A stretch of DNA of 64,000 nucleotides from Wenzhouxiangella sp. XN24 (lineage in GTDB: Bacteria; Pseudomonadota; Gammaproteobacteria; Steroidobacterales; XN24): positions 62,001 to 126,000 of the forward strand of contig NZ_JAAMFG010000021.1 of the NCBI RefSeq assembly GCF_011064545.1. Direction: 5' to 3'. Below the pieces are notes generated by a model, which saw nothing but the letters and a program-made list of their open reading frames with translations, was not told where the DNA came from and did no database searches. The translations under genes and the position numbers were made by a program. Positions 1-64,000 of the stretch are shown here, one piece after another. Position 1 is the first letter of the stretch, and each line of letters opens with the position of its first letter.

Positions 1-2
1 TC

Positions 3-344
3 GCGGGGATCGTCGTCGGTGGCTTCCTGCTGCTTGCCGGGCTGCGCGACGGGTCCGCCGGCGTCGTGCACTCGCCGGTCGCCGTCGTGCCGACGCTGGC
101 CCTGCTCGCGCTGGGCGCGCTGTCCACGGGGCTGGCGACCGTGGTCTATTTCAGCCTGGTGGCGCGGGCCGGTCCGACCTTCCTGTCCCTCATCAATTAC
201 CTGATCCCTGTGTGGGCGGTGGTGCTCGGATCGCTGGCCCTGGGTGAACGCCTGCCCGGCCGCGCCTTCGCGGCACTCGGCCTGATTCTCGGGGGCGTGG
301 TGCTGGCACGCTGGCAGTTCCGCGGCCGACGGGCGTCCGCATGA
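3..344 (+). CDS. EamA/DMT-family transporter, C-terminal part (5' end outside window)
   Basis: The reading frame is open from the first complete codon at position 3, so the gene begins upstream of the window; about 113 residues are visible. They form four hydrophobic segments with short loops. A conserved-looking stretch reads SLINYLIPVWAVVLGSLALGE, followed by a GRAFAALGLILGGV helix, which is the typical end of the second EamA repeat of drug/metabolite exporters of the inner membrane. The substrate cannot be read from this fragment. The stop codon overlaps the start of the next gene by 4 bases (ATGA), so the two are probably co-translated. Family assignment is confident; specificity is unknown. 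Confidence 0.85.
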   Translation, partial: AGIVVGGFLLLAGLRDGSAGVVHSPVAVVPTLALLALGALSTGLATVVYFSLVARAGPTFLSLINYLIPVWAVVLGSLALGERLPGRAFAALGLILGGVVLARWQFRGRRASA

Positions 345-1438
345 GGATCGTCGTGCTCGGCGGCGGATACGCAGGGCTGGCCTGCCTGGCACGGCTGGCG
401 CGGGTGCTGCCGGATGCGGATCGACACCTGGTCGATCCCGCCCGCTGGCACCTGCGTCGCACGCTGCTGCACGAGACGTTGCGCAAGCCCCTGTCGGACC
501 TGCGGGCGGACTTCGCGCCGATCGCGCGGCGCTGGGAATTCCGTCACCACATTGCGCAGGTGGACTGGACCCCGGCCCGCCTCGAGGAGTGGTCGCGACG
601 CGGCGAGCTGCCCGTGGGACGCCGCAAGCTGGCCTTCGACGCCCTGGTCGTCACCACCGGGTTGCCCGGTGTCCGGAGCCGCCCGTCGCGTGCGCGTCCG
701 CCGCCGGTGCCGCTCGAGTCGCTGACCACCGGTCCCGGGGTCAACGCCTTCAAGCGCCTCGCCGGCACGGAGGAGCGCGCCTGGGTCGTGGGCGCCGGCG
801 CCAGCGGGCTGCAATGTCTCTTCGAGCTCGCGGCCGTCCGCCCGCAAGGCGCACCCCTGGGCCTGGTCGAGGCCGCCGACACGATCATGGCAGCCGAGCC
901 GGAAGGGCTGCGAAAAGCCGTCTTCGAACGACTGGACGGCCTCGACATCGATATCCGCATGGGAACGCGCTACGAGTCGTTCGGCCGCGGGCGCATTCGC
1001 ATGAGCGCGGATGGGTCGTCCCTGTCGGAGCCGGCCGGCGGAGTGCTGCTCTGCACGGGGCCGAAGGTCGAGCGCATCGAAGCCGATTCGGCCGGGCGCG
1101 TGTTGCATGGGAGCCGGCCGCTGGCGGGGATCTATGCCGCCGGCGATTGCGCGCGCTGGAAAGATGTGCCTTTCGATGCGGCGACCGCGCAGACGGCCGT
1201 GCGCAAGGGTCGCCACGTCGCCGACACGGTCGCGCGCGTGGCCGAAGGGCGTTCGCCGGAGCCGTGGGACGTGCGGCAGCTCGGCTTTTTCATGAGCCTC
1301 GGACCGCATGATGCGGTCGGCTGGGTGTTCAAGCGTGCGGCCCTGATCAGCGGCCTGCCCGCGGTGGCTGCGCGCGAGGCCATCGAGGCTCGCTGGGATC
1401 TGTTGCTGCGCGGCCTCGACAGCTTCGCCGCATTCTGA
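341..1438 (+). CDS. FAD-dependent NAD(P)H oxidoreductase, NDH-2-like
   Basis: 365 residues with the two-dinucleotide-fold plan of type II NADH dehydrogenases and related flavoproteins. The N-terminal FAD-binding motif GGGYAG is at residues 7-12. A second, NAD(P)H-binding motif GAGASG lies near residue 150, and an AAGD motif near residue 266 contacts FAD in this family. It is shorter than classical NDH-2 (about 430 residues), and no clear C-terminal membrane helix is visible. It may therefore be peripheral, or may use an acceptor other than quinone. The start overlaps the preceding transporter stop by 4 bases. The downstream gene is convergent, with about 20 bases between stops. The flavoprotein class is secure; the NDH-2 label is tentative. 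Confidence 0.8.
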   Translation: MRIVVLGGGYAGLACLARLARVLPDADRHLVDPARWHLRRTLLHETLRKPLSDLRADFAPIARRWEFRHHIAQVDWTPARLEEWSRRGELPVGRRKLAFDALVVTTGLPGVRSRPSRARPPPVPLESLTTGPGVNAFKRLAGTEERAWVVGAGASGLQCLFELAAVRPQGAPLGLVEAADTIMAAEPEGLRKAVFERLDGLDIDIRMGTRYESFGRGRIRMSADGSSLSEPAGGVLLCTGPKVERIEADSAGRVLHGSRPLAGIYAAGDCARWKDVPFDAATAQTAVRKGRHVADTVARVAEGRSPEPWDVRQLGFFMSLGPHDAVGWVFKRAALISGLPAVAAREAIEARWDLLLRGLDSFAAF

Positions 1439-1459
1439 ATGCAGCAGCCGATCCGGCGC

Positions 1460-2578
1460 TCAGTCGCGCGCCGGGACGTATTGCGGGTCGAGCGGCTGCA
1501 CCGGCTGTTCGAAGTAGCGATGGAAGCCGGCGGGCAGTTCGCGGTAATCGAGGGCCAGGGCATCGTCGGGCACCGCATGGCCGTTGTAGGTATTCCAGAA
1601 CAGCGCGTGCCGTCCCGTGAGGCGACCGCTCTTGAGGTCCGCGAGCAGCGCCGCAAAAGCCTTGCCGGTGTAGGTGCCTTCCAGCCCGAGATCGAGGGCC
1701 TGGCGCGCCACGGCGAGCGCGTTCATGCCCTCGGGCGTGAAGCGCGCATAACCCGGCCCGATGAATTCGTGCCGCACCTCGATTCGTGAACTCTCCAGCG
1801 GGGCGAGCGGAAAACGGGGATCGCGCGCATGCAGCAGGCGCGCCGCACCGTGATAAAGCGCACGGAAGCGGCGCGGACTGGCGATATCCGCGCGCACCAC
1901 CCGCACGAGGACCAGGCGGGTGCGTAATCCACCGGCGGCCAGCCCCAGCGCCAGGCCCGCGGCGGTGCCCATCGTTCCGAGTGCGACATAGAGCGCGTCC
2001 GGCTCCGGCAGTCGCCCCGCGTGAACCTGCGCCGCCAGCTCGAGACCCGCGTTGACGAACCCGACGGTGCCGAGCGGCGAAGAGCCGCCGCCGGGGATCC
2101 GCAGCGGCGCCGGACGGTCGCCACGGCCCTGCAGTTCGAGCGCCCGCGCGGTGCGCCGGGCCTGTGCCTCCGTGGCGCAGTGCACCTGCTGCGCGCCTGC
2201 CCAGCGCCCCATCAGCAGGTTGCGCGCGACGAACGAGGAATTGCTTTGCGGCGTCAGCAGCAGTCGGGCGTGCAAGCCTGCACGGCCTGCGTAGATGGCT
2301 GTCGCGAGCGCGTGATTGGACCCGGCGCAGCCGAAAGTGAACACGCTGTCGTGGCCTTTCTGCAGCGCATCCGCCAGCAGGAACTCCAGTTTGCGCACCT
2401 TGTTGCCGCCGTAGGGCGTGGCGCAGCGATCGTCGCGCTTCACCCACAGGCCGGCACACGCACCGGGCAACTCCGCCGGATGCGCGGCCTGCACCGCGGT
2501 CGGCCATTCGCCCAGCGGCAATGCGACGAGGCTTTCAGCCAGCCGTGGATAACGCTCGAACAGCGACCAGGTGCTCAA
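1460..2578 (-). CDS. PLP-dependent D-cysteine desulfhydrase / ACC deaminase family protein
   Basis: 372 residues when started at the TTG at 2578-2576. That TTG overlaps the TGA of the upstream 76-aa gene (TTGA) and is preceded by an AGAAAGAGA-type ribosome-binding stretch. Longer versions start inside the upstream gene with non-homologous, Arg-rich sequence and were discarded. The motif KRDD...GGNKVRKLEF is typical of the fold-type II PLP family that includes D-cysteine desulfhydrase and 1-aminocyclopropane-1-carboxylate deaminase; Lys60 is the expected PLP Schiff-base lysine. Gly-rich stretches further on (GGGSSPLG and GTMGTAAG) fit phosphate binding. Members eliminate or deaminate small amino acids to 2-oxoacids and ammonia. 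Which substrate this one uses cannot be settled from the sequence. Confidence 0.85.
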   Translation of the reverse strand: MSTWSLFERYPRLAESLVALPLGEWPTAVQAAHPAELPGACAGLWVKRDDRCATPYGGNKVRKLEFLLADALQKGHDSVFTFGCAGSNHALATAIYAGRAGLHARLLLTPQSNSSFVARNLLMGRWAGAQQVHCATEAQARRTARALELQGRGDRPAPLRIPGGGSSPLGTVGFVNAGLELAAQVHAGRLPEPDALYVALGTMGTAAGLALGLAAGGLRTRLVLVRVVRADIASPRRFRALYHGAARLLHARDPRFPLAPLESSRIEVRHEFIGPGYARFTPEGMNALAVARQALDLGLEGTYTGKAFAALLADLKSGRLTGRHALFWNTYNGHAVPDDALALDYRELPAGFHRYFEQPVQPLDPQYVPARD

Positions 2579-2805
2579 GTCTCTTTCTCCGCAGATCCGT
2601 CCGCGTCCTGCGCGTTCTGCGCGTTGCCGAGCCGGCGCGTCTCCTCGAGCAGGAAAGCCTCGTCGAGCGGCGACAGGTCGAAACGCCGGCATGCGTCCTC
2701 CACGGCCGCCGCGTCGTGCCGGCCGATCTCGGACAGCCAGCGCACGGCGTCGCGCAGCGCCTGGCCGTGAGGCCGGATACCTTGTCTGCCGGACTGCTTC
2801 GTCAT
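2575..2805 (-). CDS. small conserved-type protein of unknown function
   Basis: A 76-residue acidic/basic soluble protein with no signal peptide or membrane segment, starting at an ATG. The centre reads LRDAVRWLSEIGRHD and then FDLSPLDEAFLLEE. I recall similar short proteins in gammaproteobacteria but know no function for them. Its stop overlaps the TTG start of the downstream PLP enzyme, so translation is probably coupled and the two may act together. The divergent gene on the other strand begins about 90 bases away. Composition matches its neighbours, and the protein ends in a polar tail. Confidence 0.65.
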   Translation of the reverse strand: MTKQSGRQGIRPHGQALRDAVRWLSEIGRHDAAAVEDACRRFDLSPLDEAFLLEETRRLGNAQNAQDADGSAEKET

Positions 2806-2894
2806 GCGGTTCGCCCACCCGGTGATTCATCAGGAGTCACGATCCGCTATTATCACCCTTGTCACCGTCGGCCGGAATGCGAGCCCCAGGATCA

Positions 2895-3605
2895 ATGAGC
2901 GGCACCGATCACCTCGACACGCTGCGCAAGGACGCGAACAGTGCTCCGGTCGTGGTGTTCGCGTCGCGCCTCACCGACGTGCACGAGGTGGTTGCGCGGC
3001 TCGACGAACTCGGCATCGACTACCGGATCGTCACGCTGGCGATGGGCGATCGCGCGGCGCGCGACCGTTTCCACGTGCTGGAGGAATGGACCGGCCATCG
3101 GACCCTGCCGCAGGTTTTTCTCGACGGCCGCTTCATCGGCGGGCCGTCGGAACTGCTGGCGCATCCGCGGCTCTCCGGCGGCGTGTCGAAAGCCGCCCAC
3201 TGGCTGGGCTATGCCGGCCTGGTCCCTTTCGTCGCCGCTCTGCTCGGTGGCCTGCTGGGCGGCGCCGGACAACAAGCCTATTTCGCGCAGCAGTTCATCG
3301 CCTACGGCGCGGTCATCCTGTCGTTCGTCGGCGCCGTGCACTGGGGAACCGCGCTGGCCTCGGGCTCGCTGCGCATCATGCGGCTCGCGATCAGCGTGCT
3401 GCCCGCGTTGCTTGGCTGGGCCGCCCTGCTGTTGCCGTCGCAGGGCGCCGCATGGCTGCTGCTCGGCGGCTTTGTGCTGCTGCGCGCGTGGGAAGCCACC
3501 CCGCCGGTCGCCGCGACCCTGCCGGCCTGGTATCGCGGGCTTCGCACCCGACTGACCGTGGCGGTGAGTGTCCTGCTGGTCCTGTTCGCGATGTTCGCCG
3601 CATGA
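2895..3605 (+). CDS. glutaredoxin-like domain fused to DUF3429 membrane domain; CxxC missing
   Basis: 236 residues from ATG 2895; alternatives at 2877 (ATG) and 2859 (TTG) only add a short tail. Residues 17-85 follow the glutaredoxin pattern: an opening VVVFAS strand, then a helix, then TG-RTLPQVF with cis-Pro72, then DGRFIGG. The position that should carry the redox CxxC reads LTDV (26-29), and no cysteine is present in the domain. Residues about 95-236 hold four or five hydrophobic segments with the DUF3429 signature SFVGAVHWG. Glutaredoxin-DUF3429 fusions are a known arrangement. Loss of both cysteines argues against thiol-disulfide chemistry here and for a binding or structural role. A TATTAT -10-like box lies at 2848-2853. 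Confidence 0.75.
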   Translation: MSGTDHLDTLRKDANSAPVVVFASRLTDVHEVVARLDELGIDYRIVTLAMGDRAARDRFHVLEEWTGHRTLPQVFLDGRFIGGPSELLAHPRLSGGVSKAAHWLGYAGLVPFVAALLGGLLGGAGQQAYFAQQFIAYGAVILSFVGAVHWGTALASGSLRIMRLAISVLPALLGWAALLLPSQGAAWLLLGGFVLLRAWEATPPVAATLPAWYRGLRTRLTVAVSVLLVLFAMFAA

Positions 3606-3662
3606 AGTCGGCACGTCACGCCGCCGCGCGAAGCGCATGCCGCCGCACTGCCGGAGGCCGCC

Positions 3663-5252
3663 ATGTCTGATCCGCTCACTCCCGGCATACTCGTCGAGGA
3701 AATCCCCGGTCGGGAAGCGTCCCTGGAAGGCCTCGCCGGCGGCACCGCGGCTTTCATCGGCGCGGCACCGCGTGGCCCGCTGCACGAGGCCGTGCTGGTC
3801 GAGAGTGTCGCGGAATTCGAGCGCTCCTACGGCATTGCCGGCGGCGAGTACGCATTGCAGCGTTGCCTGCAGGATTTCTTTCTCGCCGGCGGGACGCGCG
3901 CCGCCGTGGTGCGGGTCGCCAATGGCGCGCGGCCCTGCACGATCCGCCTGCCCGGTCGCGAGGGCGCACTGGTGCTCGAGGCCGTCAGCCCCGGACGGCG
4001 GGAGTTCCTGCGCGCCTCCGTGGACTACGATCATATCGGCCCTTCGGACGACGTGACCTTCAATCTCGTTCTGCAACGGCTGCATGTGCGCGGCACGGAG
4101 CGGGTCGCCGACCAGGAAATCTATCAGCGCTTGTCGCTCCGGCCGGCTTCGGAGCGCTATATCGTCGATGTCCTCATGGGCTCGCGGCTCGCAAGGGTGC
4201 GCGGCCTGTTGCCGCCCAGCCGGCCGGCGGCCACCGTCAGCACGGCGCCCGGTTACCCCGTGACCTGGGTGGAGGCCGAAGACGACGGCGCGGACGGCGC
4301 GCCGCTCACGGACTACGACCTGGTGGGTTCGTCCACCCTGGGCAGCGGCTTGTTCGCGCTCGACGGCTTGCCCGACATCGATTTCCTGTGCCTGCCCACG
4401 GTGCACGCGTCACGCGGCCCCGGTCCGGCGCTCCTGCTGGCGGCGCTGCGGTATTGCCGCAAGCGCCGCGCGATGCTCATCCTCGAGCCGCCGGCCGACA
4501 GCTACGACGGGGAGCAGGCCCTCGCGTGGCTGCAGCGGATCAATATCGCCGGCGAGAACGTCATGGCCGTCTTCCCGCAACTCGCGGGCGAGGGACGCGA
4601 ACCCGGTCGTTCCGCGGTCGGCGCGGTGGCTGGTGCCCTGGCGCGCAGCCCGGACGAGGCGGAACCGGCCCTTGGCGCCTCGTTCCGGCCGACGCACGAA
4701 GTGCCGCCCGACTTGCGGCGGCGGCTCCACGGCGCCGGCATCAACGTGCTGTCGCGCTCGCGCGGCGGCCGGACGGCACTGACCGGCGATCACACGCTGG
4801 CTTCGCCGGAGTGCCCGGTGCCGGCCTGGCGTTCCCTGGCCACCCGGCGGCTTGCCCTCGCGGTCGAAAAGGCGCTGCTGAACGGCACGCGATGGATCGT
4901 ATTCGAGGTTGCCGGCGCCGACCTGGCCCGGCGGCTGCAGCGCCAGCTGGCGGGCTGGCTCGAGTCGTTGCGTGGCGCAGGGCGGCTCGCTGGCGAAGCG
5001 GCGCACGCATGGTTCGTGGACGTCGACGAGGTCTCGGCGCCGTTCCGTCCGACGCAGGTGGAGTTCACGGTGGGTTTCGCTCCGCGGCGGCCCGGCGACT
5101 TCATCATCTACCGGGTCAGCCAGGGCCTCCATGGCGCAAGACTCGCGCCGGTTTCGCCCGAGCGCTGGGCGATTACCCAGCCCTTGCGCGAGGCGATCGT
5201 CCCCGCGACCGGGACGGCCGAGTCGCAGCCAGGAAGCCTGGAGGCCGGATGA
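3663..5252 (+). CDS. phage tail sheath family protein, not in a prophage
   Basis: 529 residues; ATG preceded by GGAGG at 3653-3657. The N-terminus (PGILVEEIPG, then TAAFIGAAPRGP) is the usual opening of contractile tail sheath proteins. The C-terminal part, with RRLALAVEKALLNG near residue 400, then WIVFE and a terminal beta-rich module ending PTQVEFTVGF, matches the sheath C-terminal domain that bridges neighbouring subunits. The middle (about 100-350) is the variable subtilisin-like/insertion region. No tube, baseplate, spike, ATPase or capsid gene is nearby, so this is an orphan. The stop overlaps the next gene (ATGA). It could be a relic, a remote component of a contractile injection system, or a repurposed protein. 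Confidence 0.85.
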   Translation: MSDPLTPGILVEEIPGREASLEGLAGGTAAFIGAAPRGPLHEAVLVESVAEFERSYGIAGGEYALQRCLQDFFLAGGTRAAVVRVANGARPCTIRLPGREGALVLEAVSPGRREFLRASVDYDHIGPSDDVTFNLVLQRLHVRGTERVADQEIYQRLSLRPASERYIVDVLMGSRLARVRGLLPPSRPAATVSTAPGYPVTWVEAEDDGADGAPLTDYDLVGSSTLGSGLFALDGLPDIDFLCLPTVHASRGPGPALLLAALRYCRKRRAMLILEPPADSYDGEQALAWLQRINIAGENVMAVFPQLAGEGREPGRSAVGAVAGALARSPDEAEPALGASFRPTHEVPPDLRRRLHGAGINVLSRSRGGRTALTGDHTLASPECPVPAWRSLATRRLALAVEKALLNGTRWIVFEVAGADLARRLQRQLAGWLESLRGAGRLAGEAAHAWFVDVDEVSAPFRPTQVEFTVGFAPRRPGDFIIYRVSQGLHGARLAPVSPERWAITQPLREAIVPATGTAESQPGSLEAG

Positions 5253-5770
5253 ACGAGGCGACGCGCGTCGCCTACTTCGCCTACGGCGCGAACGTCCATC
5301 CCGGCTGGTTGCGCCGGCGTGTGCCCGAGGCGGAGCTGCACGGCGCCGCGCTGTTGCCCGGTCATCGGCTGGTGTTTCGCAAGCGCGGTCGCGACGGCGC
5401 GGCACGCTCGGATGCATGTCCCAGCACCACGCCTGGCGATGCCCTGCCGGGAGCGCTCTACTGGTTGCCCGCTGGATCCCTTGATCGGCTCGGAGCTGCA
5501 GGCGCCGGCTACCGGTGCGCGGACGTGGTGGTGATGACCGTCGCGGGCGAGATTCGCGCCCGGACCTGGATGGCGGAGCCGGCGGAACAAGCCGAGGGGC
5601 TGCTGCCGTGGGACTGGTACGTCGAGCTGATCCGCGCCGGAGCCGAACTGCTCGAGCTGCCGGCCGCGCACCGGCGCTGGCTGCAGGACGTGCCGGTCGC
5701 GCGCGATCCCGACAGGGCGCGTGCGGCCGCCGCGCGCCGGATCATTGCCGGCGGGAGCGAAGTTCCCTGA
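5249..5770 (+). CDS. gamma-glutamylcyclotransferase-like (AIG2/GGCT fold) protein
   Basis: 173 residues, ATG overlapping the tail-sheath stop. The GGCT-fold opening YFAYGAN is at residues 9-15, followed by LHGAALLPGHRLVF and LPGALYWLP, which match cyclotransferases of the GGCT/AIG2 group. The position where active members carry the catalytic glutamate (LDxxEG...GY) reads LDRLGAAGAGY, with Gly at residue 82. No other Glu stands at that site, so activity is questionable. Family members release 5-oxoproline from gamma-glutamyl amino acids or peptides. A 5-oxoprolinase is encoded 0.3 kb away on the other strand, which supports the pathway link. The fold call is fairly firm; the enzymatic role is not. 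Confidence 0.7.
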   Translation: MNEATRVAYFAYGANVHPGWLRRRVPEAELHGAALLPGHRLVFRKRGRDGAARSDACPSTTPGDALPGALYWLPAGSLDRLGAAGAGYRCADVVVMTVAGEIRARTWMAEPAEQAEGLLPWDWYVELIRAGAELLELPAAHRRWLQDVPVARDPDRARAAAARRIIAGGSEVP

Positions 5771-6014
5771 TCGCCTCGTCCAGCGCATCGACCGCGGCCT
5801 CGAAACCCTCCGCGTGCGCGATGATCAGCAGGGCATCGACCAGGTAGTCGGGGTAGCCGACCATCGCCTCGAAGAATTCCGCGAGCATCTTGCCTTCGAT
5901 CCGGCCGCAGGAACCGGCCGGGTCCTCGATGCGCACGGGATGTCGGTGCAACAGTATCTGCCACACTGCATAAGCATCCCATGACGGGCATCCTGCCCGG
6001 TTGTCCTTGTCCAC
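5742..6014 (-). CDS. small hypothetical protein
   Basis: 90 residues from a GTG at 6014; no strong ribosome-binding site is visible. The sequence is soluble, with an aromatic N-terminal part (WDAYAVWQILLHR) and a helical C-terminal half rich in Ala, Asp and Glu (ALLIIAHAEGFEAAVDALDE). It has no recognisable motif. It is convergent with the cyclotransferase-like gene and overlaps its last 29 bases, and it lies 44 bases downstream of the oxoprolinase stop on the same strand. It could be the last gene of that transcript. I consider it real because its codon pattern and acidic composition resemble a protein rather than an antisense reading. Confidence 0.55.
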   Translation of the reverse strand: MDKDNRAGCPSWDAYAVWQILLHRHPVRIEDPAGSCGRIEGKMLAEFFEAMVGYPDYLVDALLIIAHAEGFEAAVDALDEAIRELRSRRQ

Positions 6015-6058
6015 GACTCGAAACTAGCAGATTTGCCGCCGCGCCACCGTGAGCGAGG

Positions 6059-9000
6059 TCACGCACGGCGACCGAAGCCACCCCCACCCGGCGTTTCTAT
6101 TTCGAGCGCATCACCCGGCGACAGGGCCACTGCCGCGGTGCCGGCCAGTTCGATCACGCGGCCGTCCGCGCGGATGAGGCGGTTGCAGCCGGTGCGCCCC
6201 GGCGCGCCGCCGTCCAGGCCGAAGGGCGGAATGCGTCGCCGGTTCGAAATCAGGGCGGCGTCGAGCGCCTCGGTGAACACCAGGCGCCGCAGCACCCCCT
6301 CGCCCCCGCGGTGACGGCCGTCGCCACCGGAACCGTGGCGCAAGCCGAAGGCCGCGACCCGCACGGGATGGCGCAGCTCGAGAATTTCAGGGTCCGTGAG
6401 CCGGCTGTTCGTCATGTGCGTGTGGACCGCCGAGGCCCCGTCGAAGTCCGGCCCTGCGCCGGCGCCGCCGCACAGGGTCTCGTAATACTGGTGCCGGGCG
6501 TTACCGAAGCTGAGGTTGTTCATCGTGCCCTGCGAAGCGGCGACCACCCCGAGCGCGCCGAACAGCGCGTCCACCACGCATTGCGAGGTTTCCACGTTTC
6601 CGGCGGCGACTGCCGCGGGCCAAAGCGGATTGAGCAGGCTGCCGTCCGGGATGTGCAGCGTCACCGGCGCCAGGCAGCCTTCGTTAAGGGGGATGTCGCG
6701 GTCCACCAGGCAGCGCAGGACATACAGCACGGCGGCGCGGCAGACGGCGGCGGGGGCGTTGAGGTTGCCTGCCGACTGGGCGGAGGTACCGGTGAAATCG
6801 ATCTGCGCCCGGCCCGTCTCGCGCTCGATGCGCACGGCGACCCGGACGGTCTCGCCGCCGTCCATCGCGAGAGTGAATTCACCGTCGGCGAGCCCGCTGA
6901 TGGCGCTGCGCACCGCGGCAGCGGCATTGTCCTGTATGTGCCCCATGTAGGCCGTCACGGCTGCCGCGCCGAACTCGTCCATCATGCGCGCCAGTTCGGC
7001 CGCACCGCGCCGGTTCGCCGCGAGCTGCGCGCGCAGGTCGGCCAGGTTCTGTTCGACGTTGCGTGCGGGCCAGCGTCCCGCCGTCAGCAGTGCGCGCATT
7101 CCGTCCTCGTCGAAACGCTCTGCCGCGACCAGTCGCATGCCGCGGATCAGCACGCCCTCTTCGTCGATATGCCGGCTGTCGGCAGGCATCGAGCCGGGCG
7201 TCCGGCCGCCGATGTCCGCGTGATGCGCGCGGGAGGCGACGTAGAGCGCCGGGCGCGGGCCGGCGCCGAAAAACGGCGTCACGACCGTGATGTCGGGCAA
7301 ATGCGTGCCGCCCTCGTAGGGGTCGTTGAGCACGAAGCTGTCGCCCGCGGCCATGTCGTCGCCGAAACGGGCCATCACCGCGCGCACGCTTTCGCCCATC
7401 GAGCCGAGATGGACCGGCATGTGCGGCGCGTTCGCCACCAGCCCGCCGGCCGGGTCGAACACCGCGCAGGAATAATCCAGCCGTTCCTTGATGTTGACCG
7501 AGCTCGCGGTGTTCTGCAGCACGGCGCCCATCTGTTCGGCGACGTGCATGAAGCGGTTGTTGAAGACTTCGAGCAACACCGGGTCGGCCGCCGTGGAGGC
7601 GCGCCGGCCGCGGGGACGCGCCGGCCGGCTGAGCAGCAGGTTGCCGAGCTCATCCGAGCGCAAGGTCCAGCCCGGCGCCAGCCAGGTGGTGGCGTTCGTC
7701 TCCGGCACCAGCGCCGGGCCGGTCAGGGTCTCACCGGGCGCCAGCGATGCGCGAGGCACCAGCGGGATCTCCCGCCAGGTCCCATCCAGCCATGCCCTAC
7801 AGCGGCCGCGCTGTGGACCGTCCTTGCCAGCGTCCGGGCCGTTCGCGTCGTCCCTGCGCCCGCCGCCGCAGGCTTCGGCCTCCACGGCCTCCAGCACCAG
7901 CGGCTGCGCGGTCACGAAGCCGAATCGCTGCGTGTGGGCTGCGGCGAAGGTCTCGCGCACGGTTTCTTCATCGCCCAGCGGCACCTCCAGGGTCGTGTCG
8001 CTGCCCGCGTAGCGCAGGCGCAGCCGTCGCCGGATCGTGATCGCGTCGGCCGCCACGCCCTGCATCGCCAGCGCCTCCGCCGCCGCGGCGCCGAGTTCGG
8101 CCAACGCGGCGTCGGCGGCGGCCAGCGTGGCGGCATCGAGCGTCGCCTGGACCGGGGCCTGGCGCAGTTCCACGAGGTCGGCGAGCCCGATTCCCCAGGC
8201 GGAGAGGACGCCGGCCAGGGGCGGCAGCAACACTTCGCGAATACCCAGCGCATCGGCCACTTCACAGGCGTGCTGCCCGGCTGCCCCCCCGAAACCGCAC
8301 AGGGTGAAGCCCGCGGGATCGACGCCGCGGCGTATCGAGACCTGTTTCACCGCGCGCGCCATGCGCTCGACGGCGATTTCGAGGAAACCGGCCGCCATGG
8401 CCTCCAGGCTCGCGGGCGGCTCTCTGGCCATGCGCATGGCGGCGGCGAGCTCGCGAAGGCGCCCCGCCGATGCGGCCGGGTCCAGCGCTTGCGCGCCGTC
8501 GGCGCCGAACACGGCCGGCAGCGCGTCGGGCTGCAGGCGCCCGAGGACCAGGTTCGCATCGGTGACCGTGGCAGGGCCGCCGCGCCCGTAGCAGGCGGGA
8601 CCCGGATCCGCGCCGGCCGAATCCGGCCCGACCTGGTAACGGCCGTCGGCGAAGCTCAGCAGCGAGCCGCCGCCCGCCGCGACGGTGTGGATGCGCAGCA
8701 TCGGCGCCTGCAGGCGGATCCCCGCGACCGTGTTGTCGTGGCTGCGCTCGTACTCGCCCTCGTAAAGGCAGACGTCGGTCGAGGTGCCGCCCATGTCGAA
8801 GCCGATCAGCCGCTCGCGGCCGGCGCGATGCCCGGCCGCGGCCATGCCGACGACCCCGCCCGCCGGGCCGGAGAGCACGCTGTCGCGCCCCCTGAATCTT
8901 GCGGCTTCCGCGAGCCCGCCGTTGCTCTGCATGAACAACAGCCGCGTGTCGCCCAGCGGCGCTCGCAACTGCGCCACGTAACGATCCAGTACGGGCGAAA

Positions 9001-9655
9001 GATAGGCATCGGCCACCGTGGTCTCGCCGCGCGGCACGAGGCGCGCCAGCGGGCTGACTTCGTGCGAGACGGAGACCTGGGTGAACCCGGCCGCGCGCGC
9101 CAGCCTGGCCGCCGCCCGCTCGTGGTCCGGATAGCGGTAGCCGTGCAGCAACGCGATGGCCACCGCGCGCAGTCCCCCGGCATGGGCAGCATGCAGCGCC
9201 GCCGCCAGCGCGTCCTCGTCCAGCGGCTGCAGAACCCGGCCGTCCGCCCCGACGCGCTCGTCCGCTTCCAGCACATCGGCGTACAGCGGCTCCGGCAGCC
9301 GGATGTCGAGTTCGAACAGGCGAGGGCGCTGTTGCGTGCCGATCCGCAACGCGTCCCCGAGTCCGCGCGTCGTGACCAGCAGTGTCGGCTCGCCGCGGCG
9401 TTCCAGCAGGGCGTTGGTGGCCACGGTCGTGCCCATGCGCACCGCGTCGATCGGCGCACGATCCAGCTGCGCGGCATCCTCGAGGCCGAGCAGGCGTCGC
9501 ATGCCTTCGATACCTGCATCGGGATATTGCTCCGGCGCTTCGGACAAGAGCTTCAGGGTGTCCAGCCGCCCGTCCGGACGGCGGGCGACGATGTCTGTAA
9601 AGGTGCCGCCCCGGTCGATCCAGAAGCGCCAGCCAGGGCTTGCCGTGTGTGTCAT
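6059..9655 (-). CDS. ATP-dependent 5-oxoprolinase, fused HyuA-HyuB
   Basis: 1198 residues, close to the length of eukaryotic and bacterial fused 5-oxoprolinases. The HyuA half opens with IDRGGTFTD at residues 13-21, an actin-like ATP-binding signature, and contains [15 protein letters not shown]. The HyuB half begins near residue 690 ([20 protein letters not shown]) and ends with a Gly-rich tail (GGGGFG). The enzyme hydrolyses 5-oxo-L-proline to glutamate with ATP. Hydantoinases share the fold, but the single-chain fusion of this size and the nearby cyclotransferase-like gene favour oxoprolinase. The start is divergent from a Na+/solute symporter, with 59 bases between start codons, so the two may share a control region. 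Confidence 0.88.
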
Positions 9656-9714
9656 GCCGCGATTGTAAGGCCGGGACGGCTGCTACACTGCCTCGCTCCA
9701 GTCCGAGGGCCGCC

Positions 9715-11130
9715 ATGACACGCGCCGAGGCCATTCTCTACACCCTGGTCGCCTACAAGCTCGTGCTGGTCGCGATCGGTCTGTGGGCGGCGCGTCGCAA
9801 CCTGGACAGCGCGGATTTCTTTCTCGGCGGTCGCCGGCTCGGCGGCTGGGTCGCGGCGATCAGCGCGTCGGCTTCGTCGTCCTCGGCATGGACGCTCGTG
9901 GCGGTCAGCGGCATGGCCTACCTGTGGGGCTGGCCGGCGCTCTGGCTCTTCCCGGCCACGCTGTCCGGTTTCATCGTCAACTGGTTCTGGGTGGCGCCGC
10001 GGCTGATGCGCGCGAGCCGCGAGCAGGGCGCGATCACGCTCACCGATTTCATCGCCGGGCCGGGGGCGGGCCACGGATGGCCGCGCCGCATCGTCATCCT
10101 CGCCTCGGGCGTGGTGCTGTTCTCGTTCACGTTCTACATCGCGGCCCAGTTCCAGGCGGCGGGCAGCGCCTTCGCCAGCGCCTTCGAGATCGAGATGCGC
10201 ACGGCGGTCATGATCGGTGCGGCAGTGGTGCTGTTGTACACGCTGCTCGGCGGCTTCTGGGCCGTGAGCGTGACCGACACGTTGCAGGGACTGGTCATGG
10301 CGGTGACGGCCCTGTTGCTGCCGGTCGCCGCCGTGGTCGCCGCCGGCGGGCCGGGCGCCGTGGTCGAGGCGCTGGCCGCACAGGGGCCTGCGGTCGGCGG
10401 TCCCCCGACCGCCGGGATCGCCGCCGCGGGCTTCGTGCTTGGTACGCTTGGCATCGGGATCGGTTATCCGGGGCAGCCGCACGTGGTGAATCGTTTCATG
10501 GCGTTGCGCGACGAGCGCGCATTACGCGACGGACAGGTCATCGCCATCACCTGGGCGGTGGTCATCTATGCCGGCATGTTGACCGTCGGGCTGGCCGCCC
10601 GCGCCCTCTACGGCGGGCTGCTCGCCGACGAGCAGGTGCTGTTCGAGGTCGCGAACCGGCTATTCGCGCCGGTGGTGGCAGGCGTCATGATCGCCGCCGT
10701 GCTCTCCGCGATCATGTCCACCGCCGACAGCCAGCTGCTGGTCGCCGCCGCGTCGGTCAGCCACGACCTGCCGCGCCGGCGGCGGGGCAGCCTGGTCGTT
10801 TCGCGGCTGGTCGTGGCCCTGATCAGCGGGCTGGCCGTGCTGGTTGCCGTGCTGCTGCCGCAGACCATCTTCGCGCGCGTGTTGTTCGCCTGGACAGCGC
10901 TCGGAGCTGCATTCGGCCCGCCGCTGCTGGTTCGCCTCGCCGGCTTCACCGTGCCGCCGCAGCGCGTGTTCGCCGCGATGGCGGTCGGGTTCTTCGGCAC
11001 GGTTGCGTGCTACTGGCTGCCGGACACACCGGGCGACTGGCTGGAGCGGCTGGTGCCGTTTTTCCTGTCGCTGGCGATCTGCCTGTCCGCCGCACGACGT
11101 GCCGGCGATGCGGTGAAGCATGAGACGTGA
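9715..11130 (+). CDS. sodium:solute symporter (SSF family, PutP-like)
   Basis: 471 residues from ATG 9715, with about 12-13 membrane segments. Upstream in-frame codons add a Cys/Arg-rich, non-homologous stretch and were not used. Family hallmarks are DFFLGGRRLGGW after the first helix, YPGQPHVVNRFMA in the middle, and SAIMSTADSQLLVAAASVSHD, which holds the Ser/Thr pair that binds Na+ in PutP and its relatives. It imports a small organic solute with Na+ across the inner membrane. Proline is the best-known PutP substrate, and divergence from 5-oxoprolinase makes 5-oxoproline or another amino acid plausible, but this is inference. A TACACT -10-like box is at 9684-9689. The 3' end overlaps the next gene by 11 bases. 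Confidence 0.85.
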   Translation: MTRAEAILYTLVAYKLVLVAIGLWAARRNLDSADFFLGGRRLGGWVAAISASASSSSAWTLVAVSGMAYLWGWPALWLFPATLSGFIVNWFWVAPRLMRASREQGAITLTDFIAGPGAGHGWPRRIVILASGVVLFSFTFYIAAQFQAAGSAFASAFEIEMRTAVMIGAAVVLLYTLLGGFWAVSVTDTLQGLVMAVTALLLPVAAVVAAGGPGAVVEALAAQGPAVGGPPTAGIAAAGFVLGTLGIGIGYPGQPHVVNRFMALRDERALRDGQVIAITWAVVIYAGMLTVGLAARALYGGLLADEQVLFEVANRLFAPVVAGVMIAAVLSAIMSTADSQLLVAAASVSHDLPRRRRGSLVVSRLVVALISGLAVLVAVLLPQTIFARVLFAWTALGAAFGPPLLVRLAGFTVPPQRVFAAMAVGFFGTVACYWLPDTPGDWLERLVPFFLSLAICLSAARRAGDAVKHET

Positions 11131-12607
11131 CCGGCGCCTGCGGCTGGCGCTTGCGGCCGCCATCATCGTCGCGCTGGTGCTGTTCGCCGGCGCCCTGCTG
11201 GCGGTCGCGGACACCGTCCTGTCCATCGTCGAGCGGCTCCGGGAAGGCCCGGCGCCGATCTACTACGGTTTCATCGCGGCCCTGTCGCTGGGCGGCGCCC
11301 TGGCCGCCTGGCTGCTGTGGTGGCTGCTCGCACCGCCGCGGCGCGGGCCTGAGCCGCGATCCCGTCCCAGCGTGCCCGACGAGGCCGGATTGCGTGAACG
11401 GCTCGCGGACGAGCAGGCGGCCGGCACCGACACCTCGGCGGTGGAGCGCGAACTGGCGGAACTGGCGCGTCGCCGCGAAGGTGGGCGGTTGTTCATCGCC
11501 CTGTTCGGCGCCGCAAGCGCGGGCAAGAGTTCCCTGGTCGCTTCGCTGGTCCCCGGCGCAGCGCCGGAAATCGCGGTGACCGCGGGCACCACGCGGGCGG
11601 TCAGCCATTACCGCTGGGTCCTGCCGTCCGGCGATACCGTCGAGCTGGCGGATGTCCCCGGGCGCGGCGATACGCCGACGCTCGCCGAGGCGGGCCTCGA
11701 AGAGGCGCTGCGCGCGCACCTGGTCGTGTATGTCTGCGAGGGGGACCTGAGTCGCAGCGAGTTCGAGGACGTGGAAACGCTCGCCGCTGTCGGCAAGCCG
11801 ATCGTCGTGGCCGTCAACAAGGCCGACTGGTACGCGGAGGAGGACCTGCAGCGCATCGTCGCGCGGCTGGCCGAGCGCCTGGCCTCGCTCGAGCCGACGC
11901 CGCGGGTCGTGCCGGTGGTCGCCGGTGGGATGGAACGCGTGACGCGGGTGGACGAAACAGGGCGCGAGCTCGTGGCGGAGCGGTCGCGTCCGCCGCGGGT
12001 GGATGCGCTGCGTAGCGCGCTGCAGGCGCAGCTGGAGGGCGACCCGGAGGCGCTCGACGCTTTGCGCGATGCGTCGGTGTTCCGCCTGGCGGCGGCACGG
12101 CTCGAGACGGCGGCCGGCGAGCGGCGCCGGGCGGAGGCCGAACGTGTCGTCTCGGACTATACGAAAAAGGCGGTCGTCGGGGCGCTGGCGGCCGTCAGCC
12201 CCGGCACGGACCTGTTGATCCAGGGCTATCTCGGCACCTCGCTGGTCAAGGCGCTGTGCAAGCTGTATGACGTGCCGGCCCGCGATATCGACATCCAGCG
12301 ATTTCTCGACATCGCGCAACGCTACGTGGGACGGGCCCTGCCGCTGCTGCTGGCGATCTCCGGCAACGTGCTGAAGGCGTTCCCGGGCGTCGGCACGGTG
12401 GCCGGCGGATTGGTGCACGCGGTCGCCTACGGGATCATTTTCGACGCCATGGGCAAGGGCCTGGCCAACAGCCTCGAGACGACCGGGGACCTGCGGCCCG
12501 CCGCCGCAGCCCGCAAGGTGGGAGACGAGTTTGGAAAAGACATCGGGAAGAAAGCGCGGCAGATGGCGCGACTGGCCGTGGAAGCGCGCCGCGCCGGTCG
12601 CGACTGA
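11120..12607 (+). CDS. membrane-anchored GTPase with DUF697-like C-terminal domain
   Basis: 495 residues. Two hydrophobic helices lie in the first 75 residues (LALAAAIIVALVLFAGALLA and the GFIAALSLGGALAAWLLWW segment), then a polar linker. A P-loop GTPase domain follows: G1 GAASAGKSS near 131-139, G3 DVPG near 178, G4 NKAD near 233. The C-terminal third (SDYTKKAVVGALAAVSPGTD onward) resembles the DUF697 domain of YcjF-type proteins and carries more hydrophobic helices. It overlaps the symporter gene by 11 bases and is followed by a second GTPase with the same plan, suggesting a paired membrane-remodelling or stress function. The exact role is unknown. Confidence 0.8.
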   Translation: MRRDRRLRLALAAAIIVALVLFAGALLAVADTVLSIVERLREGPAPIYYGFIAALSLGGALAAWLLWWLLAPPRRGPEPRSRPSVPDEAGLRERLADEQAAGTDTSAVERELAELARRREGGRLFIALFGAASAGKSSLVASLVPGAAPEIAVTAGTTRAVSHYRWVLPSGDTVELADVPGRGDTPTLAEAGLEEALRAHLVVYVCEGDLSRSEFEDVETLAAVGKPIVVAVNKADWYAEEDLQRIVARLAERLASLEPTPRVVPVVAGGMERVTRVDETGRELVAERSRPPRVDALRSALQAQLEGDPEALDALRDASVFRLAAARLETAAGERRRAEAERVVSDYTKKAVVGALAAVSPGTDLLIQGYLGTSLVKALCKLYDVPARDIDIQRFLDIAQRYVGRALPLLLAISGNVLKAFPGVGTVAGGLVHAVAYGIIFDAMGKGLANSLETTGDLRPAAAARKVGDEFGKDIGKKARQMARLAVEARRAGRD

Positions 12608-13901
12608 GATACTCGCGCCGCCCTCGGCGGGCGATGCCCACGTGGCCCTGGCGCGCGACAGCCTGCGCCGGCTGCTCGACGACCCGCAGCTACCCGGCGG
12701 CGTGCGGGAGGCCCTGGCCCCCGACTTCGCCGAGATCGAGCGCATGCTGAGCAAGCTGGAGCAGGGAGAGATTCACATCGCCGTGCTGGGCGAGGTCAGC
12801 GTGGGCAAGTCCTCGCTGCTGAATGCCCTGCTCGGGGAAGCGCGCTTCACGACCAGTCCGCTGCACGGCGAGACGCGGGCGCCGGCCGAGGCGCAGTGGC
12901 GCGAGGAACGCAGCGGCGGCGTGGTGCTGGTCGACACGCCCGGCATCAACGAGATCGGCGGGGAGGACCGCGAGCAGATGGCCCGGAACGTGGCCGAGCG
13001 CGCCGACCTGGTGCTGTTCGTGGTGGACGGCGACCTGAATGCCGCGGAGGAGGCGTCCCTCGACCAGGCGCTGGCGCCAGGGCGCCCGCTGCTGCTGGTG
13101 CTGAACAAGGCCGATCGTTACACGGACGATGAGCGGACCTTGCTGCTCGAGCGCCTCGCGAAGCGCGTCGCCGGGCGGATCGCAGCGCAGAACATCGTGG
13201 CGGCGGCCGCCGACCCCGCCCCGGTGACACGGGTGCTGCAGGCGGCGGACGGCACCGAGCGCGAAGAGCGGCATGTGCCGGCGCCGGACGTCGGCATGCT
13301 GCGCGAGCGGCTGTGGACGATCCTCGAGGCGGAAGGGCAGACCCTCGCCGCGGTGACGGCCGGACTGTTCGCCGGCCGCGTCAGCGAGCGTGTGGGAGCG
13401 CGCGTGGTCGAGGTGCGGCGCAAGGCCGCCGAGCGGCTGGTACGCCAGTATTGCATCGCCAAGGGCGTGGCCGTCGCGGTGAACCCGGTGCCGGTCGCGG
13501 ACCTGCTGGCCGCGGCCGCGCTCGACGCCGGACTGGTGCTGCACCTGTCGCGCCTGTACGGACTGCCCCTGACGCGCAGCGAGGCGGGATCCCTGGTCAC
13601 CGTGATCGCGACGCAGATGACCCTGCTGATGGGCACGGTCTGGCTGACGCATTTTGTCTCCGCGACACTGAAAGCGGGCACCGGCGGCCTGTCCACCGTG
13701 CTGACCGCCGGCGCCCAGGGCGCCGTCTCCTATTACGGGACCTTCATGATCGGTCGCGTCGCAGAGCGTTATTTCGCCCAGGGCAAGTCCTGGGGTGACG
13801 GGGGGCCGAAAGCGGTCGTGCAGGAGATTCTCGAGTCCGTGGACCGCGATTCGGTGCTCAACCAGGCGCGCGACGACCTGGCCGCTTATCTGAAACGCTG
13901 A
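12531..13901 (+). CDS. second GTPase of the pair, DUF697-like C-terminus
   Basis: 456 residues from TTG 12531, which has GGGAG six bases upstream; this overlaps the first GTPase gene by 77 bases. GTG at 12642 is an alternative that still keeps the whole G domain. GTPase motifs are G1 GEVSVGKSS (about 87-95), G3 DTPGINEIGG (about 134) and G4 NKAD (about 192). Unlike its partner it has no N-terminal membrane anchor. Hydrophobic segments appear only in the C-terminal part (residues about 320-420), where VAVNPVPVADLLAAAALDAG resembles the DUF697 region. The extensive overlap implies tight translational coupling, and the two proteins may form a heteromer. The next gene starts about 130 bases downstream and probably has its own promoter. 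Confidence 0.8.
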   Translation: MEKTSGRKRGRWRDWPWKRAAPVATEILAPPSAGDAHVALARDSLRRLLDDPQLPGGVREALAPDFAEIERMLSKLEQGEIHIAVLGEVSVGKSSLLNALLGEARFTTSPLHGETRAPAEAQWREERSGGVVLVDTPGINEIGGEDREQMARNVAERADLVLFVVDGDLNAAEEASLDQALAPGRPLLLVLNKADRYTDDERTLLLERLAKRVAGRIAAQNIVAAAADPAPVTRVLQAADGTEREERHVPAPDVGMLRERLWTILEAEGQTLAAVTAGLFAGRVSERVGARVVEVRRKAAERLVRQYCIAKGVAVAVNPVPVADLLAAAALDAGLVLHLSRLYGLPLTRSEAGSLVTVIATQMTLLMGTVWLTHFVSATLKAGTGGLSTVLTAGAQGAVSYYGTFMIGRVAERYFAQGKSWGDGGPKAVVQEILESVDRDSVLNQARDDLAAYLKR

Positions 13902-14032
13902 GCGGGGCGGCGGCCCCTTCCCCGGCGGGCGCCATCGGCAGCCGGCGCCGCGTGACTGCCGTCCGGCCGCAAAGCCCTGCTAATATCCGCGATTCGCGAC
14001 CAACAAGAACGAGCTGCGAGGGGAGTCTCGAC

Positions 14033-16015
14033 ATGAGTTATTTCGTCACCGGCGGATCCGGGTTCATCGGCCGGCGCCTGATCAGGAAGCTGCTGCGCCG
14101 CGAAGGCAAGGTCTACGTGCTCATGCTGGAGCGTGAGCTGGAGAACATCGACGCGCTGCGCGAGTTCTGGGGCGAGGGCGGCGAGCGCGTCATCCCCGTC
14201 GTCGGCAACCTGGCGGAGCCCCTGCTCGGCGTGGCGGACGATGTCCGCGAGAAGCTGAAGGGCGATATCGACCATTTCTTCCATCTCGCGGCGATCTACG
14301 ACATGAACGCCGACCTCGAGGTGCAGCTCAAGGTCAACGTCGAGGGCACGCGCCAGGCGGTGCGGTTCGCCGAGGCCGTGGGCGCCGGCTGCTTCCACCA
14401 GGTCAGCTCGATCGCATCCGCCGGGACTTATGACGGCATCTTCCGCGAGGACATGTTCGAGCAGGCGACCGGCCTCGAGCATCCCTATTTCCGCACCAAG
14501 CACGACTCGGAAGGCATCGTGCGTCGCGAGTGCTCGATCCCCTGGCGCATCTACCGTCCCGGCATGGTCGTCGGTGATTCGCGTACCGGCGAGATCGAGA
14601 AGATCGACGGCCCCTACTATTTCTTCAAGCTGATCCAGAAGCTCCGCCAGGCGCTGCCCGGCTGGATGCCCATCGTCGGCATCGAGGGCGGGCGCATCAA
14701 CCTGGTGCCGGTGGACTGGCTGGTGGCGGCGATGGATCACATCGCGCATGTCCCCGGCGAAGACGGCAAGTGTTTCCATCTCACGGATCCCCATCCGCGC
14801 CGCATCGGCGAAGTGCTCAACCTGTTCGCCAAGGCGGCCCATGCTCCCGAGATGAGCGCCCGGTTCAACGCGCGCATGTTCGGCATCGTGCCGGGCTACA
14901 TCTGGAAGACCGTGGCCGGGCTGCCGCCGGTGAAGCGCGTGGTGGACAGCGTGTTGCACGACCTGGGCATTCCGCGCTCCGTGATGGGTTACATCAACTA
15001 CCCGACGCGCTTCGATTCGCGCGAGACCGAGCGCCTCCTGAAGGGCACGGACATCAAGCTGCCGGACCTGGCGGACTACGCCTGGCGGCTCTGGGATTAC
15101 TGGGAGCGCAATCTCGACCCCGACCTGTTCGTGGACCGCAGCCTGCGCGGCGCGATCGGCGGCAAGACCGTCCTCGTCACCGGCGCTTCGTCCGGCATCG
15201 GCCAGGCCACCGCCTACCGCATGGCGGAGGCCGGCGCGAAGGTCATCATGGTCGCGCGCGGCGAGGAGGCCCTGCAGGAAACGCAGTCCGACATCGACAA
15301 GCGCGGCGGCGAAGCCCACTGGTACACCTGCGACCTGACGAGCCTCGAGGAAATCGACGGGCTGATCGAAAAGGTCCTGGCGGACCATGGGCAGGTCGAC
15401 GTGCTGATCAACAACGCCGGGCGCTCGATCCGGCGCAGCGTCCACCTGTCCTTCGACCGCTTCCACGATTTCGAGCGCACCATGCAGCTGAACTACTTCG
15501 GCTCGTTGCGCATGACCATGGGCCTGCTGCCGAAAATGATCGAGCAGCGTCGTGGCCACGTGATCAACATCTCCTCCATCGGCGTGTTGTCGAATGCGCC
15601 GCGCTTCTCGGCCTATGTCGCATCCAAGGCGGCGCTCGACGCATTCGCGCGCTGCGCGGCATCGGAGCTTTCGCACAAGGGCATCAGCTTCACCACCATC
15701 AACATGCCGCTGGTCCGCACGCCGATGATCGCGCCGACCAAGATCTACGAGAACGTGCCGACGATCAGCCCCGAGGAGGCCGCGGAGCTGGTGGCCGAGG
15801 CGGTGATCCACAAGCCCAAGCGGGTCGCGACGCGGCTGGGGATCTCGGCACAGATCCTGCACCTGCTGTTCCCCAAGGCGATGGAGATCAGCATGAACAC
15901 GGCGTTCCAGATGTTCCCGGACTCGACGGCCGCGAAGGGCGTCAAGGAAGACCAGAGCGCGGCGTCCGCGGAGCAGATCGCCCTGGCGCAGGTCACGCGC
16001 GGCATCCACTGGTAG
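14033..16015 (+). CDS. fatty acyl-CoA reductase, two-domain (alcohol-forming, Marinobacter Maqu_2507 type)
   Basis: 660 residues from ATG 14033 with GAGGGGAGT upstream; the longer in-frame start adds unrelated sequence. The N-terminal half is an extended-SDR/FAR domain with TGGSGFIG at 6-13 and the YFRTK active pair near 152-156. The C-terminal half is a classical SDR with TGASSGIG near 383, NNAG near 460 and YVASK near 527-531. Length, domain order and many stretches (for example HFFHLAAIYDM and INYPTRFDSRE) match, from memory, the fused Marinobacter enzyme that reduces acyl-CoA or acyl-ACP through the aldehyde to fatty alcohol with NADPH. The product would feed wax esters or other alcohol-containing lipids. 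No wax synthase is in the window. Confidence 0.9.
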   Translation: MSYFVTGGSGFIGRRLIRKLLRREGKVYVLMLERELENIDALREFWGEGGERVIPVVGNLAEPLLGVADDVREKLKGDIDHFFHLAAIYDMNADLEVQLKVNVEGTRQAVRFAEAVGAGCFHQVSSIASAGTYDGIFREDMFEQATGLEHPYFRTKHDSEGIVRRECSIPWRIYRPGMVVGDSRTGEIEKIDGPYYFFKLIQKLRQALPGWMPIVGIEGGRINLVPVDWLVAAMDHIAHVPGEDGKCFHLTDPHPRRIGEVLNLFAKAAHAPEMSARFNARMFGIVPGYIWKTVAGLPPVKRVVDSVLHDLGIPRSVMGYINYPTRFDSRETERLLKGTDIKLPDLADYAWRLWDYWERNLDPDLFVDRSLRGAIGGKTVLVTGASSGIGQATAYRMAEAGAKVIMVARGEEALQETQSDIDKRGGEAHWYTCDLTSLEEIDGLIEKVLADHGQVDVLINNAGRSIRRSVHLSFDRFHDFERTMQLNYFGSLRMTMGLLPKMIEQRRGHVINISSIGVLSNAPRFSAYVASKAALDAFARCAASELSHKGISFTTINMPLVRTPMIAPTKIYENVPTISPEEAAELVAEAVIHKPKRVATRLGISAQILHLLFPKAMEISMNTAFQMFPDSTAAKGVKEDQSAASAEQIALAQVTRGIHW

Positions 16016-16021
16016 GGGTCG

Positions 16022-16546
16022 ATGAGCGCGGCGCCGTACGTCTGCTTTTCGCACGGCAAGGAAAGCGGGCCCTGGGGAAGCAAGATCGCGGCGATGGCGG
16101 AGGTGGCGCGCGACCGGGGCCTCGTGGTCGACAGCATCGACTACCGCGGCATGGACGACCCGCGTGCGCGCGTGGAGAAACTGGTGGCGCACTGCGCGCC
16201 GCTGGATCGTCCGCTGCTGCTGGTCGGCTCGAGCATGGGCGGGCATGTCGCCGCCGCGGCGTCGGCGCGCCTGCCCGACGTGCGCGGGCTGTTCCTGCTC
16301 GCGCCGGCGTTTTTCATGCCGGGTTACGAGGAACATACGCCCGTGCCGCAGGCCGGCCGCATCGCGATCGTGCATGGCTGGCGGGACGATGTCGTGCCGC
16401 CGGAGAACAGCGTTCGCTTCGCCCGCGAGTACCGCGCCGGCCTGCACATGATCGACGGCGATCATCGTCTCACCGAGCAGATCTACGACATCAACCGCTT
16501 TTTCAACTGGTTCCTCGACGACGTGACCGGCGTTCGGGATCGCTGA
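16022..16546 (+). CDS. small alpha/beta hydrolase fold protein (YcaQ/RBBP9-like size)
   Basis: 174 residues, ATG 6 bases after the acyl-CoA reductase stop, so probably in one transcript with it. The nucleophile elbow is GSSMGGH with Ser near 71. The acid is likely in HGWRDDVVPP near 120, and the histidine in DGDHRLTEQ near 147, giving a complete Ser-Asp-His triad. The minimal length and lack of a lid resemble compact bacterial esterases/serine hydrolases. A role in trimming acyl chains or acting on lipid intermediates is suggested only by the neighbour. No signal peptide is present, so it is cytoplasmic. The downstream gene is convergent, with 16 bases between stops. Confidence 0.75.
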   Translation: MSAAPYVCFSHGKESGPWGSKIAAMAEVARDRGLVVDSIDYRGMDDPRARVEKLVAHCAPLDRPLLLVGSSMGGHVAAAASARLPDVRGLFLLAPAFFMPGYEEHTPVPQAGRIAIVHGWRDDVVPPENSVRFAREYRAGLHMIDGDHRLTEQIYDINRFFNWFLDDVTGVRDR

Positions 16547-16562
16547 GGCGCCGGGGGGGTCG

Positions 16563-17366
16563 TCATTTGCGTTCGGCGATGGCCCGCGCGGCGATCCGGT
16601 CGATGAGTCCCGGTGCGATGAGCTTCAGTACGCGCCCCAGCTTTCCCCGTGTCGAGGTGATCAACATCCGGCGCCGGGCGGCCATGGCGGGCACCATCAG
16701 CGCGGCGCACTCCTCGGCCGTCATGATGCGGGCTTCCTGCATCGGGCTCGTGCCGAGCGGGTGGCCTTGCGCGTCCAGCGCGCGGCGATGGATCTCGGTG
16801 ACGACGAAATCCGGACACACCGTGGTGACGGTGACGCCGCTGTCGGCCAGCTCGATGCGCAGCGAGTCGAAGAAGCCGATGACGGCGTGCTTGCTGGCGC
16901 AATAGGCGCTGCGCTCGGGCACGCCGGTCAGGCCCGCGACGCTCGCGACCGGGACGAGCCGCCCGCGCGTGGTCTTGAGGTGCGGCAGGGCCGCGAGCGT
17001 CAGCCAGACGACCGAGAAATAGTTCAGCTCCATGACGGAACGGAAAACGGCGCTGTCCCGGATCTCGTCGGCGCGCGCCCACATGGTGCGACCGGCGTTC
17101 GCCACCAGCGTGTCGAGCCGGCCGAAGTGTTCAACGGTCCGGTCGATCAGCTCGCGGCATTCCGTTTCCTTCTCCAGGTCGCATGGCACCACGAGGGTCT
17201 CCGCGCCGGCGGCGCGGCAGGCGCTCGCCAGTGACTCGAGCCGCTCCGCATTGCGGGCCGCCAGCACCAGCCGCGGACCCTGCGGCGCCAGCGCCTCGCA
17301 CAGCGCGCGCCCGATGCCCTCGGAGGCGCCGGTCACCACGATCACGTTGCCGCTGAATTCACCCAT
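16563..17366 (-). CDS. short-chain dehydrogenase/reductase
   Basis: 267 residues. Classical SDR: cofactor motif TGASEGIG at 12-19, NAGRT in place of the usual NNAG (reads VANAG), a catalytic Ser in the VASVAGLTG strand, and YCASK with Tyr near 154 and the catalytic Lys four residues on. The C-terminal part, with MLITSTRGKLGRVLKLIAPG, is hydrophobic/basic and resembles SDRs acting on lipid or steroid-like substrates that sit on the membrane face. The reaction is NAD(P)(H)-dependent carbonyl/alcohol interconversion; the substrate is unknown. Position next to the fatty acyl-CoA reductase and hydrolase (convergent) hints at lipid metabolism. The divergent neighbour is a methyltransferase started 90 bases away. 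Confidence 0.85.
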   Translation of the reverse strand: MGEFSGNVIVVTGASEGIGRALCEALAPQGPRLVLAARNAERLESLASACRAAGAETLVVPCDLEKETECRELIDRTVEHFGRLDTLVANAGRTMWARADEIRDSAVFRSVMELNYFSVVWLTLAALPHLKTTRGRLVPVASVAGLTGVPERSAYCASKHAVIGFFDSLRIELADSGVTVTTVCPDFVVTEIHRRALDAQGHPLGTSPMQEARIMTAEECAALMVPAMAARRRMLITSTRGKLGRVLKLIAPGLIDRIAARAIAERK

Positions 17367-17456
17367 TGCACGCTCCGCTGTGGGAAGACCGGCGATAAGC
17401 TAACATCTGGCCGCACGTTTGCAGAGCGCCCCGGCGCCAGGAAAAAGGAAAGCGAC

Positions 17457-18122
17457 TTGGAAAGAATCCTCGAGCCGGAACTGATGGACGACGCAGCGCA
17501 GGCCCGGGCCTACGCGGAAGCCGATTTCGCCGAGCCGAACGCCCGTTTCGTGGCGCTCTGCGAGGAGTTCGTGGGCGCTTTGCCGGCCGGTGCGGCGGTC
17601 CTCGATCTCGGCTGCGGACCGGGTGACATCAGCCTGCAGCTGGCGGCGGCCCATCCCGCCATCGAGGTCCACGGCCTCGACGGCTCCGCCGCGATGCTGC
17701 ATTTCGGTCATACGGCCTTGTCGGCGGCGCCCGCATTGCAGGACCGGGTGCGTTTCATCGAGGGCCTGGTGCCGGATGCCGGGCTGCCCAGGGCGCGTTA
17801 CGAAGCCATTGTCTCCAACAGCCTGTTGCATCACCTGCACGCGCCCGACTCGCTGTGGCGCATGGTTGTGGCCCGCGGCCGTCCCGGGGCCCCGGTGCTC
17901 GTCATGGATCTCATGCGCCCGGCCAGCGCGGCTGCGGCCGGCGCACTCGTCGAGGCGCATGCCGCGGGCGAGCCCGAGGTGTTGCGCCGGGATTTCTACA
18001 ATTCCCTGCTCGCGGCCTTCGAACCGGCGGAGGTGCGCCAGCAGCTGGAAGCCGCCGGCCTCGGGCATTTCACGGTGCGCCCGGTCAGCGATCGTCACCT
18101 GGTGATCCACGGGCGGCTCTGA
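17457..18122 (+). CDS. class I SAM-dependent methyltransferase
   Basis: 221 residues from a TTG at 17457 preceded by AAAAAGGAAAG; the in-frame ATG at 17484 is an alternative that would lose nine residues. The SAM-binding motif I VLDLGCGPGD is at residues 48-57, motif II acid in VHGLDGS follows, and SNSLLHHLHAP is a typical post-II/III region of small-molecule methyltransferases. The substrate is not identifiable. It lies between the divergent SDR and the convergent otsA and is probably monocistronic. There is no membrane segment. Confidence 0.8.
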   Translation: MERILEPELMDDAAQARAYAEADFAEPNARFVALCEEFVGALPAGAAVLDLGCGPGDISLQLAAAHPAIEVHGLDGSAAMLHFGHTALSAAPALQDRVRFIEGLVPDAGLPRARYEAIVSNSLLHHLHAPDSLWRMVVARGRPGAPVLVMDLMRPASAAAAGALVEAHAAGEPEVLRRDFYNSLLAAFEPAEVRQQLEAAGLGHFTVRPVSDRHLVIHGRL

Positions 18123-18151
18123 GGCGAGAGCGCGGGGCGGCGTCACCTGCC

Positions 18152-19522
18152 TCAGACGCCGAGTGCGTCCAAAAAGCGCTGCCGCCAGGCGTGGATGTCG
18201 TTGCCCTGCAACACGTCCATCATGGCCCGGTACCTGTCCTGGCGTTCCTCCAGGGACATTTCGGAGGCCGTGAGAATCGCGTCCGCCACGCCGATCGCAT
18301 CGTAGGGATTCACCAGCAGCGCGCTCTCGCCGAATTCGGCCGCCGCACCGGCCAGCCGCGACAGCACCAGCACGCCGGGATCGGCCGGGTCCTGGGCGGC
18401 CACGTATTCCTTGGCCACGAGGTTCATGCCGTCGCGCAATGGCGTCACGAGGCCGATCTTCGCCAGGCGGAAATAGCCCATCAGCATTTTCCTGGAAATT
18501 CCCCGGTTGATGTAGCGAATCGGGGTCCAGTCGGGTTGCGAGAAGCGACCGTTGATATGCCCCGCGGACTGTTCGAGCACGTGGCGAATCTCCTCGTAGG
18601 CGCGTACCCCGCTGCGCGTCGGCGAGGCGATCTGGAGAAACACGAGGTGACGATGGCTGGCCGGATGGCGCTCCAGGAGCGCCTGGAAAGCCTGGAAGCG
18701 TTCCGGCAGGCCCTTACTGTAGTCCAGGCGATCCACGCCGATCACGAGCTCGCGCTCGTCGATGTCCTTGGCCAGTCTTTGCACCGCGCTGGTTTTCATC
18801 GAGGCGGCGGCCTGCGTCATGGCCTCTTCCACGTCGATACTGATCGGGTAGGCGTCTACCCGGATGCGGCGCTGCAACGCGCTGACGCGGCCGTCGGGAC
18901 CCCGCTCGCCACCCAGCCCTGCGGCGCGCAGCCCGGCGAGAAAGTTCTCGCAGTCCTGCTCGGTCTGGAAACCGATCACGTCGTACTGGGCCAGCGAGCG
19001 CAGGAGGCGGTGATAGCCGGGCAGCGTGCGCAGGATGTCGAACGCCGGGAACGGCACGTGGAGGAAAAAGCCGATCGGCTGCCGGACGCCGGCGCTGCGC
19101 AATTCCTCGGCCAGCGGAATCAGGTGGTAGTCATGCACCCAGATCCGGTCATCTTCCTGGAGCAGGGGACGCAGCTTGCGCGCGAACGTCTCGTTGACCC
19201 GCCGGTACGCTTCGTGTTGCTCGCGCTCATAACCGAAGATGCCGAGCATGTAGTGGCACAGTGGCCACAGCGTGCTGTTGCAATAGCCGTTGTAGTAGCC
19301 GTCGAATTCCGTCTCGTTGATGTCGATGGTGGCGAAAGTGATCTCGCCGTGACGATCCAGTTTCGGCTCGGTCGGTTCGCCGTGGCAGGTCTTGCCGCCC
19401 CAGCCGAACCAGATGCCTCCGGATTGCTTCAATGCAGCAAGAATCCCGACGGCGAGACCGCCCGCGGACTTGCCGCCCGAGGGTGCGGCCACGCGATTGG
19501 AAACTGCGATCAGGCGGCTCAA
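18152..19522 (-). CDS. otsA: trehalose-6-phosphate synthase (UDP-forming, GT20)
   Basis: 456 residues, close to the E. coli enzyme (474). The N-terminus is SRLIAVSNRVAAPSGGKSAG, giving the glucose-6-phosphate-binding loop; VHDYHLIPLA near residue 130, IGFFLHVPFP, and GVDRLDYSKGLPER are all GT20 signatures. It makes trehalose-6-phosphate from UDP-glucose and glucose-6-phosphate for osmotic or desiccation protection. Its ATG overlaps the stop of the upstream GH15 gene by 4 bases, so they form an operon. The usual partner phosphatase gene otsB is not adjacent and not in the window. Confidence 0.95.
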   Translation of the reverse strand: MSRLIAVSNRVAAPSGGKSAGGLAVGILAALKQSGGIWFGWGGKTCHGEPTEPKLDRHGEITFATIDINETEFDGYYNGYCNSTLWPLCHYMLGIFGYEREQHEAYRRVNETFARKLRPLLQEDDRIWVHDYHLIPLAEELRSAGVRQPIGFFLHVPFPAFDILRTLPGYHRLLRSLAQYDVIGFQTEQDCENFLAGLRAAGLGGERGPDGRVSALQRRIRVDAYPISIDVEEAMTQAAASMKTSAVQRLAKDIDERELVIGVDRLDYSKGLPERFQAFQALLERHPASHRHLVFLQIASPTRSGVRAYEEIRHVLEQSAGHINGRFSQPDWTPIRYINRGISRKMLMGYFRLAKIGLVTPLRDGMNLVAKEYVAAQDPADPGVLVLSRLAGAAAEFGESALLVNPYDAIGVADAILTASEMSLEERQDRYRAMMDVLQGNDIHAWRQRFLDALGV

Positions 19523-21324
19523 AACGCGTCCTCCCAGGGCTGGCTGAGTCGGATGGCGCCGAGGATGATGCCCACCAGGCTGTAGGTCTGCGGGAAGTTA
19601 CCCCAGAGTTGGCCGTTGCGCACGTCGTAGTCCTCGGACAACAGCCCCAGGCGGGTCCGGCAGCTCAGCATTTCTTCAAACAATTCCCTTGCCTCGTCCT
19701 TGCGCCCGATCTCCGCGAGCGCGTTGATGTACCAGAATGTGCAGATGTTGAACGCGGTTTCCGGTTCACCGAAATCGTCCGGTTCCCCGTAGCGGAACAT
19801 GTGCTTGCCGCGCCGCAGGTGCTTCTCGAGGCATTCCACGGTGCGACGGAAGCGCGGGTCGTCGCTTGCTACAAAGCCTAGGTCACCGATGAGCAACATG
19901 CTCGCGTCCAGCGTCGTGCCGCCGAAGCTTTCCATGAAACAGCCCTGTTCCTCGTTCCATGCCTGGGCGCAGATCTCCGCATGGATGTGGTCGGCCCGGC
20001 TGCGCCAGAGGTCTGCGCGTTGCTGGTCTCCGAGGTGGGCCGAGATCCGCGCGAGCCGGTCGCAGCCCGCCCAGCACATCATGCTGGAAAAGGTGTGGAC
20101 GCGGGCCCGGCCGCGGTACTCCCAGATGCCGGCGTCGGGCTTGTCGAACAGCTCGAAGGCCCGCTGGCCGATGTCCTCGAGCAGGGCCAGTTGCTCCTTG
20201 CCGGCCGAGCCGATCAGGCGGCGGTCGAAGAACACCTGGGCTGAGGCCAGCACGACCGCGCCGTAGACGTCGTTCTGGACCTGCTCGAAGGCCTGGTTGC
20301 CGACCCTCACCGGTCCCATCCCCCGGTAGCCGGCCAGCTGGCCGACGATGGTCTCGGTGAGGTCGGCCTCGCCGCCGATGCCGTAGACCGGCTGGAGGCC
20401 GTCGCCGTCGCTGGACGCGGCCACGTTCAGGATCCAGCCGAGGTAGGCCTCCATGGTGCGGGTCGCCCCGAGGCGATTCAGGGCATGTACGACGAAGAAA
20501 CTGTCGCGCAGCCAGCAATAGCGGTAATCCCAGTTGCGGGAGCTGCCGGGCGCTTCCGGGATCGAGCTCGTCACGGCCGCGATGATCGCGCCGGTGTCTT
20601 CGAAGGCGCACAGTTTCAGCGTGATGGCGGCGCGGATGACGGCCTCCTGCCACTCGAAGGGTACCGCGAGACCACGCACCCATTCCTGCCAGTAGGCGCG
20701 GGTTTCCTCGAAATGCTGGCGGCTGCTGTGCGCCACCGATTCACGCAGGCTCTCGTCGGGGCCGAGGATGAAACTCACCGGTCTCGTGAGGCGGAAAGGC
20801 CGCTCTTCACGCACATGGGTGAGCGAGGCGTCGGTGGTCAGGCGCAGGGTCAGGTCCGGCAGGACGTAACGCACATGGTTGCTGCCGAAGGTCTGGCGGG
20901 GATCTTCCGAGCCATAGCCGCCCGCGGGCCGGAGGCGGACCGTGATGCGCGGATTGCCGGTGACGGGCTCCACGTGGCGCACGAACATGAACGGGTGGAA
21001 CATGCGTTCGAAGTGCTCGAAGCGCGGCGCGAAATCCACGATTTTCACGCAACCGCCGTGCGCGTCGTAGAGCAGGGTCTCGAGGATCGGCGTGTTGGTG
21101 ACGTAGCTCTGCTCGGCGCGGACGAAGTCCTCCAGCACCACTTCGAATATGCCGCGCTCCACCTGCTGCTGGTCCGGCATGAGCAGGGCGCAGAACACGG
21201 GATTGCTGTCGAAGCGCGGCATGCAGGCCCACACCATCCGGCCGAATTCATCCACCAGTGCGCTGACCTGGCAGTTGCCGATCACGGCGAGTTCGAGCGA
21301 GGCTTCCTTTTGCGGCGACATCAT
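19519..21324 (-). CDS. glycoside hydrolase family 15 protein (glucoamylase/trehalase-like)
   Basis: 601 residues. The N-terminal beta-sandwich begins LAVIGNCQVSALVDEFGRMV and carries VWACMPRFDS, the standard opening of bacterial GH15 proteins with a trehalase-like N domain. The (alpha/alpha)6 barrel has the signature RNWDYRYCWLRDS near residues 262-275, followed by repeated helix pairs and AFNICTFWYINALAEIG near the end. Members hydrolyse alpha-glucosidic bonds (glucoamylase, trehalase), but several are uncharacterised. Coupling to otsA makes trehalose turnover likely. No signal peptide is present, so it acts in the cytoplasm. The first codons are ATGATG with GGAGGACC upstream, a strong ribosome-binding site. 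Confidence 0.88.
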   Translation of the reverse strand: MMSPQKEASLELAVIGNCQVSALVDEFGRMVWACMPRFDSNPVFCALLMPDQQQVERGIFEVVLEDFVRAEQSYVTNTPILETLLYDAHGGCVKIVDFAPRFEHFERMFHPFMFVRHVEPVTGNPRITVRLRPAGGYGSEDPRQTFGSNHVRYVLPDLTLRLTTDASLTHVREERPFRLTRPVSFILGPDESLRESVAHSSRQHFEETRAYWQEWVRGLAVPFEWQEAVIRAAITLKLCAFEDTGAIIAAVTSSIPEAPGSSRNWDYRYCWLRDSFFVVHALNRLGATRTMEAYLGWILNVAASSDGDGLQPVYGIGGEADLTETIVGQLAGYRGMGPVRVGNQAFEQVQNDVYGAVVLASAQVFFDRRLIGSAGKEQLALLEDIGQRAFELFDKPDAGIWEYRGRARVHTFSSMMCWAGCDRLARISAHLGDQQRADLWRSRADHIHAEICAQAWNEEQGCFMESFGGTTLDASMLLIGDLGFVASDDPRFRRTVECLEKHLRRGKHMFRYGEPDDFGEPETAFNICTFWYINALAEIGRKDEARELFEEMLSCRTRLGLLSEDYDVRNGQLWGNFPQTYSLVGIILGAIRLSQPWEDAF

Positions 21325-21395
21325 GGTCCTCCATGTATTTCCGCAAGGTTAAAGCGCGCGGCCGGTGAACACCAATGCGCGGTGCGCGAAAACGA

Positions 21396-21424
21396 CTGAC
21401 GCGCGACGGCGGGCCGGTTACACT
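21396..21424 (+). promoter_or_regulatory. candidate plsB promoter giving a near-leaderless mRNA
   Basis: CTGACG (21396-21401) and TACACT (21419-21424) are separated by exactly 17 bases and match four of six -35 and roughly four of six -10 consensus positions. Transcription would start near 21431, only a few bases before the plsB ATG at 21435, and no ribosome-binding sequence precedes that ATG. Both boxes lie in the 110-base gap between the divergent GH15 and plsB starts. Confidence 0.4.
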
Positions 21425-21434
21425 CCCGAGCCTT

Positions 21435-23891
21435 ATGTACCCCTGGCACGGACTGTGGCGGCTGGCGCTGTGGCTCACGAGGAAATTGATGTTCCTCTGG
21501 GTACGAACGCGCACGCTCGAGGCACAACTCGAGCGCGTCGCCTCCTTCTCCGCGCAACCCGTCTGTTACGTCCTCGAGCGTCCGGGCCTGGCCGACCTGG
21601 CGGTCCTCGAGCAGGAATGCCTGCGTCACGGCTTGCCGCGTCCGTCCACCGGATTGTCGATGGAGGGACTGAAGGAATGGCGCGCCGTCGCCTACCTGCG
21701 CAAGGGACCGAAGCGCGGCCGGAAAGCCCGCGGTGGCCGCCTGGAACGCCTTGCCGCGGCCGTGCAGACCGGGCAGGTGAAGGAAGTCATCGTCATCCCG
21801 GTGTCCGTGTTCTGGGGCCGTTCGCCGGACAAGGAGCGCTCGATCTTCAAGCTGCTGTTCTCCGAGGACTGGCGGATCGTCGGCCGGATCAACAAGCTTT
21901 TCATGATCATCTTCCATGGCCGCGACGTGCTCCTCCAGTTCAGCGAACCGGTGCAGCTGTCTGCGCTGGTGGCCGAGGGTCCCAACCCTGCGCTGGTGGC
22001 CCGCAAGCTCGGACGGGTGCTGCGCGTGCATTTTCGCCGGCGGCGGATCGCGACCATCGGGCCCGACCTTTCCCATCGGCGCACGCTCGTCAACCAGGTG
22101 CTGAATTCCGACCCCGTCCGCCGCGCGATCCGCCGCGACAGCGAAGTGCACAAGCTGCCGACGGCCAAGTCCGTCGCCAAGGCGCGCCGCTACGCGAACG
22201 AGATCGCCGCCAACTACAGCTACACCACGGTGCGGGTCATGGAGCGCCTGCTGATGTGGCTCTGGAACCGGCTCTACGAGGGCGTCGAAGTCGGCGGCGC
22301 GGAGCGCCTGAAGGCGGTCGCGGAGGGCAACGAGATCGTCTACGTGCCCTGCCACCGCAGCCACATCGATTACCTGCTGCTGTCCTACGTCGTGTATCGC
22401 AACGGGCTGGTGCCGCCGCATATCGCCGCCGGCGTCAACCTCAACCTGCCGGTCATCGGCCCGATCCTGCGCAGCGGCGGCGCGTTCTTCATGCGGCGGA
22501 GTTTTCGCGACGACCCGCTTTACGCCGCCGTGTTCCGCCGTTATTTCTCGCTGAACCTGGCCAAGGGCGTGGCGATGGAATATTTCATCGAGGGGGGGCG
22601 CAGCCGCACGGGCCGCCTGCTGCCGGCCAAGCCCGGGATGCTTGCGATGACGGTGCGCGCCTACCTCCGCGAGCCCGTCCGGCCGGTGGTGTTCGTGCCG
22701 GTGTATTTTGGCTACGAGCGGCTGTTGGAAGGGGGTACGTACGTCTCCGAGCTGTCCGGCAAGCCGAAACAGAAAGAGTCCGTGCTCGGGATCTTCAAGG
22801 CGGTACGGCAGCTGCGCCGCGATTTCGGCCGGGTGCACGTGAATTTCGGCGAACCGTTCTTCCTCGACGTGGCGCTGCGCACCCACCGTCCCGGCTGGCG
22901 CGAGGAGATCATCGAGGAGCACGAGAAGCCCGCCTGGTCGGGCCCGGTCGTGGAGGCCCTCGGCGACGAAATCCTCAAGCGCATCAACGCCGCGGCAGCC
23001 GTCAATCCGATCAACCTGCTGGCCATGACGCTGCTCGCGACACCGCGACAGAGCATGGTCGAGCGCCCGCTGGCGAAGATGCTCGACCTGTTCTGCACCA
23101 TGCAGCGCGCTGCGCCGTATGCCGCCGGGGTGACGGTCACCGGGCTCGACGGCGACGAGATCATCGCCTATGGCGAGCGCCTCGGACTTGTCGAGCGCAA
23201 GTCTCACCGTCTCGGCGACATCATCGCCCTGGCTCCCAAGGAGGCCCTGCGCGCGACGTACTTCCGCAACAACATCGCGCACCTCTTTGCGCTGCCGTCC
23301 ATCGTGGCGTGCTGTTTCCTGGACAAATCGGTGCTTCCCGTGGACCGGGTGCGCGGCCTGGCTCACATGGTCTATCCGTACATCGGCGGGGAGCTGTTCC
23401 TGCGTTGGGACCTCGCCGAGCTGGACGGGGAACTCGACCGGGTCATCGACACCCTCGTCTCGCAGGGCCTGCTCGTCCGCGACGAGGGCAACGGCGAAGA
23501 ACGCCTGCGGCGGCCCGCGCCACAGACGCCCGAGGCGATCGAGCTCTGGGTCCTGGCGCAGTGTTCGATCCAGACCCTGGAGCGCTTCTACATGACCGCG
23601 GCACTGCTCGCCAAGCACGGCTCGGGCACGTTGCGCCCGGGCCAGCTGGAGGACCTGTGCCACCTCATGGCCCAGCGCATGTCGATGCTGTTCCAGTTCA
23701 GCGCCCCGGAGTTTTTCGACAAGACCCTGTTCCGCGGCTTCATCGGTCGCCTGCGGAAAAATGGCGTGCTGCGTACGGACGAGTCGGGCCTGCTGGTCTT
23801 CGATGCCGGCCTGCTGCGCGCCATGGAGGATGCCCGGGTCTTTCTCGGCGATCGATTGAGGCGCGACGTATTGCAGGCGATGAACCTTTAG
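21435..23891 (+). CDS. plsB: glycerol-3-phosphate 1-O-acyltransferase
   Basis: 818 residues from ATG 21435 (E. coli PlsB is 807). All four acyltransferase blocks are present: HRSHID with His307 and Asp312, GAFFMRRSF for block II, IEGGRSRTGR with Glu386 in block III, and VVFVPVYFGYERLLEG for block IV. The catalytic positions are nearly those of the E. coli enzyme. It transfers an acyl chain from acyl-CoA or acyl-ACP to the sn-1 position of glycerol-3-phosphate at the inner membrane, the first committed step of phospholipid synthesis. An in-frame codon at 21375 would add 20 residues, but nothing in the family supports it. It competes with the fatty acyl-CoA reductase encoded 5 kb upstream for the same acyl pool. 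Confidence 0.95.
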   Translation: MYPWHGLWRLALWLTRKLMFLWVRTRTLEAQLERVASFSAQPVCYVLERPGLADLAVLEQECLRHGLPRPSTGLSMEGLKEWRAVAYLRKGPKRGRKARGGRLERLAAAVQTGQVKEVIVIPVSVFWGRSPDKERSIFKLLFSEDWRIVGRINKLFMIIFHGRDVLLQFSEPVQLSALVAEGPNPALVARKLGRVLRVHFRRRRIATIGPDLSHRRTLVNQVLNSDPVRRAIRRDSEVHKLPTAKSVAKARRYANEIAANYSYTTVRVMERLLMWLWNRLYEGVEVGGAERLKAVAEGNEIVYVPCHRSHIDYLLLSYVVYRNGLVPPHIAAGVNLNLPVIGPILRSGGAFFMRRSFRDDPLYAAVFRRYFSLNLAKGVAMEYFIEGGRSRTGRLLPAKPGMLAMTVRAYLREPVRPVVFVPVYFGYERLLEGGTYVSELSGKPKQKESVLGIFKAVRQLRRDFGRVHVNFGEPFFLDVALRTHRPGWREEIIEEHEKPAWSGPVVEALGDEILKRINAAAAVNPINLLAMTLLATPRQSMVERPLAKMLDLFCTMQRAAPYAAGVTVTGLDGDEIIAYGERLGLVERKSHRLGDIIALAPKEALRATYFRNNIAHLFALPSIVACCFLDKSVLPVDRVRGLAHMVYPYIGGELFLRWDLAELDGELDRVIDTLVSQGLLVRDEGNGEERLRRPAPQTPEAIELWVLAQCSIQTLERFYMTAALLAKHGSGTLRPGQLEDLCHLMAQRMSMLFQFSAPEFFDKTLFRGFIGRLRKNGVLRTDESGLLVFDAGLLRAMEDARVFLGDRLRRDVLQAMNL

Positions 23892-23928
23892 GGGGCGCTG
23901 TGCAGCTCGACAGGGGAGAGTGATTCCG

Positions 23929-25515
23929 ATGCCACCGGCGCACAAGATTCGGCCGGCCGTCCTCGCGCTCATCATCGCGACCGTTCCCCTGGCAGCATGT
24001 GCGGGCGTGAGCAGTGCGAAGCCGGCCCTGGTGTTCGACGGTCGTTTCGACGACTGGCCCCGCGGCACGACGGCCCTGGCGGATCCCTGGTTCCTGTACT
24101 TCCGGCTGTCCCTGCCGACGGTCGTCGGCCTGCAGGCCGCCTACACGACGACCGAGCTGTTGATCGACCTCGACGCTGACGCAGGCACCGGTCGCAGCGT
24201 GGAATCCCGGGCCGGCGGGGATGATGCGCTCGGTGTCGAACTGTCCCTGCGGTTCGCGCCTCGTGCCGGGCATTCGGCCGTGCGGCCTCCCGGCGGCCGG
24301 TCTCCCCGCGGCGGGCCGCCCGGTGGCGCGGCGGCGGTGGCCTATGCGCGGGATGGCAGCCCGACCAAGCTGGCACACCAGCAAGTGGCCTTTGCCGCCT
24401 TGCCGACCCATGCGGCCGACGCCTTCGAATTGCGCGTGGCCCGTCATGTGCTGCAGCGACACGAAGCCGCGGCCCGCCTGCGGGCGCCGGGCCGTGGCCG
24501 CGCCAAGTTCCGGCGCCTCGACGCGGATGGCGTGGTGGTCTGGGAATCCGGGCCCCTGTTTTTCGAGCGCCCCGCGGCCGCCGCCACGGCACCGCGTGCC
24601 GGTGCTTTTCCTGTCCGTGCGGACGACGCGATCAGGATCATGTCCATCAACGTGCGCCGCGGCGGCCCGCTCGAAGAACCGGGACCGCTGGCGCGCGTCG
24701 TCGCCGCGGCAGACCCCGATATCGTCCTACTGCAGGAATGGGATCAGCGGGGCGGACGAGACACGAGGTCGAGCCCTGCGCGAGCCGCGTCGCTGGCGCG
24801 CTGGTTCGACACGCACGTCCCGGGCGGGCGGCCGTGGCGGGCGCGCCGCTCGCAGGCCCATGGAGTCGCGATCGTGGCGCGCCACGAAATGTCGCCGCTC
24901 GGGCCGGAGCAGGTGTTGTTTCCGACGCCGGCCGACGGGAGCGGCCCGACGCTTCGGCCCGTGCGTTACGTTGCTGCTCGCGTGGACACCCCGCTCGGTC
25001 CCGTGGCGGTCGCGAGCATCCATCTCAGTTGCTGCGGCGCCCCGGGCTCCATGGAGGATCGCGAACGCGCTGCGCAGGCGACTGCCCTGCATGCCGCTTT
25101 CCGGGCCGCGGTGGCCCGGGCCGATGTGGGCATGGTCGTGGTCGGAGGTGATTTCAACCTGGTGGGCGAAGTCCATCCCCGCAACGTGATCGCGGCCTCG
25201 CTCGATCTCGACGGCTCGGCCCTGGCGGTTGCGCCGGCGCTGGCGCCCGGGGACCGGGCGGCGACGACGTGGCGCGACCCGCACTCGAGATTCTCACCGT
25301 CGCAACTCGACTTCCTGTTGTATTCAGATGCGACCGCCGTGTTGCAGGCGGCCTTCGTCGCCGACACCGCGACGATGTCGGAGACGACCCTGCGGCGGGC
25401 CGGCCTGCTGCGCGACGATGCGGCGTTCAGCGATCATCTCGGCGTCGTGATCGACCTGCGCCGGCGTGATCCGCGACTCGCCGCGACAGGCGCCCGCGAA
25501 GCGGCCGAACACTGA
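23929..25515 (+). CDS. lipoprotein with N-terminal beta-type domain and endonuclease/exonuclease/phosphatase domain
   Basis: 528 residues from ATG 23929, with GGGGAG nine bases upstream; the GTG at 23920 has no spacing for it. A hydrophobic N-terminus ends in LAAC with lipobox Cys24, so it is an exported lipoprotein. Residues about 35-230 form an unassigned domain beginning FDGRFDDW that resembles carbohydrate-binding or DOMON-like beta folds. Residues about 240-515 are the EEP domain: MSINVR, LLQEWDQ (metal-binding Glu near 269), GGDFNLVGE near 406, and SDHLG with the catalytic His near 501. It could cleave DNA, a phosphodiester lipid or an inositol phosphate outside the cytoplasm. Specificity is unknown. 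Confidence 0.75.
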   Translation: MPPAHKIRPAVLALIIATVPLAACAGVSSAKPALVFDGRFDDWPRGTTALADPWFLYFRLSLPTVVGLQAAYTTTELLIDLDADAGTGRSVESRAGGDDALGVELSLRFAPRAGHSAVRPPGGRSPRGGPPGGAAAVAYARDGSPTKLAHQQVAFAALPTHAADAFELRVARHVLQRHEAAARLRAPGRGRAKFRRLDADGVVVWESGPLFFERPAAAATAPRAGAFPVRADDAIRIMSINVRRGGPLEEPGPLARVVAAADPDIVLLQEWDQRGGRDTRSSPARAASLARWFDTHVPGGRPWRARRSQAHGVAIVARHEMSPLGPEQVLFPTPADGSGPTLRPVRYVAARVDTPLGPVAVASIHLSCCGAPGSMEDRERAAQATALHAAFRAAVARADVGMVVVGGDFNLVGEVHPRNVIAASLDLDGSALAVAPALAPGDRAATTWRDPHSRFSPSQLDFLLYSDATAVLQAAFVADTATMSETTLRRAGLLRDDAAFSDHLGVVIDLRRRDPRLAATGAREAAEH

Positions 25516-25631
25516 CTTCGGGAGCGAAATCCGGAGCGGCGGGAAGGGCTTTGCCGCTGTGTTTCCCTGTATTTGGATGCTGCGTTGCAGCGCGCATGCG
25601 CGTCCGTCAACTGCGTCCAGCTTGCATGTTT

Positions 25632-25645
25632 TTGCATCGATGCAA
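25632..25645. promoter_or_regulatory. perfect 14-bp palindrome upstream of the DUF1302 cluster
   Basis: TTGCATCGATGCAA is a perfect inverted repeat in the 283-base gap before the DUF1302 gene, which is visibly AT-richer than the flanking genes. It sits about 150 bases upstream of the ATG at 25799, so it could be an operator or an activator site for the four-gene envelope cluster. The binding protein is not known to me. Nothing else is evident in the gap except the GGGGAG ribosome-binding site just before the start. Confidence 0.45.
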
Positions 25646-25798
25646 CACGCTTTAACCTTTGAAAAAGCGGTGAATTCGCGCGCCAGGCCGATATGTTGTT
25701 TTCCTGTTACGGATTCTGTAAGAGTAGCGGCTCGCGCCGGACGGAATCCGGCTGCGGGCAACGTGCATAAACACAATTCAGAAATCTGGGGAGTCCTA

Positions 25799-27895
25799 AT
25801 GAGTGCGCAATCCTCCAGGGCCCGTTCGGGCAACGGACGCATCCTTGCGGCTGCTGTCGCGACGGCAATTGCTGCGAGTTACGCGGCACCCGCGTCGGCG
25901 GTTCCGATCGAAACCAAGAACTGGTCCGGCAGCTGGGATACGACGCTGTCCTATGGCGCCCTCTGGCGCGTGCAGAGTCCCGACTGCGAGTTGATCGCCA
26001 ACGCGAACGGCGGTTGCGGACCCAGCGCCAACATCGACGACGGCAATCTGAACTACGACACGGGCATCGTCTCGAACGCGATCAAGGGCACGTCCGAGAT
26101 CCTGATGAGGTATCGCGACTCGTGGGGCTTTTTCGCGCGCGGCACGGCGTTCTGGGACTGGGAGGCCGGCGACACCAACCGCACGCCGCTTTCGCCGGGC
26201 GCCGAGGACCTCATCGAGCAGGGCGGCCGGATGCTCGATTACTTCGTCTTCGTGCCCTTCGAACTGGGCAACATGCCCGGCGAGTTCCGCCTCGGCAACC
26301 AGGTGATCAGCTGGGGAGAGAGCACGTTCATCCAGGGTGGCGCGAACCTGACTAACCCTGTCGATGTCTCGAAGCTGCGCGTGCCGGGCGCCGAACTGAA
26401 AGAGGCGCTGGTGCCGCAAGGCATGGCCTATTTCAACCTGTCGCCGACCGACAATCTCAGCCTCGAAGCTTATTACCAGTACGACTGGAAAAAAGTGAAG
26501 CCGGATCCCGCCGGCTCCTATTTCTCGTCGAACGATTTCGCCACCCGCGGCGGGACGTTCGTGATGCTCGGCTTCGGCGAGTGGTCCGACCAGGGCACCG
26601 ACTTCGGTCCGCTGGGCGGCGGGTTCGATCCGGACTTCAACTTCGTGCCGCGAGCGGAGGCCATCGAGGCCGATGACGGCGGGCAGTTCGGCCTCGCAGC
26701 GCGCTATTTTGCCGACCAGTTCATGGGCGGCATGGAATTCGGTCTCTATTACATCCGTTATCACAGCCGCCTGCCACTGATCAGCGGCCGCACCGGCACC
26801 CAGGCAGGGCTCGGCAATGCCGCGGCGGCCGCCACGGCTGCCCAGGCTGCGGCGATCGGCCTCGCCTCCGGCCTGTCGTTCGACGCAGCCGTCAGCACCG
26901 CGACGGCGCAGGCCGCGCAGACTGCGGCGGGGCTCGGCGGCGACATCGACACCGACAGGCTGCGGGATCGCGCGACGATCGCGGCCAATGCGTTCCTCGG
27001 CGGCGGACTGGCGCCGGTGTCGTATCTCGGCGGGTCCTTCGCGGCCGACGAACTGGCGCAGACCTCGCGCTACTTCGTCGAGTACCCGGAGGATCTCGAC
27101 CTGTTCGGCGCGAGCTTCAGCGGTTACCTGTTCAACACGGGCATCGCGTGGCAGGGCGAGGTCAGCTACAAGCCGGACTCGCCGCTGCAGGTGGACGACG
27201 TGGAACTGCTGTTCGCCGCGCTTTCACCGCTCGACGCCTTGTCCGCGGCACCCGGTAGTTGCGCAACGAATCCCGCGGCGGTCGGGCCACTCGGCTGCTT
27301 CAACCAGCTCGGTCCTTTCGGCATCAACCAGATCATCGACGGCAAGGTGGAGCTCGACGTCTGGCAGGCGCAGACGACGTTCACCTACCTGTCCGGCCCG
27401 ATGTTCGGCGCCAGTACCGGCGCGTTCGTCCTGGAGGCCGGCGTCACACACGTGCCGGACCTGCCGGACGCCACTTCCGGGGGGCCGAACAACCAGGGCC
27501 TGCGCCTGAACGGCGAGGGCACGTCCCTGTCCGGCAACGAGACGCTGCAGTCCAGGCACGGCCCGACCTACGGCACGACCTTCGAGCCGCGTGACGCATT
27601 CCCGCACTCGACCTCGTGGGGCTACCGCTTCCGCGGCACGCTGGTCTACAACAACGCCATCGGCCCATGGACCATCGCGCCGATCGTCGGCTGGAGCCAT
27701 GACGTCAACGGCAACAGCCCCGGACCCGGCGGCAGCTTCATCGAGGGCCGCACGGCGATGTCCCTCGGCGTCAAAGGCACGCTCCGGAACAAGTACGAAC
27801 TCGAGCTGAACTACGCCGAGTTCGGTGGTGCCGACCGCTACAATACGACCCATGACCGTGACTTCCTGTCATTCACGGCCAAGGTTTCGTTCTAG
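25799..27895 (+). CDS. DUF1302 outer-membrane-type protein
   Basis: 698 residues from ATG 25799 with GGGGAG upstream. The signal peptide ends in PASA with cleavage after residue 34. The mature protein is rich in alternating aromatic/polar strands (for example ETKNWSGSWDTTLSYGALWR), with FRLGNQVISWGES as the most DUF1302-like block, and it ends in a C-terminal Phe (KVSF), typical of outer membrane barrels. An Ala-rich helical insertion with no strand character (NAAAAATAAQAAAIGLAS and onward, about residues 340-395) interrupts it. It is the first gene of a set with DUF1329, YCF48 and RND proteins that recurs in proteobacteria and is thought to move hydrophobic compounds, though I know no firm substrate. 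Confidence 0.85.
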   Translation: MSAQSSRARSGNGRILAAAVATAIAASYAAPASAVPIETKNWSGSWDTTLSYGALWRVQSPDCELIANANGGCGPSANIDDGNLNYDTGIVSNAIKGTSEILMRYRDSWGFFARGTAFWDWEAGDTNRTPLSPGAEDLIEQGGRMLDYFVFVPFELGNMPGEFRLGNQVISWGESTFIQGGANLTNPVDVSKLRVPGAELKEALVPQGMAYFNLSPTDNLSLEAYYQYDWKKVKPDPAGSYFSSNDFATRGGTFVMLGFGEWSDQGTDFGPLGGGFDPDFNFVPRAEAIEADDGGQFGLAARYFADQFMGGMEFGLYYIRYHSRLPLISGRTGTQAGLGNAAAAATAAQAAAIGLASGLSFDAAVSTATAQAAQTAAGLGGDIDTDRLRDRATIAANAFLGGGLAPVSYLGGSFAADELAQTSRYFVEYPEDLDLFGASFSGYLFNTGIAWQGEVSYKPDSPLQVDDVELLFAALSPLDALSAAPGSCATNPAAVGPLGCFNQLGPFGINQIIDGKVELDVWQAQTTFTYLSGPMFGASTGAFVLEAGVTHVPDLPDATSGGPNNQGLRLNGEGTSLSGNETLQSRHGPTYGTTFEPRDAFPHSTSWGYRFRGTLVYNNAIGPWTIAPIVGWSHDVNGNSPGPGGSFIEGRTAMSLGVKGTLRNKYELELNYAEFGGADRYNTTHDRDFLSFTAKVSF

Positions 27896-27914
27896 GAACG
27901 AGGAGAGTCATCGC

Positions 27915-29294
27915 ATGACCAAGACCAGATTGTTCAACGCGCTCGCCATTGTTGCGCTGGCCGGCCTGTCGGCCCCCGCACTGGCTGAACGCCTGTCCGC
28001 GGACCAGATCGCCCGGCTCGGCACCGACCTGACGCCGCTCGGCGCCATCCGTGCCGGCAACGAGGCCGGCACCATTCCCGAGTGGACCGGGGGGATACGC
28101 AGCGCTGCGGAGGCCGGCTTCCCGGACTTCCAGTCCGGCGGCCACCATCCGGATCCTTTCGCCGAGGACAAGCCGCTGTACCGCATCACGGCCGCCAACA
28201 TGGCGCAGTACGAGGACATCCTGACGGAAGGCCACAAGGCCATGTTCAGGACCTATCCGGACTACTTCATGGACGTGTATCCCACGCGGCGCAGCGCGGC
28301 GGTGCCGGAGCGGATCTACGAGGCGACCAGGCGAATCGCCACGGACACGCACCTGATCGAGGGCGGCAACGGTTTCAGCGGTGGCGCCGAGGGTATTCCC
28401 TTCCCGATTCCGGAGAACGGCCTGCACGTCATCTGGAACCACATCGCCCGTTACCGCACCGACAGCGCGCGTCGCACCATCGGCCAGGCGCCGGTGACCC
28501 GCGACGGCAGCTACACGATGGTGATGTTCAGCGACGAGTATCTCGGGCTCTACGGCCTGGAGGGCGCGCGCGAGGAAGACCTCGAAAACATCATCCTGTT
28601 TTTCAAGCAGACCGTGACCGCGCCGTCCCGCCTCGCCGGCGAGGTGCTGCTGGTGCACGAGACGCTCAACCAGGCGCGCGAGAATCGCAAGGCGTGGCTG
28701 TACAACCCGGGTCAGCGGCGCGTCCGCCGTGCGCCGAACGTGGCGCATGACAACCCGCGTACTGCGTCGGACGGTCTTGCGACCTCGGACCAGTTCGACG
28801 TGTTCAACGGGAGCCCCGAGCGTTACAACTGGGAACTGGTCGGCCGCAAGGAGATGCTGATCCCCTACAACAGCTACAAGCTGCACAGCGACAAGCTGAA
28901 GTACGACGACATTCTCAAGCCGCTGCACATCAACCAGGCGCATGCACGCTACGAGTTGCACCGGGTCTGGGTCGTGGATGCGACACTCAAGGAAGGCACG
29001 CGCCATGTCTACAAGCGCCGCACCTTCTACATCGACGAGGATTCCTGGCAGGCCATGGTCGTGGATTGCTATGACAACCGCGACCAGATCTGGCGCGTGC
29101 AGGAGGCGCATTCGATCAATTACTACGACGTGCCGTCCTTCTGGTCGACGCTCGAGCTGACCATGGACCTGCAGTCGGGTCGCTACCTTGCGATCGGCCT
29201 GAACAACGAAGAACGCGGCACCTACGACTTCAGTGCCGAGTTCACCCCGGCCGACTTCAGTCCGGCGTCCCTGCGCCGGGCCGGCGTTCGCTGA
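27915..29294 (+). CDS. DUF1329 family periplasmic protein (LolA-like)
   Basis: 459 residues from ATG 27915, with AGGAGAG upstream and 19 bases after the DUF1302 stop. The signal peptide ends in APALA with cleavage after residue 24. The mature start, SADQIARLGTDLTPLGAIRAGN, with GTIPEWTGGI soon after, is diagnostic for DUF1329. The rest is beta-rich with many Tyr/Trp, ending in DFSAEFTPADF. These proteins are classed with LolA/LolB-like carriers that hold a lipid between the membranes. Being sandwiched between an outer membrane protein and an RND pump fits a periplasmic shuttle. A strong hairpin follows within 10 bases of the stop. Confidence 0.88.
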   Translation: MTKTRLFNALAIVALAGLSAPALAERLSADQIARLGTDLTPLGAIRAGNEAGTIPEWTGGIRSAAEAGFPDFQSGGHHPDPFAEDKPLYRITAANMAQYEDILTEGHKAMFRTYPDYFMDVYPTRRSAAVPERIYEATRRIATDTHLIEGGNGFSGGAEGIPFPIPENGLHVIWNHIARYRTDSARRTIGQAPVTRDGSYTMVMFSDEYLGLYGLEGAREEDLENIILFFKQTVTAPSRLAGEVLLVHETLNQARENRKAWLYNPGQRRVRRAPNVAHDNPRTASDGLATSDQFDVFNGSPERYNWELVGRKEMLIPYNSYKLHSDKLKYDDILKPLHINQAHARYELHRVWVVDATLKEGTRHVYKRRTFYIDEDSWQAMVVDCYDNRDQIWRVQEAHSINYYDVPSFWSTLELTMDLQSGRYLAIGLNNEERGTYDFSAEFTPADFSPASLRRAGVR

Positions 29295-29301
29295 ACGTGT
29301 C

Positions 29302-29340
29302 GAGCGGGGGCGGCTTCCGGGTCGCCCCCGCTCTTTCTTC
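29302..29340 (+). terminator. intrinsic terminator after DUF1329
   Basis: An 11-bp perfect stem, GAGCGGGGGCG paired with CGCCCCCGCTC, has a 10-base loop (29313-29322) and is followed by TTTCTTC. It lies 8 bases after the DUF1329 stop and before the start of the YCF48 gene. It would separate DUF1302-DUF1329 expression from YCF48-RND, or attenuate it. The frame of the YCF48 gene is open across it, but no product would be expected to use that region. Confidence 0.75.
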
Positions 29341-29371
29341 TGCTCCACGTTTCGAGCGAGTCCTACCCATC

Positions 29372-30475
29372 GTGGCCAAGATTCCTTCCCTGATCGTGTT
29401 GGCGACCATGCTGTCGTTCGCACCGTCCGGCGCGGTGCATGCCGTGTGCGAAGATCCCGTGCCGGAAGACGAGTGGTCCCTGATCATGCCGCTGGCGAGT
29501 GATGCGCTCGCGCTCGATATTTCACGCGTCGGCGACACGTTCGTCGTCGTGGGCGAACGGGGACACGTGCTGATCAGCGAGGACCAGGGCCGGAGCTGGA
29601 TCCAGCAGCGCACGCCCACGCGTGCGCCGTTGACCGGGGTCTGGTTTCACGATCGCGATCTCGGCTGGGCGGTAGGCCATGACGCGGTCATCCTGCGCAC
29701 CGAGGACGGCGGTGAAACGTGGTGCCGGGTGCACCACGCGCCCGAACTGGAGCGTCCCCTGTTCGACATCTGGTTCGAAGATGCGCGCAACGGGTTCGCG
29801 ATCGGCGCCTACGGGTATTTTTTGCGCAGTTCCGACGGCGGCCTGACCTGGCGCGAGGAACCTTTGGAGATCGTCGCCGAGGAGGAGGCGGAGCCGGGCG
29901 AAGAACACGGGGCGGAGGACGACACCGCCGCAGGGAACGATGACGCCGGCTGGGACGATGACGGCTGGGACGACGATGCGTGGCTGGACGACGGCCCGAT
30001 GACCGACATGCACCTCAACCGGGTGGTGCTGGATGGCGCGGGGCGGATATTTCTCATGGCGGAGGCGGGCATCATACTGCGCTCCGACGACCGGGGCGGC
30101 AGCTGGCGCTACCTCGAGCCGCCGTACGACGGCTCGTTTTTCGGCGGCCTCGCACCCGATGCCGAATCGCTCCTGGTGTTCGGCCTGCGCGGCACGATGT
30201 TCCGGACCTGGGACGGCGGCACGACCTGGCGCGACATCGCGTTGCCGGTCGACAGCTCACTGTTCGGCGGCGGCTCCGTAGGCGAGAGACACATCGTCGT
30301 CGTCGGTACCTCGGGTGTGATGCTGGTCAGCAGGGAAGGCGAGAGCTTCCGGCTGGTGCAACGTTCGGACCGGAAGGCATTGATGTCCGCGATGGGTACC
30401 GATGACGGTGCCGTGATCGTCATCGGCGAGCCCGGTGTAGAGCGCATCGAGCGCGCCACCCTGTTGGCGGAGTAG
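29372..30475 (+). CDS. YCF48/photosystem-assembly-factor-like beta-propeller, exported
   Basis: 367 residues from GTG 29372, chosen because it opens a signal peptide (KIPSLIVLATMLSFAPSGAV, cleavage near residue 24) and lies after the terminator hairpin. An upstream GTG at 29297 falls inside the hairpin region. Repeats of the form GHVLISEDQGRSW, AVILRTEDGGETW, YFLRSSDGGLTW and IILRSDDRGGSW are the BNR/YCF48 propeller blades. A very acidic insertion with a tryptophan-aspartate repeat (about residues 169-211) interrupts the propeller. These proteins pair with MMPL/RND pumps in this cluster; a periplasmic adaptor role is inferred. The stop is 3 bases before the pump start. Confidence 0.85.
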   Translation: MAKIPSLIVLATMLSFAPSGAVHAVCEDPVPEDEWSLIMPLASDALALDISRVGDTFVVVGERGHVLISEDQGRSWIQQRTPTRAPLTGVWFHDRDLGWAVGHDAVILRTEDGGETWCRVHHAPELERPLFDIWFEDARNGFAIGAYGYFLRSSDGGLTWREEPLEIVAEEEAEPGEEHGAEDDTAAGNDDAGWDDDGWDDDAWLDDGPMTDMHLNRVVLDGAGRIFLMAEAGIILRSDDRGGSWRYLEPPYDGSFFGGLAPDAESLLVFGLRGTMFRTWDGGTTWRDIALPVDSSLFGGGSVGERHIVVVGTSGVMLVSREGESFRLVQRSDRKALMSAMGTDDGAVIVIGEPGVERIERATLLAE

Positions 30476-30478
30476 CGA

Positions 30479-32836
30479 ATGTCAGCCTCACCCAAGACCC
30501 CGGTCACCGATTTCCTCGAGCGGCTCGTTTTCGGCAACCGCCCGCTGGTGATCACGATTTTCGCGATCGTCACGCTCCTGCTCGCCTGGAGCGCCGTCAG
30601 CGGGCTGCGCGTGGACGCGGGCTTCAGCAAGCAGTTGCCCCTCGAGCACGAGTACATGGGAACCTTCCTCGAGCACTACGAGGATTTCGGCGGCGCCGAC
30701 CGCATCGTCATCGCGCTGACGGACAAGAGCGGCGACATATTCAACCCGGACTTCTTCACGGCGCTGGCCGACGCCACGGATGCCGTGTTCTTCATTCCCG
30801 GCGTGGATCGTGCCCGCGTGACCTCCATTTTCACGCCGAACGTCCGCTACCTCGAGGTCACGGAGGAAGGCATCGAGGCCGGGGATGTCATCCCTGCAGA
30901 CTTCCAGGGCACGCCGAGCGATCTCGAGCGCGTCCGCGAAAATATTCTCAAGGCCGGCATCGTCGGCCGGCTCGTGGCCAACGATTTCTCCGGGGCCCTG
31001 ATCAGCGCGCAGCTGCTGGAGATCAATCCGGACACCCAGGAGCGGCTGGATTATTTCGACGTCGCCCGGTTGCTCGAGACGCAGGTCCGCGAGCAGTTCG
31101 AATCCGACAAGATCGATGTCCACATCATCGGTTTCGCCAAGATCGTCGGAGACATCAAGGAAGGCGCCAACCGGATCGTGCTGTTCTTCGCCGTCGCCTT
31201 GTTCATCACCGCGCTGCTCGTGTTCATCTACAGCCAGTCCCTGAAGCTGACCGTCGTGCCGCTGGTGTGCAGCATCTTCGCGGTGATCTGGGAGTTGGGC
31301 GCCTTGCCCCTGCTGGGTTTCGGCATCGATCCGATGGGCCTCCTGGTGCCGTTCCTGGTGTTTGCCATCGGTGTGTCCCATGGCGTGCAGATGATCTCGG
31401 GCTTTGCCGCGGAGGTGTTCGACGGCGCCGAACCGGAGGCCGCCGCGCGGACGACTTTCAGGCGCTTGCTGGTGCCCGGCGGCATCGCGCTGTTGTCCGA
31501 CACCATCGGCTTCATCACCATCCTGTTCATCGAGATCCGCATCATCCAGGAGATGGCGATCATGGCCTCGCTCGGCGTGGCCTGCATCATCCTCACCAAC
31601 CTCGTGCTGCTGCCGGTGCTGATCAGCTACGTGCGCCCGGGACCGAGCTACAAGGACAAGCTGATTTCGCGCGCCGCACAGATGCGGCCCCTGTGGGACA
31701 GCCTGTCCAAGGTCTCGACCCGTGGCCCCGCGACCGCCATCATCGTGGTCGCCATCGGGTTGTTCGTCTTCGGCGCGTGGAAAGGCTCGCAGGTCCGCAT
31801 CGGCGACCTGCATGCAGGGGTTCCCGAGTTGCGCCCGGACTCCCGTTACAACCTCGACACCCAGGAAATCACCGACCGCTTCTCGATCGGCGTGGACCTG
31901 ATCACGGTCATCGTCGAGGTCGGGCCGAACGGCTGCATCGATTACCAGGTGATGGACACCATCGACGAATTCGCCTGGCACATGCGCAACGTGGAAGGCG
32001 TGCAGACCGTGCTGGCGCTGCCGCAGATCGCGAAAATCGTCACCGCGGGCTGGAACGAGGGCTATCCCTCGTGGCGGGCGCTGTCGCGCAACGAGCAGGT
32101 CCTGGTGCAGGCGCTGGCGCGCGTGGAAACGAGCACGGGCCTCTTGAACAGCGACTGCAGCGTGATCCCGGTGATGATCTACACGATCGACCACAAGGCC
32201 GAGACCATCGAGCGGGTCGTGTCAGAGGTCAAGTCCTGGCGTGAAGAGCACAGCATCGAGGGTGTCGAGTTCCGTCTCGCCACCGGCAACGTCGGTGTCA
32301 TGGCGGCGATGAACGAGGAAGTCGCGGCTGCCCAGTTCCCGATCCTGATCTACGTGTTCGGCGCGGTGATCCTGCTGTGCTGGGTGAGTTTCCGCTCGCT
32401 GCGGGCCGTGGCCTGCATCGTCATTCCGCTGGCCCTGGTTTCGTTGCTGGCCTACGCGCTGATGGCGTTCCTCGAAATCGGGCTCAAGGTGAACACCCTG
32501 CCGGTCGCCGCGCTGGGCGTCGGTATCGGCGTGGACTACGGCATCTACATTTACAGCCGGTTCCAGTACTTCCTCGAAAAGGAAGGCGCCAGCATCCAGG
32601 CCGCCTATGCCAAGACCCTGCGGGTCACCGGCAATGCCGTGGTGTTCACCGGGATCACGCTGGCCATCGGCGTGTTCACGTGGGTGTTTTCGCCGCTGCA
32701 GTTCCAGGCCGACATGGGCATCCTGCTGACCTTCATGTTCCTGGTGAACATGTTCGGCGCCATCCTGCTGCTGCCGGCCCTGGCCACCTGGCTGCTGCCG
32801 GCCAAGTACCAGCACGAGCGTCCGCCGCAACCCTGA
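30479..32836 (+). CDS. RND/MMPL-family transporter (hydrophobe exporter type)
   Basis: 785 residues, with two repeats of one N-terminal helix, a large periplasmic loop and five clustered helices. Helix 1 is at residues about 20-40 (LVITIFAIVTLLLAWSAV). The first loop runs to about 220, and the first helix bundle has GVSHGVQMISG and GFITILFIEIRII. The second half has GVGIGVDYGIYIYSRF, which carries the Asp expected for proton coupling in MMPL/SSD transporters, at about residue 680-695. The sterol-sensing-like arrangement suits lipid or hydrophobe export. No membrane-fusion partner is adjacent; instead DUF1302, DUF1329 and YCF48 precede it, which is the usual context of this subfamily. The substrate is unknown. 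Confidence 0.88.
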   Translation: MSASPKTPVTDFLERLVFGNRPLVITIFAIVTLLLAWSAVSGLRVDAGFSKQLPLEHEYMGTFLEHYEDFGGADRIVIALTDKSGDIFNPDFFTALADATDAVFFIPGVDRARVTSIFTPNVRYLEVTEEGIEAGDVIPADFQGTPSDLERVRENILKAGIVGRLVANDFSGALISAQLLEINPDTQERLDYFDVARLLETQVREQFESDKIDVHIIGFAKIVGDIKEGANRIVLFFAVALFITALLVFIYSQSLKLTVVPLVCSIFAVIWELGALPLLGFGIDPMGLLVPFLVFAIGVSHGVQMISGFAAEVFDGAEPEAAARTTFRRLLVPGGIALLSDTIGFITILFIEIRIIQEMAIMASLGVACIILTNLVLLPVLISYVRPGPSYKDKLISRAAQMRPLWDSLSKVSTRGPATAIIVVAIGLFVFGAWKGSQVRIGDLHAGVPELRPDSRYNLDTQEITDRFSIGVDLITVIVEVGPNGCIDYQVMDTIDEFAWHMRNVEGVQTVLALPQIAKIVTAGWNEGYPSWRALSRNEQVLVQALARVETSTGLLNSDCSVIPVMIYTIDHKAETIERVVSEVKSWREEHSIEGVEFRLATGNVGVMAAMNEEVAAAQFPILIYVFGAVILLCWVSFRSLRAVACIVIPLALVSLLAYALMAFLEIGLKVNTLPVAALGVGIGVDYGIYIYSRFQYFLEKEGASIQAAYAKTLRVTGNAVVFTGITLAIGVFTWVFSPLQFQADMGILLTFMFLVNMFGAILLLPALATWLLPAKYQHERPPQP

Positions 32837-32909
32837 TCCCGCCGCGCACGGCCGTCCGGCGCGCTGCGCCGGATCTCGCCGGATCAGGCGTTCAGGTGAC
32901 TCATTCAGG

Positions 32910-33128
32910 TCACGCGTTCAGGTCGGGAATCAGCTCGCTTTCGAGGCGCGTGATCAGGTCCTTGAGCATGAGCTTGCGCTTTTTCAGGCGCTTCAGCTGC
33001 AACTGGTCCACCAGCGGGTTCTCCGCCAGGCGGGTGATCACGTCGTCGAGGTCCCGATGCGCGATCCGCAACTCCTTCAGCCGGGTCATGTTGCCGAAGA
33101 TGTAGGTGTCGACCTTGTTGTCGTTCAT
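32910..33128 (-). CDS. YdcH family (DUF465) small protein
   Basis: 72 residues from ATG 33128. Two predicted helices joined by NPLVDQLQLKRLKKRKLMLKD match the SlyX-like/YdcH fold. The Lys/Arg/Leu-rich heptads suggest a short coiled-coil hairpin. It is a cytoplasmic protein with no established function. It is convergent with the RND gene (73 bases between stops) and stands alone. The 219 bases upstream, to 33347, hold no gene that I can support; they are purely GC-rich with short G-runs. Confidence 0.85.
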   Translation of the reverse strand: MNDNKVDTYIFGNMTRLKELRIAHRDLDDVITRLAENPLVDQLQLKRLKKRKLMLKDLITRLESELIPDLNA

Positions 33129-33347
33129 GGGGGGCGCCACTCGGAAGCCGTCGGTGCAAGCGGGAACGCGCCACCGCGGCAACGCGCCGGGAGCCGGGGC
33201 GTCGCGCCGTGGCGCAGGCCGCCAAGCTTAGCCAACTGGCCGCCGCGCCGCCAGAGCCGCGAGGGTGGTGGCCGTAGCGGCTACGGCGGCAGCTTGGGGC
33301 GCGTGGCGTGGCGTAGCGGGGAGGGGAGGGGGTCCGGACGGGGTGCC

Positions 33348-33713
33348 TCAGTCGCCGCGGCGTGGCGGCGCGATGTCGCCATTGCCGTTCCGGTCGTCCG
33401 CGCCCGGGGTCGGGGCGAGGCCGACCGAGGTCACGGTCGCACCCAGGGTAATGACGAAGCCGCGCAGCCGCCGGTAGCCGTCGTCGGTGTATTCGAAGCC
33501 GTAGCTGCGTTCCAGGCGGAGCCGGCCGTCATGATCGCGGCGCGGCCAGAGACGCATGATGGAGACGGTGCCGTCCAGCATGACGAGCTGCAGCCGGCCG
33601 CAGGTCTCGCGTGCCGCGCGGTTAGCCTGTTCCCGCGCGGACATGCTCGCGTGCCAGAACCAGATGAGCCCGGCGACCAGCACGGCGACGACGATGTTGG
33701 CGTCGATGCTCAA
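33348..33713 (-). CDS. DUF3301 small membrane protein
   Basis: 121 residues from a TTG at 33713 whose TTGA overlaps the TGA of cysQ, a coupling seen elsewhere in this window. One N-terminal membrane helix (IVVAVLVAGLIWFWHA) precedes a short soluble domain with CGRLQLVMLDGTVSIMRLWPRR and LRLERSYGFEYTDDG, matching the DUF3301 family. Such proteins are typically encoded next to cysQ in gammaproteobacteria. Longer starts run through the cysQ gene in another frame and give Arg-rich nonsense. The function is unknown; it is anchored in the inner membrane with the body probably cytoplasmic. Confidence 0.75.
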   Translation of the reverse strand: MSIDANIVVAVLVAGLIWFWHASMSAREQANRAARETCGRLQLVMLDGTVSIMRLWPRRDHDGRLRLERSYGFEYTDDGYRRLRGFVITLGATVTSVGLAPTPGADDRNGNGDIAPPRRGD

Positions 33714-34510
33714 GGCAGGTAGCTGGTCCAGTCGCGGGAATCGTCGCCCGAGGCGATGAACCACGGGTTCAGCAGGTCGGGTCCCTTGTTGTAGGCCAGC
33801 GGCTGGCCGTCGCTGGCGACGACTTCGCCCCCCGCCGCGCGCAATACGGCCTCTGCGGCGGCCGTGTCCCATTCGGACGTCGGGCCGAGGCGCGGATAGA
33901 CGTCTGCATTGCCCTCGGCGACGATGCAGAATTTGAGCGAGGAGCCCATCGGGATCATTTCGTGCGGCCCGAGACGTTCGAGGTAGCCGTCGAGATCGGG
34001 TCCGCGATGCGAGCGGGAGCCCACGACACGCACCGTGCCGCTCGACAGCGCCGCCACGCGAATCGCCTGCGCCTCGGCGTCGCGGTCGCGTCGCCATGCG
34101 CCCTGTCCGACGATTCCCGAGTAGGTTGCGCCGGAGACGGGCACATGCACCACGCCCATCACGGGCCGCCCGCCGCTGACGAGCGCGATGTTGACGGTGA
34201 ACTGGCCGTTGCGCTGCACGAACTCCTTGGTGCCGTCCAGCGGGTCCACGAGCCAGTAATCCCGCCAGTGGCGGCGCACTTCCCAGGGAACGGTGCGGGC
34301 TTCCTCGGACAGGATGGGCAGGTTATCCGGCAACTTCTCGAGGCCGGCGCGGATCACGTCGTGGGCGCGCCGGTCCGCCGCCGTGATCGGCGACTCGTCG
34401 GCCTTGGCCTCGACGGCGAAGTCCGTCTCGTAGACGTCCATGATCGCGCGTCCGGCCGACTCGGCGATTCCGACGACGGCATCGAGCAGTTCCATGGTGG
34501 CTTGGGTCAC
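33710..34510 (-). CDS. cysQ: 3'(2'),5'-bisphosphate nucleotidase
   Basis: 266 residues from GTG 34510, which has AAGGAG eight bases upstream; ATG 34495 would also be possible. Metal-binding motifs of the inositol monophosphatase superfamily are all present: SEEAR with the first Glu pair, WLVDPLDGTKEFV (Asp-x-x-Asp-Gly-Thr), and TSEWDTAAAEAVL. It removes the 3' phosphate from PAP, the by-product of sulfate assimilation and coenzyme A-linked transfer. A divergent yrfG starts 41 bases away, so both probably share one control region. The downstream DUF3301 gene is coupled. Confidence 0.92.
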   Translation of the reverse strand: MTQATMELLDAVVGIAESAGRAIMDVYETDFAVEAKADESPITAADRRAHDVIRAGLEKLPDNLPILSEEARTVPWEVRRHWRDYWLVDPLDGTKEFVQRNGQFTVNIALVSGGRPVMGVVHVPVSGATYSGIVGQGAWRRDRDAEAQAIRVAALSSGTVRVVGSRSHRGPDLDGYLERLGPHEMIPMGSSLKFCIVAEGNADVYPRLGPTSEWDTAAAEAVLRAAGGEVVASDGQPLAYNKGPDLLNPWFIASGDDSRDWTSYLP

Positions 34511-34551
34511 GAGCGGACTCCTTGGGTGCGGGGCGTATATGATAAACGCCA

Positions 34552-35247
34552 ATGGATATCGTCTCTCATCATCCCTTCGACTGGGGCGACTACGACACTG
34601 TCCTGCTCGACATGGACGGAACGTTGCTGGACCTGCGTTTCGACAATTTCTTCTGGCAGGAGCTGATCCCGGCGCGCTACGCCAGCCTGAACGGCCTGGC
34701 GCATGAAGAAGCCGTGGCGGTGCTGGCACCGCGTTTCGCGGCGGTGCGCGGCACGCTGGAGTGGTATTGCCTGGACCACTGGAGCCGGGAGCTCGGCCTG
34801 GACGTGACTGCGCTGAAACGCGAGGTCGAGGACCATATCGACTTCCTGCCCGACGTCCAGGAATTCCTGCTGGCGGTGCGCGCGCTGGGCAAGCGCGCCG
34901 TGCTGGTGACCAATGCGCACCGGGGCTCCCTCTCGCTCAAGCTGGCGCGCACCGGCCTCGATCGGTTCCTGGATGCCCTGCATTCCAGCCACGACATCGG
35001 CCTGCCCAAAGAGGACCCCGCGTTCTGGGGTCGCCTCTGCGCGATCGAGCCTTTCGTGCCGCAGCGTACCCTGCTGGTGGACGACAGCCTGCCGGTGCTG
35101 CGTTCGGCCCATGACTGGGGGATCGGGCGGGTGATCGCCGTGCTGCGTCCTGATTCTTCTCGTCCGGCCAGCCCGCCCGGGGACTTCCACGGGATCCACG
35201 GGGTGGCCGAGCTGCTGCCGGGCGGCCGCAGTCCCGACGAGGCCTGA
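34552..35247 (+). CDS. yrfG: HAD-family GMP/IMP nucleotidase
   Basis: 231 residues. HAD motif I is LLDMDGTLLDL with the nucleophilic Asp near 20, motif II is the VTNAH Thr, the motif III Lys lies in GLPKEDPAFW, and motif IV is LLVDDSL. The N-terminal extension and WYCLDHWSRELGLDV are typical of E. coli YrfG, which hydrolyses GMP and IMP. No ribosome-binding sequence precedes the ATG; a TATGAT box at 34538-34543 would place the start of transcription almost on it, so a leaderless message is plausible. It is divergent from cysQ and convergent with rhlB. Confidence 0.85.
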   Translation: MDIVSHHPFDWGDYDTVLLDMDGTLLDLRFDNFFWQELIPARYASLNGLAHEEAVAVLAPRFAAVRGTLEWYCLDHWSRELGLDVTALKREVEDHIDFLPDVQEFLLAVRALGKRAVLVTNAHRGSLSLKLARTGLDRFLDALHSSHDIGLPKEDPAFWGRLCAIEPFVPQRTLLVDDSLPVLRSAHDWGIGRVIAVLRPDSSRPASPPGDFHGIHGVAELLPGGRSPDEA

Positions 35248-35300
35248 GGGAGTTACCCGCGTGGCGCTTCGGGGAAGCAGCCACGCGAAGTGCCGTTCGT

Positions 35301-36839
35301 TCAGTCCGTGGTCGGCGAGGTTTCTCCGCCGGGCTTGTCGCCACCGCTGCTGCGCTTGCGCCGGCGTCGGCGTTTCTTCGGTGCCGTGCCGGGGGCGGCC
35401 GCGTCGCCCGCGGGAGCGGGCGCAGCCGGGGCGCCCTCGCTCTTCGTCTGTGCCGGCCCGCCACCGGCTTCGGCCGGCCTGTCCTCGCGACGCGGTCCGC
35501 CGCCGGAACGCCCGGCCCCGGAGCTGCCACCCCCCGAGCGACCGCCTGCGGAACGTCCTCCCGAACTGCGTCCGCCGCGCGCACCGCCGGGTCCACTGCG
35601 TCCCTCGGCGGGTCGCGAGCCCCATTCGGTCCGGTCCAGGCGGCTGTTGCGCGCGGGCCGCGCGACTTCCGGCAATCTCGTCCGATCGATCGTATCGACC
35701 GGGATCTTCATGCCGATGTAGTCCTCGATGTCCGGCAGGGTCTGGACGTAGGTTTCGCAGCCGAAACTGATTGCGTCGCCCGACTCGCCGGCGCGCGCGG
35801 TGCGGCCGATGCGATGGACGTAGTCCTCCCGGTCCTGCGGCAAGTCGTAGTTCACGACATGCGTGACGCCCGGAATATGCAGGCCGCGCGATCCCACGTC
35901 GGTAGTGACCAGGATGGGCAGCTCCCCCGCCTGGAAACTGGCCAGCACTTTCTGGCGCTTCTTCTGCGGCACGTCGCCCGATATCACTTCGGCCGGCAGC
36001 CCGTTCGCCTCGAGGAAATCGCGCACCCGGTCGGCCGCGCGCTTGGTGTTCACGAACACCATGGTGCGAGTCGCTTCTTTCTCGCGCAGCAGGCCGATCA
36101 AGAGCGGCAGTTTCTCCGTGTTGGCCGGGAAGTAGATGCGCTGGCGCACTTTCTCCGCGGTCACCTGTTCCGGCTCGATCCGCACCAGCGTCGGATCGTT
36201 CATGTGCTCGTAAGCCAGCTCCAGCACGCGATGCGACAGGGTGGCGGAAAACACCAGGTTGAGCCGCTCCTGGGGCGGCGGGAGGCGGCGCATGACGTAC
36301 CGGATGTCCTTGATGAAACCGAGGTCGAACATGCGGTCGGCCTCGTCGAGGATCATGACCTGGATATGCTGCAGGCCGAAGATCCCCTGCTTGAAATAAT
36401 CGATCAGCCGGCCCGGCGTCCCGATCAGCACGTCCACGCCGGACTCGATGTGGGCCCGCTGCTTCTCGTAGTCGGTGCCGCCGTAGGCCAGGCCGAGCAC
36501 CAGTCCGGTGTGGGCGCCGAGGAGTTCCGCGTCCTTGTGGATCTGGATGGCCAGTTCGCGGGTCGGCGCCAGGATCAGGGCGCGCGGATCGTTGAGCTTG
36601 CGCGTCGGGGTGGGCGGATTGCGGTGCAGGTGGGTGAACATCGCGACGAGAAATGCGGCGGTCTTCCCGGTACCGGTCTGTGCCTGGCCGGCGATATCGC
36701 CGCCGCCGAGCGCGGCGGGCAGGGTCTCGGCCTGGATGGGCGTGCAGCGATCGAAACCCGCGTCGGCGAGCCCGGCCATGACGGGGTCGGGCAGGCTCAG
36801 CTCGGCAAAGCGGAGCTGGGTAAGCAGTCCTTCAGACAT
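35301..36839 (-). CDS. rhlB: DEAD-box ATP-dependent RNA helicase RhlB
   Basis: 512 residues from ATG 36839. All DEAD-box motifs are visible: Q motif [10 protein letters not shown], motif I AQTGTGKT (53-60), PTRELA, LDEAD near 163, FSATLS, then the second RecA domain with [29 protein letters not shown] is close to E. coli RhlB. The C-terminal tail (about 410-512) is longer than in E. coli, Ser/Gly/Arg-rich with a final [11 protein letters not shown] stretch that would bind RNA and perhaps RNase E. It unwinds RNA in the degradosome. It is divergent from trxA-rho, as in E. coli, and convergent with yrfG (53 bases between stops). Confidence 0.9.
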
Positions 36840-37114
36840 TTTTCTTGGTGACTTCCTGGGGAAAAAAACGATTAGGTATTGCAACTCGCCCGAAAACCGG
36901 GACAGAATACGTGCCTGTCGGCTCCGGACGGCCTTTCCGTAGCCCCCCGCGCAAAGATTTCTTAAGCTTTTAGCCGCGAGCGCAGCGACATTGTGCCTCA
37001 TCGAGCGGGGCGCGTCACACCCCGTAGCTGCGTCGCCCGACCCCGTTTCAGGGGTTGTATCCCTAACTCATGTTTTTTTGAACATTCGACAGCAAGCTTG
37101 CGGAGGCAGGAATA
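36840..37114. promoter_or_regulatory. divergent control region rhlB / trxA-rho
   Basis: This 275-base noncoding gap is AT-richer than its surroundings. It holds several poly-A/T tracts near the rhlB start (around 36840-36900), a TTCTTAAGCTTTT stretch near 36958-36970 and a T-run near 37072-37079. A small hairpin CCCC-loop-GGGG lies at 37041-37054. The trxA GTG at 37115 has GGAGG upstream. No promoter pair stands out enough to name, and no regulatory RNA is recognisable. Confidence 0.4.
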
Positions 37115-37441
37115 GTGAGCGATCAAATCGTTTACACGAGCGATAACAGTTTCGATAACGACGTACTCAAGTCCGATGTCCCGGTGTTACTGGATTTCTG
37201 GGCGGAGTGGTGCGGACCATGCAAGATGATCACGCCGATCCTGGAGGAGGTGTCGCGCGAGTACGCCGGCCGGGTCCGCGTGGCAAAAATCAACATCGAT
37301 GAAAATCCGCAGACGCCGCCCAAGTTCGGCATTCGCGGCATTCCCACGTTGATGCTGTTCAAGAACGGCACGGTGGAAGCCCAGAAGGTCGGCGCCCTGA
37401 GCAAGAAGCAGCTCATCGAGTTCCTGGACCAGCACATTTGA
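37115..37441 (+). CDS. trxA: thioredoxin
   Basis: 108 residues, the normal size, starting at GTG 37115 with GGAGG seven to eleven bases upstream. The active site WCGPCK has Cys33 and Cys36, and cis-Pro is in RGIPTLMLF. It is the general cytoplasmic disulfide reductase, also feeding ribonucleotide reductase and PAPS reduction. It is separated from rho by 66 bases, with no terminator visible, in the same arrangement as E. coli trxA-rho. The classic buried Asp is in the strand LLDFWAEW. Confidence 0.95.
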
Positions 37442-37507
37442 CGGGTCTGTCGGGCCGTCCGGCCCAAAAACTGGATAAAAACCGTAACCACGGTCGGAAA
37501 AAACGAT

Positions 37508-38984
<1,477 letters not shown>

Positions 38985-38986
<2 letters not shown>

Positions 38987-39020
38987 CGGGCGGCCCGGCG
39001 TTCGTCGGGCCCGCTTCTTC
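38985..39020 (+). terminator. hairpin overlapping the rho stop codon
   Basis: AGCGGGC (38985-38991) pairs with GCCCGCT (39009-39015), with an inner GGCCCGG/TTCGTCGG region; TCTTCCCT follows rather than a clean T-run. It could be an intrinsic terminator or the site of rho autoregulation. The first base pairs include the TAG stop. Confidence 0.5.
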
Positions 39021-39038
39021 CCTGACCGCGGCACCGAC

Positions 39039-39088
39039 CGCGCACACCTCCCGCTGGGCTCAGATGCCTGGCGCGTGAGGTGTGCGCG
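39039..39088. repeat. 12-bp perfect inverted repeat between rho and higBA
   Basis: The arms CGCGCACACCTC (39039-39050) and GAGGTGTGCGCG (39077-39088) are exact complements with a 26-base spacer. There is no T-run, so it is not a standard terminator. It lies at the boundary where sequence composition shifts from the rho operon to the AT-richer toxin-antitoxin segment, and could mark the edge of an insertion. The rest of the gap to 39252 holds nothing I recognise. Confidence 0.55.
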
Positions 39089-39252
39089 TTCGTTGCCGCT
39101 GCATTGCCGCCGACGGAATCTCTGTCCAGGACCTCGGCATGACCTGGAACCGGGTGGGCAAGCTGGCCCAGGTGACCGGCCCCGGGGCGATTTTTGTCGC
39201 CGGATCCGGGTCTTTAAGAAATTTTGTGTTTGATGTCGCCAACTCTCCAGCG

Positions 39253-39633
39253 CTAGGTCGCGTGATTGCTACGGTGAGCGCTGCGCTTCAACAAGCTTTC
39301 CGCAGGGATTGAGAATGTCTCGTGCAGCCCCTCAATCATGCGGAGGGTCAGAGGCCGCTTACGGGCCAAAACTTCGTAGACCCGATTCTTACGGCCAATC
39401 ACCGGAACGAGGTCTTCAACGCTAAGGCCTTGCTGCTCCATTCGGAACTTGAGAGCTTCTATTGGATCGGGGAAATCTATTGGATAGTGCTCACGTTCGT
39501 ATGCTTCAACGAGTGTGACAAGTACATCCAGCCGATCCCCTTCGGACGAGCCAGCCTCAACAGCCATGAGACCTTCGATTTCCTTCAGGGTGGCTTCGTA
39601 GTCAGCTTCTGTTTTGACGGGACGGATTTCCAT
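39253..39633 (-). CDS. higA: HigA-family antitoxin (HTH)
   Basis: 126 residues from ATG 39633 with TTGAGG upstream. The N-terminal part MEIRPVKTEADYEATLKEIE and LVTLVEAYEREHYPI is the dimer/toxin-binding segment of HigA-type antitoxins. The C-terminal half carries the HTH of the XRE class: FRMEQQGLSVEDLVPVIG, then RVYEVLARKRPLTLRMIEGL. It neutralises HigB and represses the operon. It is the second gene of the pair, starting 8 bases after higB, the toxin-first order usual for higBA. The coding region is AT-richer than its surroundings, which suggests recent arrival. Confidence 0.9.
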   Translation of the reverse strand: MEIRPVKTEADYEATLKEIEGLMAVEAGSSEGDRLDVLVTLVEAYEREHYPIDFPDPIEALKFRMEQQGLSVEDLVPVIGRKNRVYEVLARKRPLTLRMIEGLHETFSIPAESLLKRSAHRSNHAT

Positions 39634-39641
39634 AAGACACC

Positions 39642-39944
39642 TCAAATTGTCTGTGCATCGATGGCGTCATACTGCTCGTGTGTTCCGACGAAGCGGATAT
39701 AGACGACGCGGTATGCGTAATTGATCCAAACTACCACTCGATACTTGTTTCCCGCGATGTTAAAGACGACACGACCATCTCGCAGGATGCTTGCGCTGGA
39801 AAATTGAGCCTTTACCTCGTTGGGAGTGGACCAATCGGCCTTGAGAGTTTCTCTGTACCAGGCCGTTCCGGGCTCGATAGAGTCTGCGTAGGAAGGTGAA
39901 CTCTCCCAGAATTTTCTCAGCGTCGAGAGAGCAATGATTCGCAT
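39642..39944 (-). CDS. higB: HigB-family mRNA interferase toxin
   Basis: 100 residues from ATG 39944; upstream in-frame codons overlap the operator and neighbouring sequence and were not used. MRIIALSTLRKFWES, RETLKADWSTPNEVKA, and GNKYRVVVWINYAYRVVYIR then FVGTHEQYD match the HigB/RelE-like toxins that cleave mRNA on translating ribosomes. The conserved C-terminal VGTH-x-x-YD is intact and the length is normal, so the toxin is probably functional. A 9-bp-arm palindrome sits 11 bases before the start. It is inserted between rho and an SDR gene. Confidence 0.9.
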   Translation of the reverse strand: MRIIALSTLRKFWESSPSYADSIEPGTAWYRETLKADWSTPNEVKAQFSSASILRDGRVVFNIAGNKYRVVVWINYAYRVVYIRFVGTHEQYDAIDAQTI

Positions 39945-39954
39945 GGAGAAATCA

Positions 39955-39973
39955 TAGTCCCAAATTGGGACTA
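39955..39973. promoter_or_regulatory. candidate HigA/HigB operator
   Basis: TAGTCCCAA-A-TTGGGACTA is a perfect inverted repeat with 9-base arms around one base. It lies just upstream of the higB ATG (39944), where autoregulatory antitoxins normally bind. No other palindrome of this length is found around the module. Confidence 0.65.
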
Positions 39974-40074
39974 AGGCAACCTCGCCGCCTTTGACCGTAC
40001 TTCCGTAATCCGAGCCATGCGCGATGGGGGATTTCCCGGTATTTTGGCCCACCTGATCAGGAGAACCTGAACCC

Positions 40075-41025
40075 ATGAACTCGGGCAAGAAGCCGACGAG
40101 AATCGTCGATAGCGGTTTTTCTGACTGGCGAGTGACCCAGCTGCCGGATCTGCATGGCAGGCGTTACCTCATCACCGGCGGGAACTCGGGGATCGGCTTC
40201 GATGCGGCCAGGCACCTGGCCGGGGCAGGCGCCGATCTCGTCCTCGCGTGCCGCTCGGTCGCAAAGGGAGAGGATGCCGCTGAGCAACTCCGGAAGGAAG
40301 CGCGCGGCAGCATCGACGTGGTGGAACTCGACCTGAGCGACCTGTCGTCCATCCGGCAAGCAGCCGCCACGATTCGAGAGAAGTACGACAAGCTGCACGG
40401 GCTGATCAATAACGCCGGCGTGATGCAGACGCCCGAATCGAGAACCGTGGACGGCTTCGAGATGCAGGTGGGCACCAATCACCTGGGCCATTTCCTGTTG
40501 GCCGGTCTCTTGATCGATCACGTTGAAGCCGCCGAGGGCCGGGTGGTCGTGGTTTCGAGCCTGGTGCATCGACTGGGCGTGCTCGATCTCGATGACCTGA
40601 TGTCCGAGAAGAAATACGACCCGACCCGGGCCTACATCCAGAGCAAGGCGGCCAACATCGTGTTCGCACTGGAGCTCGATCGACGGTTGAAAGCCGCCGG
40701 CAGGAAGGCGATCTGTATCGCCTGCCACCCCGGCTATTCCGACACCCGGCTGCAAAGCACCGGACCGAAGGGATTCCTGAACGCGCTCTACAAGTTGACC
40801 AATCCCCTGTTCGCCCAGTCATCCTCGCAGGGCGCAGTGCCCACGGTACTTGCGGCTGCCGGTGCCGAGGCGAAGCGCGGCGCTTACTACGGGCCGCAAA
40901 GAATGCAGGAGGCGCGCGGCCCGGTCGGTGATGCCAGGGTGGCCGCCTATGCGCTTGATCGACAGCTCGCTGCGGAATTGTGGCGGCAGAGCGAGGCGCT
41001 GGTGAACTTCGAGTGGCGCCTCTAG
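40075..41025 (+). CDS. SDR-family oxidoreductase (retinol dehydrogenase-like)
   Basis: 316 residues from ATG 40075. TGGNSGIG lies near 35-42, NNAGVM near 112, a Ser in VSSLVHR, and YIQSK with the catalytic Tyr/Lys pair near 187-191. The domain after this, LQSTGPKGFLNALYKLTNPL, is typical of the retinol-dehydrogenase/WW-oxidoreductase-like SDR subgroup. Reduces or oxidises a lipophilic alcohol/carbonyl with NADP(H), substrate unknown. It lies directly downstream of the divergent higBA module, separated by about 100 bases, and stands alone. Its base composition is again GC-rich. Confidence 0.88.
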   Translation: MNSGKKPTRIVDSGFSDWRVTQLPDLHGRRYLITGGNSGIGFDAARHLAGAGADLVLACRSVAKGEDAAEQLRKEARGSIDVVELDLSDLSSIRQAAATIREKYDKLHGLINNAGVMQTPESRTVDGFEMQVGTNHLGHFLLAGLLIDHVEAAEGRVVVVSSLVHRLGVLDLDDLMSEKKYDPTRAYIQSKAANIVFALELDRRLKAAGRKAICIACHPGYSDTRLQSTGPKGFLNALYKLTNPLFAQSSSQGAVPTVLAAAGAEAKRGAYYGPQRMQEARGPVGDARVAAYALDRQLAAELWRQSEALVNFEWRL

Positions 41026-41111
41026 CCCGATCTTTGTCGTCGCCGGCTTCGGCTGTTCCGCTCGGCCCGATGGTCGCCACGTAGCGCGCCACGCGGTTAT
41101 GCTTCGCCGCT

Positions 41112-41513
41112 ATGCTGCAAGGCCTCGCACTGATCTTCCTCTGCCAGCTCGCGGGCGAGATGCTCGTCCGGCTGCTCGGCGTGCCCGTGCCCGGCCCGGT
41201 GGCCGGGATGGTGATCCTGCTCGCCGGGCTGGTGCTCGCCGGCGGGCCTGGCGAGTCGCTGCGCCGCGCCGGCACCGGGCTGCTCGGCTACCTCACGCTG
41301 TTCTTCGTGCCCGCGGGTGTGGGACTGGTGACGCATGGGCCACGGCTCGCAGCCGACTGGCTGCCCATCCTCGTGGCGATCGTGGTCAGCACGCTGAGCA
41401 CCATGTTGCTGGTGGGCTGGCTGGTGGGACGACGCGCCCCGCCCCAATACGGGCCGGAACATGGCCGCGAGCCCGGCCCGGGGCCAGGGCCGGAGGCGAG
41501 CCGGAATGCCTGA
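41112..41513 (+). CDS. lrgA: CidA/LrgA-family membrane protein
   Basis: 133 residues, about four membrane helices. ALIFLCQLAGEMLVRLLGVP and VPGPVAGMVILLAGLV are LrgA/CidA landmarks. In gram-positive bacteria these proteins resemble holins and modulate murein hydrolase activity; here the role is more likely transport of small organic acids or control of lysis. The final 25 residues are Gly/Pro-rich and unusual. The lrgB start overlaps by 8 bases. Symbol by family; function inferred. Confidence 0.85.
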   Translation: MLQGLALIFLCQLAGEMLVRLLGVPVPGPVAGMVILLAGLVLAGGPGESLRRAGTGLLGYLTLFFVPAGVGLVTHGPRLAADWLPILVAIVVSTLSTMLLVGWLVGRRAPPQYGPEHGREPGPGPGPEASRNA

Positions 41514-42225
41514 GTTCGGCGACATCTGGGTGTATCTCGCCGCGGCGCCGCTGCTGTGGCTCACGCTCACGCTGGTGGCGTACCTCGGCGGGGTCTGGCT
41601 GAACCGCAAGCTGAACGGCAACCCGCTGGTGCACCCGGTGCTGGTCGCGATGCTGGTGCTGATCAGCCTGCTGCTGCTGACGGGCACGTCCTACGACACC
41701 TACTTCGAGGGCGCGCAGTTCATCCATTTCCTGCTGGGCCCGGCCACCGTGGCGCTGGCGATCCCGCTGTACGACAACCTGCGCCAGGTGCGCCAGCTGC
41801 TCTGGCCGTTGCTGCTGGCCTGCGTGGCGGGCGTCGCCGTCGCCGTGGGCAGCGCGATCGGCGTGGCCTGGTTGCTGGGTGCGCGCGGCGAGACCCTGCT
41901 GTCCCTGGCCCCCAAGTCCGTCACCACGCCGATCGCGATGGGCATCGCCGAGCAGATCGGCGGGTTGCCCTCGCTCGCCGCCGGCATCGTGCTGGTCACC
42001 GGCGCGGTGGGGGCCGTGGCGGCCGGGCCGCTGTTCCGGCTCGCGGGGATCCACGATGAGCGCGCCCAGGGCTTCGCGCTGGGGATCGCCGCACACGGTT
42101 TCGGCACGGCCCACGCGCTGACCATCGGCCTGCGGGCCGGGGCGTTCGCCGGGCTCGGACTCGGCATGGCGGGCCTGTTGACGGCCTTCCTGCTACCCTT
42201 GCTCGCCCGGTTCCTGGCAGGCTGA
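41506..42225 (+). CDS. lrgB: LrgB-family protein
   Basis: 239 residues from ATG 41506 with GGAGG ten bases upstream; an upstream in-frame codon at 41461 adds an unrelated Arg-rich leader. It has about six or seven membrane helices. SYDTYFEGAQFIHFLLGPAT and the C-terminal APKSVTTPIAMGIAEQIGG plus AAHGFGTAHAL are LrgB signatures. It acts with LrgA at the inner membrane. The next gene (diguanylate cyclase) starts 10 bases later and is likely co-transcribed. Confidence 0.88.
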   Translation: MPEFGDIWVYLAAAPLLWLTLTLVAYLGGVWLNRKLNGNPLVHPVLVAMLVLISLLLLTGTSYDTYFEGAQFIHFLLGPATVALAIPLYDNLRQVRQLLWPLLLACVAGVAVAVGSAIGVAWLLGARGETLLSLAPKSVTTPIAMGIAEQIGGLPSLAAGIVLVTGAVGAVAAGPLFRLAGIHDERAQGFALGIAAHGFGTAHALTIGLRAGAFAGLGLGMAGLLTAFLLPLLARFLAG

Positions 42226-42235
42226 GGTCGCGGTT

Positions 42236-43566
42236 TTGGCAGATCGACCCGAAGGCGCATCACGCGATCCCGGCGGCGGGCTGCTGCGGAAGGTGTTCCG
42301 CTATCCGCTGCTGGTCTACTCGGCGATCCTGTTCGCCGTGGCCGTCACGGCGCTCGGCTTCGCCATCACCCGCGTGGGCATCCTTCCCGAATCGGCAGGC
42401 CCCGGCCTGGTCGCGTTCTTCATCGCTTACAGCCTGTTCACCATCTTCATGGGGTACATGCACCCGCGCGTCGGCTACGTGTCCTTCGACCGGATCGCGC
42501 AGGTCGGCAGCATTCTCGTGCTCGGCCCGGTGGCGGCCGCCTGGATCAGCGGCGTCGCATCCTTTCTGTATCCCTGGCACCGGTTGTGGGGCGGCCGCTC
42601 TTTTATCGACGTGCTGACGGCCGCGCTGCATAACGCCGGCCTGATGAGTCTCATGGTGCTGGTCTGCGGGCTCGTGTACCAGCGCATCGGCGGGGCGGTA
42701 CCGCTCGCCTCGATCGGTCTCGTGGATGTCGCGACCCTGCTGTTGCTGTTGCTCGGCATGCAGACGCTCAACGATGTCGGCATGCGCATTTTCCTCACGC
42801 TCGCGGAACATCGCGCCGCCACCGCATTCAGCCCTTTCGCCTTCATCGTCGAATCCGGGGCCGGCCTCGGCGGCATCCTCGTGGCCCTGGTGATGAACCG
42901 GATGGAGCCGTCCGCAGTGGGTCTCTTGCTGCTCGTGATGACGCTGGGAATGATTTCCCTCATGGAACTGGCCCGGATCCGGACGCGCCTCGAGGCGCGC
43001 GTGGAGAAGCGCACCCGTGAGCTGCAGGCCAAGACGCGCGAACTCGAATTGATCGCCACCCACGATCCGCTCACCGGGCTGCACAACCGGCGTTATGCCG
43101 ACGAATACCTCGAGGAGCGGCTCGGCGAGTTCGAGCGTTATCGCCTCGACTTCGCGATCGCGCTGGTCGATCTCGATCACTTCAAGCGCATCAACGACGA
43201 CTTCTCGCACGATGCCGGCGACGAGGTGCTCAAGGCGGTGGCGACGATCTTCCGGATGAATTGCCGGGACACCGATGTCATTGCGCGCTACGGCGGCGAG
43301 GAGTTCCTGCTGTGTTTCCCGCAGGCCAGGATGGAAGCGGCGCGGGAGGCCTGCGAGAAGATCAGGGTCGCCGTGGCGACCCACGACTGGGACTCGGTCG
43401 TGCCGGGCGTGGTGGTGACCCTCAGCGCGGGCATCGCCGCGATGCGGCCCGGCCTGAGCCGGCGCGAGTTGCTGGGCGCCGCCGACCAGGCCCTGTACGC
43501 CGCGAAGTCCGCCGGGCGCAACTGCAGCTGCATCGCCGTGGAGAAAATGCGCGCCGCCGGCTTCGT

Positions 43567-43576
<10 letters not shown>
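42236..43576 (+). CDS. membrane diguanylate cyclase (GGDEF)
   Basis: 446 residues from TTG 42236 with GAGG eight bases upstream. The N-terminal half (about 20-240) has seven or so hydrophobic helices with no recognised sensor name. A coiled linker rich in Arg/Glu follows (ARIRTRLEARVEKRTRELQA) and then the GGDEF domain. The active-site loop is GGEEF at 353-357, and RDTD at 344-347 is the inhibitory RxxD site with the right five-residue spacing. It therefore synthesises c-di-GMP and should be product-inhibited. The membrane part would sense a lipid, ion or voltage-like cue; the neighbouring LrgAB is a hint only. Its 3' end overlaps the convergent ABC gene by 10 bases. Confidence 0.9.
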
Positions 43577-45408
<1,832 letters not shown>

Positions 45409-45429
45409 GCGTTGAATAGCGTGACCCGG

Positions 45430-46176
45430 TCAGCGCGAAGGCAGGACGCGTCGCGTGCCGCCCGCGCCGAGTCGCGCGAGCCAGTTGCCGAACACGCGTT
45501 CGGCGAGCATGCGGGTGTCGGACAGGAAATGACGGGTTTCATCGAGGATGCGCCTGGGCGTCTGTCCGAGCCCGGAGGCGGCGAGATCGGCCAGGTAGTC
45601 GGGCGAGTTCATCCAGCGCCGGATCAGGTGTTCGTCCAGTTCGAGGTGGAACTGGAAGCCCCATGCCACTTCGTCGTACACCATCGCCTGGCCCGGACAA
45701 TCGTCGCTTTCCGCGAGATGGACCGCGCCGGAAGGAATGTCGAACCCGTAGCTGTGCCACTGGAACACGGCCTGGTCCGCGGCCATCGGATGCAGCACCG
45801 GGTCCGTCGCGGCCGGCGCAAGTGTCCGGATCCGGTGCCAGCCGATCTCCGGGCGCGCGGCCGGGCCGACACGTGCGCCGAGCACGTGGGCGAGCAGCTG
45901 CGCGCCGAGGCAGATGCCGAGCACCGGGATCCTGAGCGCGAGGGCTTGTTCGATGAGGCGGAATTCCGTCTTCAGGTGCGGATGAAGGTGCGTGTCCGTG
46001 ACCTGCATGGGCCCGCCCAGCACCACGAGCGCGTCATATTGCGCCAGTTCGGGCGAGGCATGCGGGTCGCGCTGGAAATTGACATACCGGATGCGATGTC
46101 CGCGGGCGCGGATCATGGGGTCGAGCAGCCCGAGCGGCTCGGCGGCGACGTGTTGCAGGACCATGATCCTAGCCAT
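45430..46176 (-). CDS. glutamine amidotransferase class I-like protein (GMP-synthase-domain-like)
   Basis: 248 residues from ATG 46176, transcribed toward the ABC transporter gene (21 bases between). The class I triad is complete: Cys89 in GICLGAQ, His177 and Glu179 in GFQFHLEL. It lacks a synthetase partner domain. Standalone members include YfeJ-like proteins and gamma-glutamyl hydrolases, so a hydrolase of gamma-glutamyl or glutamine-like substrates is possible. The C-terminal 40 residues are Arg-rich. This could be co-transcribed with the transporter, the two ends being close. Confidence 0.8.
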   Translation of the reverse strand: MARIMVLQHVAAEPLGLLDPMIRARGHRIRYVNFQRDPHASPELAQYDALVVLGGPMQVTDTHLHPHLKTEFRLIEQALALRIPVLGICLGAQLLAHVLGARVGPAARPEIGWHRIRTLAPAATDPVLHPMAADQAVFQWHSYGFDIPSGAVHLAESDDCPGQAMVYDEVAWGFQFHLELDEHLIRRWMNSPDYLADLAASGLGQTPRRILDETRHFLSDTRMLAERVFGNWLARLGAGGTRRVLPSR

Positions 46177-46238
46177 GCCGGCGATTCTATCGCGTGTCCG
46201 CACGCGGCGGGGAAGGGGTCAAGCTGTCGGGTCGGTCG

Positions 46239-46718
46239 CTATTCATGGGTTTTGCGCGAGCCTTCCGTGCCCACGATGCGCAGCTCGTATTCCAGCCCGA
46301 TTTCCAGGCCGAAGAATCGCAGGGTCTCCCACTGCGCCTCCCCCGGCGGCACTTCGATGATGTGGCTGAACGTCTTGCGATCGATCACCGCGCCGTCTTC
46401 GTTGCGGGCGTACCGTTCCGTGTCCATGCGCGTCAGCGTCCAGCGGTCGCTGTTGTTGCGAATCAGGTAGTCCGTCGTGTTGCCCCGCTTGCGCATGTCC
46501 AGGATTTCGACCTGGGCGACGGGGATCGCGTCTTCTCTGATCTCGACGCCCGGACCGGTGTGCCAGGTCCAGGCGAACATCGCCGCCACCGCCACCGTCG
46601 CCACGCCCAGCATGGTCAGGCCCGCCCGGCCCGAGACGATGAATGCGCCGATGACGAGAGCAGCTAGCGAGGCGATCAAGACAGGCACGGATGGTTTCTC
46701 CCTCTCATTACGCGTCAT
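46239..46718 (-). CDS. small inner-membrane protein of unknown function
   Basis: 159 residues from ATG 46718; alternatives at 46745 (ATG) and 46688 (GTG, with GGGAG nine bases before) change only the N-terminus. Two adjacent hydrophobic helices (VLIASLAALVIGAFIVSG and GVATVAVAAMFAWTW) precede a roughly 95-residue soluble domain with IRNNSDRWTLTRMDTERYA and GLEIGLEYELRIVG. It has no named domain. Its start is divergent from the AbgT gene and its stop precedes the amidotransferase start by about 60 bases, so the two could share a transcript. Confidence 0.65.
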   Translation of the reverse strand: MTRNEREKPSVPVLIASLAALVIGAFIVSGRAGLTMLGVATVAVAAMFAWTWHTGPGVEIREDAIPVAQVEILDMRKRGNTTDYLIRNNSDRWTLTRMDTERYARNEDGAVIDRKTFSHIIEVPPGEAQWETLRFFGLEIGLEYELRIVGTEGSRKTHE

Positions 46719-46798
46719 TCGACCCTTCGCTGGGCCCGGCTCCATGGATGCCCGGCGACTGCGCGGCCGGTATGCGGGCGTCGGTATCCCGCATCCCT

Positions 46799-46804
46799 TA
46801 GAAT
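46799..46804 (+). promoter_or_regulatory. candidate -10 box for the AbgT-family gene
   Basis: TAGAAT, five of six consensus bases, lies 33 bases before the GTG at 46837. No clear -35 match is present. It lies downstream of the alternative ATG at 46744, so it supports the later start. Confidence 0.35.
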
Positions 46805-46836
46805 ACGTGCTCTTTTTGCCCAGCGGGACATTGCCG

Positions 46837-48450
46837 GTGTCGAAAACGCCCGATCCGAACGGAAATCACCGTCCCGAGCAGACGGAAGAACCCGTCCCCA
46901 GCCGGATCACGCGTTTCCTGCGGGTGGTGGAATGGCTGGGCAACGCCCTGCCGCACCCGGTGACTCTGTTCGCCCTGTTCGCGCTGAGCGTGGTGCTGTT
47001 CAGCGGCCTGATGGGGGCCCTCGGGGTGGCCGTTCCCGATCCGCGTCCGGAGGGCGCCGCGGGCCGCGCGGCCGACGGCATGATCCGGGTCGTCAGCCTG
47101 TTGAACGCCGAGGGCTTCCGCCGCATCGTGCAGAACCTGGTCACCAACTTCACCAGCTTCGTCCCGCTCGGCACGGTGCTGGTGGCCATGCTGGGCGTCG
47201 GCGTGGCAGAGCGCTCGGGCCTGCTCACGGCGGCCGTGCGCGCCATGGTGCTGAACGCGAGCCCGAGCATGGTGACCGTGACCATCGTGTTCGCCGCCGT
47301 GCTGTCGAACACGGCGTCCGAGATGGGCTACGTGGTGCTGGTGCCGCTGGCGGCGATGATCTACTACTCGCTCGGCCGTCACCCGCTTGCCGGGCTTGCG
47401 GCGGGGTTCGCCGGCGTCTCCGGTGGCTACAGCGCCAACCTGCTGGTGGGAACCGTCGATCCGCTGCTCGCCGGCATCACCCAGGAGGCGGCAAGGCTCA
47501 TCGCGCCGGAATACCTGGTGGACGCGACGGCCAACTGGTTTTTCATGATCGGCAGCACCTTCGTGGTCGTGCTGGTCGTCAGCCTGATCAGCCTGAAGAT
47601 CGTCGAGCCGGCGCTGGGCCCTTACGACCGCAGCCAGGCGAAGCTGGTCGCGGACGACATGAGCAGCATGGAGGGATTGTCCGACACGGAGCGCCGCGGG
47701 CTGCGGTACGCCGGCCTGGCGGCATTGCTGATGGTGGGGCTGATTGCGCTGCTGGTGGTACCCGAGGGCGCCGTGCTGCGCAATCCCGAGACGGGGGCCA
47801 TCAAGGGCTCGCCTTTCCTGCGCGGCTTCGTCGCCATCATCTTCGTATTCTTTCTCGTGCCGGGGATCACCTATGGCGCGGTGGTGGGCACGATGCGCAG
47901 CGACCGCGACGTCATCGACGCGATGGCGGGCGCCATGAGCACGCTCGGTCTCTACATGGTGCTCGTGTTCTTCGCGGCGCAGTTCGTGGCGTTCTTCTCC
48001 TGGACGAACCTGGGCGCGGTCACGGCCGTGACGGGCGCCGAATTCCTCACCTCGATCGGCCTGACCGGACCGCTGGTGTTCGTGTTCTTCATCCTCATGT
48101 GCGGCTTCGTCAATCTCATGCTCGGCTCGGCCTCCGCGCAGTGGGCGGTGACCGCGCCGATCTTCGTGCCGATGCTGATGCTGCTCGGCTACAGCCCCGA
48201 AGTGATCCAGGCGGCCTACCGGATCGGCGATTCGACCACCAACATCATCACGCCGATGATGAGTTATTTCGGTCTGATCATGGCCTTCGCCGCCCGCTAC
48301 GTGCCGAAGGCGGGCATCGGCACGCTGATCTCCATGATGCTGCCGTACTCGGTCGCCCTGCTGGTCTGCTGGACCGCGTTTTTCTTTCTCTGGGTCTTCG
48401 TGCTGGGATTGCCTGTCGGGCCGGCGTCGCCGACGTATTTCGCCCCCTGA
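46837..48450 (+). CDS. AbgT-family transporter
   Basis: 537 residues from GTG 46837 (E. coli AbgT is 508); an ATG at 46744 would add 31 unlike residues and starts before the likely promoter. About eleven membrane segments; FTSFVPLGTVLVAMLGVGVAE, MGYVVLVPLAAMIYYSLGRHP and GGYSANLLVGTVDPLLAG are AbgT family blocks, and SASAQWAVTAPIFVPMLMLLG with YRIGDSTTNIITPMMSYFGL closes the C-terminal re-entrant region. Relatives import p-aminobenzoyl-glutamate or export antifolate drugs such as sulfonamides, driven by the proton or sodium gradient. Whether this one imports or exports is not clear. Confidence 0.88.
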   Translation: MSKTPDPNGNHRPEQTEEPVPSRITRFLRVVEWLGNALPHPVTLFALFALSVVLFSGLMGALGVAVPDPRPEGAAGRAADGMIRVVSLLNAEGFRRIVQNLVTNFTSFVPLGTVLVAMLGVGVAERSGLLTAAVRAMVLNASPSMVTVTIVFAAVLSNTASEMGYVVLVPLAAMIYYSLGRHPLAGLAAGFAGVSGGYSANLLVGTVDPLLAGITQEAARLIAPEYLVDATANWFFMIGSTFVVVLVVSLISLKIVEPALGPYDRSQAKLVADDMSSMEGLSDTERRGLRYAGLAALLMVGLIALLVVPEGAVLRNPETGAIKGSPFLRGFVAIIFVFFLVPGITYGAVVGTMRSDRDVIDAMAGAMSTLGLYMVLVFFAAQFVAFFSWTNLGAVTAVTGAEFLTSIGLTGPLVFVFFILMCGFVNLMLGSASAQWAVTAPIFVPMLMLLGYSPEVIQAAYRIGDSTTNIITPMMSYFGLIMAFAARYVPKAGIGTLISMMLPYSVALLVCWTAFFFLWVFVLGLPVGPASPTYFAP

Positions 48451-48526
48451 GCATCTCTTGGCTTGACGCGGGTCATGGCAGGAGCGTGCGCCCTGGACTA
48501 TAGGATTAGAGAGGCCTGAAGACCGT

Positions 48527-48557
48527 CCGGGCCAGGGAGGGCATCGCCCTGGACCGG
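48527..48557. repeat. imperfect hairpin between AbgT gene and first antiporter cluster
   Basis: CCGGGCCAGGG (48527-48537) pairs with CCCTGGACCGG (48547-48557) apart from one G-A mismatch, with a 9-base loop. No T-run follows. It sits in the 134-base gap that ends at the MrpE-like start, together with a TATAGG box at 48499-48504. It could be an attenuator of the antiporter operon or the end of the AbgT transcript. Confidence 0.4.
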
Positions 48558-48584
48558 GCCTAAGGCGCCGCCGGAGTCCAGAGC

Positions 48585-49136
48585 ATGCAGGCGAGCGGAA
48601 CTCATGTCCGGCAGGGTGCGCGCGGCCCTTGGGGCACGGGCTCACTGGTATCTCGTGTGCTGGGGGCAAGCACGGTAATCTTCGCTTTCTGGCTGGTGAT
48701 TTCCGCTTCGCTGTCGCCCGCCGACTTGCTGCTCGGCGCCGCCCTGTCCCTGTTGCTGGGCGCCTGGTCCGCCAGGTTCCTCTGGGCCGGCCAAGTTCCG
48801 CGCATAACGGCTCGCCAATGGCTTGCCTTGTTGCGGACGCTGCCGGTCTTCAGCGCTGCGGTGTTCATGTCCGCGCTGCATGTCGTGCGGATCGTGGCCG
48901 ATCCGCGCCTCCCAATCAGCCCGCGCCTGGTGATCTGTCGCAGCCGCTTGCGTCGTCCCGTCTCCCGGGTGGCCTTTGCCAATGCCGTCACCTTGACCCC
49001 CGGCACCTTGACCGTCGATGTCGAGGACGGCGTGTTTCTCGTGCACTGCCTTGACGAGGCCTGTGCGCAGCGTTTGCAGGACGGTGCCCTGGAGAAGCGC
49101 ATCGCACGGATCTTCGAGCCGGAGGCGAGCGCATGA
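48585..49136 (+). CDS. mrpE: Na+/H+ antiporter subunit E, cluster 1 (MrpE/MnhE)
   Basis: 183 residues, ATG with CCGGAG upstream. Helices at about 25-65 precede the soluble MrpE domain, whose block AFANAVTLTPGTLTVDVED is the family signature, followed by VFLVHCLDE. MrpE is a small structural membrane subunit of the multisubunit cation/proton antiporter. It is the first gene of a nine-gene run in which nearly every junction overlaps or is within 5 bases. The stop overlaps mrpF by 4 bases. Confidence 0.9.
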   Translation: MQASGTHVRQGARGPWGTGSLVSRVLGASTVIFAFWLVISASLSPADLLLGAALSLLLGAWSARFLWAGQVPRITARQWLALLRTLPVFSAAVFMSALHVVRIVADPRLPISPRLVICRSRLRRPVSRVAFANAVTLTPGTLTVDVEDGVFLVHCLDEACAQRLQDGALEKRIARIFEPEASA

Positions 49137-49411
49137 ACGCCTTCTTCTGGGGCTTGGGGACCTTCTTGCTGATCAATGCATCCGCCTGCGTGTGGCGCGC
49201 CTTCGCCGGTCCGACCGCGGTGGACCGGATACTGGCGACGAACGTGATCGGCACCAAGGCACTGCTCGTGCTGGTGCTGCTGGGGCTGGCCTTCGAACGC
49301 AGTCTCCTGCTGGACGTCGCGCTGGTCTACGGCCTGCTGAATTTTGGCATCACCATAGCCGCCACGCGGTTCCTCGAGACGGGCCGGCTGACAGGAGGTT
49401 GGCAGCGGTGA
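49133..49411 (+). CDS. mrpF: Na+/H+ antiporter subunit F, cluster 1
   Basis: 92 residues, three helices. WRAFAGPTAVDRILATNVIG and LLLDVALVYGLLNF are the MrpF motifs (GP-x-x-x-DR and DVAL-Y). It packs against the MrpE and G subunits in the membrane. ATGA overlap with mrpE before it and GTGA overlap with mrpG after it show translational coupling. Confidence 0.92.
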   Translation: MNAFFWGLGTFLLINASACVWRAFAGPTAVDRILATNVIGTKALLVLVLLGLAFERSLLLDVALVYGLLNFGITIAATRFLETGRLTGGWQR

Positions 49412-49731
49412 GCGGCTGGATCGTATCGTCCTTGACCGTCGCGCTGGCGACGCTTGGCGGCGTGTTTTTCCTGGCGGGCACACTGGGTTTATTGCGCTTG
49501 CCGGATTTCTATTCCCGTGCGCATGCCGCAACGAAGTGCGACACCGTTGGGGCCGGGGCCATTCTGCTGGGGCTGGCGATCTACGTCGCTCCCCATCCCG
49601 AGGCGCTGAAAATCATCGTCTTGCTGGTGCTGGTGCTCATTTCCAGCCCGACCGCCGGGCATGCATTGGCGCGGGCGGCCCATGGCACCGGGCTGGCGCC
49701 CTGGACCGAATCGCAGGAGGGAGACGAATGA
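49408..49731 (+). CDS. mrpG: Na+/H+ antiporter subunit G, cluster 1
   Basis: 107 residues from GTG 49408 with AGGAGG nine bases upstream. Three helices; the loop motif GLLRLPDFYSRAHAATKCDTVGA is diagnostic of MrpG/MnhG. It is the third of the small E-F-G set that forms the cation-path side of the complex in the Mrp structures. The stop overlaps the next start by 4 bases. The Cys in this motif is uncommon but tolerated in homologues. Confidence 0.9.
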   Translation: MSGWIVSSLTVALATLGGVFFLAGTLGLLRLPDFYSRAHAATKCDTVGAGAILLGLAIYVAPHPEALKIIVLLVLVLISSPTAGHALARAAHGTGLAPWTESQEGDE

Positions 49732-49970
49732 GCCAGGGCTTCGACCTCGTGATGTTGGCACTGCTGATCGGCATGGCGCTCGCCGTGGCCCGCAGCAAGG
49801 ACCTGGTTGCTGCAGCCATCATCTTCTCCGGCTACAGCCTCGTGATGTGCCTGTTGTGGCAGCATCGCGGCGCTCCCGACGTGGCGATGACAGAGGCGGC
49901 GATCGGCGCCGGGGTCACGACGATCCTGGTGCTGCTGGCCATCGGCCGCACACGGCGGCGTGAAAAATGA
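49728..49970 (+). CDS. MbhD/DUF4040-type subunit, cluster 1 (split from MrpA)
   Basis: 80 residues, three helices. RGAPDVAMTEAAIGAGVTTI is the MbhD (DUF4040) signature, normally part of the C-terminal portion of long MrpA. Its free-standing form matches the archaeal membrane-bound hydrogenase/Mbs module and the split-MrpA (group 2-type) bacterial operons. The carboxylate of this motif belongs to the cation/proton path. It overlaps both neighbours by 4 bases. Confidence 0.85.
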   Translation: MSQGFDLVMLALLIGMALAVARSKDLVAAAIIFSGYSLVMCLLWQHRGAPDVAMTEAAIGAGVTTILVLLAIGRTRRREK

Positions 49971-50695
49971 ACCGGGTGCTGATCGTGATCGTCCTGCTCG
50001 CGGCCGCAGTGCCGATGCTCGCGGGTGTCGCCGGCCTGCCCCGGCCAGGTGATCCGACGGCGCCGGTGCATACCCATGTCGCGTCACACTACGTCAAGGA
50101 GGGAGCGGAGGCATCGGGCGCCGCCAACCTGGTCACGGGCGTGTTGCTGAACTATCGCGCCTTCGACACTTTCGGCGAGGTGATGGTGATCTTTGCGGCG
50201 CTCGCCGCGCTGACCGGTGTAAGTTCGTTACCGCCAGGACAGCGGCTCCGTGAATCCGGCGGGCGGAACGATTCGCCCGGACCTGCAGGCCGTCCCATCA
50301 GCCCGGTGGTGGCCTTCATCATTCGCTGCACGGCGCCGTTCATCGCCCTATTCGGCGCCTTCGTGATCTTCAAGGGCCATGTCCATCCCGGCGGCGGATT
50401 CCAGGGCGGCGTGATTCTCGGCGCCCTGTTGATGATGCTGAGCGTGGTCTTTGGCCGCGGGCCGCGCGACCCGCTGCTGCCGCCGGCGGTCGCCGTCTGG
50501 CTCCAGGCGGCGGCGCCGCTGACTTTCGCCGCCGTCGCCGGGCTGGGCGTGTTCCTGACAGGATTCCTGCTGGGTTTTCCGGGCACGGCACTCGGGCCCG
50601 TCCGCACGCTGATGATGATCGCCCTCGAGCTGGGGATCGCCATCGGCAGCGCCGTCATCATTCTCGGACTGTTCCAGCACATGCGGGGCGACTGA
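49967..50695 (+). CDS. mrpB: MbhE-MrpB fused subunit, cluster 1
   Basis: 242 residues. The N-terminal third, LPRPGDPTAPVHTHVASHYV then GAANLVTGVLLNYRAFDTFG, is the MbhE-like part; the remainder is the MnhB domain with FKGHVHPGGGFQGGVILGAL, the key MrpB loop. About six helices. The fusion is normal for split-MrpA operons, where the piece missing from MrpA is carried by MrpB. One base separates it from the next gene. Confidence 0.88.
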   Translation: MNRVLIVIVLLAAAVPMLAGVAGLPRPGDPTAPVHTHVASHYVKEGAEASGAANLVTGVLLNYRAFDTFGEVMVIFAALAALTGVSSLPPGQRLRESGGRNDSPGPAGRPISPVVAFIIRCTAPFIALFGAFVIFKGHVHPGGGFQGGVILGALLMMLSVVFGRGPRDPLLPPAVAVWLQAAAPLTFAAVAGLGVFLTGFLLGFPGTALGPVRTLMMIALELGIAIGSAVIILGLFQHMRGD

Positions 50696-50696
50696 A

Positions 50697-51047
50697 ATGG
50701 TCGGACTCTGGCTGAACATCGACTACGCGGCCTTCGTCGCCTTGTTCTGCATCGGCCTCTACGTCGTTCTCGCCAAGCAGAACCTGATCAAGAAGCTTCT
50801 CGGCCTCAACATCATGGAGACGGCGGTGTTCGCCTTCATAGTCACCTCCGGCATGGTCGACTTCGGCGCCGCGCCAATCATCTCGGACGACACGACGGGT
50901 CCGTTCGCCAGCCCTTTGCCACATGCCCTGATCCTGACGGGAATCGTCGTCGCGCTCAGCATCACCGCATTGGCGCTGGGCCTGATCGTCGAGATCTACC
51001 GGCGCTGCGGCACGATCGAAGCCGACGAGCTCAAAGGGGTCGAGTGA
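50697..51047 (+). CDS. mrpC: Na+/H+ antiporter subunit C, cluster 1 (NuoK-like)
   Basis: 116 residues, three helices. The NuoK-like pattern LIKKLLGLNIMETAVFAFIV, with the conserved Glu in the second helix, and the closing PHALILTGIVVALSITALAL identify MrpC/MnhC. It links the small subunits with the MrpD-type channel. It overlaps the next start by 4 bases (GTGATG). Confidence 0.92.
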   Translation: MVGLWLNIDYAAFVALFCIGLYVVLAKQNLIKKLLGLNIMETAVFAFIVTSGMVDFGAAPIISDDTTGPFASPLPHALILTGIVVALSITALALGLIVEIYRRCGTIEADELKGVE

Positions 51048-52522
51048 TGGATCTCTGGCTGCCCCTGGCGGCCGGGGTGCCGCTGGTGGCCGGCGCGCTG
51101 ACGCCCGCCATCGCGCGGCGTCATCCCGGCCTGGCCCGGCCCTGGGCGCTCGCCGTGACGGCGTGGGTGCTGGCAGCCACGGTGGGGCTCACGCGACGGG
51201 TGGTGCTGGAGGGTCCGTTCTCGTATCCGCTTGGCGGGTGGGCGCGACCGTACGGCATCGAGTTGCGCTTCGACGAGTTCAGTGCCGCAGCGGTCGTCAT
51301 CGCCCTGGTCGCCGGCCTCGTGCTGGTGTACTCCGGCCCGTACATGCGCGTCGCGCTGCGCGAAGCACGCCTTCCCTGGTACTACAGCCTGTTGCTGATC
51401 AACCTGGGAGGGCTGATCGGCTTCGTCACGACCGGCGACCTCTTCAACCTGTTCGTGTTCATGGAAATCGTCTCCGTGTCCAGCTACGCGCTGGTGGCGG
51501 TCGCCGGCGGAAGAATCGCGCCGCTTGCAGCGTTCAAGTACCTGATAGCCGGCGCGGTTTCATCAGCGCTCATCCTGTTCTGCATTGGTGTTCTGCATGC
51601 ATTGACCGGCAGTCTGAACATGGCCGACATCGCTGCGCGGCTTGCGACGGCCGAGGCGCCGGCGCCGATTCTGCTCGCCCTGGCCGGCTTGACCGCCGGC
51701 CTGATGGTGAAGTCAGCGCTGTTTCCCATGCATGCCTGGCTGCCTGACGCCCATGCCAGCGCCCCAAGCCCGGTCAGCGCGATCCTCTCGGCGCTGGTCG
51801 TGAAGGTCGGCGTCTTCGGGCTGTTGCGCGTGTACCCGATGTTCGCCGCCGCCGAGGCCGTGCGGCTGGCGCCGATGTACGAAATCCTGGCCTGGCTCGG
51901 CGCGCTCTCGATCGTCGCGGGTGCGCTGTTCGCGCTGTTCCAGCAGGACATCAAGCTGATGCTGGCGTACTCGACCATTTCCAATATCGGCTACATCGTC
52001 CTCGGCATCGGGTTGGCCAACGAGCGGGCCATGACCGGCGCGGGCATCCACATCGCCAATCACGCGATCATCAAGGCCACGCTGTTCCTGGCCGCCGGCG
52101 CGATCATTCACCAGACGGGTCGCCGCACGCTGCACGCCTTGCGCGGCGTCGGACACGTGATGCCGTGGACCTGCCTGGCATTGGCGGTGGGCGTGTTCTC
52201 GATCGTCGGGTTGCCGCCGACCGCCGGCTTCCCCGGCAAGTGGTACATCGCGCTCGGCGCACTCGATGCGGGCCGGCCGGGGTTTGCTGTCGTGCTCCTG
52301 GCCGGCGCGGTGCTGATCTTCGTCTATTACATCAGGATCCTGAACGCGTTCTACTTCCGGTCCCCGTCCGAAGTCGGGATGTTGTCGGCACGCGAGGCAC
52401 CGGCCGCAATGCTGCTGCCGGTGCTGGTGCTTGCCGTGCTGTGCCTTGCCGGCGGGTTGCTCGGTCGCTGGCCGGCCATGTTGATCGGTCCGGCCATCGC
52501 CCGGTTCCCCGGGGGAGGCTGA
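51044..52522 (+). CDS. mrpD: MrpD-type antiporter subunit, cluster 1 (first NuoL/M/N-like)
   Basis: 492 residues from GTG 51044 (ATG 51047 is equally possible). Fourteen or so helices. Proton-channel residues are in place: Glu in LFNLFVFMEIVSVSSYALVA, Lys in GLMVKSALFPMHAWLPDAH, Lys in NHAIIKATLFLAAG, and the end-helix GLPPTAGFPGKWYI. It is the closest match to MrpD of known operons. It pairs with mrpC in the membrane arm. The next antiporter-like gene starts 4 bases on. Confidence 0.9.
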   Translation: MMDLWLPLAAGVPLVAGALTPAIARRHPGLARPWALAVTAWVLAATVGLTRRVVLEGPFSYPLGGWARPYGIELRFDEFSAAAVVIALVAGLVLVYSGPYMRVALREARLPWYYSLLLINLGGLIGFVTTGDLFNLFVFMEIVSVSSYALVAVAGGRIAPLAAFKYLIAGAVSSALILFCIGVLHALTGSLNMADIAARLATAEAPAPILLALAGLTAGLMVKSALFPMHAWLPDAHASAPSPVSAILSALVVKVGVFGLLRVYPMFAAAEAVRLAPMYEILAWLGALSIVAGALFALFQQDIKLMLAYSTISNIGYIVLGIGLANERAMTGAGIHIANHAIIKATLFLAAGAIIHQTGRRTLHALRGVGHVMPWTCLALAVGVFSIVGLPPTAGFPGKWYIALGALDAGRPGFAVVLLAGAVLIFVYYIRILNAFYFRSPSEVGMLSAREAPAAMLLPVLVLAVLCLAGGLLGRWPAMLIGPAIARFPGGG

Positions 52523-52526
52523 GATC

Positions 52527-54002
52527 ATGGACGTCGTCGATCTGCGTGTCGTGCTGGCGCCGGCGATCTCGTTCGGTTGTGCGGTGCTCATCTTTCTGCT
52601 GGGCGCACGCGCGCTCTGGCGCCGAGTGCTCGCGCTCGGCGCGGCGGTCACGAAGTTCATTGTCATTCTTTCACTGCTGCCCGGCAGTCTTGCCGGCAAG
52701 GTCTATGTCTTCGAGGTCCTCGAGTTCCTGCCCGGGGTCGGCATCAGTTTCCGCGCCGATGCGCTCGGGATGTTCTTCGCTCTTGTCTCGTCCACGCTCT
52801 GGGTGCTGACCACGGTCTACGCCATCGGCTACATGAAAGGGCGGCATGCGCGGGTGCGGTTTTTCGGTTTTTTCGCGCTGTGCGTATCGACCACGGTCGG
52901 CATCGCCTTCGCCGAAAACCTGCTCACGTTGTTCCTGTTCTACGAGATGCTGACGATCTGCACTTACCCGTTGGTGGTGCACGACGAGACGCCTGAAGCG
53001 CTCAGCGCCGGTCGCAAGTACCTCGCGTACACGCTGCTGGGCGGCGCGGCCCTGCTGCTCGGCATGATCCTCGTTCAGTCTCTCGCCGGCACGCTCAGCT
53101 TCAGTCATGCCGGCGTGCTGCCCGCGGCCGCGGGCGACGGACTGTTGCTGGCGACTTTCGTGACGTTGATCGGGGGCTTCGGCGTAAAGGCGGCCATCAT
53201 GCCCTTGCACGGCTGGTTGCCTGCGGCCATGGTGGCGCCGACCCCCGTGAGCGCGCTGCTGCATGCGGTGGCGGTGGTGAAAGCCGGTGTGTTCGGCATC
53301 CTGCGCGTAATCCACAACATCTTCGGCGTCGATCTGCTGGCCGAGCTCGGTTACGCAAGCTGGCTGGCCTGGGTCGCCGCATTCACCATCGTCGCGGCGT
53401 CGCTGATTGCGCTGGCGCAGGATAATCTCAAGCGTCGGCTGGCGTACTCCACGATCAGCCAGTTGTCCTATATCGTGCTCGGCGCAGCCCTGCTGACCCC
53501 CTTGGCGGCACTGGCAGCGGTCGTGCACATCGCCAACCAGGCCTTCGCCAAGATCACGATGTTTTTCGTCGCCGGCGCGATCGAGCGCAGCAGCGGCAAG
53601 ACCCAGGTGCACCAGTTGGCGGGCATCGGGCGGACCATGCCGTGGACGATGGGAGCTTTCACCATCGCCGCACTGAGCTTCATCGGTGTGCCGCTGTTCG
53701 CCGGCTTCGTGACCAAGTGGTACCTGTCGCTCGGCGCGCTGCAGGCCGGCGAGTGGTGGTTCGTGTTGCTGATGATTCTGAGCGCGCTCCTGAACGCCGC
53801 CTACTGGCTGCCGATCGTTTACCTGGCGTGGTTCCGTCCATCTGCGGCCGAGTCCGCACCGATTCGCGAGGCCGAGGCGCTGCTGCTGGTCCCGACCCTG
53901 GTTGCGGCGGCCTATGTGCTGCTGCTGGGCATCAGCATGCGGATTTCCTGGCTGCCTTTCTCCCTGGCGCAGGCCGCGGTGCGTTTCGTGGCGGGGTTGT
54001 GA
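52527..54002 (+). CDS. second NuoL/M-type antiporter subunit, cluster 1
   Basis: 491 residues. YEMLTICTYPLVVHDETPEA gives the conserved Glu; GGFGVKAAIMPLHGWLPAAM gives the Lys/His core; FAKITMFFVAGAIERSS and FVTKWYLSLGA complete the motif set. The HDETPEA loop and the VHIANQAF helix are shared with the third subunit and with the truncated gene at the window end, a distinct subgroup that differs from MrpD. It could replace the missing long MrpA channel in this split system. It follows mrpD directly. Confidence 0.85.
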   Translation: MDVVDLRVVLAPAISFGCAVLIFLLGARALWRRVLALGAAVTKFIVILSLLPGSLAGKVYVFEVLEFLPGVGISFRADALGMFFALVSSTLWVLTTVYAIGYMKGRHARVRFFGFFALCVSTTVGIAFAENLLTLFLFYEMLTICTYPLVVHDETPEALSAGRKYLAYTLLGGAALLLGMILVQSLAGTLSFSHAGVLPAAAGDGLLLATFVTLIGGFGVKAAIMPLHGWLPAAMVAPTPVSALLHAVAVVKAGVFGILRVIHNIFGVDLLAELGYASWLAWVAAFTIVAASLIALAQDNLKRRLAYSTISQLSYIVLGAALLTPLAALAAVVHIANQAFAKITMFFVAGAIERSSGKTQVHQLAGIGRTMPWTMGAFTIAALSFIGVPLFAGFVTKWYLSLGALQAGEWWFVLLMILSALLNAAYWLPIVYLAWFRPSAAESAPIREAEALLLVPTLVAAAYVLLLGISMRISWLPFSLAQAAVRFVAGL

Positions 54003-54006
54003 AGCG

Positions 54007-55500
54007 ATGAATACACACGACGCCATGAGCTTCCTGCCGCTGCTGGCTATCCTCCTGCCCGCCGTGGGCGGTGCGCTCGCGGTGCCGCTGGAGCGCCGCG
54101 GTGCGCGTTGGCGCAACCGGGCGCTCGGTGCAATCTCCATCGCCACCTGCCTGCTGACGGTGGCGTTGCTCCCGGGCGCCCTGGACGCGGTGCCGCTGGA
54201 GTTGCCGCTCTTGCAGTTGACGCCCCAAGTCTGGCTGCACCTGCGGGTGGACGCGCTGGGTGCGCTGTTCGCCGCGACCCTCTCGTTGCTGTTCCTGCTG
54301 GCGCTGGTCTATGCCGCCGCGTACCTGCCGCCACGCGGCCGGCTGGCGCGTTATTACGGCTTCCTGATGCTCTGCCAGGGACTGATGCTCGGCGTGGCTT
54401 ATGCGGGCAACCTGCTCACTCTGCTGGTCTTCTACGAACTGTTTTCTCTCCTCACTTACCCGCTCGTCATCCACGACGAGACACCGAAGGCCATGCGTGC
54501 CGGCCTGAAGTACATCGTCTACATCCTGGTCGGCGGCAGCGCCGTGTTGCTCGGCGTCATCGTCAGCTTCTACCTCGCGGGTGATCGGCCTTTCGCACCG
54601 GGCGGCCTGCTGGACGCCGACATGGATCCCACGTTGCTGCGCCTTGCGTTCTGGTCCTTCATCGGCGGCTTCGGGGTCAAGGCAGCCCTGATGCCGCTGC
54701 ATGGGTGGGTGCCTGATGTTCACCCCGCTGCCCCGGCTTCGTTTTCCGCGCTGCTGTCCGGGGTCATGGTGGCGGCCGGGTGCTTCGGCATCCTGCGCGT
54801 CGTCTTCGAAGTTTTCGGCGTCGAGTTGACGCGCTCGCTGGGTGTCGGGCCGTGGCTGGCGGTGATTGCCTCGGTATCGGTGTTGCTGGCCGCCGTCCAG
54901 GCCGTCGGCGAGGATGACCTGAAGCGCCGGCTGGCGTGGTCCACGATCAGCCAGATGGCCTATGTATTGCTGGCGGTCTCGCTGCTTGCGCCGGCGGTGA
55001 CCGTTGGCGCGCTGGTCCATATCAGCCACCACGCGTTCCTGAAGGGTGCGTTGTTCTTCTGTGCAGGGGCATTCGCGCGTCGTGCCGGGATCCGGCGGGT
55101 ATCCGAGCTGGACGGCATCGGCCGGCGCATGCCCGTGACCACGGCGGTGTTCGTGATCGCCGCCCTCGGACTCGTGGGCGTGCCGCCGTTATCGGGTTTC
55201 GTCAGCAAGTGGCTGCTCGGTATCGGGATGCTCGAGGCCGGCGCACCATGGGCGCTGGTCGTCCTGCTCGGGGGTGCGCTGTTGGCGGCGATGTACCTGT
55301 TGCCGCCGGTCTGGCGCGCCTGCTTCGGTGCACTGCCTGAGAGATCGGTGGCGGCGAGAGCGGACGTGCGGGGCGGCATGCGATTCGCGCTGATCATGGC
55401 GGCGGCAGTCAGCGTGTTGCTGGGACTCGCTGCGGCACTGCCGGGGTTGCCGTTGTCCCTCGCGCGGCGGGCCGTGGGCGCCTTTTTCGGGGCGGGCTGA
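54007..55500 (+). CDS. third NuoL/M-type antiporter subunit, cluster 1
   Basis: 497 residues from ATG 54007. YELFSLLTYPLVIHDETPKA, GGFGVKAALMPLHGWVPDVH, HHAFLKGALFFCAGAFARRA and FVSKWLLGIGMLEAG keep all charged channel positions. It resembles the preceding gene more than mrpD, suggesting duplication in place. Fourteen helices are likely. It is separated by 4 bases from the gene before it and by 1 base from the gene after it. Confidence 0.85.
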   Translation: MNTHDAMSFLPLLAILLPAVGGALAVPLERRGARWRNRALGAISIATCLLTVALLPGALDAVPLELPLLQLTPQVWLHLRVDALGALFAATLSLLFLLALVYAAAYLPPRGRLARYYGFLMLCQGLMLGVAYAGNLLTLLVFYELFSLLTYPLVIHDETPKAMRAGLKYIVYILVGGSAVLLGVIVSFYLAGDRPFAPGGLLDADMDPTLLRLAFWSFIGGFGVKAALMPLHGWVPDVHPAAPASFSALLSGVMVAAGCFGILRVVFEVFGVELTRSLGVGPWLAVIASVSVLLAAVQAVGEDDLKRRLAWSTISQMAYVLLAVSLLAPAVTVGALVHISHHAFLKGALFFCAGAFARRAGIRRVSELDGIGRRMPVTTAVFVIAALGLVGVPPLSGFVSKWLLGIGMLEAGAPWALVVLLGGALLAAMYLLPPVWRACFGALPERSVAARADVRGGMRFALIMAAAVSVLLGLAAALPGLPLSLARRAVGAFFGAG

Positions 55501-55501
55501 G

Positions 55502-58075
55502 ATGATGCTCCAGGCATCGGTTCTGCCCCTGTTGCTGGTAGCCGGCCCGCCGCTGGCGGCACTCGCCCTGGGACCGCTGGGGCGGCGCTCGGAGGCCGTG
55601 CGCGATGTGTTCATGGTCGCAGTCACCGCGCTGGCGCTGCTCGGGGCCGCGGCGCTGGTGCCGCTCGTGACCGCGCACGGGGCGATCCATGCGGAGTGGC
55701 CGTTGCTGCCGGGCGGGCTGGTATTCAAGGTCGATCATTTCGGCGCGCTGTTCGCGTTGTTCAGCGCCTTCGTCTGGTTCTGCGCCACGCTCTATTCGCT
55801 GGGCTACCTGCGGGCGCAACCGCGGCGCAATCGCTTCCATGCCGCTTCGCTGGTGGTGCTTGCGGCCAATCTCGGCGTGGTGCTGGCGGGAAACCTGGTG
55901 ACCCTGTTCGTGTTCTTCGAGTTGCTCGGCCTGGTCGCGTTCCTGCTCGTCGTCCACGCCGGCACGGCCGAGGCGAAACGGGCCGCGGTGCAGTATTTCT
56001 GGATGACGCTGCTCGGGGGCTTCGCCTTGCTGGCGGGCGTCATGATCATCGTCACGATGGGTGACGGCACGCTGACGCCGATTCACGTGGAGGAAGGGCA
56101 GTCCGGCTTGCGCAGCGCGGCGGCCGTGCTGCTGTTGATCGGTTTCGGCGTGAAGGCCGGCATGGTGCCGTTGCATGTCTGGCTGCCCAACGCGCACCCG
56201 GTGGCGCCTTCGCCGGCCAGTGCGCTCTTGTCCGGCGTCATGATCAAGGCCGGCGCCTACGGCATCTTCCGTTGCCTCTCGACCCTGTTCCGCCCTGGCG
56301 TCGGCACCGACTTCGCGGATCCGGCATGGCAGTTCAGCAGCGTCCTCGGTCTCGCGGTCGTGTGGCTCGGGATCCTGACCATGGCGGTGGGCGTGGTGCT
56401 CGCGCTCGGCCAGCGCAACGCGAAACGGATGCTCGCTTATCACAGCATCAGCCAGGTGGGCTTCATCCTGGTGGGGATCGGCGCCGGCGCCTACCTGCTG
56501 GAGGACGGCGCCATGGGTACGGCGGGCGGCCTGTTGCACACGGTAAACCACGCGCTGTTCAAGGCATTGCTGTTTCTCGGCGTCGGCGTCGTGTCGTTGC
56601 GCACCGGGCAGCTCGACATGTACGCGCTCGGTGGCTTGTGGCGACGGATGCCGGTCACCTTCGCGCTGATGCTGGTTGCGGCCGCCGGGATCACGGGCTT
56701 GCCGCCGTTCAATGGTTTCGTCAGCAAGTGCCTGGTTCATCATGCGCTGGTCGCCGCGCAGGCCGCACAAGGAGGTATCGCGCTGCGCCTCGCCGAGGGC
56801 GTCTACCTGCTGGTCTGCGCCGGCACCGTAGCCTCCTTCATCAAGCTGATCGGCCTGGTGTTCGTCGCGCCTGCGCGCACCCGGTGGGGCGCCGAGGTGC
56901 GGGAGGCGTCCCCCGGGATGCTGGTGGCGATGACGTTGCTGGCGTGTCCGGTGATTCTGCTCGGCTTGCGGCCCGAGCTGCTGCTGAAGGGCATGATCGC
57001 GCCGGGATTGGCATGGTGGTCGATGCCGCATGCCGCCATCGACCATTACCTGGCCCACTATTACCTCGCGCCGCGCGATGTGCTCACTGCTTTTGCCACC
57101 TTCGGACTGGGCGCGGCCATCTTCGCCATCGGCACCCGGATGGGCGTTTTCCATCTGCGCGGTCCCAGGTGGATGAGCGTCGCACGAGCCTACGGGGCGA
57201 TCGCGCGGGGCAGCGTCCGCGCCTGTGTCGGAACCGCCTTCGTATACGCCCGGTTCCAGCATCGCCTGGCCTGGAGCTTGCGCGAGATACGACGCCTGCT
57301 CTGGCAGGTTGCGCACCAGGCAGGGCAGGCCAGGCGCCGCTTCGTCGAAACGGTGTTGGCCGGAGTTGCCGCAACGGCGGAGCAGGCATTCCTGGAATCG
57401 GCGTGGCTGCTGCTGGACGAGGAACGCGTCGCCACGACCAATGCAGCTGCCTCGCGTCTTCTTGAGCAGGCGCGCACAGACGGTGCGGCAAGTCCGGTGC
57501 GTGCGGTTCCGCCGATGGAATCTGCCCGGGCGATCGCCGGGTTGTTGGCCGGCGCGTTGTTCGAGGCCCGGCTAGCCTTGTTGCGGCGGATCGGCGATGC
57601 ACACGGTGCGGCCGCGCAGCACACGGCGCTCGACGCGCTTTACCGTGAATTTCCCGCGACCCGGGCGGCGATCGCCGCGGCCGCGGCCGAACTGGCGCCT
57701 GCGCATGACGCGGGTGAACCCCCCGGCCCGGAAGTGGCGTCGATTCTCGGACCGCTGCTGACCCGCGAGCGCCTGGCCGTGCCGGCAGCCTGGCATCCGG
57801 CGCCGGGTGCGATCGAAGACGGGAGCGCGGATGTCCCGCAACTGGAATTCAGCCTCGCCGCGTGGCTGCTGGACATCGGGCGCCTGGCGCTTTCCCAGCT
57901 CCGCCAGCCGCTGTCTGCGCGATCCAGTGCCGAGACGCTGGATGCCCAGCCGGGCATCGTGTTCGCCCGGCGAAAAATACAGCGTTACGGGCGGGACATC
58001 AGCCTGAACGTGGCGACGATGTTTGTACTGCTGGTGTTGCTGGCTGGCGCACTCTGGCTGGGGCGGAGCGGCTGA
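55502..58075 (+). CDS. large NuoL-type subunit with novel C-terminal extension, cluster 1
   Basis: 857 residues, far above the usual 450-620. Residues about 1-500 are a NuoL/HyfB-like channel: FELLGLVAFLLVVHAGTAEA, GFGVKAGMVPLHVWLPNAHP, ALFKALLFLGVG and FNGFVSKCLVHHAL. After one more helix (about 525-548, VLTAFATFGLGAAIFAIG), residues about 560-825 form a soluble Ala/Arg-rich helical region of unknown kind, with LAWSLREIRRLLWQVAHQAG and SRLLEQARTD. A last helix (832-852) follows. The extension has no recognisable catalytic motif and no cysteine cluster. It might tether a partner or form an amphipathic lateral arm like that of NuoL. It is the last gene of cluster 1. Confidence 0.82.
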   Translation: MMLQASVLPLLLVAGPPLAALALGPLGRRSEAVRDVFMVAVTALALLGAAALVPLVTAHGAIHAEWPLLPGGLVFKVDHFGALFALFSAFVWFCATLYSLGYLRAQPRRNRFHAASLVVLAANLGVVLAGNLVTLFVFFELLGLVAFLLVVHAGTAEAKRAAVQYFWMTLLGGFALLAGVMIIVTMGDGTLTPIHVEEGQSGLRSAAAVLLLIGFGVKAGMVPLHVWLPNAHPVAPSPASALLSGVMIKAGAYGIFRCLSTLFRPGVGTDFADPAWQFSSVLGLAVVWLGILTMAVGVVLALGQRNAKRMLAYHSISQVGFILVGIGAGAYLLEDGAMGTAGGLLHTVNHALFKALLFLGVGVVSLRTGQLDMYALGGLWRRMPVTFALMLVAAAGITGLPPFNGFVSKCLVHHALVAAQAAQGGIALRLAEGVYLLVCAGTVASFIKLIGLVFVAPARTRWGAEVREASPGMLVAMTLLACPVILLGLRPELLLKGMIAPGLAWWSMPHAAIDHYLAHYYLAPRDVLTAFATFGLGAAIFAIGTRMGVFHLRGPRWMSVARAYGAIARGSVRACVGTAFVYARFQHRLAWSLREIRRLLWQVAHQAGQARRRFVETVLAGVAATAEQAFLESAWLLLDEERVATTNAAASRLLEQARTDGAASPVRAVPPMESARAIAGLLAGALFEARLALLRRIGDAHGAAAQHTALDALYREFPATRAAIAAAAAELAPAHDAGEPPGPEVASILGPLLTRERLAVPAAWHPAPGAIEDGSADVPQLEFSLAAWLLDIGRLALSQLRQPLSARSSAETLDAQPGIVFARRKIQRYGRDISLNVATMFVLLVLLAGALWLGRSG

Positions 58076-58095
58076 GGGCCTTTCGGAAAGCCCTT
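58076..58095 (+). terminator. weak hairpin after cluster 1
   Basis: GGGC-C-TTT pairs with AAA-GCCC around CGG, giving seven base pairs with one bulge, at 58076-58093 and followed by only TT. It begins one base after the stop of the 857-residue protein. It may end the cluster 1 transcript, but the short tail leaves doubt. Confidence 0.35.
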
Positions 58096-58120
58096 ACGCC
58101 GGCGGCCGCCGAACGGTCCA

Positions 58121-58132
58121 TTATGTACATAA
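58121..58132. promoter_or_regulatory. 12-bp palindrome before the methyltransferase
   Basis: TTATGTACATAA is a perfect palindrome in an AT-rich patch within otherwise very GC-rich sequence, about 90 bases before the next start (58222). It could be an operator overlapping a promoter that serves the methyltransferase and possibly cluster 2. No regulator is encoded nearby. Confidence 0.45.
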
Positions 58133-58221
58133 AGCTTTGCGATGCGTGTCCTTTACACCGTCGCCCGGCCGGGGCGGGTCGCGCCCTCCGTGCCGGCAGT
58201 CACCAGGGAAGGAGCATCGCC

Positions 58222-58962
58222 ATGAGCCATGCCTACCGGGAAGACCTGTCCTGGATCCACGATCTCGGTTTCGGCGACCTCGCGCGCAACGCGGGCGAGT
58301 TGTTGCTGCGGAAACTGGCGGAGGAAGGCATCGACGCCGGACGGGTGATCGACCTCGGCTGCGGCTCGGGTGTCCTCGCGGCCATGGTGTCCGACGCGGG
58401 TTATGACGTGCTGGGCATCGACCTGTCGCCGGCGATGATCGAGCTGGCGCGTGAACGCGTACCCGACGGCCGGTTTCTCTGCGAATCGCTGCTGAAAGCC
58501 GAGCTGCCATCGTGCGTTGCGGTCGTGGCGGTGGGCGAGTGCTTCAACTATCGTTTTGACGAGAGTGTTTCTCGCGAGGCATTGCGCGGACTGTTCGGCC
58601 GGATTCACGCTGCGCTGCAGCCGGGTGGACTGTTGCTGTTCGATGCCGCCGAGCCCGGGCGCCTCGCGGGAGAAGAAGAACTGAAGACCCATGTGGACGG
58701 GGGTGACTGGGCGCTGCTGATGAGCGCCGAAGAAAACCCGCAGGCCCGTCGCCTGATCCGGTGCATCACGAGTTTTCGGCGCGTCGGCGACCTGTTCCGG
58801 CGCGATGACGAATGCCATGAAATGGAACTGCTGCCGGCCGACGAGTTGCTCGCCGACCTGTCGTCAACAGGTTTCGACGCTGAACTGCTCGAGGACTATG
58901 CGGGCTACGCCCTGCCCGCCGGCTTGAGGGGGTTCCTGGCGAAGGCTCGTCGTATCGACTGA
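58222..58962 (+). CDS. SAM-dependent methyltransferase between the two antiporter clusters
   Basis: 246 residues from ATG 58222 with AAGGAG upstream. Motif I VIDLGCGSGVLA near residues 42-53 and the GIDLSPAMIELAR motif II give the SAM-binding class I fold. VAVGECFNYRFDE and GGLLLFDAAEPG resemble small-molecule methyltransferases of the UbiE/Tam-like group. The substrate is unknown. It is not part of a normal Mrp operon. It is followed 26 bases later by the cluster 2 mrpE, so it may be its first transcribed gene. Confidence 0.8.
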   Translation: MSHAYREDLSWIHDLGFGDLARNAGELLLRKLAEEGIDAGRVIDLGCGSGVLAAMVSDAGYDVLGIDLSPAMIELARERVPDGRFLCESLLKAELPSCVAVVAVGECFNYRFDESVSREALRGLFGRIHAALQPGGLLLFDAAEPGRLAGEEELKTHVDGGDWALLMSAEENPQARRLIRCITSFRRVGDLFRRDDECHEMELLPADELLADLSSTGFDAELLEDYAGYALPAGLRGFLAKARRID

Positions 58963-58988
58963 ATGGAGTTGCAGGCCGAGGGGGGAAC

Positions 58989-59528
58989 ATGCCCGCAAAC
59001 ACGCGCCACGCGCCCGCCGCCCGGGACCCTGCCCGCTGGCAGGACGGGTTGCGGCGCGTGCTGCTGTTTGCCGTGCTCTGGTGGATTCTCGCCGAGGGAG
59101 CCGTAGACAGCCTGGCCGTTGGCGTGCCCTTCGTGTTGCTTGGAGCGTGGCTCAGCCTGGTGTTGTGGGGTGCGCGTTCCTTCTCCCTGCGGGGCCTGGC
59201 GCGCTTCCTGCCATGGTTCGCCTACCAGTCCCTCGCCGGCGCGACGGATGTCGCGATGCGGGCCTTTCGCCCTGCAATGCCACTGCACCCGGGCCTGGTC
59301 CATTGCCGCCTGCGCCTGCCGACCGACGGCAGCCGGATCGCCCTGGCCGATGTGGTGAGCATGTTGCCCGGCACGCTGAGCGCGGATCTCGACGGCGAAG
59401 AACTCGTCATTCACGCCCTGGACACGCGCCGTGACATGCAGGCGATGGTGACGGATCTCGAGCCGCGCATTGCCGCCTTGTTCGGGCTGGACGCCTCGTT
59501 CCAGGAAATCCCGGAGAACGCGTCATGA
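58989..59528 (+). CDS. mrpE: MrpE-type subunit, cluster 2
   Basis: 179 residues. Diverged from the cluster 1 copy, but keeps the domain: helices at about 25-65, then VHCRLRLPTDG and LADVVSMLPGTLSADLDGEE, and LVIHALD. It begins the second antiporter cluster. Overlap with mrpF is 4 bases. The N-terminus is longer and basic (MPANTRHAPAARDPARW). Confidence 0.85.
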   Translation: MPANTRHAPAARDPARWQDGLRRVLLFAVLWWILAEGAVDSLAVGVPFVLLGAWLSLVLWGARSFSLRGLARFLPWFAYQSLAGATDVAMRAFRPAMPLHPGLVHCRLRLPTDGSRIALADVVSMLPGTLSADLDGEELVIHALDTRRDMQAMVTDLEPRIAALFGLDASFQEIPENAS

Positions 59529-59800
59529 ACGTTCTGCTCCTGGGTGTTGCCACGTTCCTGTTGTTCAACCTGGCCGCCGGCCTGTGGCGCGTGATGCGCG
59601 GCCCGACCGCTGCCGATCGAATGCTCGCCGCGCAGCTGTTCGGCACGACGGCCGTCGCGGTATTGCTGCTACTCGCGGAAGGCATGGAGGAAGCGGAGCT
59701 GCGGGATATTGCGCTGGTGTTCGCCCTGCTGGCGGCGGTGGCCGCCGTGGCCTTCGTGCGCCGCGTATGGAGTCCGGGAGCCAGGCATGACGCCGATTGA
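59525..59800 (+). CDS. mrpF: MrpF-type subunit, cluster 2
   Basis: 91 residues, three helices. WRVMRGPTAADRMLAAQLFG and ELRDIALVFALLAA keep the family motifs (GPT-x-x-DR and D-x-AL-F). The last 14 bases overlap the next gene. It differs enough from the cluster 1 copy to suggest an old duplication or a separate acquisition. Confidence 0.87.
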   Translation: MNVLLLGVATFLLFNLAAGLWRVMRGPTAADRMLAAQLFGTTAVAVLLLLAEGMEEAELRDIALVFALLAAVAAVAFVRRVWSPGARHDAD

Positions 59801-60089
59801 TTTCCTGAGCGCCGGCCTCGTCCTCGCGGGAGCCGGGTTCTTTTTCGCCGGCACCGTCGGCATGCTGCGCTTTCCCGACGTCTACAGTCGCCTGCACGCG
59901 CTGACGAAAGGGGACAACGCAGGCCTCGGCTTGACTGTGCTCGGCCTCGCGCTCCAGGCGGAATCCCTGGCCGTCGTCGGCAAGCTGGTGATGGTCTGGC
60001 TGCTGGTGCTGCTCGCCGGGGCCACGGCTTCACACCTGATCGCGCGCTCCAGCCTGCGGCGCGGCATCGACCCGTGGACCGCCCGATGA
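59787..60089 (+). CDS. mrpG: MrpG-type subunit, cluster 2
   Basis: 100 residues from ATG 59787. GMLRFPDVYSRLHALTKGDN is the MrpG motif, followed by two helices. No good ribosome-binding site is visible, consistent with coupling to mrpF. The 3' end overlaps the MbhD-type gene by 4 bases. Confidence 0.87.
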   Translation: MTPIDFLSAGLVLAGAGFFFAGTVGMLRFPDVYSRLHALTKGDNAGLGLTVLGLALQAESLAVVGKLVMVWLLVLLAGATASHLIARSSLRRGIDPWTAR

Positions 60090-60385
60090 GCGCCGGCCTG
60101 GTACTCGACGGCCTGCTCGCCGCCATTCTCATCTGGCTGGCCTGGGCGGCGTTGTCCAGCCGTGACCTGTTCCGCGCGATCGTCCTCTTTATCGCATTCG
60201 GCCTGGTGCTTTCGATGGCCTGGGCGCGGCTCGGCGCACCCGATGTGGCACTGGCCGAGGCGGCGATCGGCGCCGGCCTGACGGGCGCCTTGCTGCTGGC
60301 GACCTGGGGCCGCCTGCGTGGCCGGAAAACAAGCGAAGAACAGCCGCACGCGCGGCCACACCAGGGTGAAGACGATGCGGACTGA
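60086..60385 (+). CDS. MbhD/DUF4040-type subunit, cluster 2
   Basis: 99 residues from ATG 60086. Motif RLGAPDVALAEAAIGAGLTG is intact, matching the cluster 1 copy, so the split-MrpA arrangement is shared by both clusters. A polar tail of about 25 residues (RKTSEEQPHARPHQGEDD) is extra. It overlaps the next gene by 11 bases. Confidence 0.82.
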   Translation: MSAGLVLDGLLAAILIWLAWAALSSRDLFRAIVLFIAFGLVLSMAWARLGAPDVALAEAAIGAGLTGALLLATWGRLRGRKTSEEQPHARPHQGEDDAD

Positions 60386-61058
60386 GCGGGGCACGCATGA
60401 ACCTGGCGTCATGCTGCGCGGGATGCTCGCGGTATTGCTCCTCGGCGTCGCCTCCGGATTGTGCTGGCTGCTGTGGGCCACGCCGCTGGCGCCCGGACTC
60501 GACGACGCGGTGCGCGCCGCGTTGGCACAGAGCGGCGTCGAGAACCCGGTGACCGCGGTGCTGCTCAATTTCCGGGGCTATGACACCCTGCTGGAGATCG
60601 CCGTGATGACCTCGACGCTGGTCGGCGTCTGGGCGCTGGGTCCGGCGCCGAAGTTGCATGAGCGGCCGCCGAGCCCGGTGCTGCTCGGCCTGGACAGCGT
60701 CCTCATTCCCTTGTCCGCGGTGATCTGCGGCTACCTGCTCTGGGTGGGGGCGACACGTGCGGGTGGCGCCTTCCAGGCCGGCTCCGTGCTTGCGGCTACC
60801 GGGGTCTTGTTCATCCTTTCCGGGCGGCGCCCGCGCATCGGCCTGCCTCATGCGCCGATGCGCTGGGGCGTGGTCCTTGGACTCGCGACGTTTCTCGTCG
60901 TGGCCCTCGCCGTGATGGGCGACGGCCGGCAGTTTCTCGAGTATCCGCCCGGCTCCGCCAAGACATTGATCCTCGTGATCGAGGCGGCCGCGACCCTTTC
61001 GATCGCCGTGATTCTCGCCGGGCTGTTCATCGGCGGCCGGCCGGGTGACGAGCCGTGA
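60375..61058 (+). CDS. MbhE-MrpB-like subunit with degenerate B loop, cluster 2
   Basis: 227 residues from ATG 60375; ATG 60411 is an alternative. The N-terminal MbhE-like part has NPVTAVLLNFRGYDTLLEI, parallel to cluster 1. The B loop, which in cluster 1 reads GHVHPGGGFQGG, here reads GATRAGGAFQAG (about residues 125-136), with both His lost but the Gly/Phe/Gln frame kept. It has about seven helices. The change could alter cation selectivity or assembly. It overlaps mrpC by 4 bases. Confidence 0.75.
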   Translation: MRTERGTHEPGVMLRGMLAVLLLGVASGLCWLLWATPLAPGLDDAVRAALAQSGVENPVTAVLLNFRGYDTLLEIAVMTSTLVGVWALGPAPKLHERPPSPVLLGLDSVLIPLSAVICGYLLWVGATRAGGAFQAGSVLAATGVLFILSGRRPRIGLPHAPMRWGVVLGLATFLVVALAVMGDGRQFLEYPPGSAKTLILVIEAAATLSIAVILAGLFIGGRPGDEP

Positions 61059-61378
61059 ACGGCTTGACCGTCTTCGCCCTCACCGGGATCGGCCTGCTGG
61101 TGATCGGCGTATGGGCGCTGGTGTTGCGAGCCCACCTGATCCGCAAGGTGCTCGCCCTCAACGTGATGGGCAGCGGCGCGTTCCTGTTGCTGGTCGGCGC
61201 CGGCGCCGGCGCCGCGCCGGACCCGGTTCCACAGGCGATGGTGATCACCGGGATCGTGGTCACGGTATCCGCGACGGCGCTGGCGCTCGCACTGGTGTTG
61301 CGCATCGACGCCGCCACCGGCAAGCCGACGCTGCCGGAAGACCGGGATCGGGATCTCATGGACGAGGACTGGCAGTAG
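61055..61378 (+). CDS. mrpC: MrpC-type (NuoK-like) subunit, cluster 2
   Basis: 107 residues from GTG 61055. LIRKVLALNVMGSGAFLLLV corresponds to the cluster 1 sequence but has Gly where that copy has the conserved Glu of IMET (VMGSG against IMETA). The end PQAMVITGIVVTVSATALAL matches well, and the C-terminal tail is acidic (PEDRDRDLMDEDW). The lost Glu may affect coupling. Six bases precede the next gene. Confidence 0.85.
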   Translation: MNGLTVFALTGIGLLVIGVWALVLRAHLIRKVLALNVMGSGAFLLLVGAGAGAAPDPVPQAMVITGIVVTVSATALALALVLRIDAATGKPTLPEDRDRDLMDEDWQ

Positions 61379-61384
61379 ACCGCG

Positions 61385-62824
61385 ATGATTGACTGGCTTG
61401 CCGAAGCACCCTGGATGCTGCTCGCGATCGCGCTGCCGCTGCTCGGCGCGCTGCTGGCATTCCTGTGGCCCCGTCACGCCGCCCCGATCGGACTGGCCGG
61501 CGCGTTCATGAGCGCGGGCGCGGCGCTCGCGGTGCTCCTGCAGGTCGCCTTCGGCGGCCCGCGGCGCTATGAGGCGGGTGGCTGGGGCGCGCCGTTGGGC
61601 ATCGACCTGTGGGCCGACGGACTGAGCGTGCTGATGCTGGCGATGACCGCCGTCGTGGGTACCGCCGTGAGCGTCTATGCGCGGGTGTACCTGGCGGATT
61701 CCCCGGACAAGGTGCGCCGTTTCTGGCCCTTGTGGTTGTTCACCTGGGCGGCGCTGAACGCGCTGTTCCAGGCCGCAGACGTCTTCAATCTTTATGTCAC
61801 GCTGGAACTGCTCGGCCTGTCCGCCGTGGCGCTGGTGGCGCTCACCGGCACCGGACCCGCCCTCTGGGGCGCGATGCGTTATCTGCTGGTGAGCCTGCTC
61901 GGCTCGCTGGCATACCTGGTCGGCGTGGTGCTGCTGTATCACCTGTACGGCACGCTGGATCTCGCCCTGCTCGGCGAGCGCGCGGACGGTGGGCTGGCCC
62001 TGGCGATTCCGCTGGGGGCCATGGTCGCCGGATTACTGCTGAAGATCGGGCTGTTTCCCTTCCATGTCTGGCTGCCGCCGGCCCACGGCAGCGCGCGCGC
62101 GCCGGTGAGCGCGGTGTTGTCCGGCCTGGTCGTGAAGGGCGCGTTCTACCTGTTGCTGCGACTCTGGTTCACGTTCTCGCCGGAGGGCGAGGGGCTCCCG
62201 ATCCTGCTCGGGTCGCTCGGTGCGTTCGCGGTCTTCTGGGGCTCCATCCAGGCGTTGCGACAGGAACGACTGAAACTGCTCGTGGCTTATTCGACGGTGG
62301 CCCAGCTCGGTTACCTGTTCATCGCCTTCCCGCTCGCCGGGTTGGATCCCGCGCTCGCCTGGGGCGGTTCGATTTACCTGGCCCTGTCTCATGCACTGGC
62401 CAAGGGCGCGATGTTCCTCGCGGCGGGCAGCATCATGATGCAGGGCGGTCATGACGAGATCGCGGAACTCGACCGCGTCGTGGATCGCATGCCGTTGTCG
62501 CTCGCCGCCTTCGCGCTGGCCGGCATCAGCCTGGCGGGACTGCCGCCGAGCGGGGGTTTCGTCGGCAAGTGGATGCTGCTGCAGAGCGCGATGGCGCAGG
62601 GCCTCTGGTTCTGGGCGCTGGTGATGATCGTCGGCGGGGTGCTGACGGCGAGCTACGTGTTCCGGGTGCTGGGATTCGCCTTTACGCGCTCGCCCCATGA
62701 GCATGAATCCCACAACGTGCCGCGCACCATGGAATGGACCGCGCTGCTGCTGGCGTTGGGCGCGGTGCTGCTCGGTTTCGTTGCGCCCTGGGCGCTGCCG
62801 CTGCTCGACGGGGTGCTGCCGTGA
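61385..62824 (+). CDS. mrpD: MrpD-type antiporter subunit, cluster 2
   Basis: 479 residues from ATG 61385. Channel residues: Glu in FNLYVTLELLGLSAVALVAL, Lys in LLLKIGLFPFHVWLPPAHGS, Lys in SHALAKGAMFLAAG and GLPPSGGFVGKWML. About fourteen helices. It aligns better with cluster 1 mrpD (51044) than with the other three channels. A 4-base GTGA overlap leads into the next subunit. Confidence 0.88.
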   Translation: MIDWLAEAPWMLLAIALPLLGALLAFLWPRHAAPIGLAGAFMSAGAALAVLLQVAFGGPRRYEAGGWGAPLGIDLWADGLSVLMLAMTAVVGTAVSVYARVYLADSPDKVRRFWPLWLFTWAALNALFQAADVFNLYVTLELLGLSAVALVALTGTGPALWGAMRYLLVSLLGSLAYLVGVVLLYHLYGTLDLALLGERADGGLALAIPLGAMVAGLLLKIGLFPFHVWLPPAHGSARAPVSAVLSGLVVKGAFYLLLRLWFTFSPEGEGLPILLGSLGAFAVFWGSIQALRQERLKLLVAYSTVAQLGYLFIAFPLAGLDPALAWGGSIYLALSHALAKGAMFLAAGSIMMQGGHDEIAELDRVVDRMPLSLAAFALAGISLAGLPPSGGFVGKWMLLQSAMAQGLWFWALVMIVGGVLTASYVFRVLGFAFTRSPHEHESHNVPRTMEWTALLLALGAVLLGFVAPWALPLLDGVLP

Positions 62825-64000
62825 ATGCCTGGCTGCCGCTGATGGTGCTCGCCAGTTCGCTGGTCCCCGGCATGATCATCTTCATGCTGCCGGAGAAGGC
62901 CGTCGCGCTGCGCACGACGCTGAACCTCGGCGGCGCGATTCTCAAGATCGTGCTCCTCGTGCTGATGATGATCGGCGTATTCCACGGTGTCGAATACGAG
63001 TTCCGCCTGCCGCTGGTGCCGGGCCTGGATTTCGTCCTGCATGCCGACGCCCTGTCGCTGATGTTCGTGAACCTGTCGGCGGTGCTGTGGCTGGCCACCA
63101 CGGTGTATGCCATCGGCTACCTCGAGGGTTCACCCAACCGCAGTCGTTTCTTCGGCTATTTCAGCCTGTGCGTGACCGCCACCGTCGGCCTGGCGATGGC
63201 GGGCAACCTGCTCACCTTCCTGGTCTTCTACGAGGCATTGACGCTGACGACGTATCCGCTCGTGGTCCACCGCGGCACCGAGGCGGCGCGCAAGGCCGGC
63301 CGCAGCTACCTGGCGCACACGCTGTTCGGCGGGGTGCTGCTGCTCGCGGGCACGGTATGGCTGTATTCGCTGACCGGCACGCTGGAGTTCGTCGACCGCG
63401 GATTCATCGCCGGGCGGGGGATCGATCCGGACGTGCTGCGCATGATCTTCGTGGTGCTGATTCTCGGCGTCGGCGTGAAAGCCGCCATCCTGCCGTTGCA
63501 CGGCTGGCTGCCGCAGGCCATGGTGGCGCCCGCCCCGGTGAGCGCGTTGCTGCACGCGGTGGCGGTGGTCAAGGCCGGCGCATTCGGCATCGTGCGCATC
63601 GTCTACGACGTGTTCGGCATCGAGTTCGCCGCGAGCCTCGGCGTGACCCTGCCGCTCGCCATCCTGGCTGCCGTGACGATCATCTATGCTTCCGTGCGCG
63701 CCCTGTTCCAGGACGACCTGAAACGGCGCCTCGCGTTTTCCACGGTCAGCCAGGTGTCATACATCACGCTGGGGGTGGCCATCGCCGGGCCCATCGCGAC
63801 CATCGGGGGGCTGGTGCATCTCGTGCACCAGGGTTTCATGAAGATCACGCTGTTTTTCTGCGCCGGCAATTTCGCCGAGACTCTCGGCGTGCACAAGGTC
63901 AGCGAAATGCGTGGCATCGGCCGGCGCATGCCCTGGACGATGGGGGCGTTCACGCTCGCGGCGTTCGGCATGATCGGCGCGCCGCCGATGGTCGGCTTCA
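62821..64000 (+). CDS. NuoL/M-type antiporter subunit, cluster 2 (3' end outside window)
   Basis: Starts at GTG 62821 overlapping the mrpD stop; about 393 residues are visible and the frame is still open at the window end. YEALTLTTYPLVVHRGTEAA, GVGVKAAILPLHGWLPQAMV and HQGFMKITLFFCAGNFAET show it to be the counterpart of the cluster 1 gene at 52527. It suggests that cluster 2 also has several channel subunits, with more expected downstream. The C-terminal third is missing from view. Confidence 0.88.
   Translation, partial: MNAWLPLMVLASSLVPGMIIFMLPEKAVALRTTLNLGGAILKIVLLVLMMIGVFHGVEYEFRLPLVPGLDFVLHADALSLMFVNLSAVLWLATTVYAIGYLEGSPNRSRFFGYFSLCVTATVGLAMAGNLLTFLVFYEALTLTTYPLVVHRGTEAARKAGRSYLAHTLFGGVLLLAGTVWLYSLTGTLEFVDRGFIAGRGIDPDVLRMIFVVLILGVGVKAAILPLHGWLPQAMVAPAPVSALLHAVAVVKAGAFGIVRIVYDVFGIEFAASLGVTLPLAILAAVTIIYASVRALFQDDLKRRLAFSTVSQVSYITLGVAIAGPIATIGGLVHLVHQGFMKITLFFCAGNFAETLGVHKVSEMRGIGRRMPWTMGAFTLAAFGMIGAPPMVGF

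Follow-up and report, generated by a model that had tools for sequence, protein, structure and literature searches.

Why an antiporter-like subunit encoded at the end of an Mrp-like gene cluster should continue far beyond its channel was considered here. The gene in question lies on the + strand at positions 55502-58075 of the window, i.e., the stretch of 64,000 nucleotides from Wenzhouxiangella sp. XN24 that was analyzed, and is separated by a single base from the stop codon of D3, the antiporter-like gene just upstream. A first-pass annotation of this DNA had described an 857-residue NuoL-like protein with a complete channel over about its first 500 residues, and both descriptions proved sound. 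The sequence translates into 857 codons without an internal stop, orthologs exist in other genomes, and Pfam (PF00361) and NCBIfam models place the product, termed P1, among antiporter-like subunits of the NuoL/MrpD/HyfB type.

The proton channel domain of P1 spans residues 1-505 (55502-57016, + strand), as defined by PF00361, PF00662 and an AlphaFold2 model. PF00361 was matched by residues 129-423 (E 2.1e-54; 185.1 bits, relative to a cut-off of 21.5) and PF00662 by residues 74-112, and the domain carries E140, K218, H225, K249, H346, H350, K354 and K409. In a 16-row alignment, K218 and K409 are conserved in all rows, E140 in 14 and K249 in 13. We take E140 to be the glutamate of TM5 and K218, K249 and K409 to be the lysines of TM7, TM8 and TM12, respectively, with E140, K218, K249, K354 and K409 presumably playing the roles of their counterparts in NuoL and Mrp. 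Comparison of whole P1 with PDB sequences yielded 103 matches at E 0.01; an MBH antiporter subunit, MrpA chains, and MBS and FHL subunits headed the best 60 of the 103 that were examined. In the model, ten-residue blocks of the channel mostly scored 85-98 pLDDT, and structural alignment with MrpD, NuoL, MrpA and their relatives gave Z values of 42.5-47.0 among the best 50 entries listed. As judged from its sequence and model, the channel of P1 looks ordinary and appears functional.

P1 is the last gene of cluster 1, a tight run of ten genes on the + strand. It is preceded by sequences encoding an MnhE-type subunit (48585-49136; PF01899), an MrpF-type subunit (49133-49411; PF04066), an MnhG-type subunit (49408-49731; PF03334), a separate MbhD-type subunit (49728-49970; PF13244), an MbhE-MnhB fusion (49967-50695; PF20501 and PF04039), an MnhC/NuoK-type subunit (50697-51047; PF00420) and three antiporter-like subunits, namely, D1 (51044-52522; PF00361), D2 (52527-54002; PF00361) and D3 (54007-55500; NCBIfam subunit D models), the tails of which comprise 16, 16 and 17 residues, respectively. 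With Pfam-assigned E, F, G, B and C genes and D-type genes, cluster 1 holds the gene content of Mrp/CPA3 systems. Mbh/Mrp-type clusters, for which homologies between subunits have been described (PMC7419157), show the order E-F-G-MbhD-MbhE/B-C-D, relative to which cluster 1 contains three extra antiporter-like genes. The identical ten-gene order, from E to P1, was found in Thioalkalivibrio sp. XN8 and in the metagenome-assembled genome FCS_Gamma_003. In a tree with long branches, P1 and its XN8 copy occupied a branch of their own and D3 fell near D2 types. No hydrogenase or other electron-transfer subunit was detected by Pfam or NCBIfam among the cluster 1 proteins scanned (48585-58075). The cluster is flanked upstream by a gene for an AbgT-family transporter (46477-48450) and downstream by one for a methyltransferase (58222-58962).

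The genome encodes other antiporter-like proteins as well. Past the methyltransferase gene lies a second Mrp-like cluster (cluster 2; 58989-64000 and L022:1-9595), in which four antiporter-like genes accompany E, F, G, MbhD, MbhE+B and C; contig C35 (L023) bears a third Mrp-like cluster and contig C34 (L024) complex I, with P1 being on contig C21. c2D3, the third of the antiporter-like genes in cluster 2 (L022:6306-7865), encodes 520 residues that barely match PF00361 (21.6 bits) and that are devoid of the channel lysines, with R, G and P occupying the K218, K249 and K409 columns, yet its tail still ends in a membrane helix. On this basis, c2D3 is possibly a non-conducting clamp subunit. Contig C34 also contains a DabA gene (C34:341669-343927; L046, G000:C34:336000-345000) adjoining an antiporter-like match at C34:340086-341069, and together these likely correspond to a DAB inorganic-carbon system.

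When the sequences following the channel were compared in 14 antiporter-like proteins of the genome, a survey that left out the match beside DabA, that of P1 was found to be the longest, with 352 residues lying beyond residue 505. The tail of NuoL comprises 157 residues, those of c2D4 (cluster 2), c3D3 (the third cluster) and c2D3 comprise 127, 116 and 111 residues, respectively, and those of the nine other proteins comprise 10-21 residues. The excess of P1 over NuoL is 195 residues, close to the 197 residues taken up by a predicted bundle and the linker that follows it (residues 620-816).

Examination of the tail revealed hydropathy peaks at residues 527-545 and 833-851 only, with nothing above 1.5 in between. 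The first peak corresponds to TM15 (residues 526-546; 57077-57139, + strand), modeled as a helix at 82-90 pLDDT. There follows a long, amphipathic and Arg-rich helix reminiscent of the lateral helix (HL) (residues 560-619; 57179-57358, + strand), which contains 13 charged residues with a net charge of +9 and which AlphaFold2 predicts as a single helix, with blocks of 37-59 pLDDT over residues 561-620. Next comes a predicted four-helix bundle assigned to no family and conserved in two relatives (residues 626-759; 57377-57778, + strand), with helices at residues 626-659, 669-701, 703-736 and 742-759. A poorly predicted linker (residues 760-816; 57779-57949, + strand; blocks of 31-43 pLDDT), including a short helix at residues 785-799 and an invariant LRQ at residues 800-802, leads to residues 817-856 (57950-58069, + strand), where a basic stretch (QRYxRD; net charge of +5 over residues 817-831) precedes a last, TM16-like membrane helix delineated by hydropathy and AlphaFold2 (blocks of about 36-52 pLDDT). 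The first-pass annotation had described a soluble, helical, Ala/Arg-rich region of 260 residues and a final membrane helix at residues 832-852. The composition (22.0% Ala and 11.5% Arg over residues 546-831), the largely helical model and the second hydropathy peak all agree with this description; the length of the region is, however, nearer 286 residues. The likeness to the lateral and distal helices of NuoL that had also been remarked upon holds at the level of layout, in that TM15 is followed in the AlphaFold2 model by a helix of 60 residues and, at the end, by a membrane helix.

The full-length model, built from 16 rows, three of which contained the tail, showed a mean pLDDT of 80.2 and a pTM of 0.68. 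Blocks within the bundle scored 81-93 pLDDT from residue 631 to 760, apart from 70 in the loop block at residues 661-670. The block just before the bundle core (residues 621-630) scored 61, and residues 763-841 fell below 50. When residues 556-765 were folded alone, using three rows, four helices were again predicted at about the same positions, with 77-97 pLDDT over residues 626-765. As such, the bundle is, at the level of prediction, the best supported part of the P1 tail, with the preceding helix and the final membrane helix being tentatively positioned through analogy and hydropathy. Basic residues are found after TM15 and before TM16. Since the positive-inside rule assigns basic flanks of membrane helices to the cytoplasmic side, the region between the two helices would lie in the cytoplasm.

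Residues 520-857 matched no family in Pfam or NCBIfam at E up to 1, consistent with the earlier statement that no known motif is present; a match to a named domain, which the first-pass annotation would have counted against its view, was thus not found in these collections. Against PDB sequences, the same residues gave 20 matches at E up to 10, none of them convincing (best E 0.38), a profile of three tails gave no match, and PADLOC returned nothing for residues 556-765 or for whole P1. A Foldseek comparison of the bundle with the PDB gave 167 matches at E up to 10, the best 50 of which began at 0.71 and hence did not reach 0.001, and comparison with BFVD gave 123 matches, the best of which (0.21) was not convincing. 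VIA-align over 323 chains ranked 6tgz, a cytomegalovirus IE1 chain, first (Z 9.4, rmsd 4.6, 128 residues aligned), followed by 4u5a_A (Z 8.8, rmsd 5.6, 131 aligned) and the designed filament 9k80_A (Z 8.5, rmsd 3.2, 117 aligned), with Z values under about 13 possibly reflecting merely a common bundle arrangement. The modeled bundle thus finds no convincing fold match, and a new fold is not claimed. Nothing in these searches pointed to an enzyme.

To what extent the tail is conserved was next considered. At a threshold of E 0.01, residues 535-857 were matched in five of 97 relatives, namely, the genome itself, two solid orthologs (E 5.6e-44 and 1.3e-34; Thioalkalivibrio sp. XN8 and FCS_Gamma_003) and two weak matches. 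With the whole-protein profile, three of seven genomes of the family were matched at E 1e-60 and, at 1e-75, three of the 296 searched in the order, and whole P1 at E 1e-60 matched one of 274 genomes of the class, i.e., its own. At E 0.001, the tail profile matched three of 369 genomes of the class, corresponding to its own and two marginal matches, and one of 398 genomes of the phylum, again its own. In reading these counts, it should be noted that the genome samples overlap, that absence means below threshold and that the wide searches scored few candidates per genome (e.g., 5 of up to 45), such that distant copies may be missed. The four weak or marginal matches, in G064 and G058 among the relatives and in G339 and G388 within the class (E 4.1e-4 to 6.1e-3, spanning some 50-135 residues), were attributed to chance; the frame containing that in G064 begins as a helicase-like sequence. 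No match to the bundle was found in plasmids or viral contigs. Within the genomes searched, the conserved helical bundle was restricted to this subunit type, an outcome that the first-pass annotation had named as support for its view.

The two tail-bearing relatives also contain close orthologs of D3 (64 and 66% identity), and another relative (G002) offered a single D3 match, at 44% and of the cluster 2 kind. The copies of P1 in the two relatives are 37.8 and 41.6% identical to P1 over residues 546-831, as compared to 63.5 and 69.0% over the channel. Still, 86 of 337 tail positions are invariant across the three rows, with invariant motifs in the bundle such as QAFLE.AW, so far as three sequences can suggest conservation. 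Over residues 546-831, third codon positions changed in 61.5 and 62.2% of cases, as compared to 39.5-48.0% at positions 1 and 2. Because orthologs exist and third codon positions change most, the tail is not a chance ORF.

The FCS_Gamma_003 sequences call for caution. The P1 copy in this genome (L031:8816-11119) is missing about 120 channel residues in frame, reflecting either a deletion or misassembly, and hence offers weakened support. The short direct repeat DKDAREARVEAA occurs twice between the first two bundle helices of the FCS_Gamma_003 copy (L019:11780-12907). An apparent stand-alone bundle at the end of a contig (L033; G004:C14, near 80531) agrees in its letters with the main copy over their common stretch and is preceded by unrelated sequence. 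It was tentatively read as an assembly artefact.

The explanation that we favor, and consider somewhat probable, is that P1 is a brace-bearing, proton-conducting subunit of an Mrp/Mbh-type antiporter complex comprising four antiporter-like subunits and a cation module, into which the bundle was inserted. As gene order suggests, the ten products of cluster 1 would form a single complex, in which E, F, G, MbhD, MbhE-B and C would make up the cation module and D1, D2, D3 and P1 the row of antiporter-like subunits. Protons would pass via the antiporter-like subunits and cations via the module of small subunits, a division of paths proposed for Mrp (PMC7419157). As in NuoL, MrpA and MbsH', TM15 would lead into a cytoplasmic HL that runs along the neighboring subunits and ends in TM16, thereby clamping the row. 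P1 would conform to this arrangement, albeit with some 195 additional residues separating HL from TM16, where the roughly 135-residue four-helix bundle and its flexible linker would be inserted. So positioned, the bundle would be found at the cytoplasmic surface, above those subunits that are close to the cation module, and would either extend the clamp to accommodate a fourth antiporter-like subunit or present a surface to which a soluble protein or another complex could dock. Extension of the clamp is slightly preferred, since no partner gene was seen to accompany the cluster across the three genomes. Against a need for such extension, cluster 2 contains four antiporter-like genes, two of which encode tails of only 111 and 127 residues, such that a row of four subunits need not depend on a long tail. 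When the P1 tail was compared by BLAST with those of NuoL, c2D4, c2D3 and c3D3, the best match (E 0.023 over 29 residues) was not convincing, and homology of the brace thus rests on layout.

That the bundle instead serves as a docking or sensing module for a soluble cytoplasmic partner, be it an enzyme, a regulator or a ligand, by which ion flow would be gated or used, comparable to DabA sitting on the NuoL-like DabB, is possible if rather unlikely. The prediction of a compact, confidently modeled domain beside a flexible linker and the presence of invariant motifs would suit such a role, and DAB2 offers the precedent of a NuoL-like subunit bearing a cytoplasmic protein (PMC13144422). The contact in DAB2 is, however, described as being made by DabA's own membrane fingers (PMC13144422), and the DabA gene of this genome lies on another contig with an antiporter-like neighbor of its own. 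Nor is a partner gene found in cluster 1, and of the flanking AbgT-family transporter and methyltransferase genes, a homologue of the latter is found downstream in XN8, whereas the FCS_Gamma_003 stretches searched yielded none. The first-pass annotation had suggested that the region could be a dock for another protein; neither a partner gene nor an interaction came to light, and extension of the clamp or a dimer contact would be equally possible. Its observation was confirmed and its interpretation partly supported.

We consider it improbable that the bundle represents an insertion confined to this lineage and close to neutral, tolerated because HL accepts insertions. Most insertions or substitutions of 6-7 residues in HL of Escherichia coli NuoL are described as allowing normal growth, often with reduced stability (PMC3274701), and the tail both diverges faster than does the channel and was found in one family only among the genomes searched. 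Opposing this are the retention of the tail in all three genomes with close D3 orthologs, among seven of the family, its invariant positions, the confident core of the predicted bundle and the preponderance of third-position changes. Similarly improbable is that the tail is a dimerisation device in which the bundles of two complexes would pair, by analogy with HL of MbsH', which is part of the dimer interface of MBS (PMC7684303).

Returning to the brace-bearing subunit with an inserted bundle, a more far-reaching version, in which a four-antiporter Mrp complex would be coupled to a signal or partner through a cytoplasmic domain borne on the clamp and so be controllable or linked to an enzyme, following DAB-like logic with an inserted domain, is viewed as doubtful. 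The inserted bundle would represent a well-delimited domain, amenable to removal, on an element of the complex earlier tested as a piston (PMC3274701).

Comparison with known systems delimits what P1 shares with each. NuoL, Nqo12 and ND5 share with P1 the channel fold (Z 43.0-46.1 for E. coli NuoL, among the best 50 entries listed) and, in the layout predicted for P1, the succession of TM15, a long lateral helix and TM16. Several NuoL/ND5 chains align with the P1 model out to residues 836-843, as judged by first and last aligned residues only, including 7p7e_L (Z 45.6, rmsd 2.6, 493 residues aligned, from 5 to 842). By contrast, the 157-residue tail of the NuoL of the same genome is too short to accommodate the extra bundle, and P1 is encoded in an Mrp-like cluster rather than in a nuo operon. 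MrpA (MnhA/PhaA) similarly combines a channel with HL spanning TMH15 to TMH16 (PMC7419157) and has E, F, G, B, C and D as partners. MrpA, however, continues into the MbhD/MbhE-like TMH17-21, whereas P1 presents a single hydrophobic peak past TM15 and cluster 1 encodes MbhD and MbhE+B separately.

HyfB was the best of the 75 NCBIfam matches to P1 (residues 18-533). With 306.4 bits against a cut-off of 667, P1 was not accepted as a HyfB equivalog (NF005086). The match stops at position 531 of the 669 in the profile, and among the best 25 of the 75 matches, subunit-A-type and DUF4040 profiles end at P1 residues 501-627. Alignment of the extension along known HyfB C-termini, which the first-pass annotation had said would speak against its view, was accordingly not seen. 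A subunit of a group 4 hydrogenase or FHL was also rejected, as only Mrp-type genes are found in 48585-58075 and the single match in the genome to a [NiFe] hydrogenase large subunit (PF00374) is on contig C26, rather than on that of P1. The homology reported between HycC residues 500-608 and ND3 (PMC9474812) presents another possible origin of such tails. DabB resembles NuoL, carries a short HL and has a partner in the cytoplasm (PMC13144422); P1 was not taken as DabB, since the one PF10070 match of the genome, on contig C34, is beside its own antiporter-like gene and not beside P1.

In the archaeal MBS, MbsH' additionally contains TMH15 and TMH16, which are linked via a loop and an HL that holds two antiporter-like subunits (PMC7684303), and 6u8y_X aligns with P1 at Z 43.9 (rmsd 6.1, 504 residues aligned); the description of MbsH' consulted makes no mention of a four-helix cytoplasmic bundle such as that predicted for P1. 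Multiple D genes in Mrp clusters are already known, clusters with duplicated mrpD and mrpC having been described (PMC5703873). Among the matches listed in a search of open-access titles and the starts of abstracts, with subscription papers lying outside its range, neither such an insertion nor a four-antiporter Mrp complex was encountered. The predicted brace layout and the channel of P1 are of known kinds, to which the bundle predicted within the putative clamp tail would be an addition.
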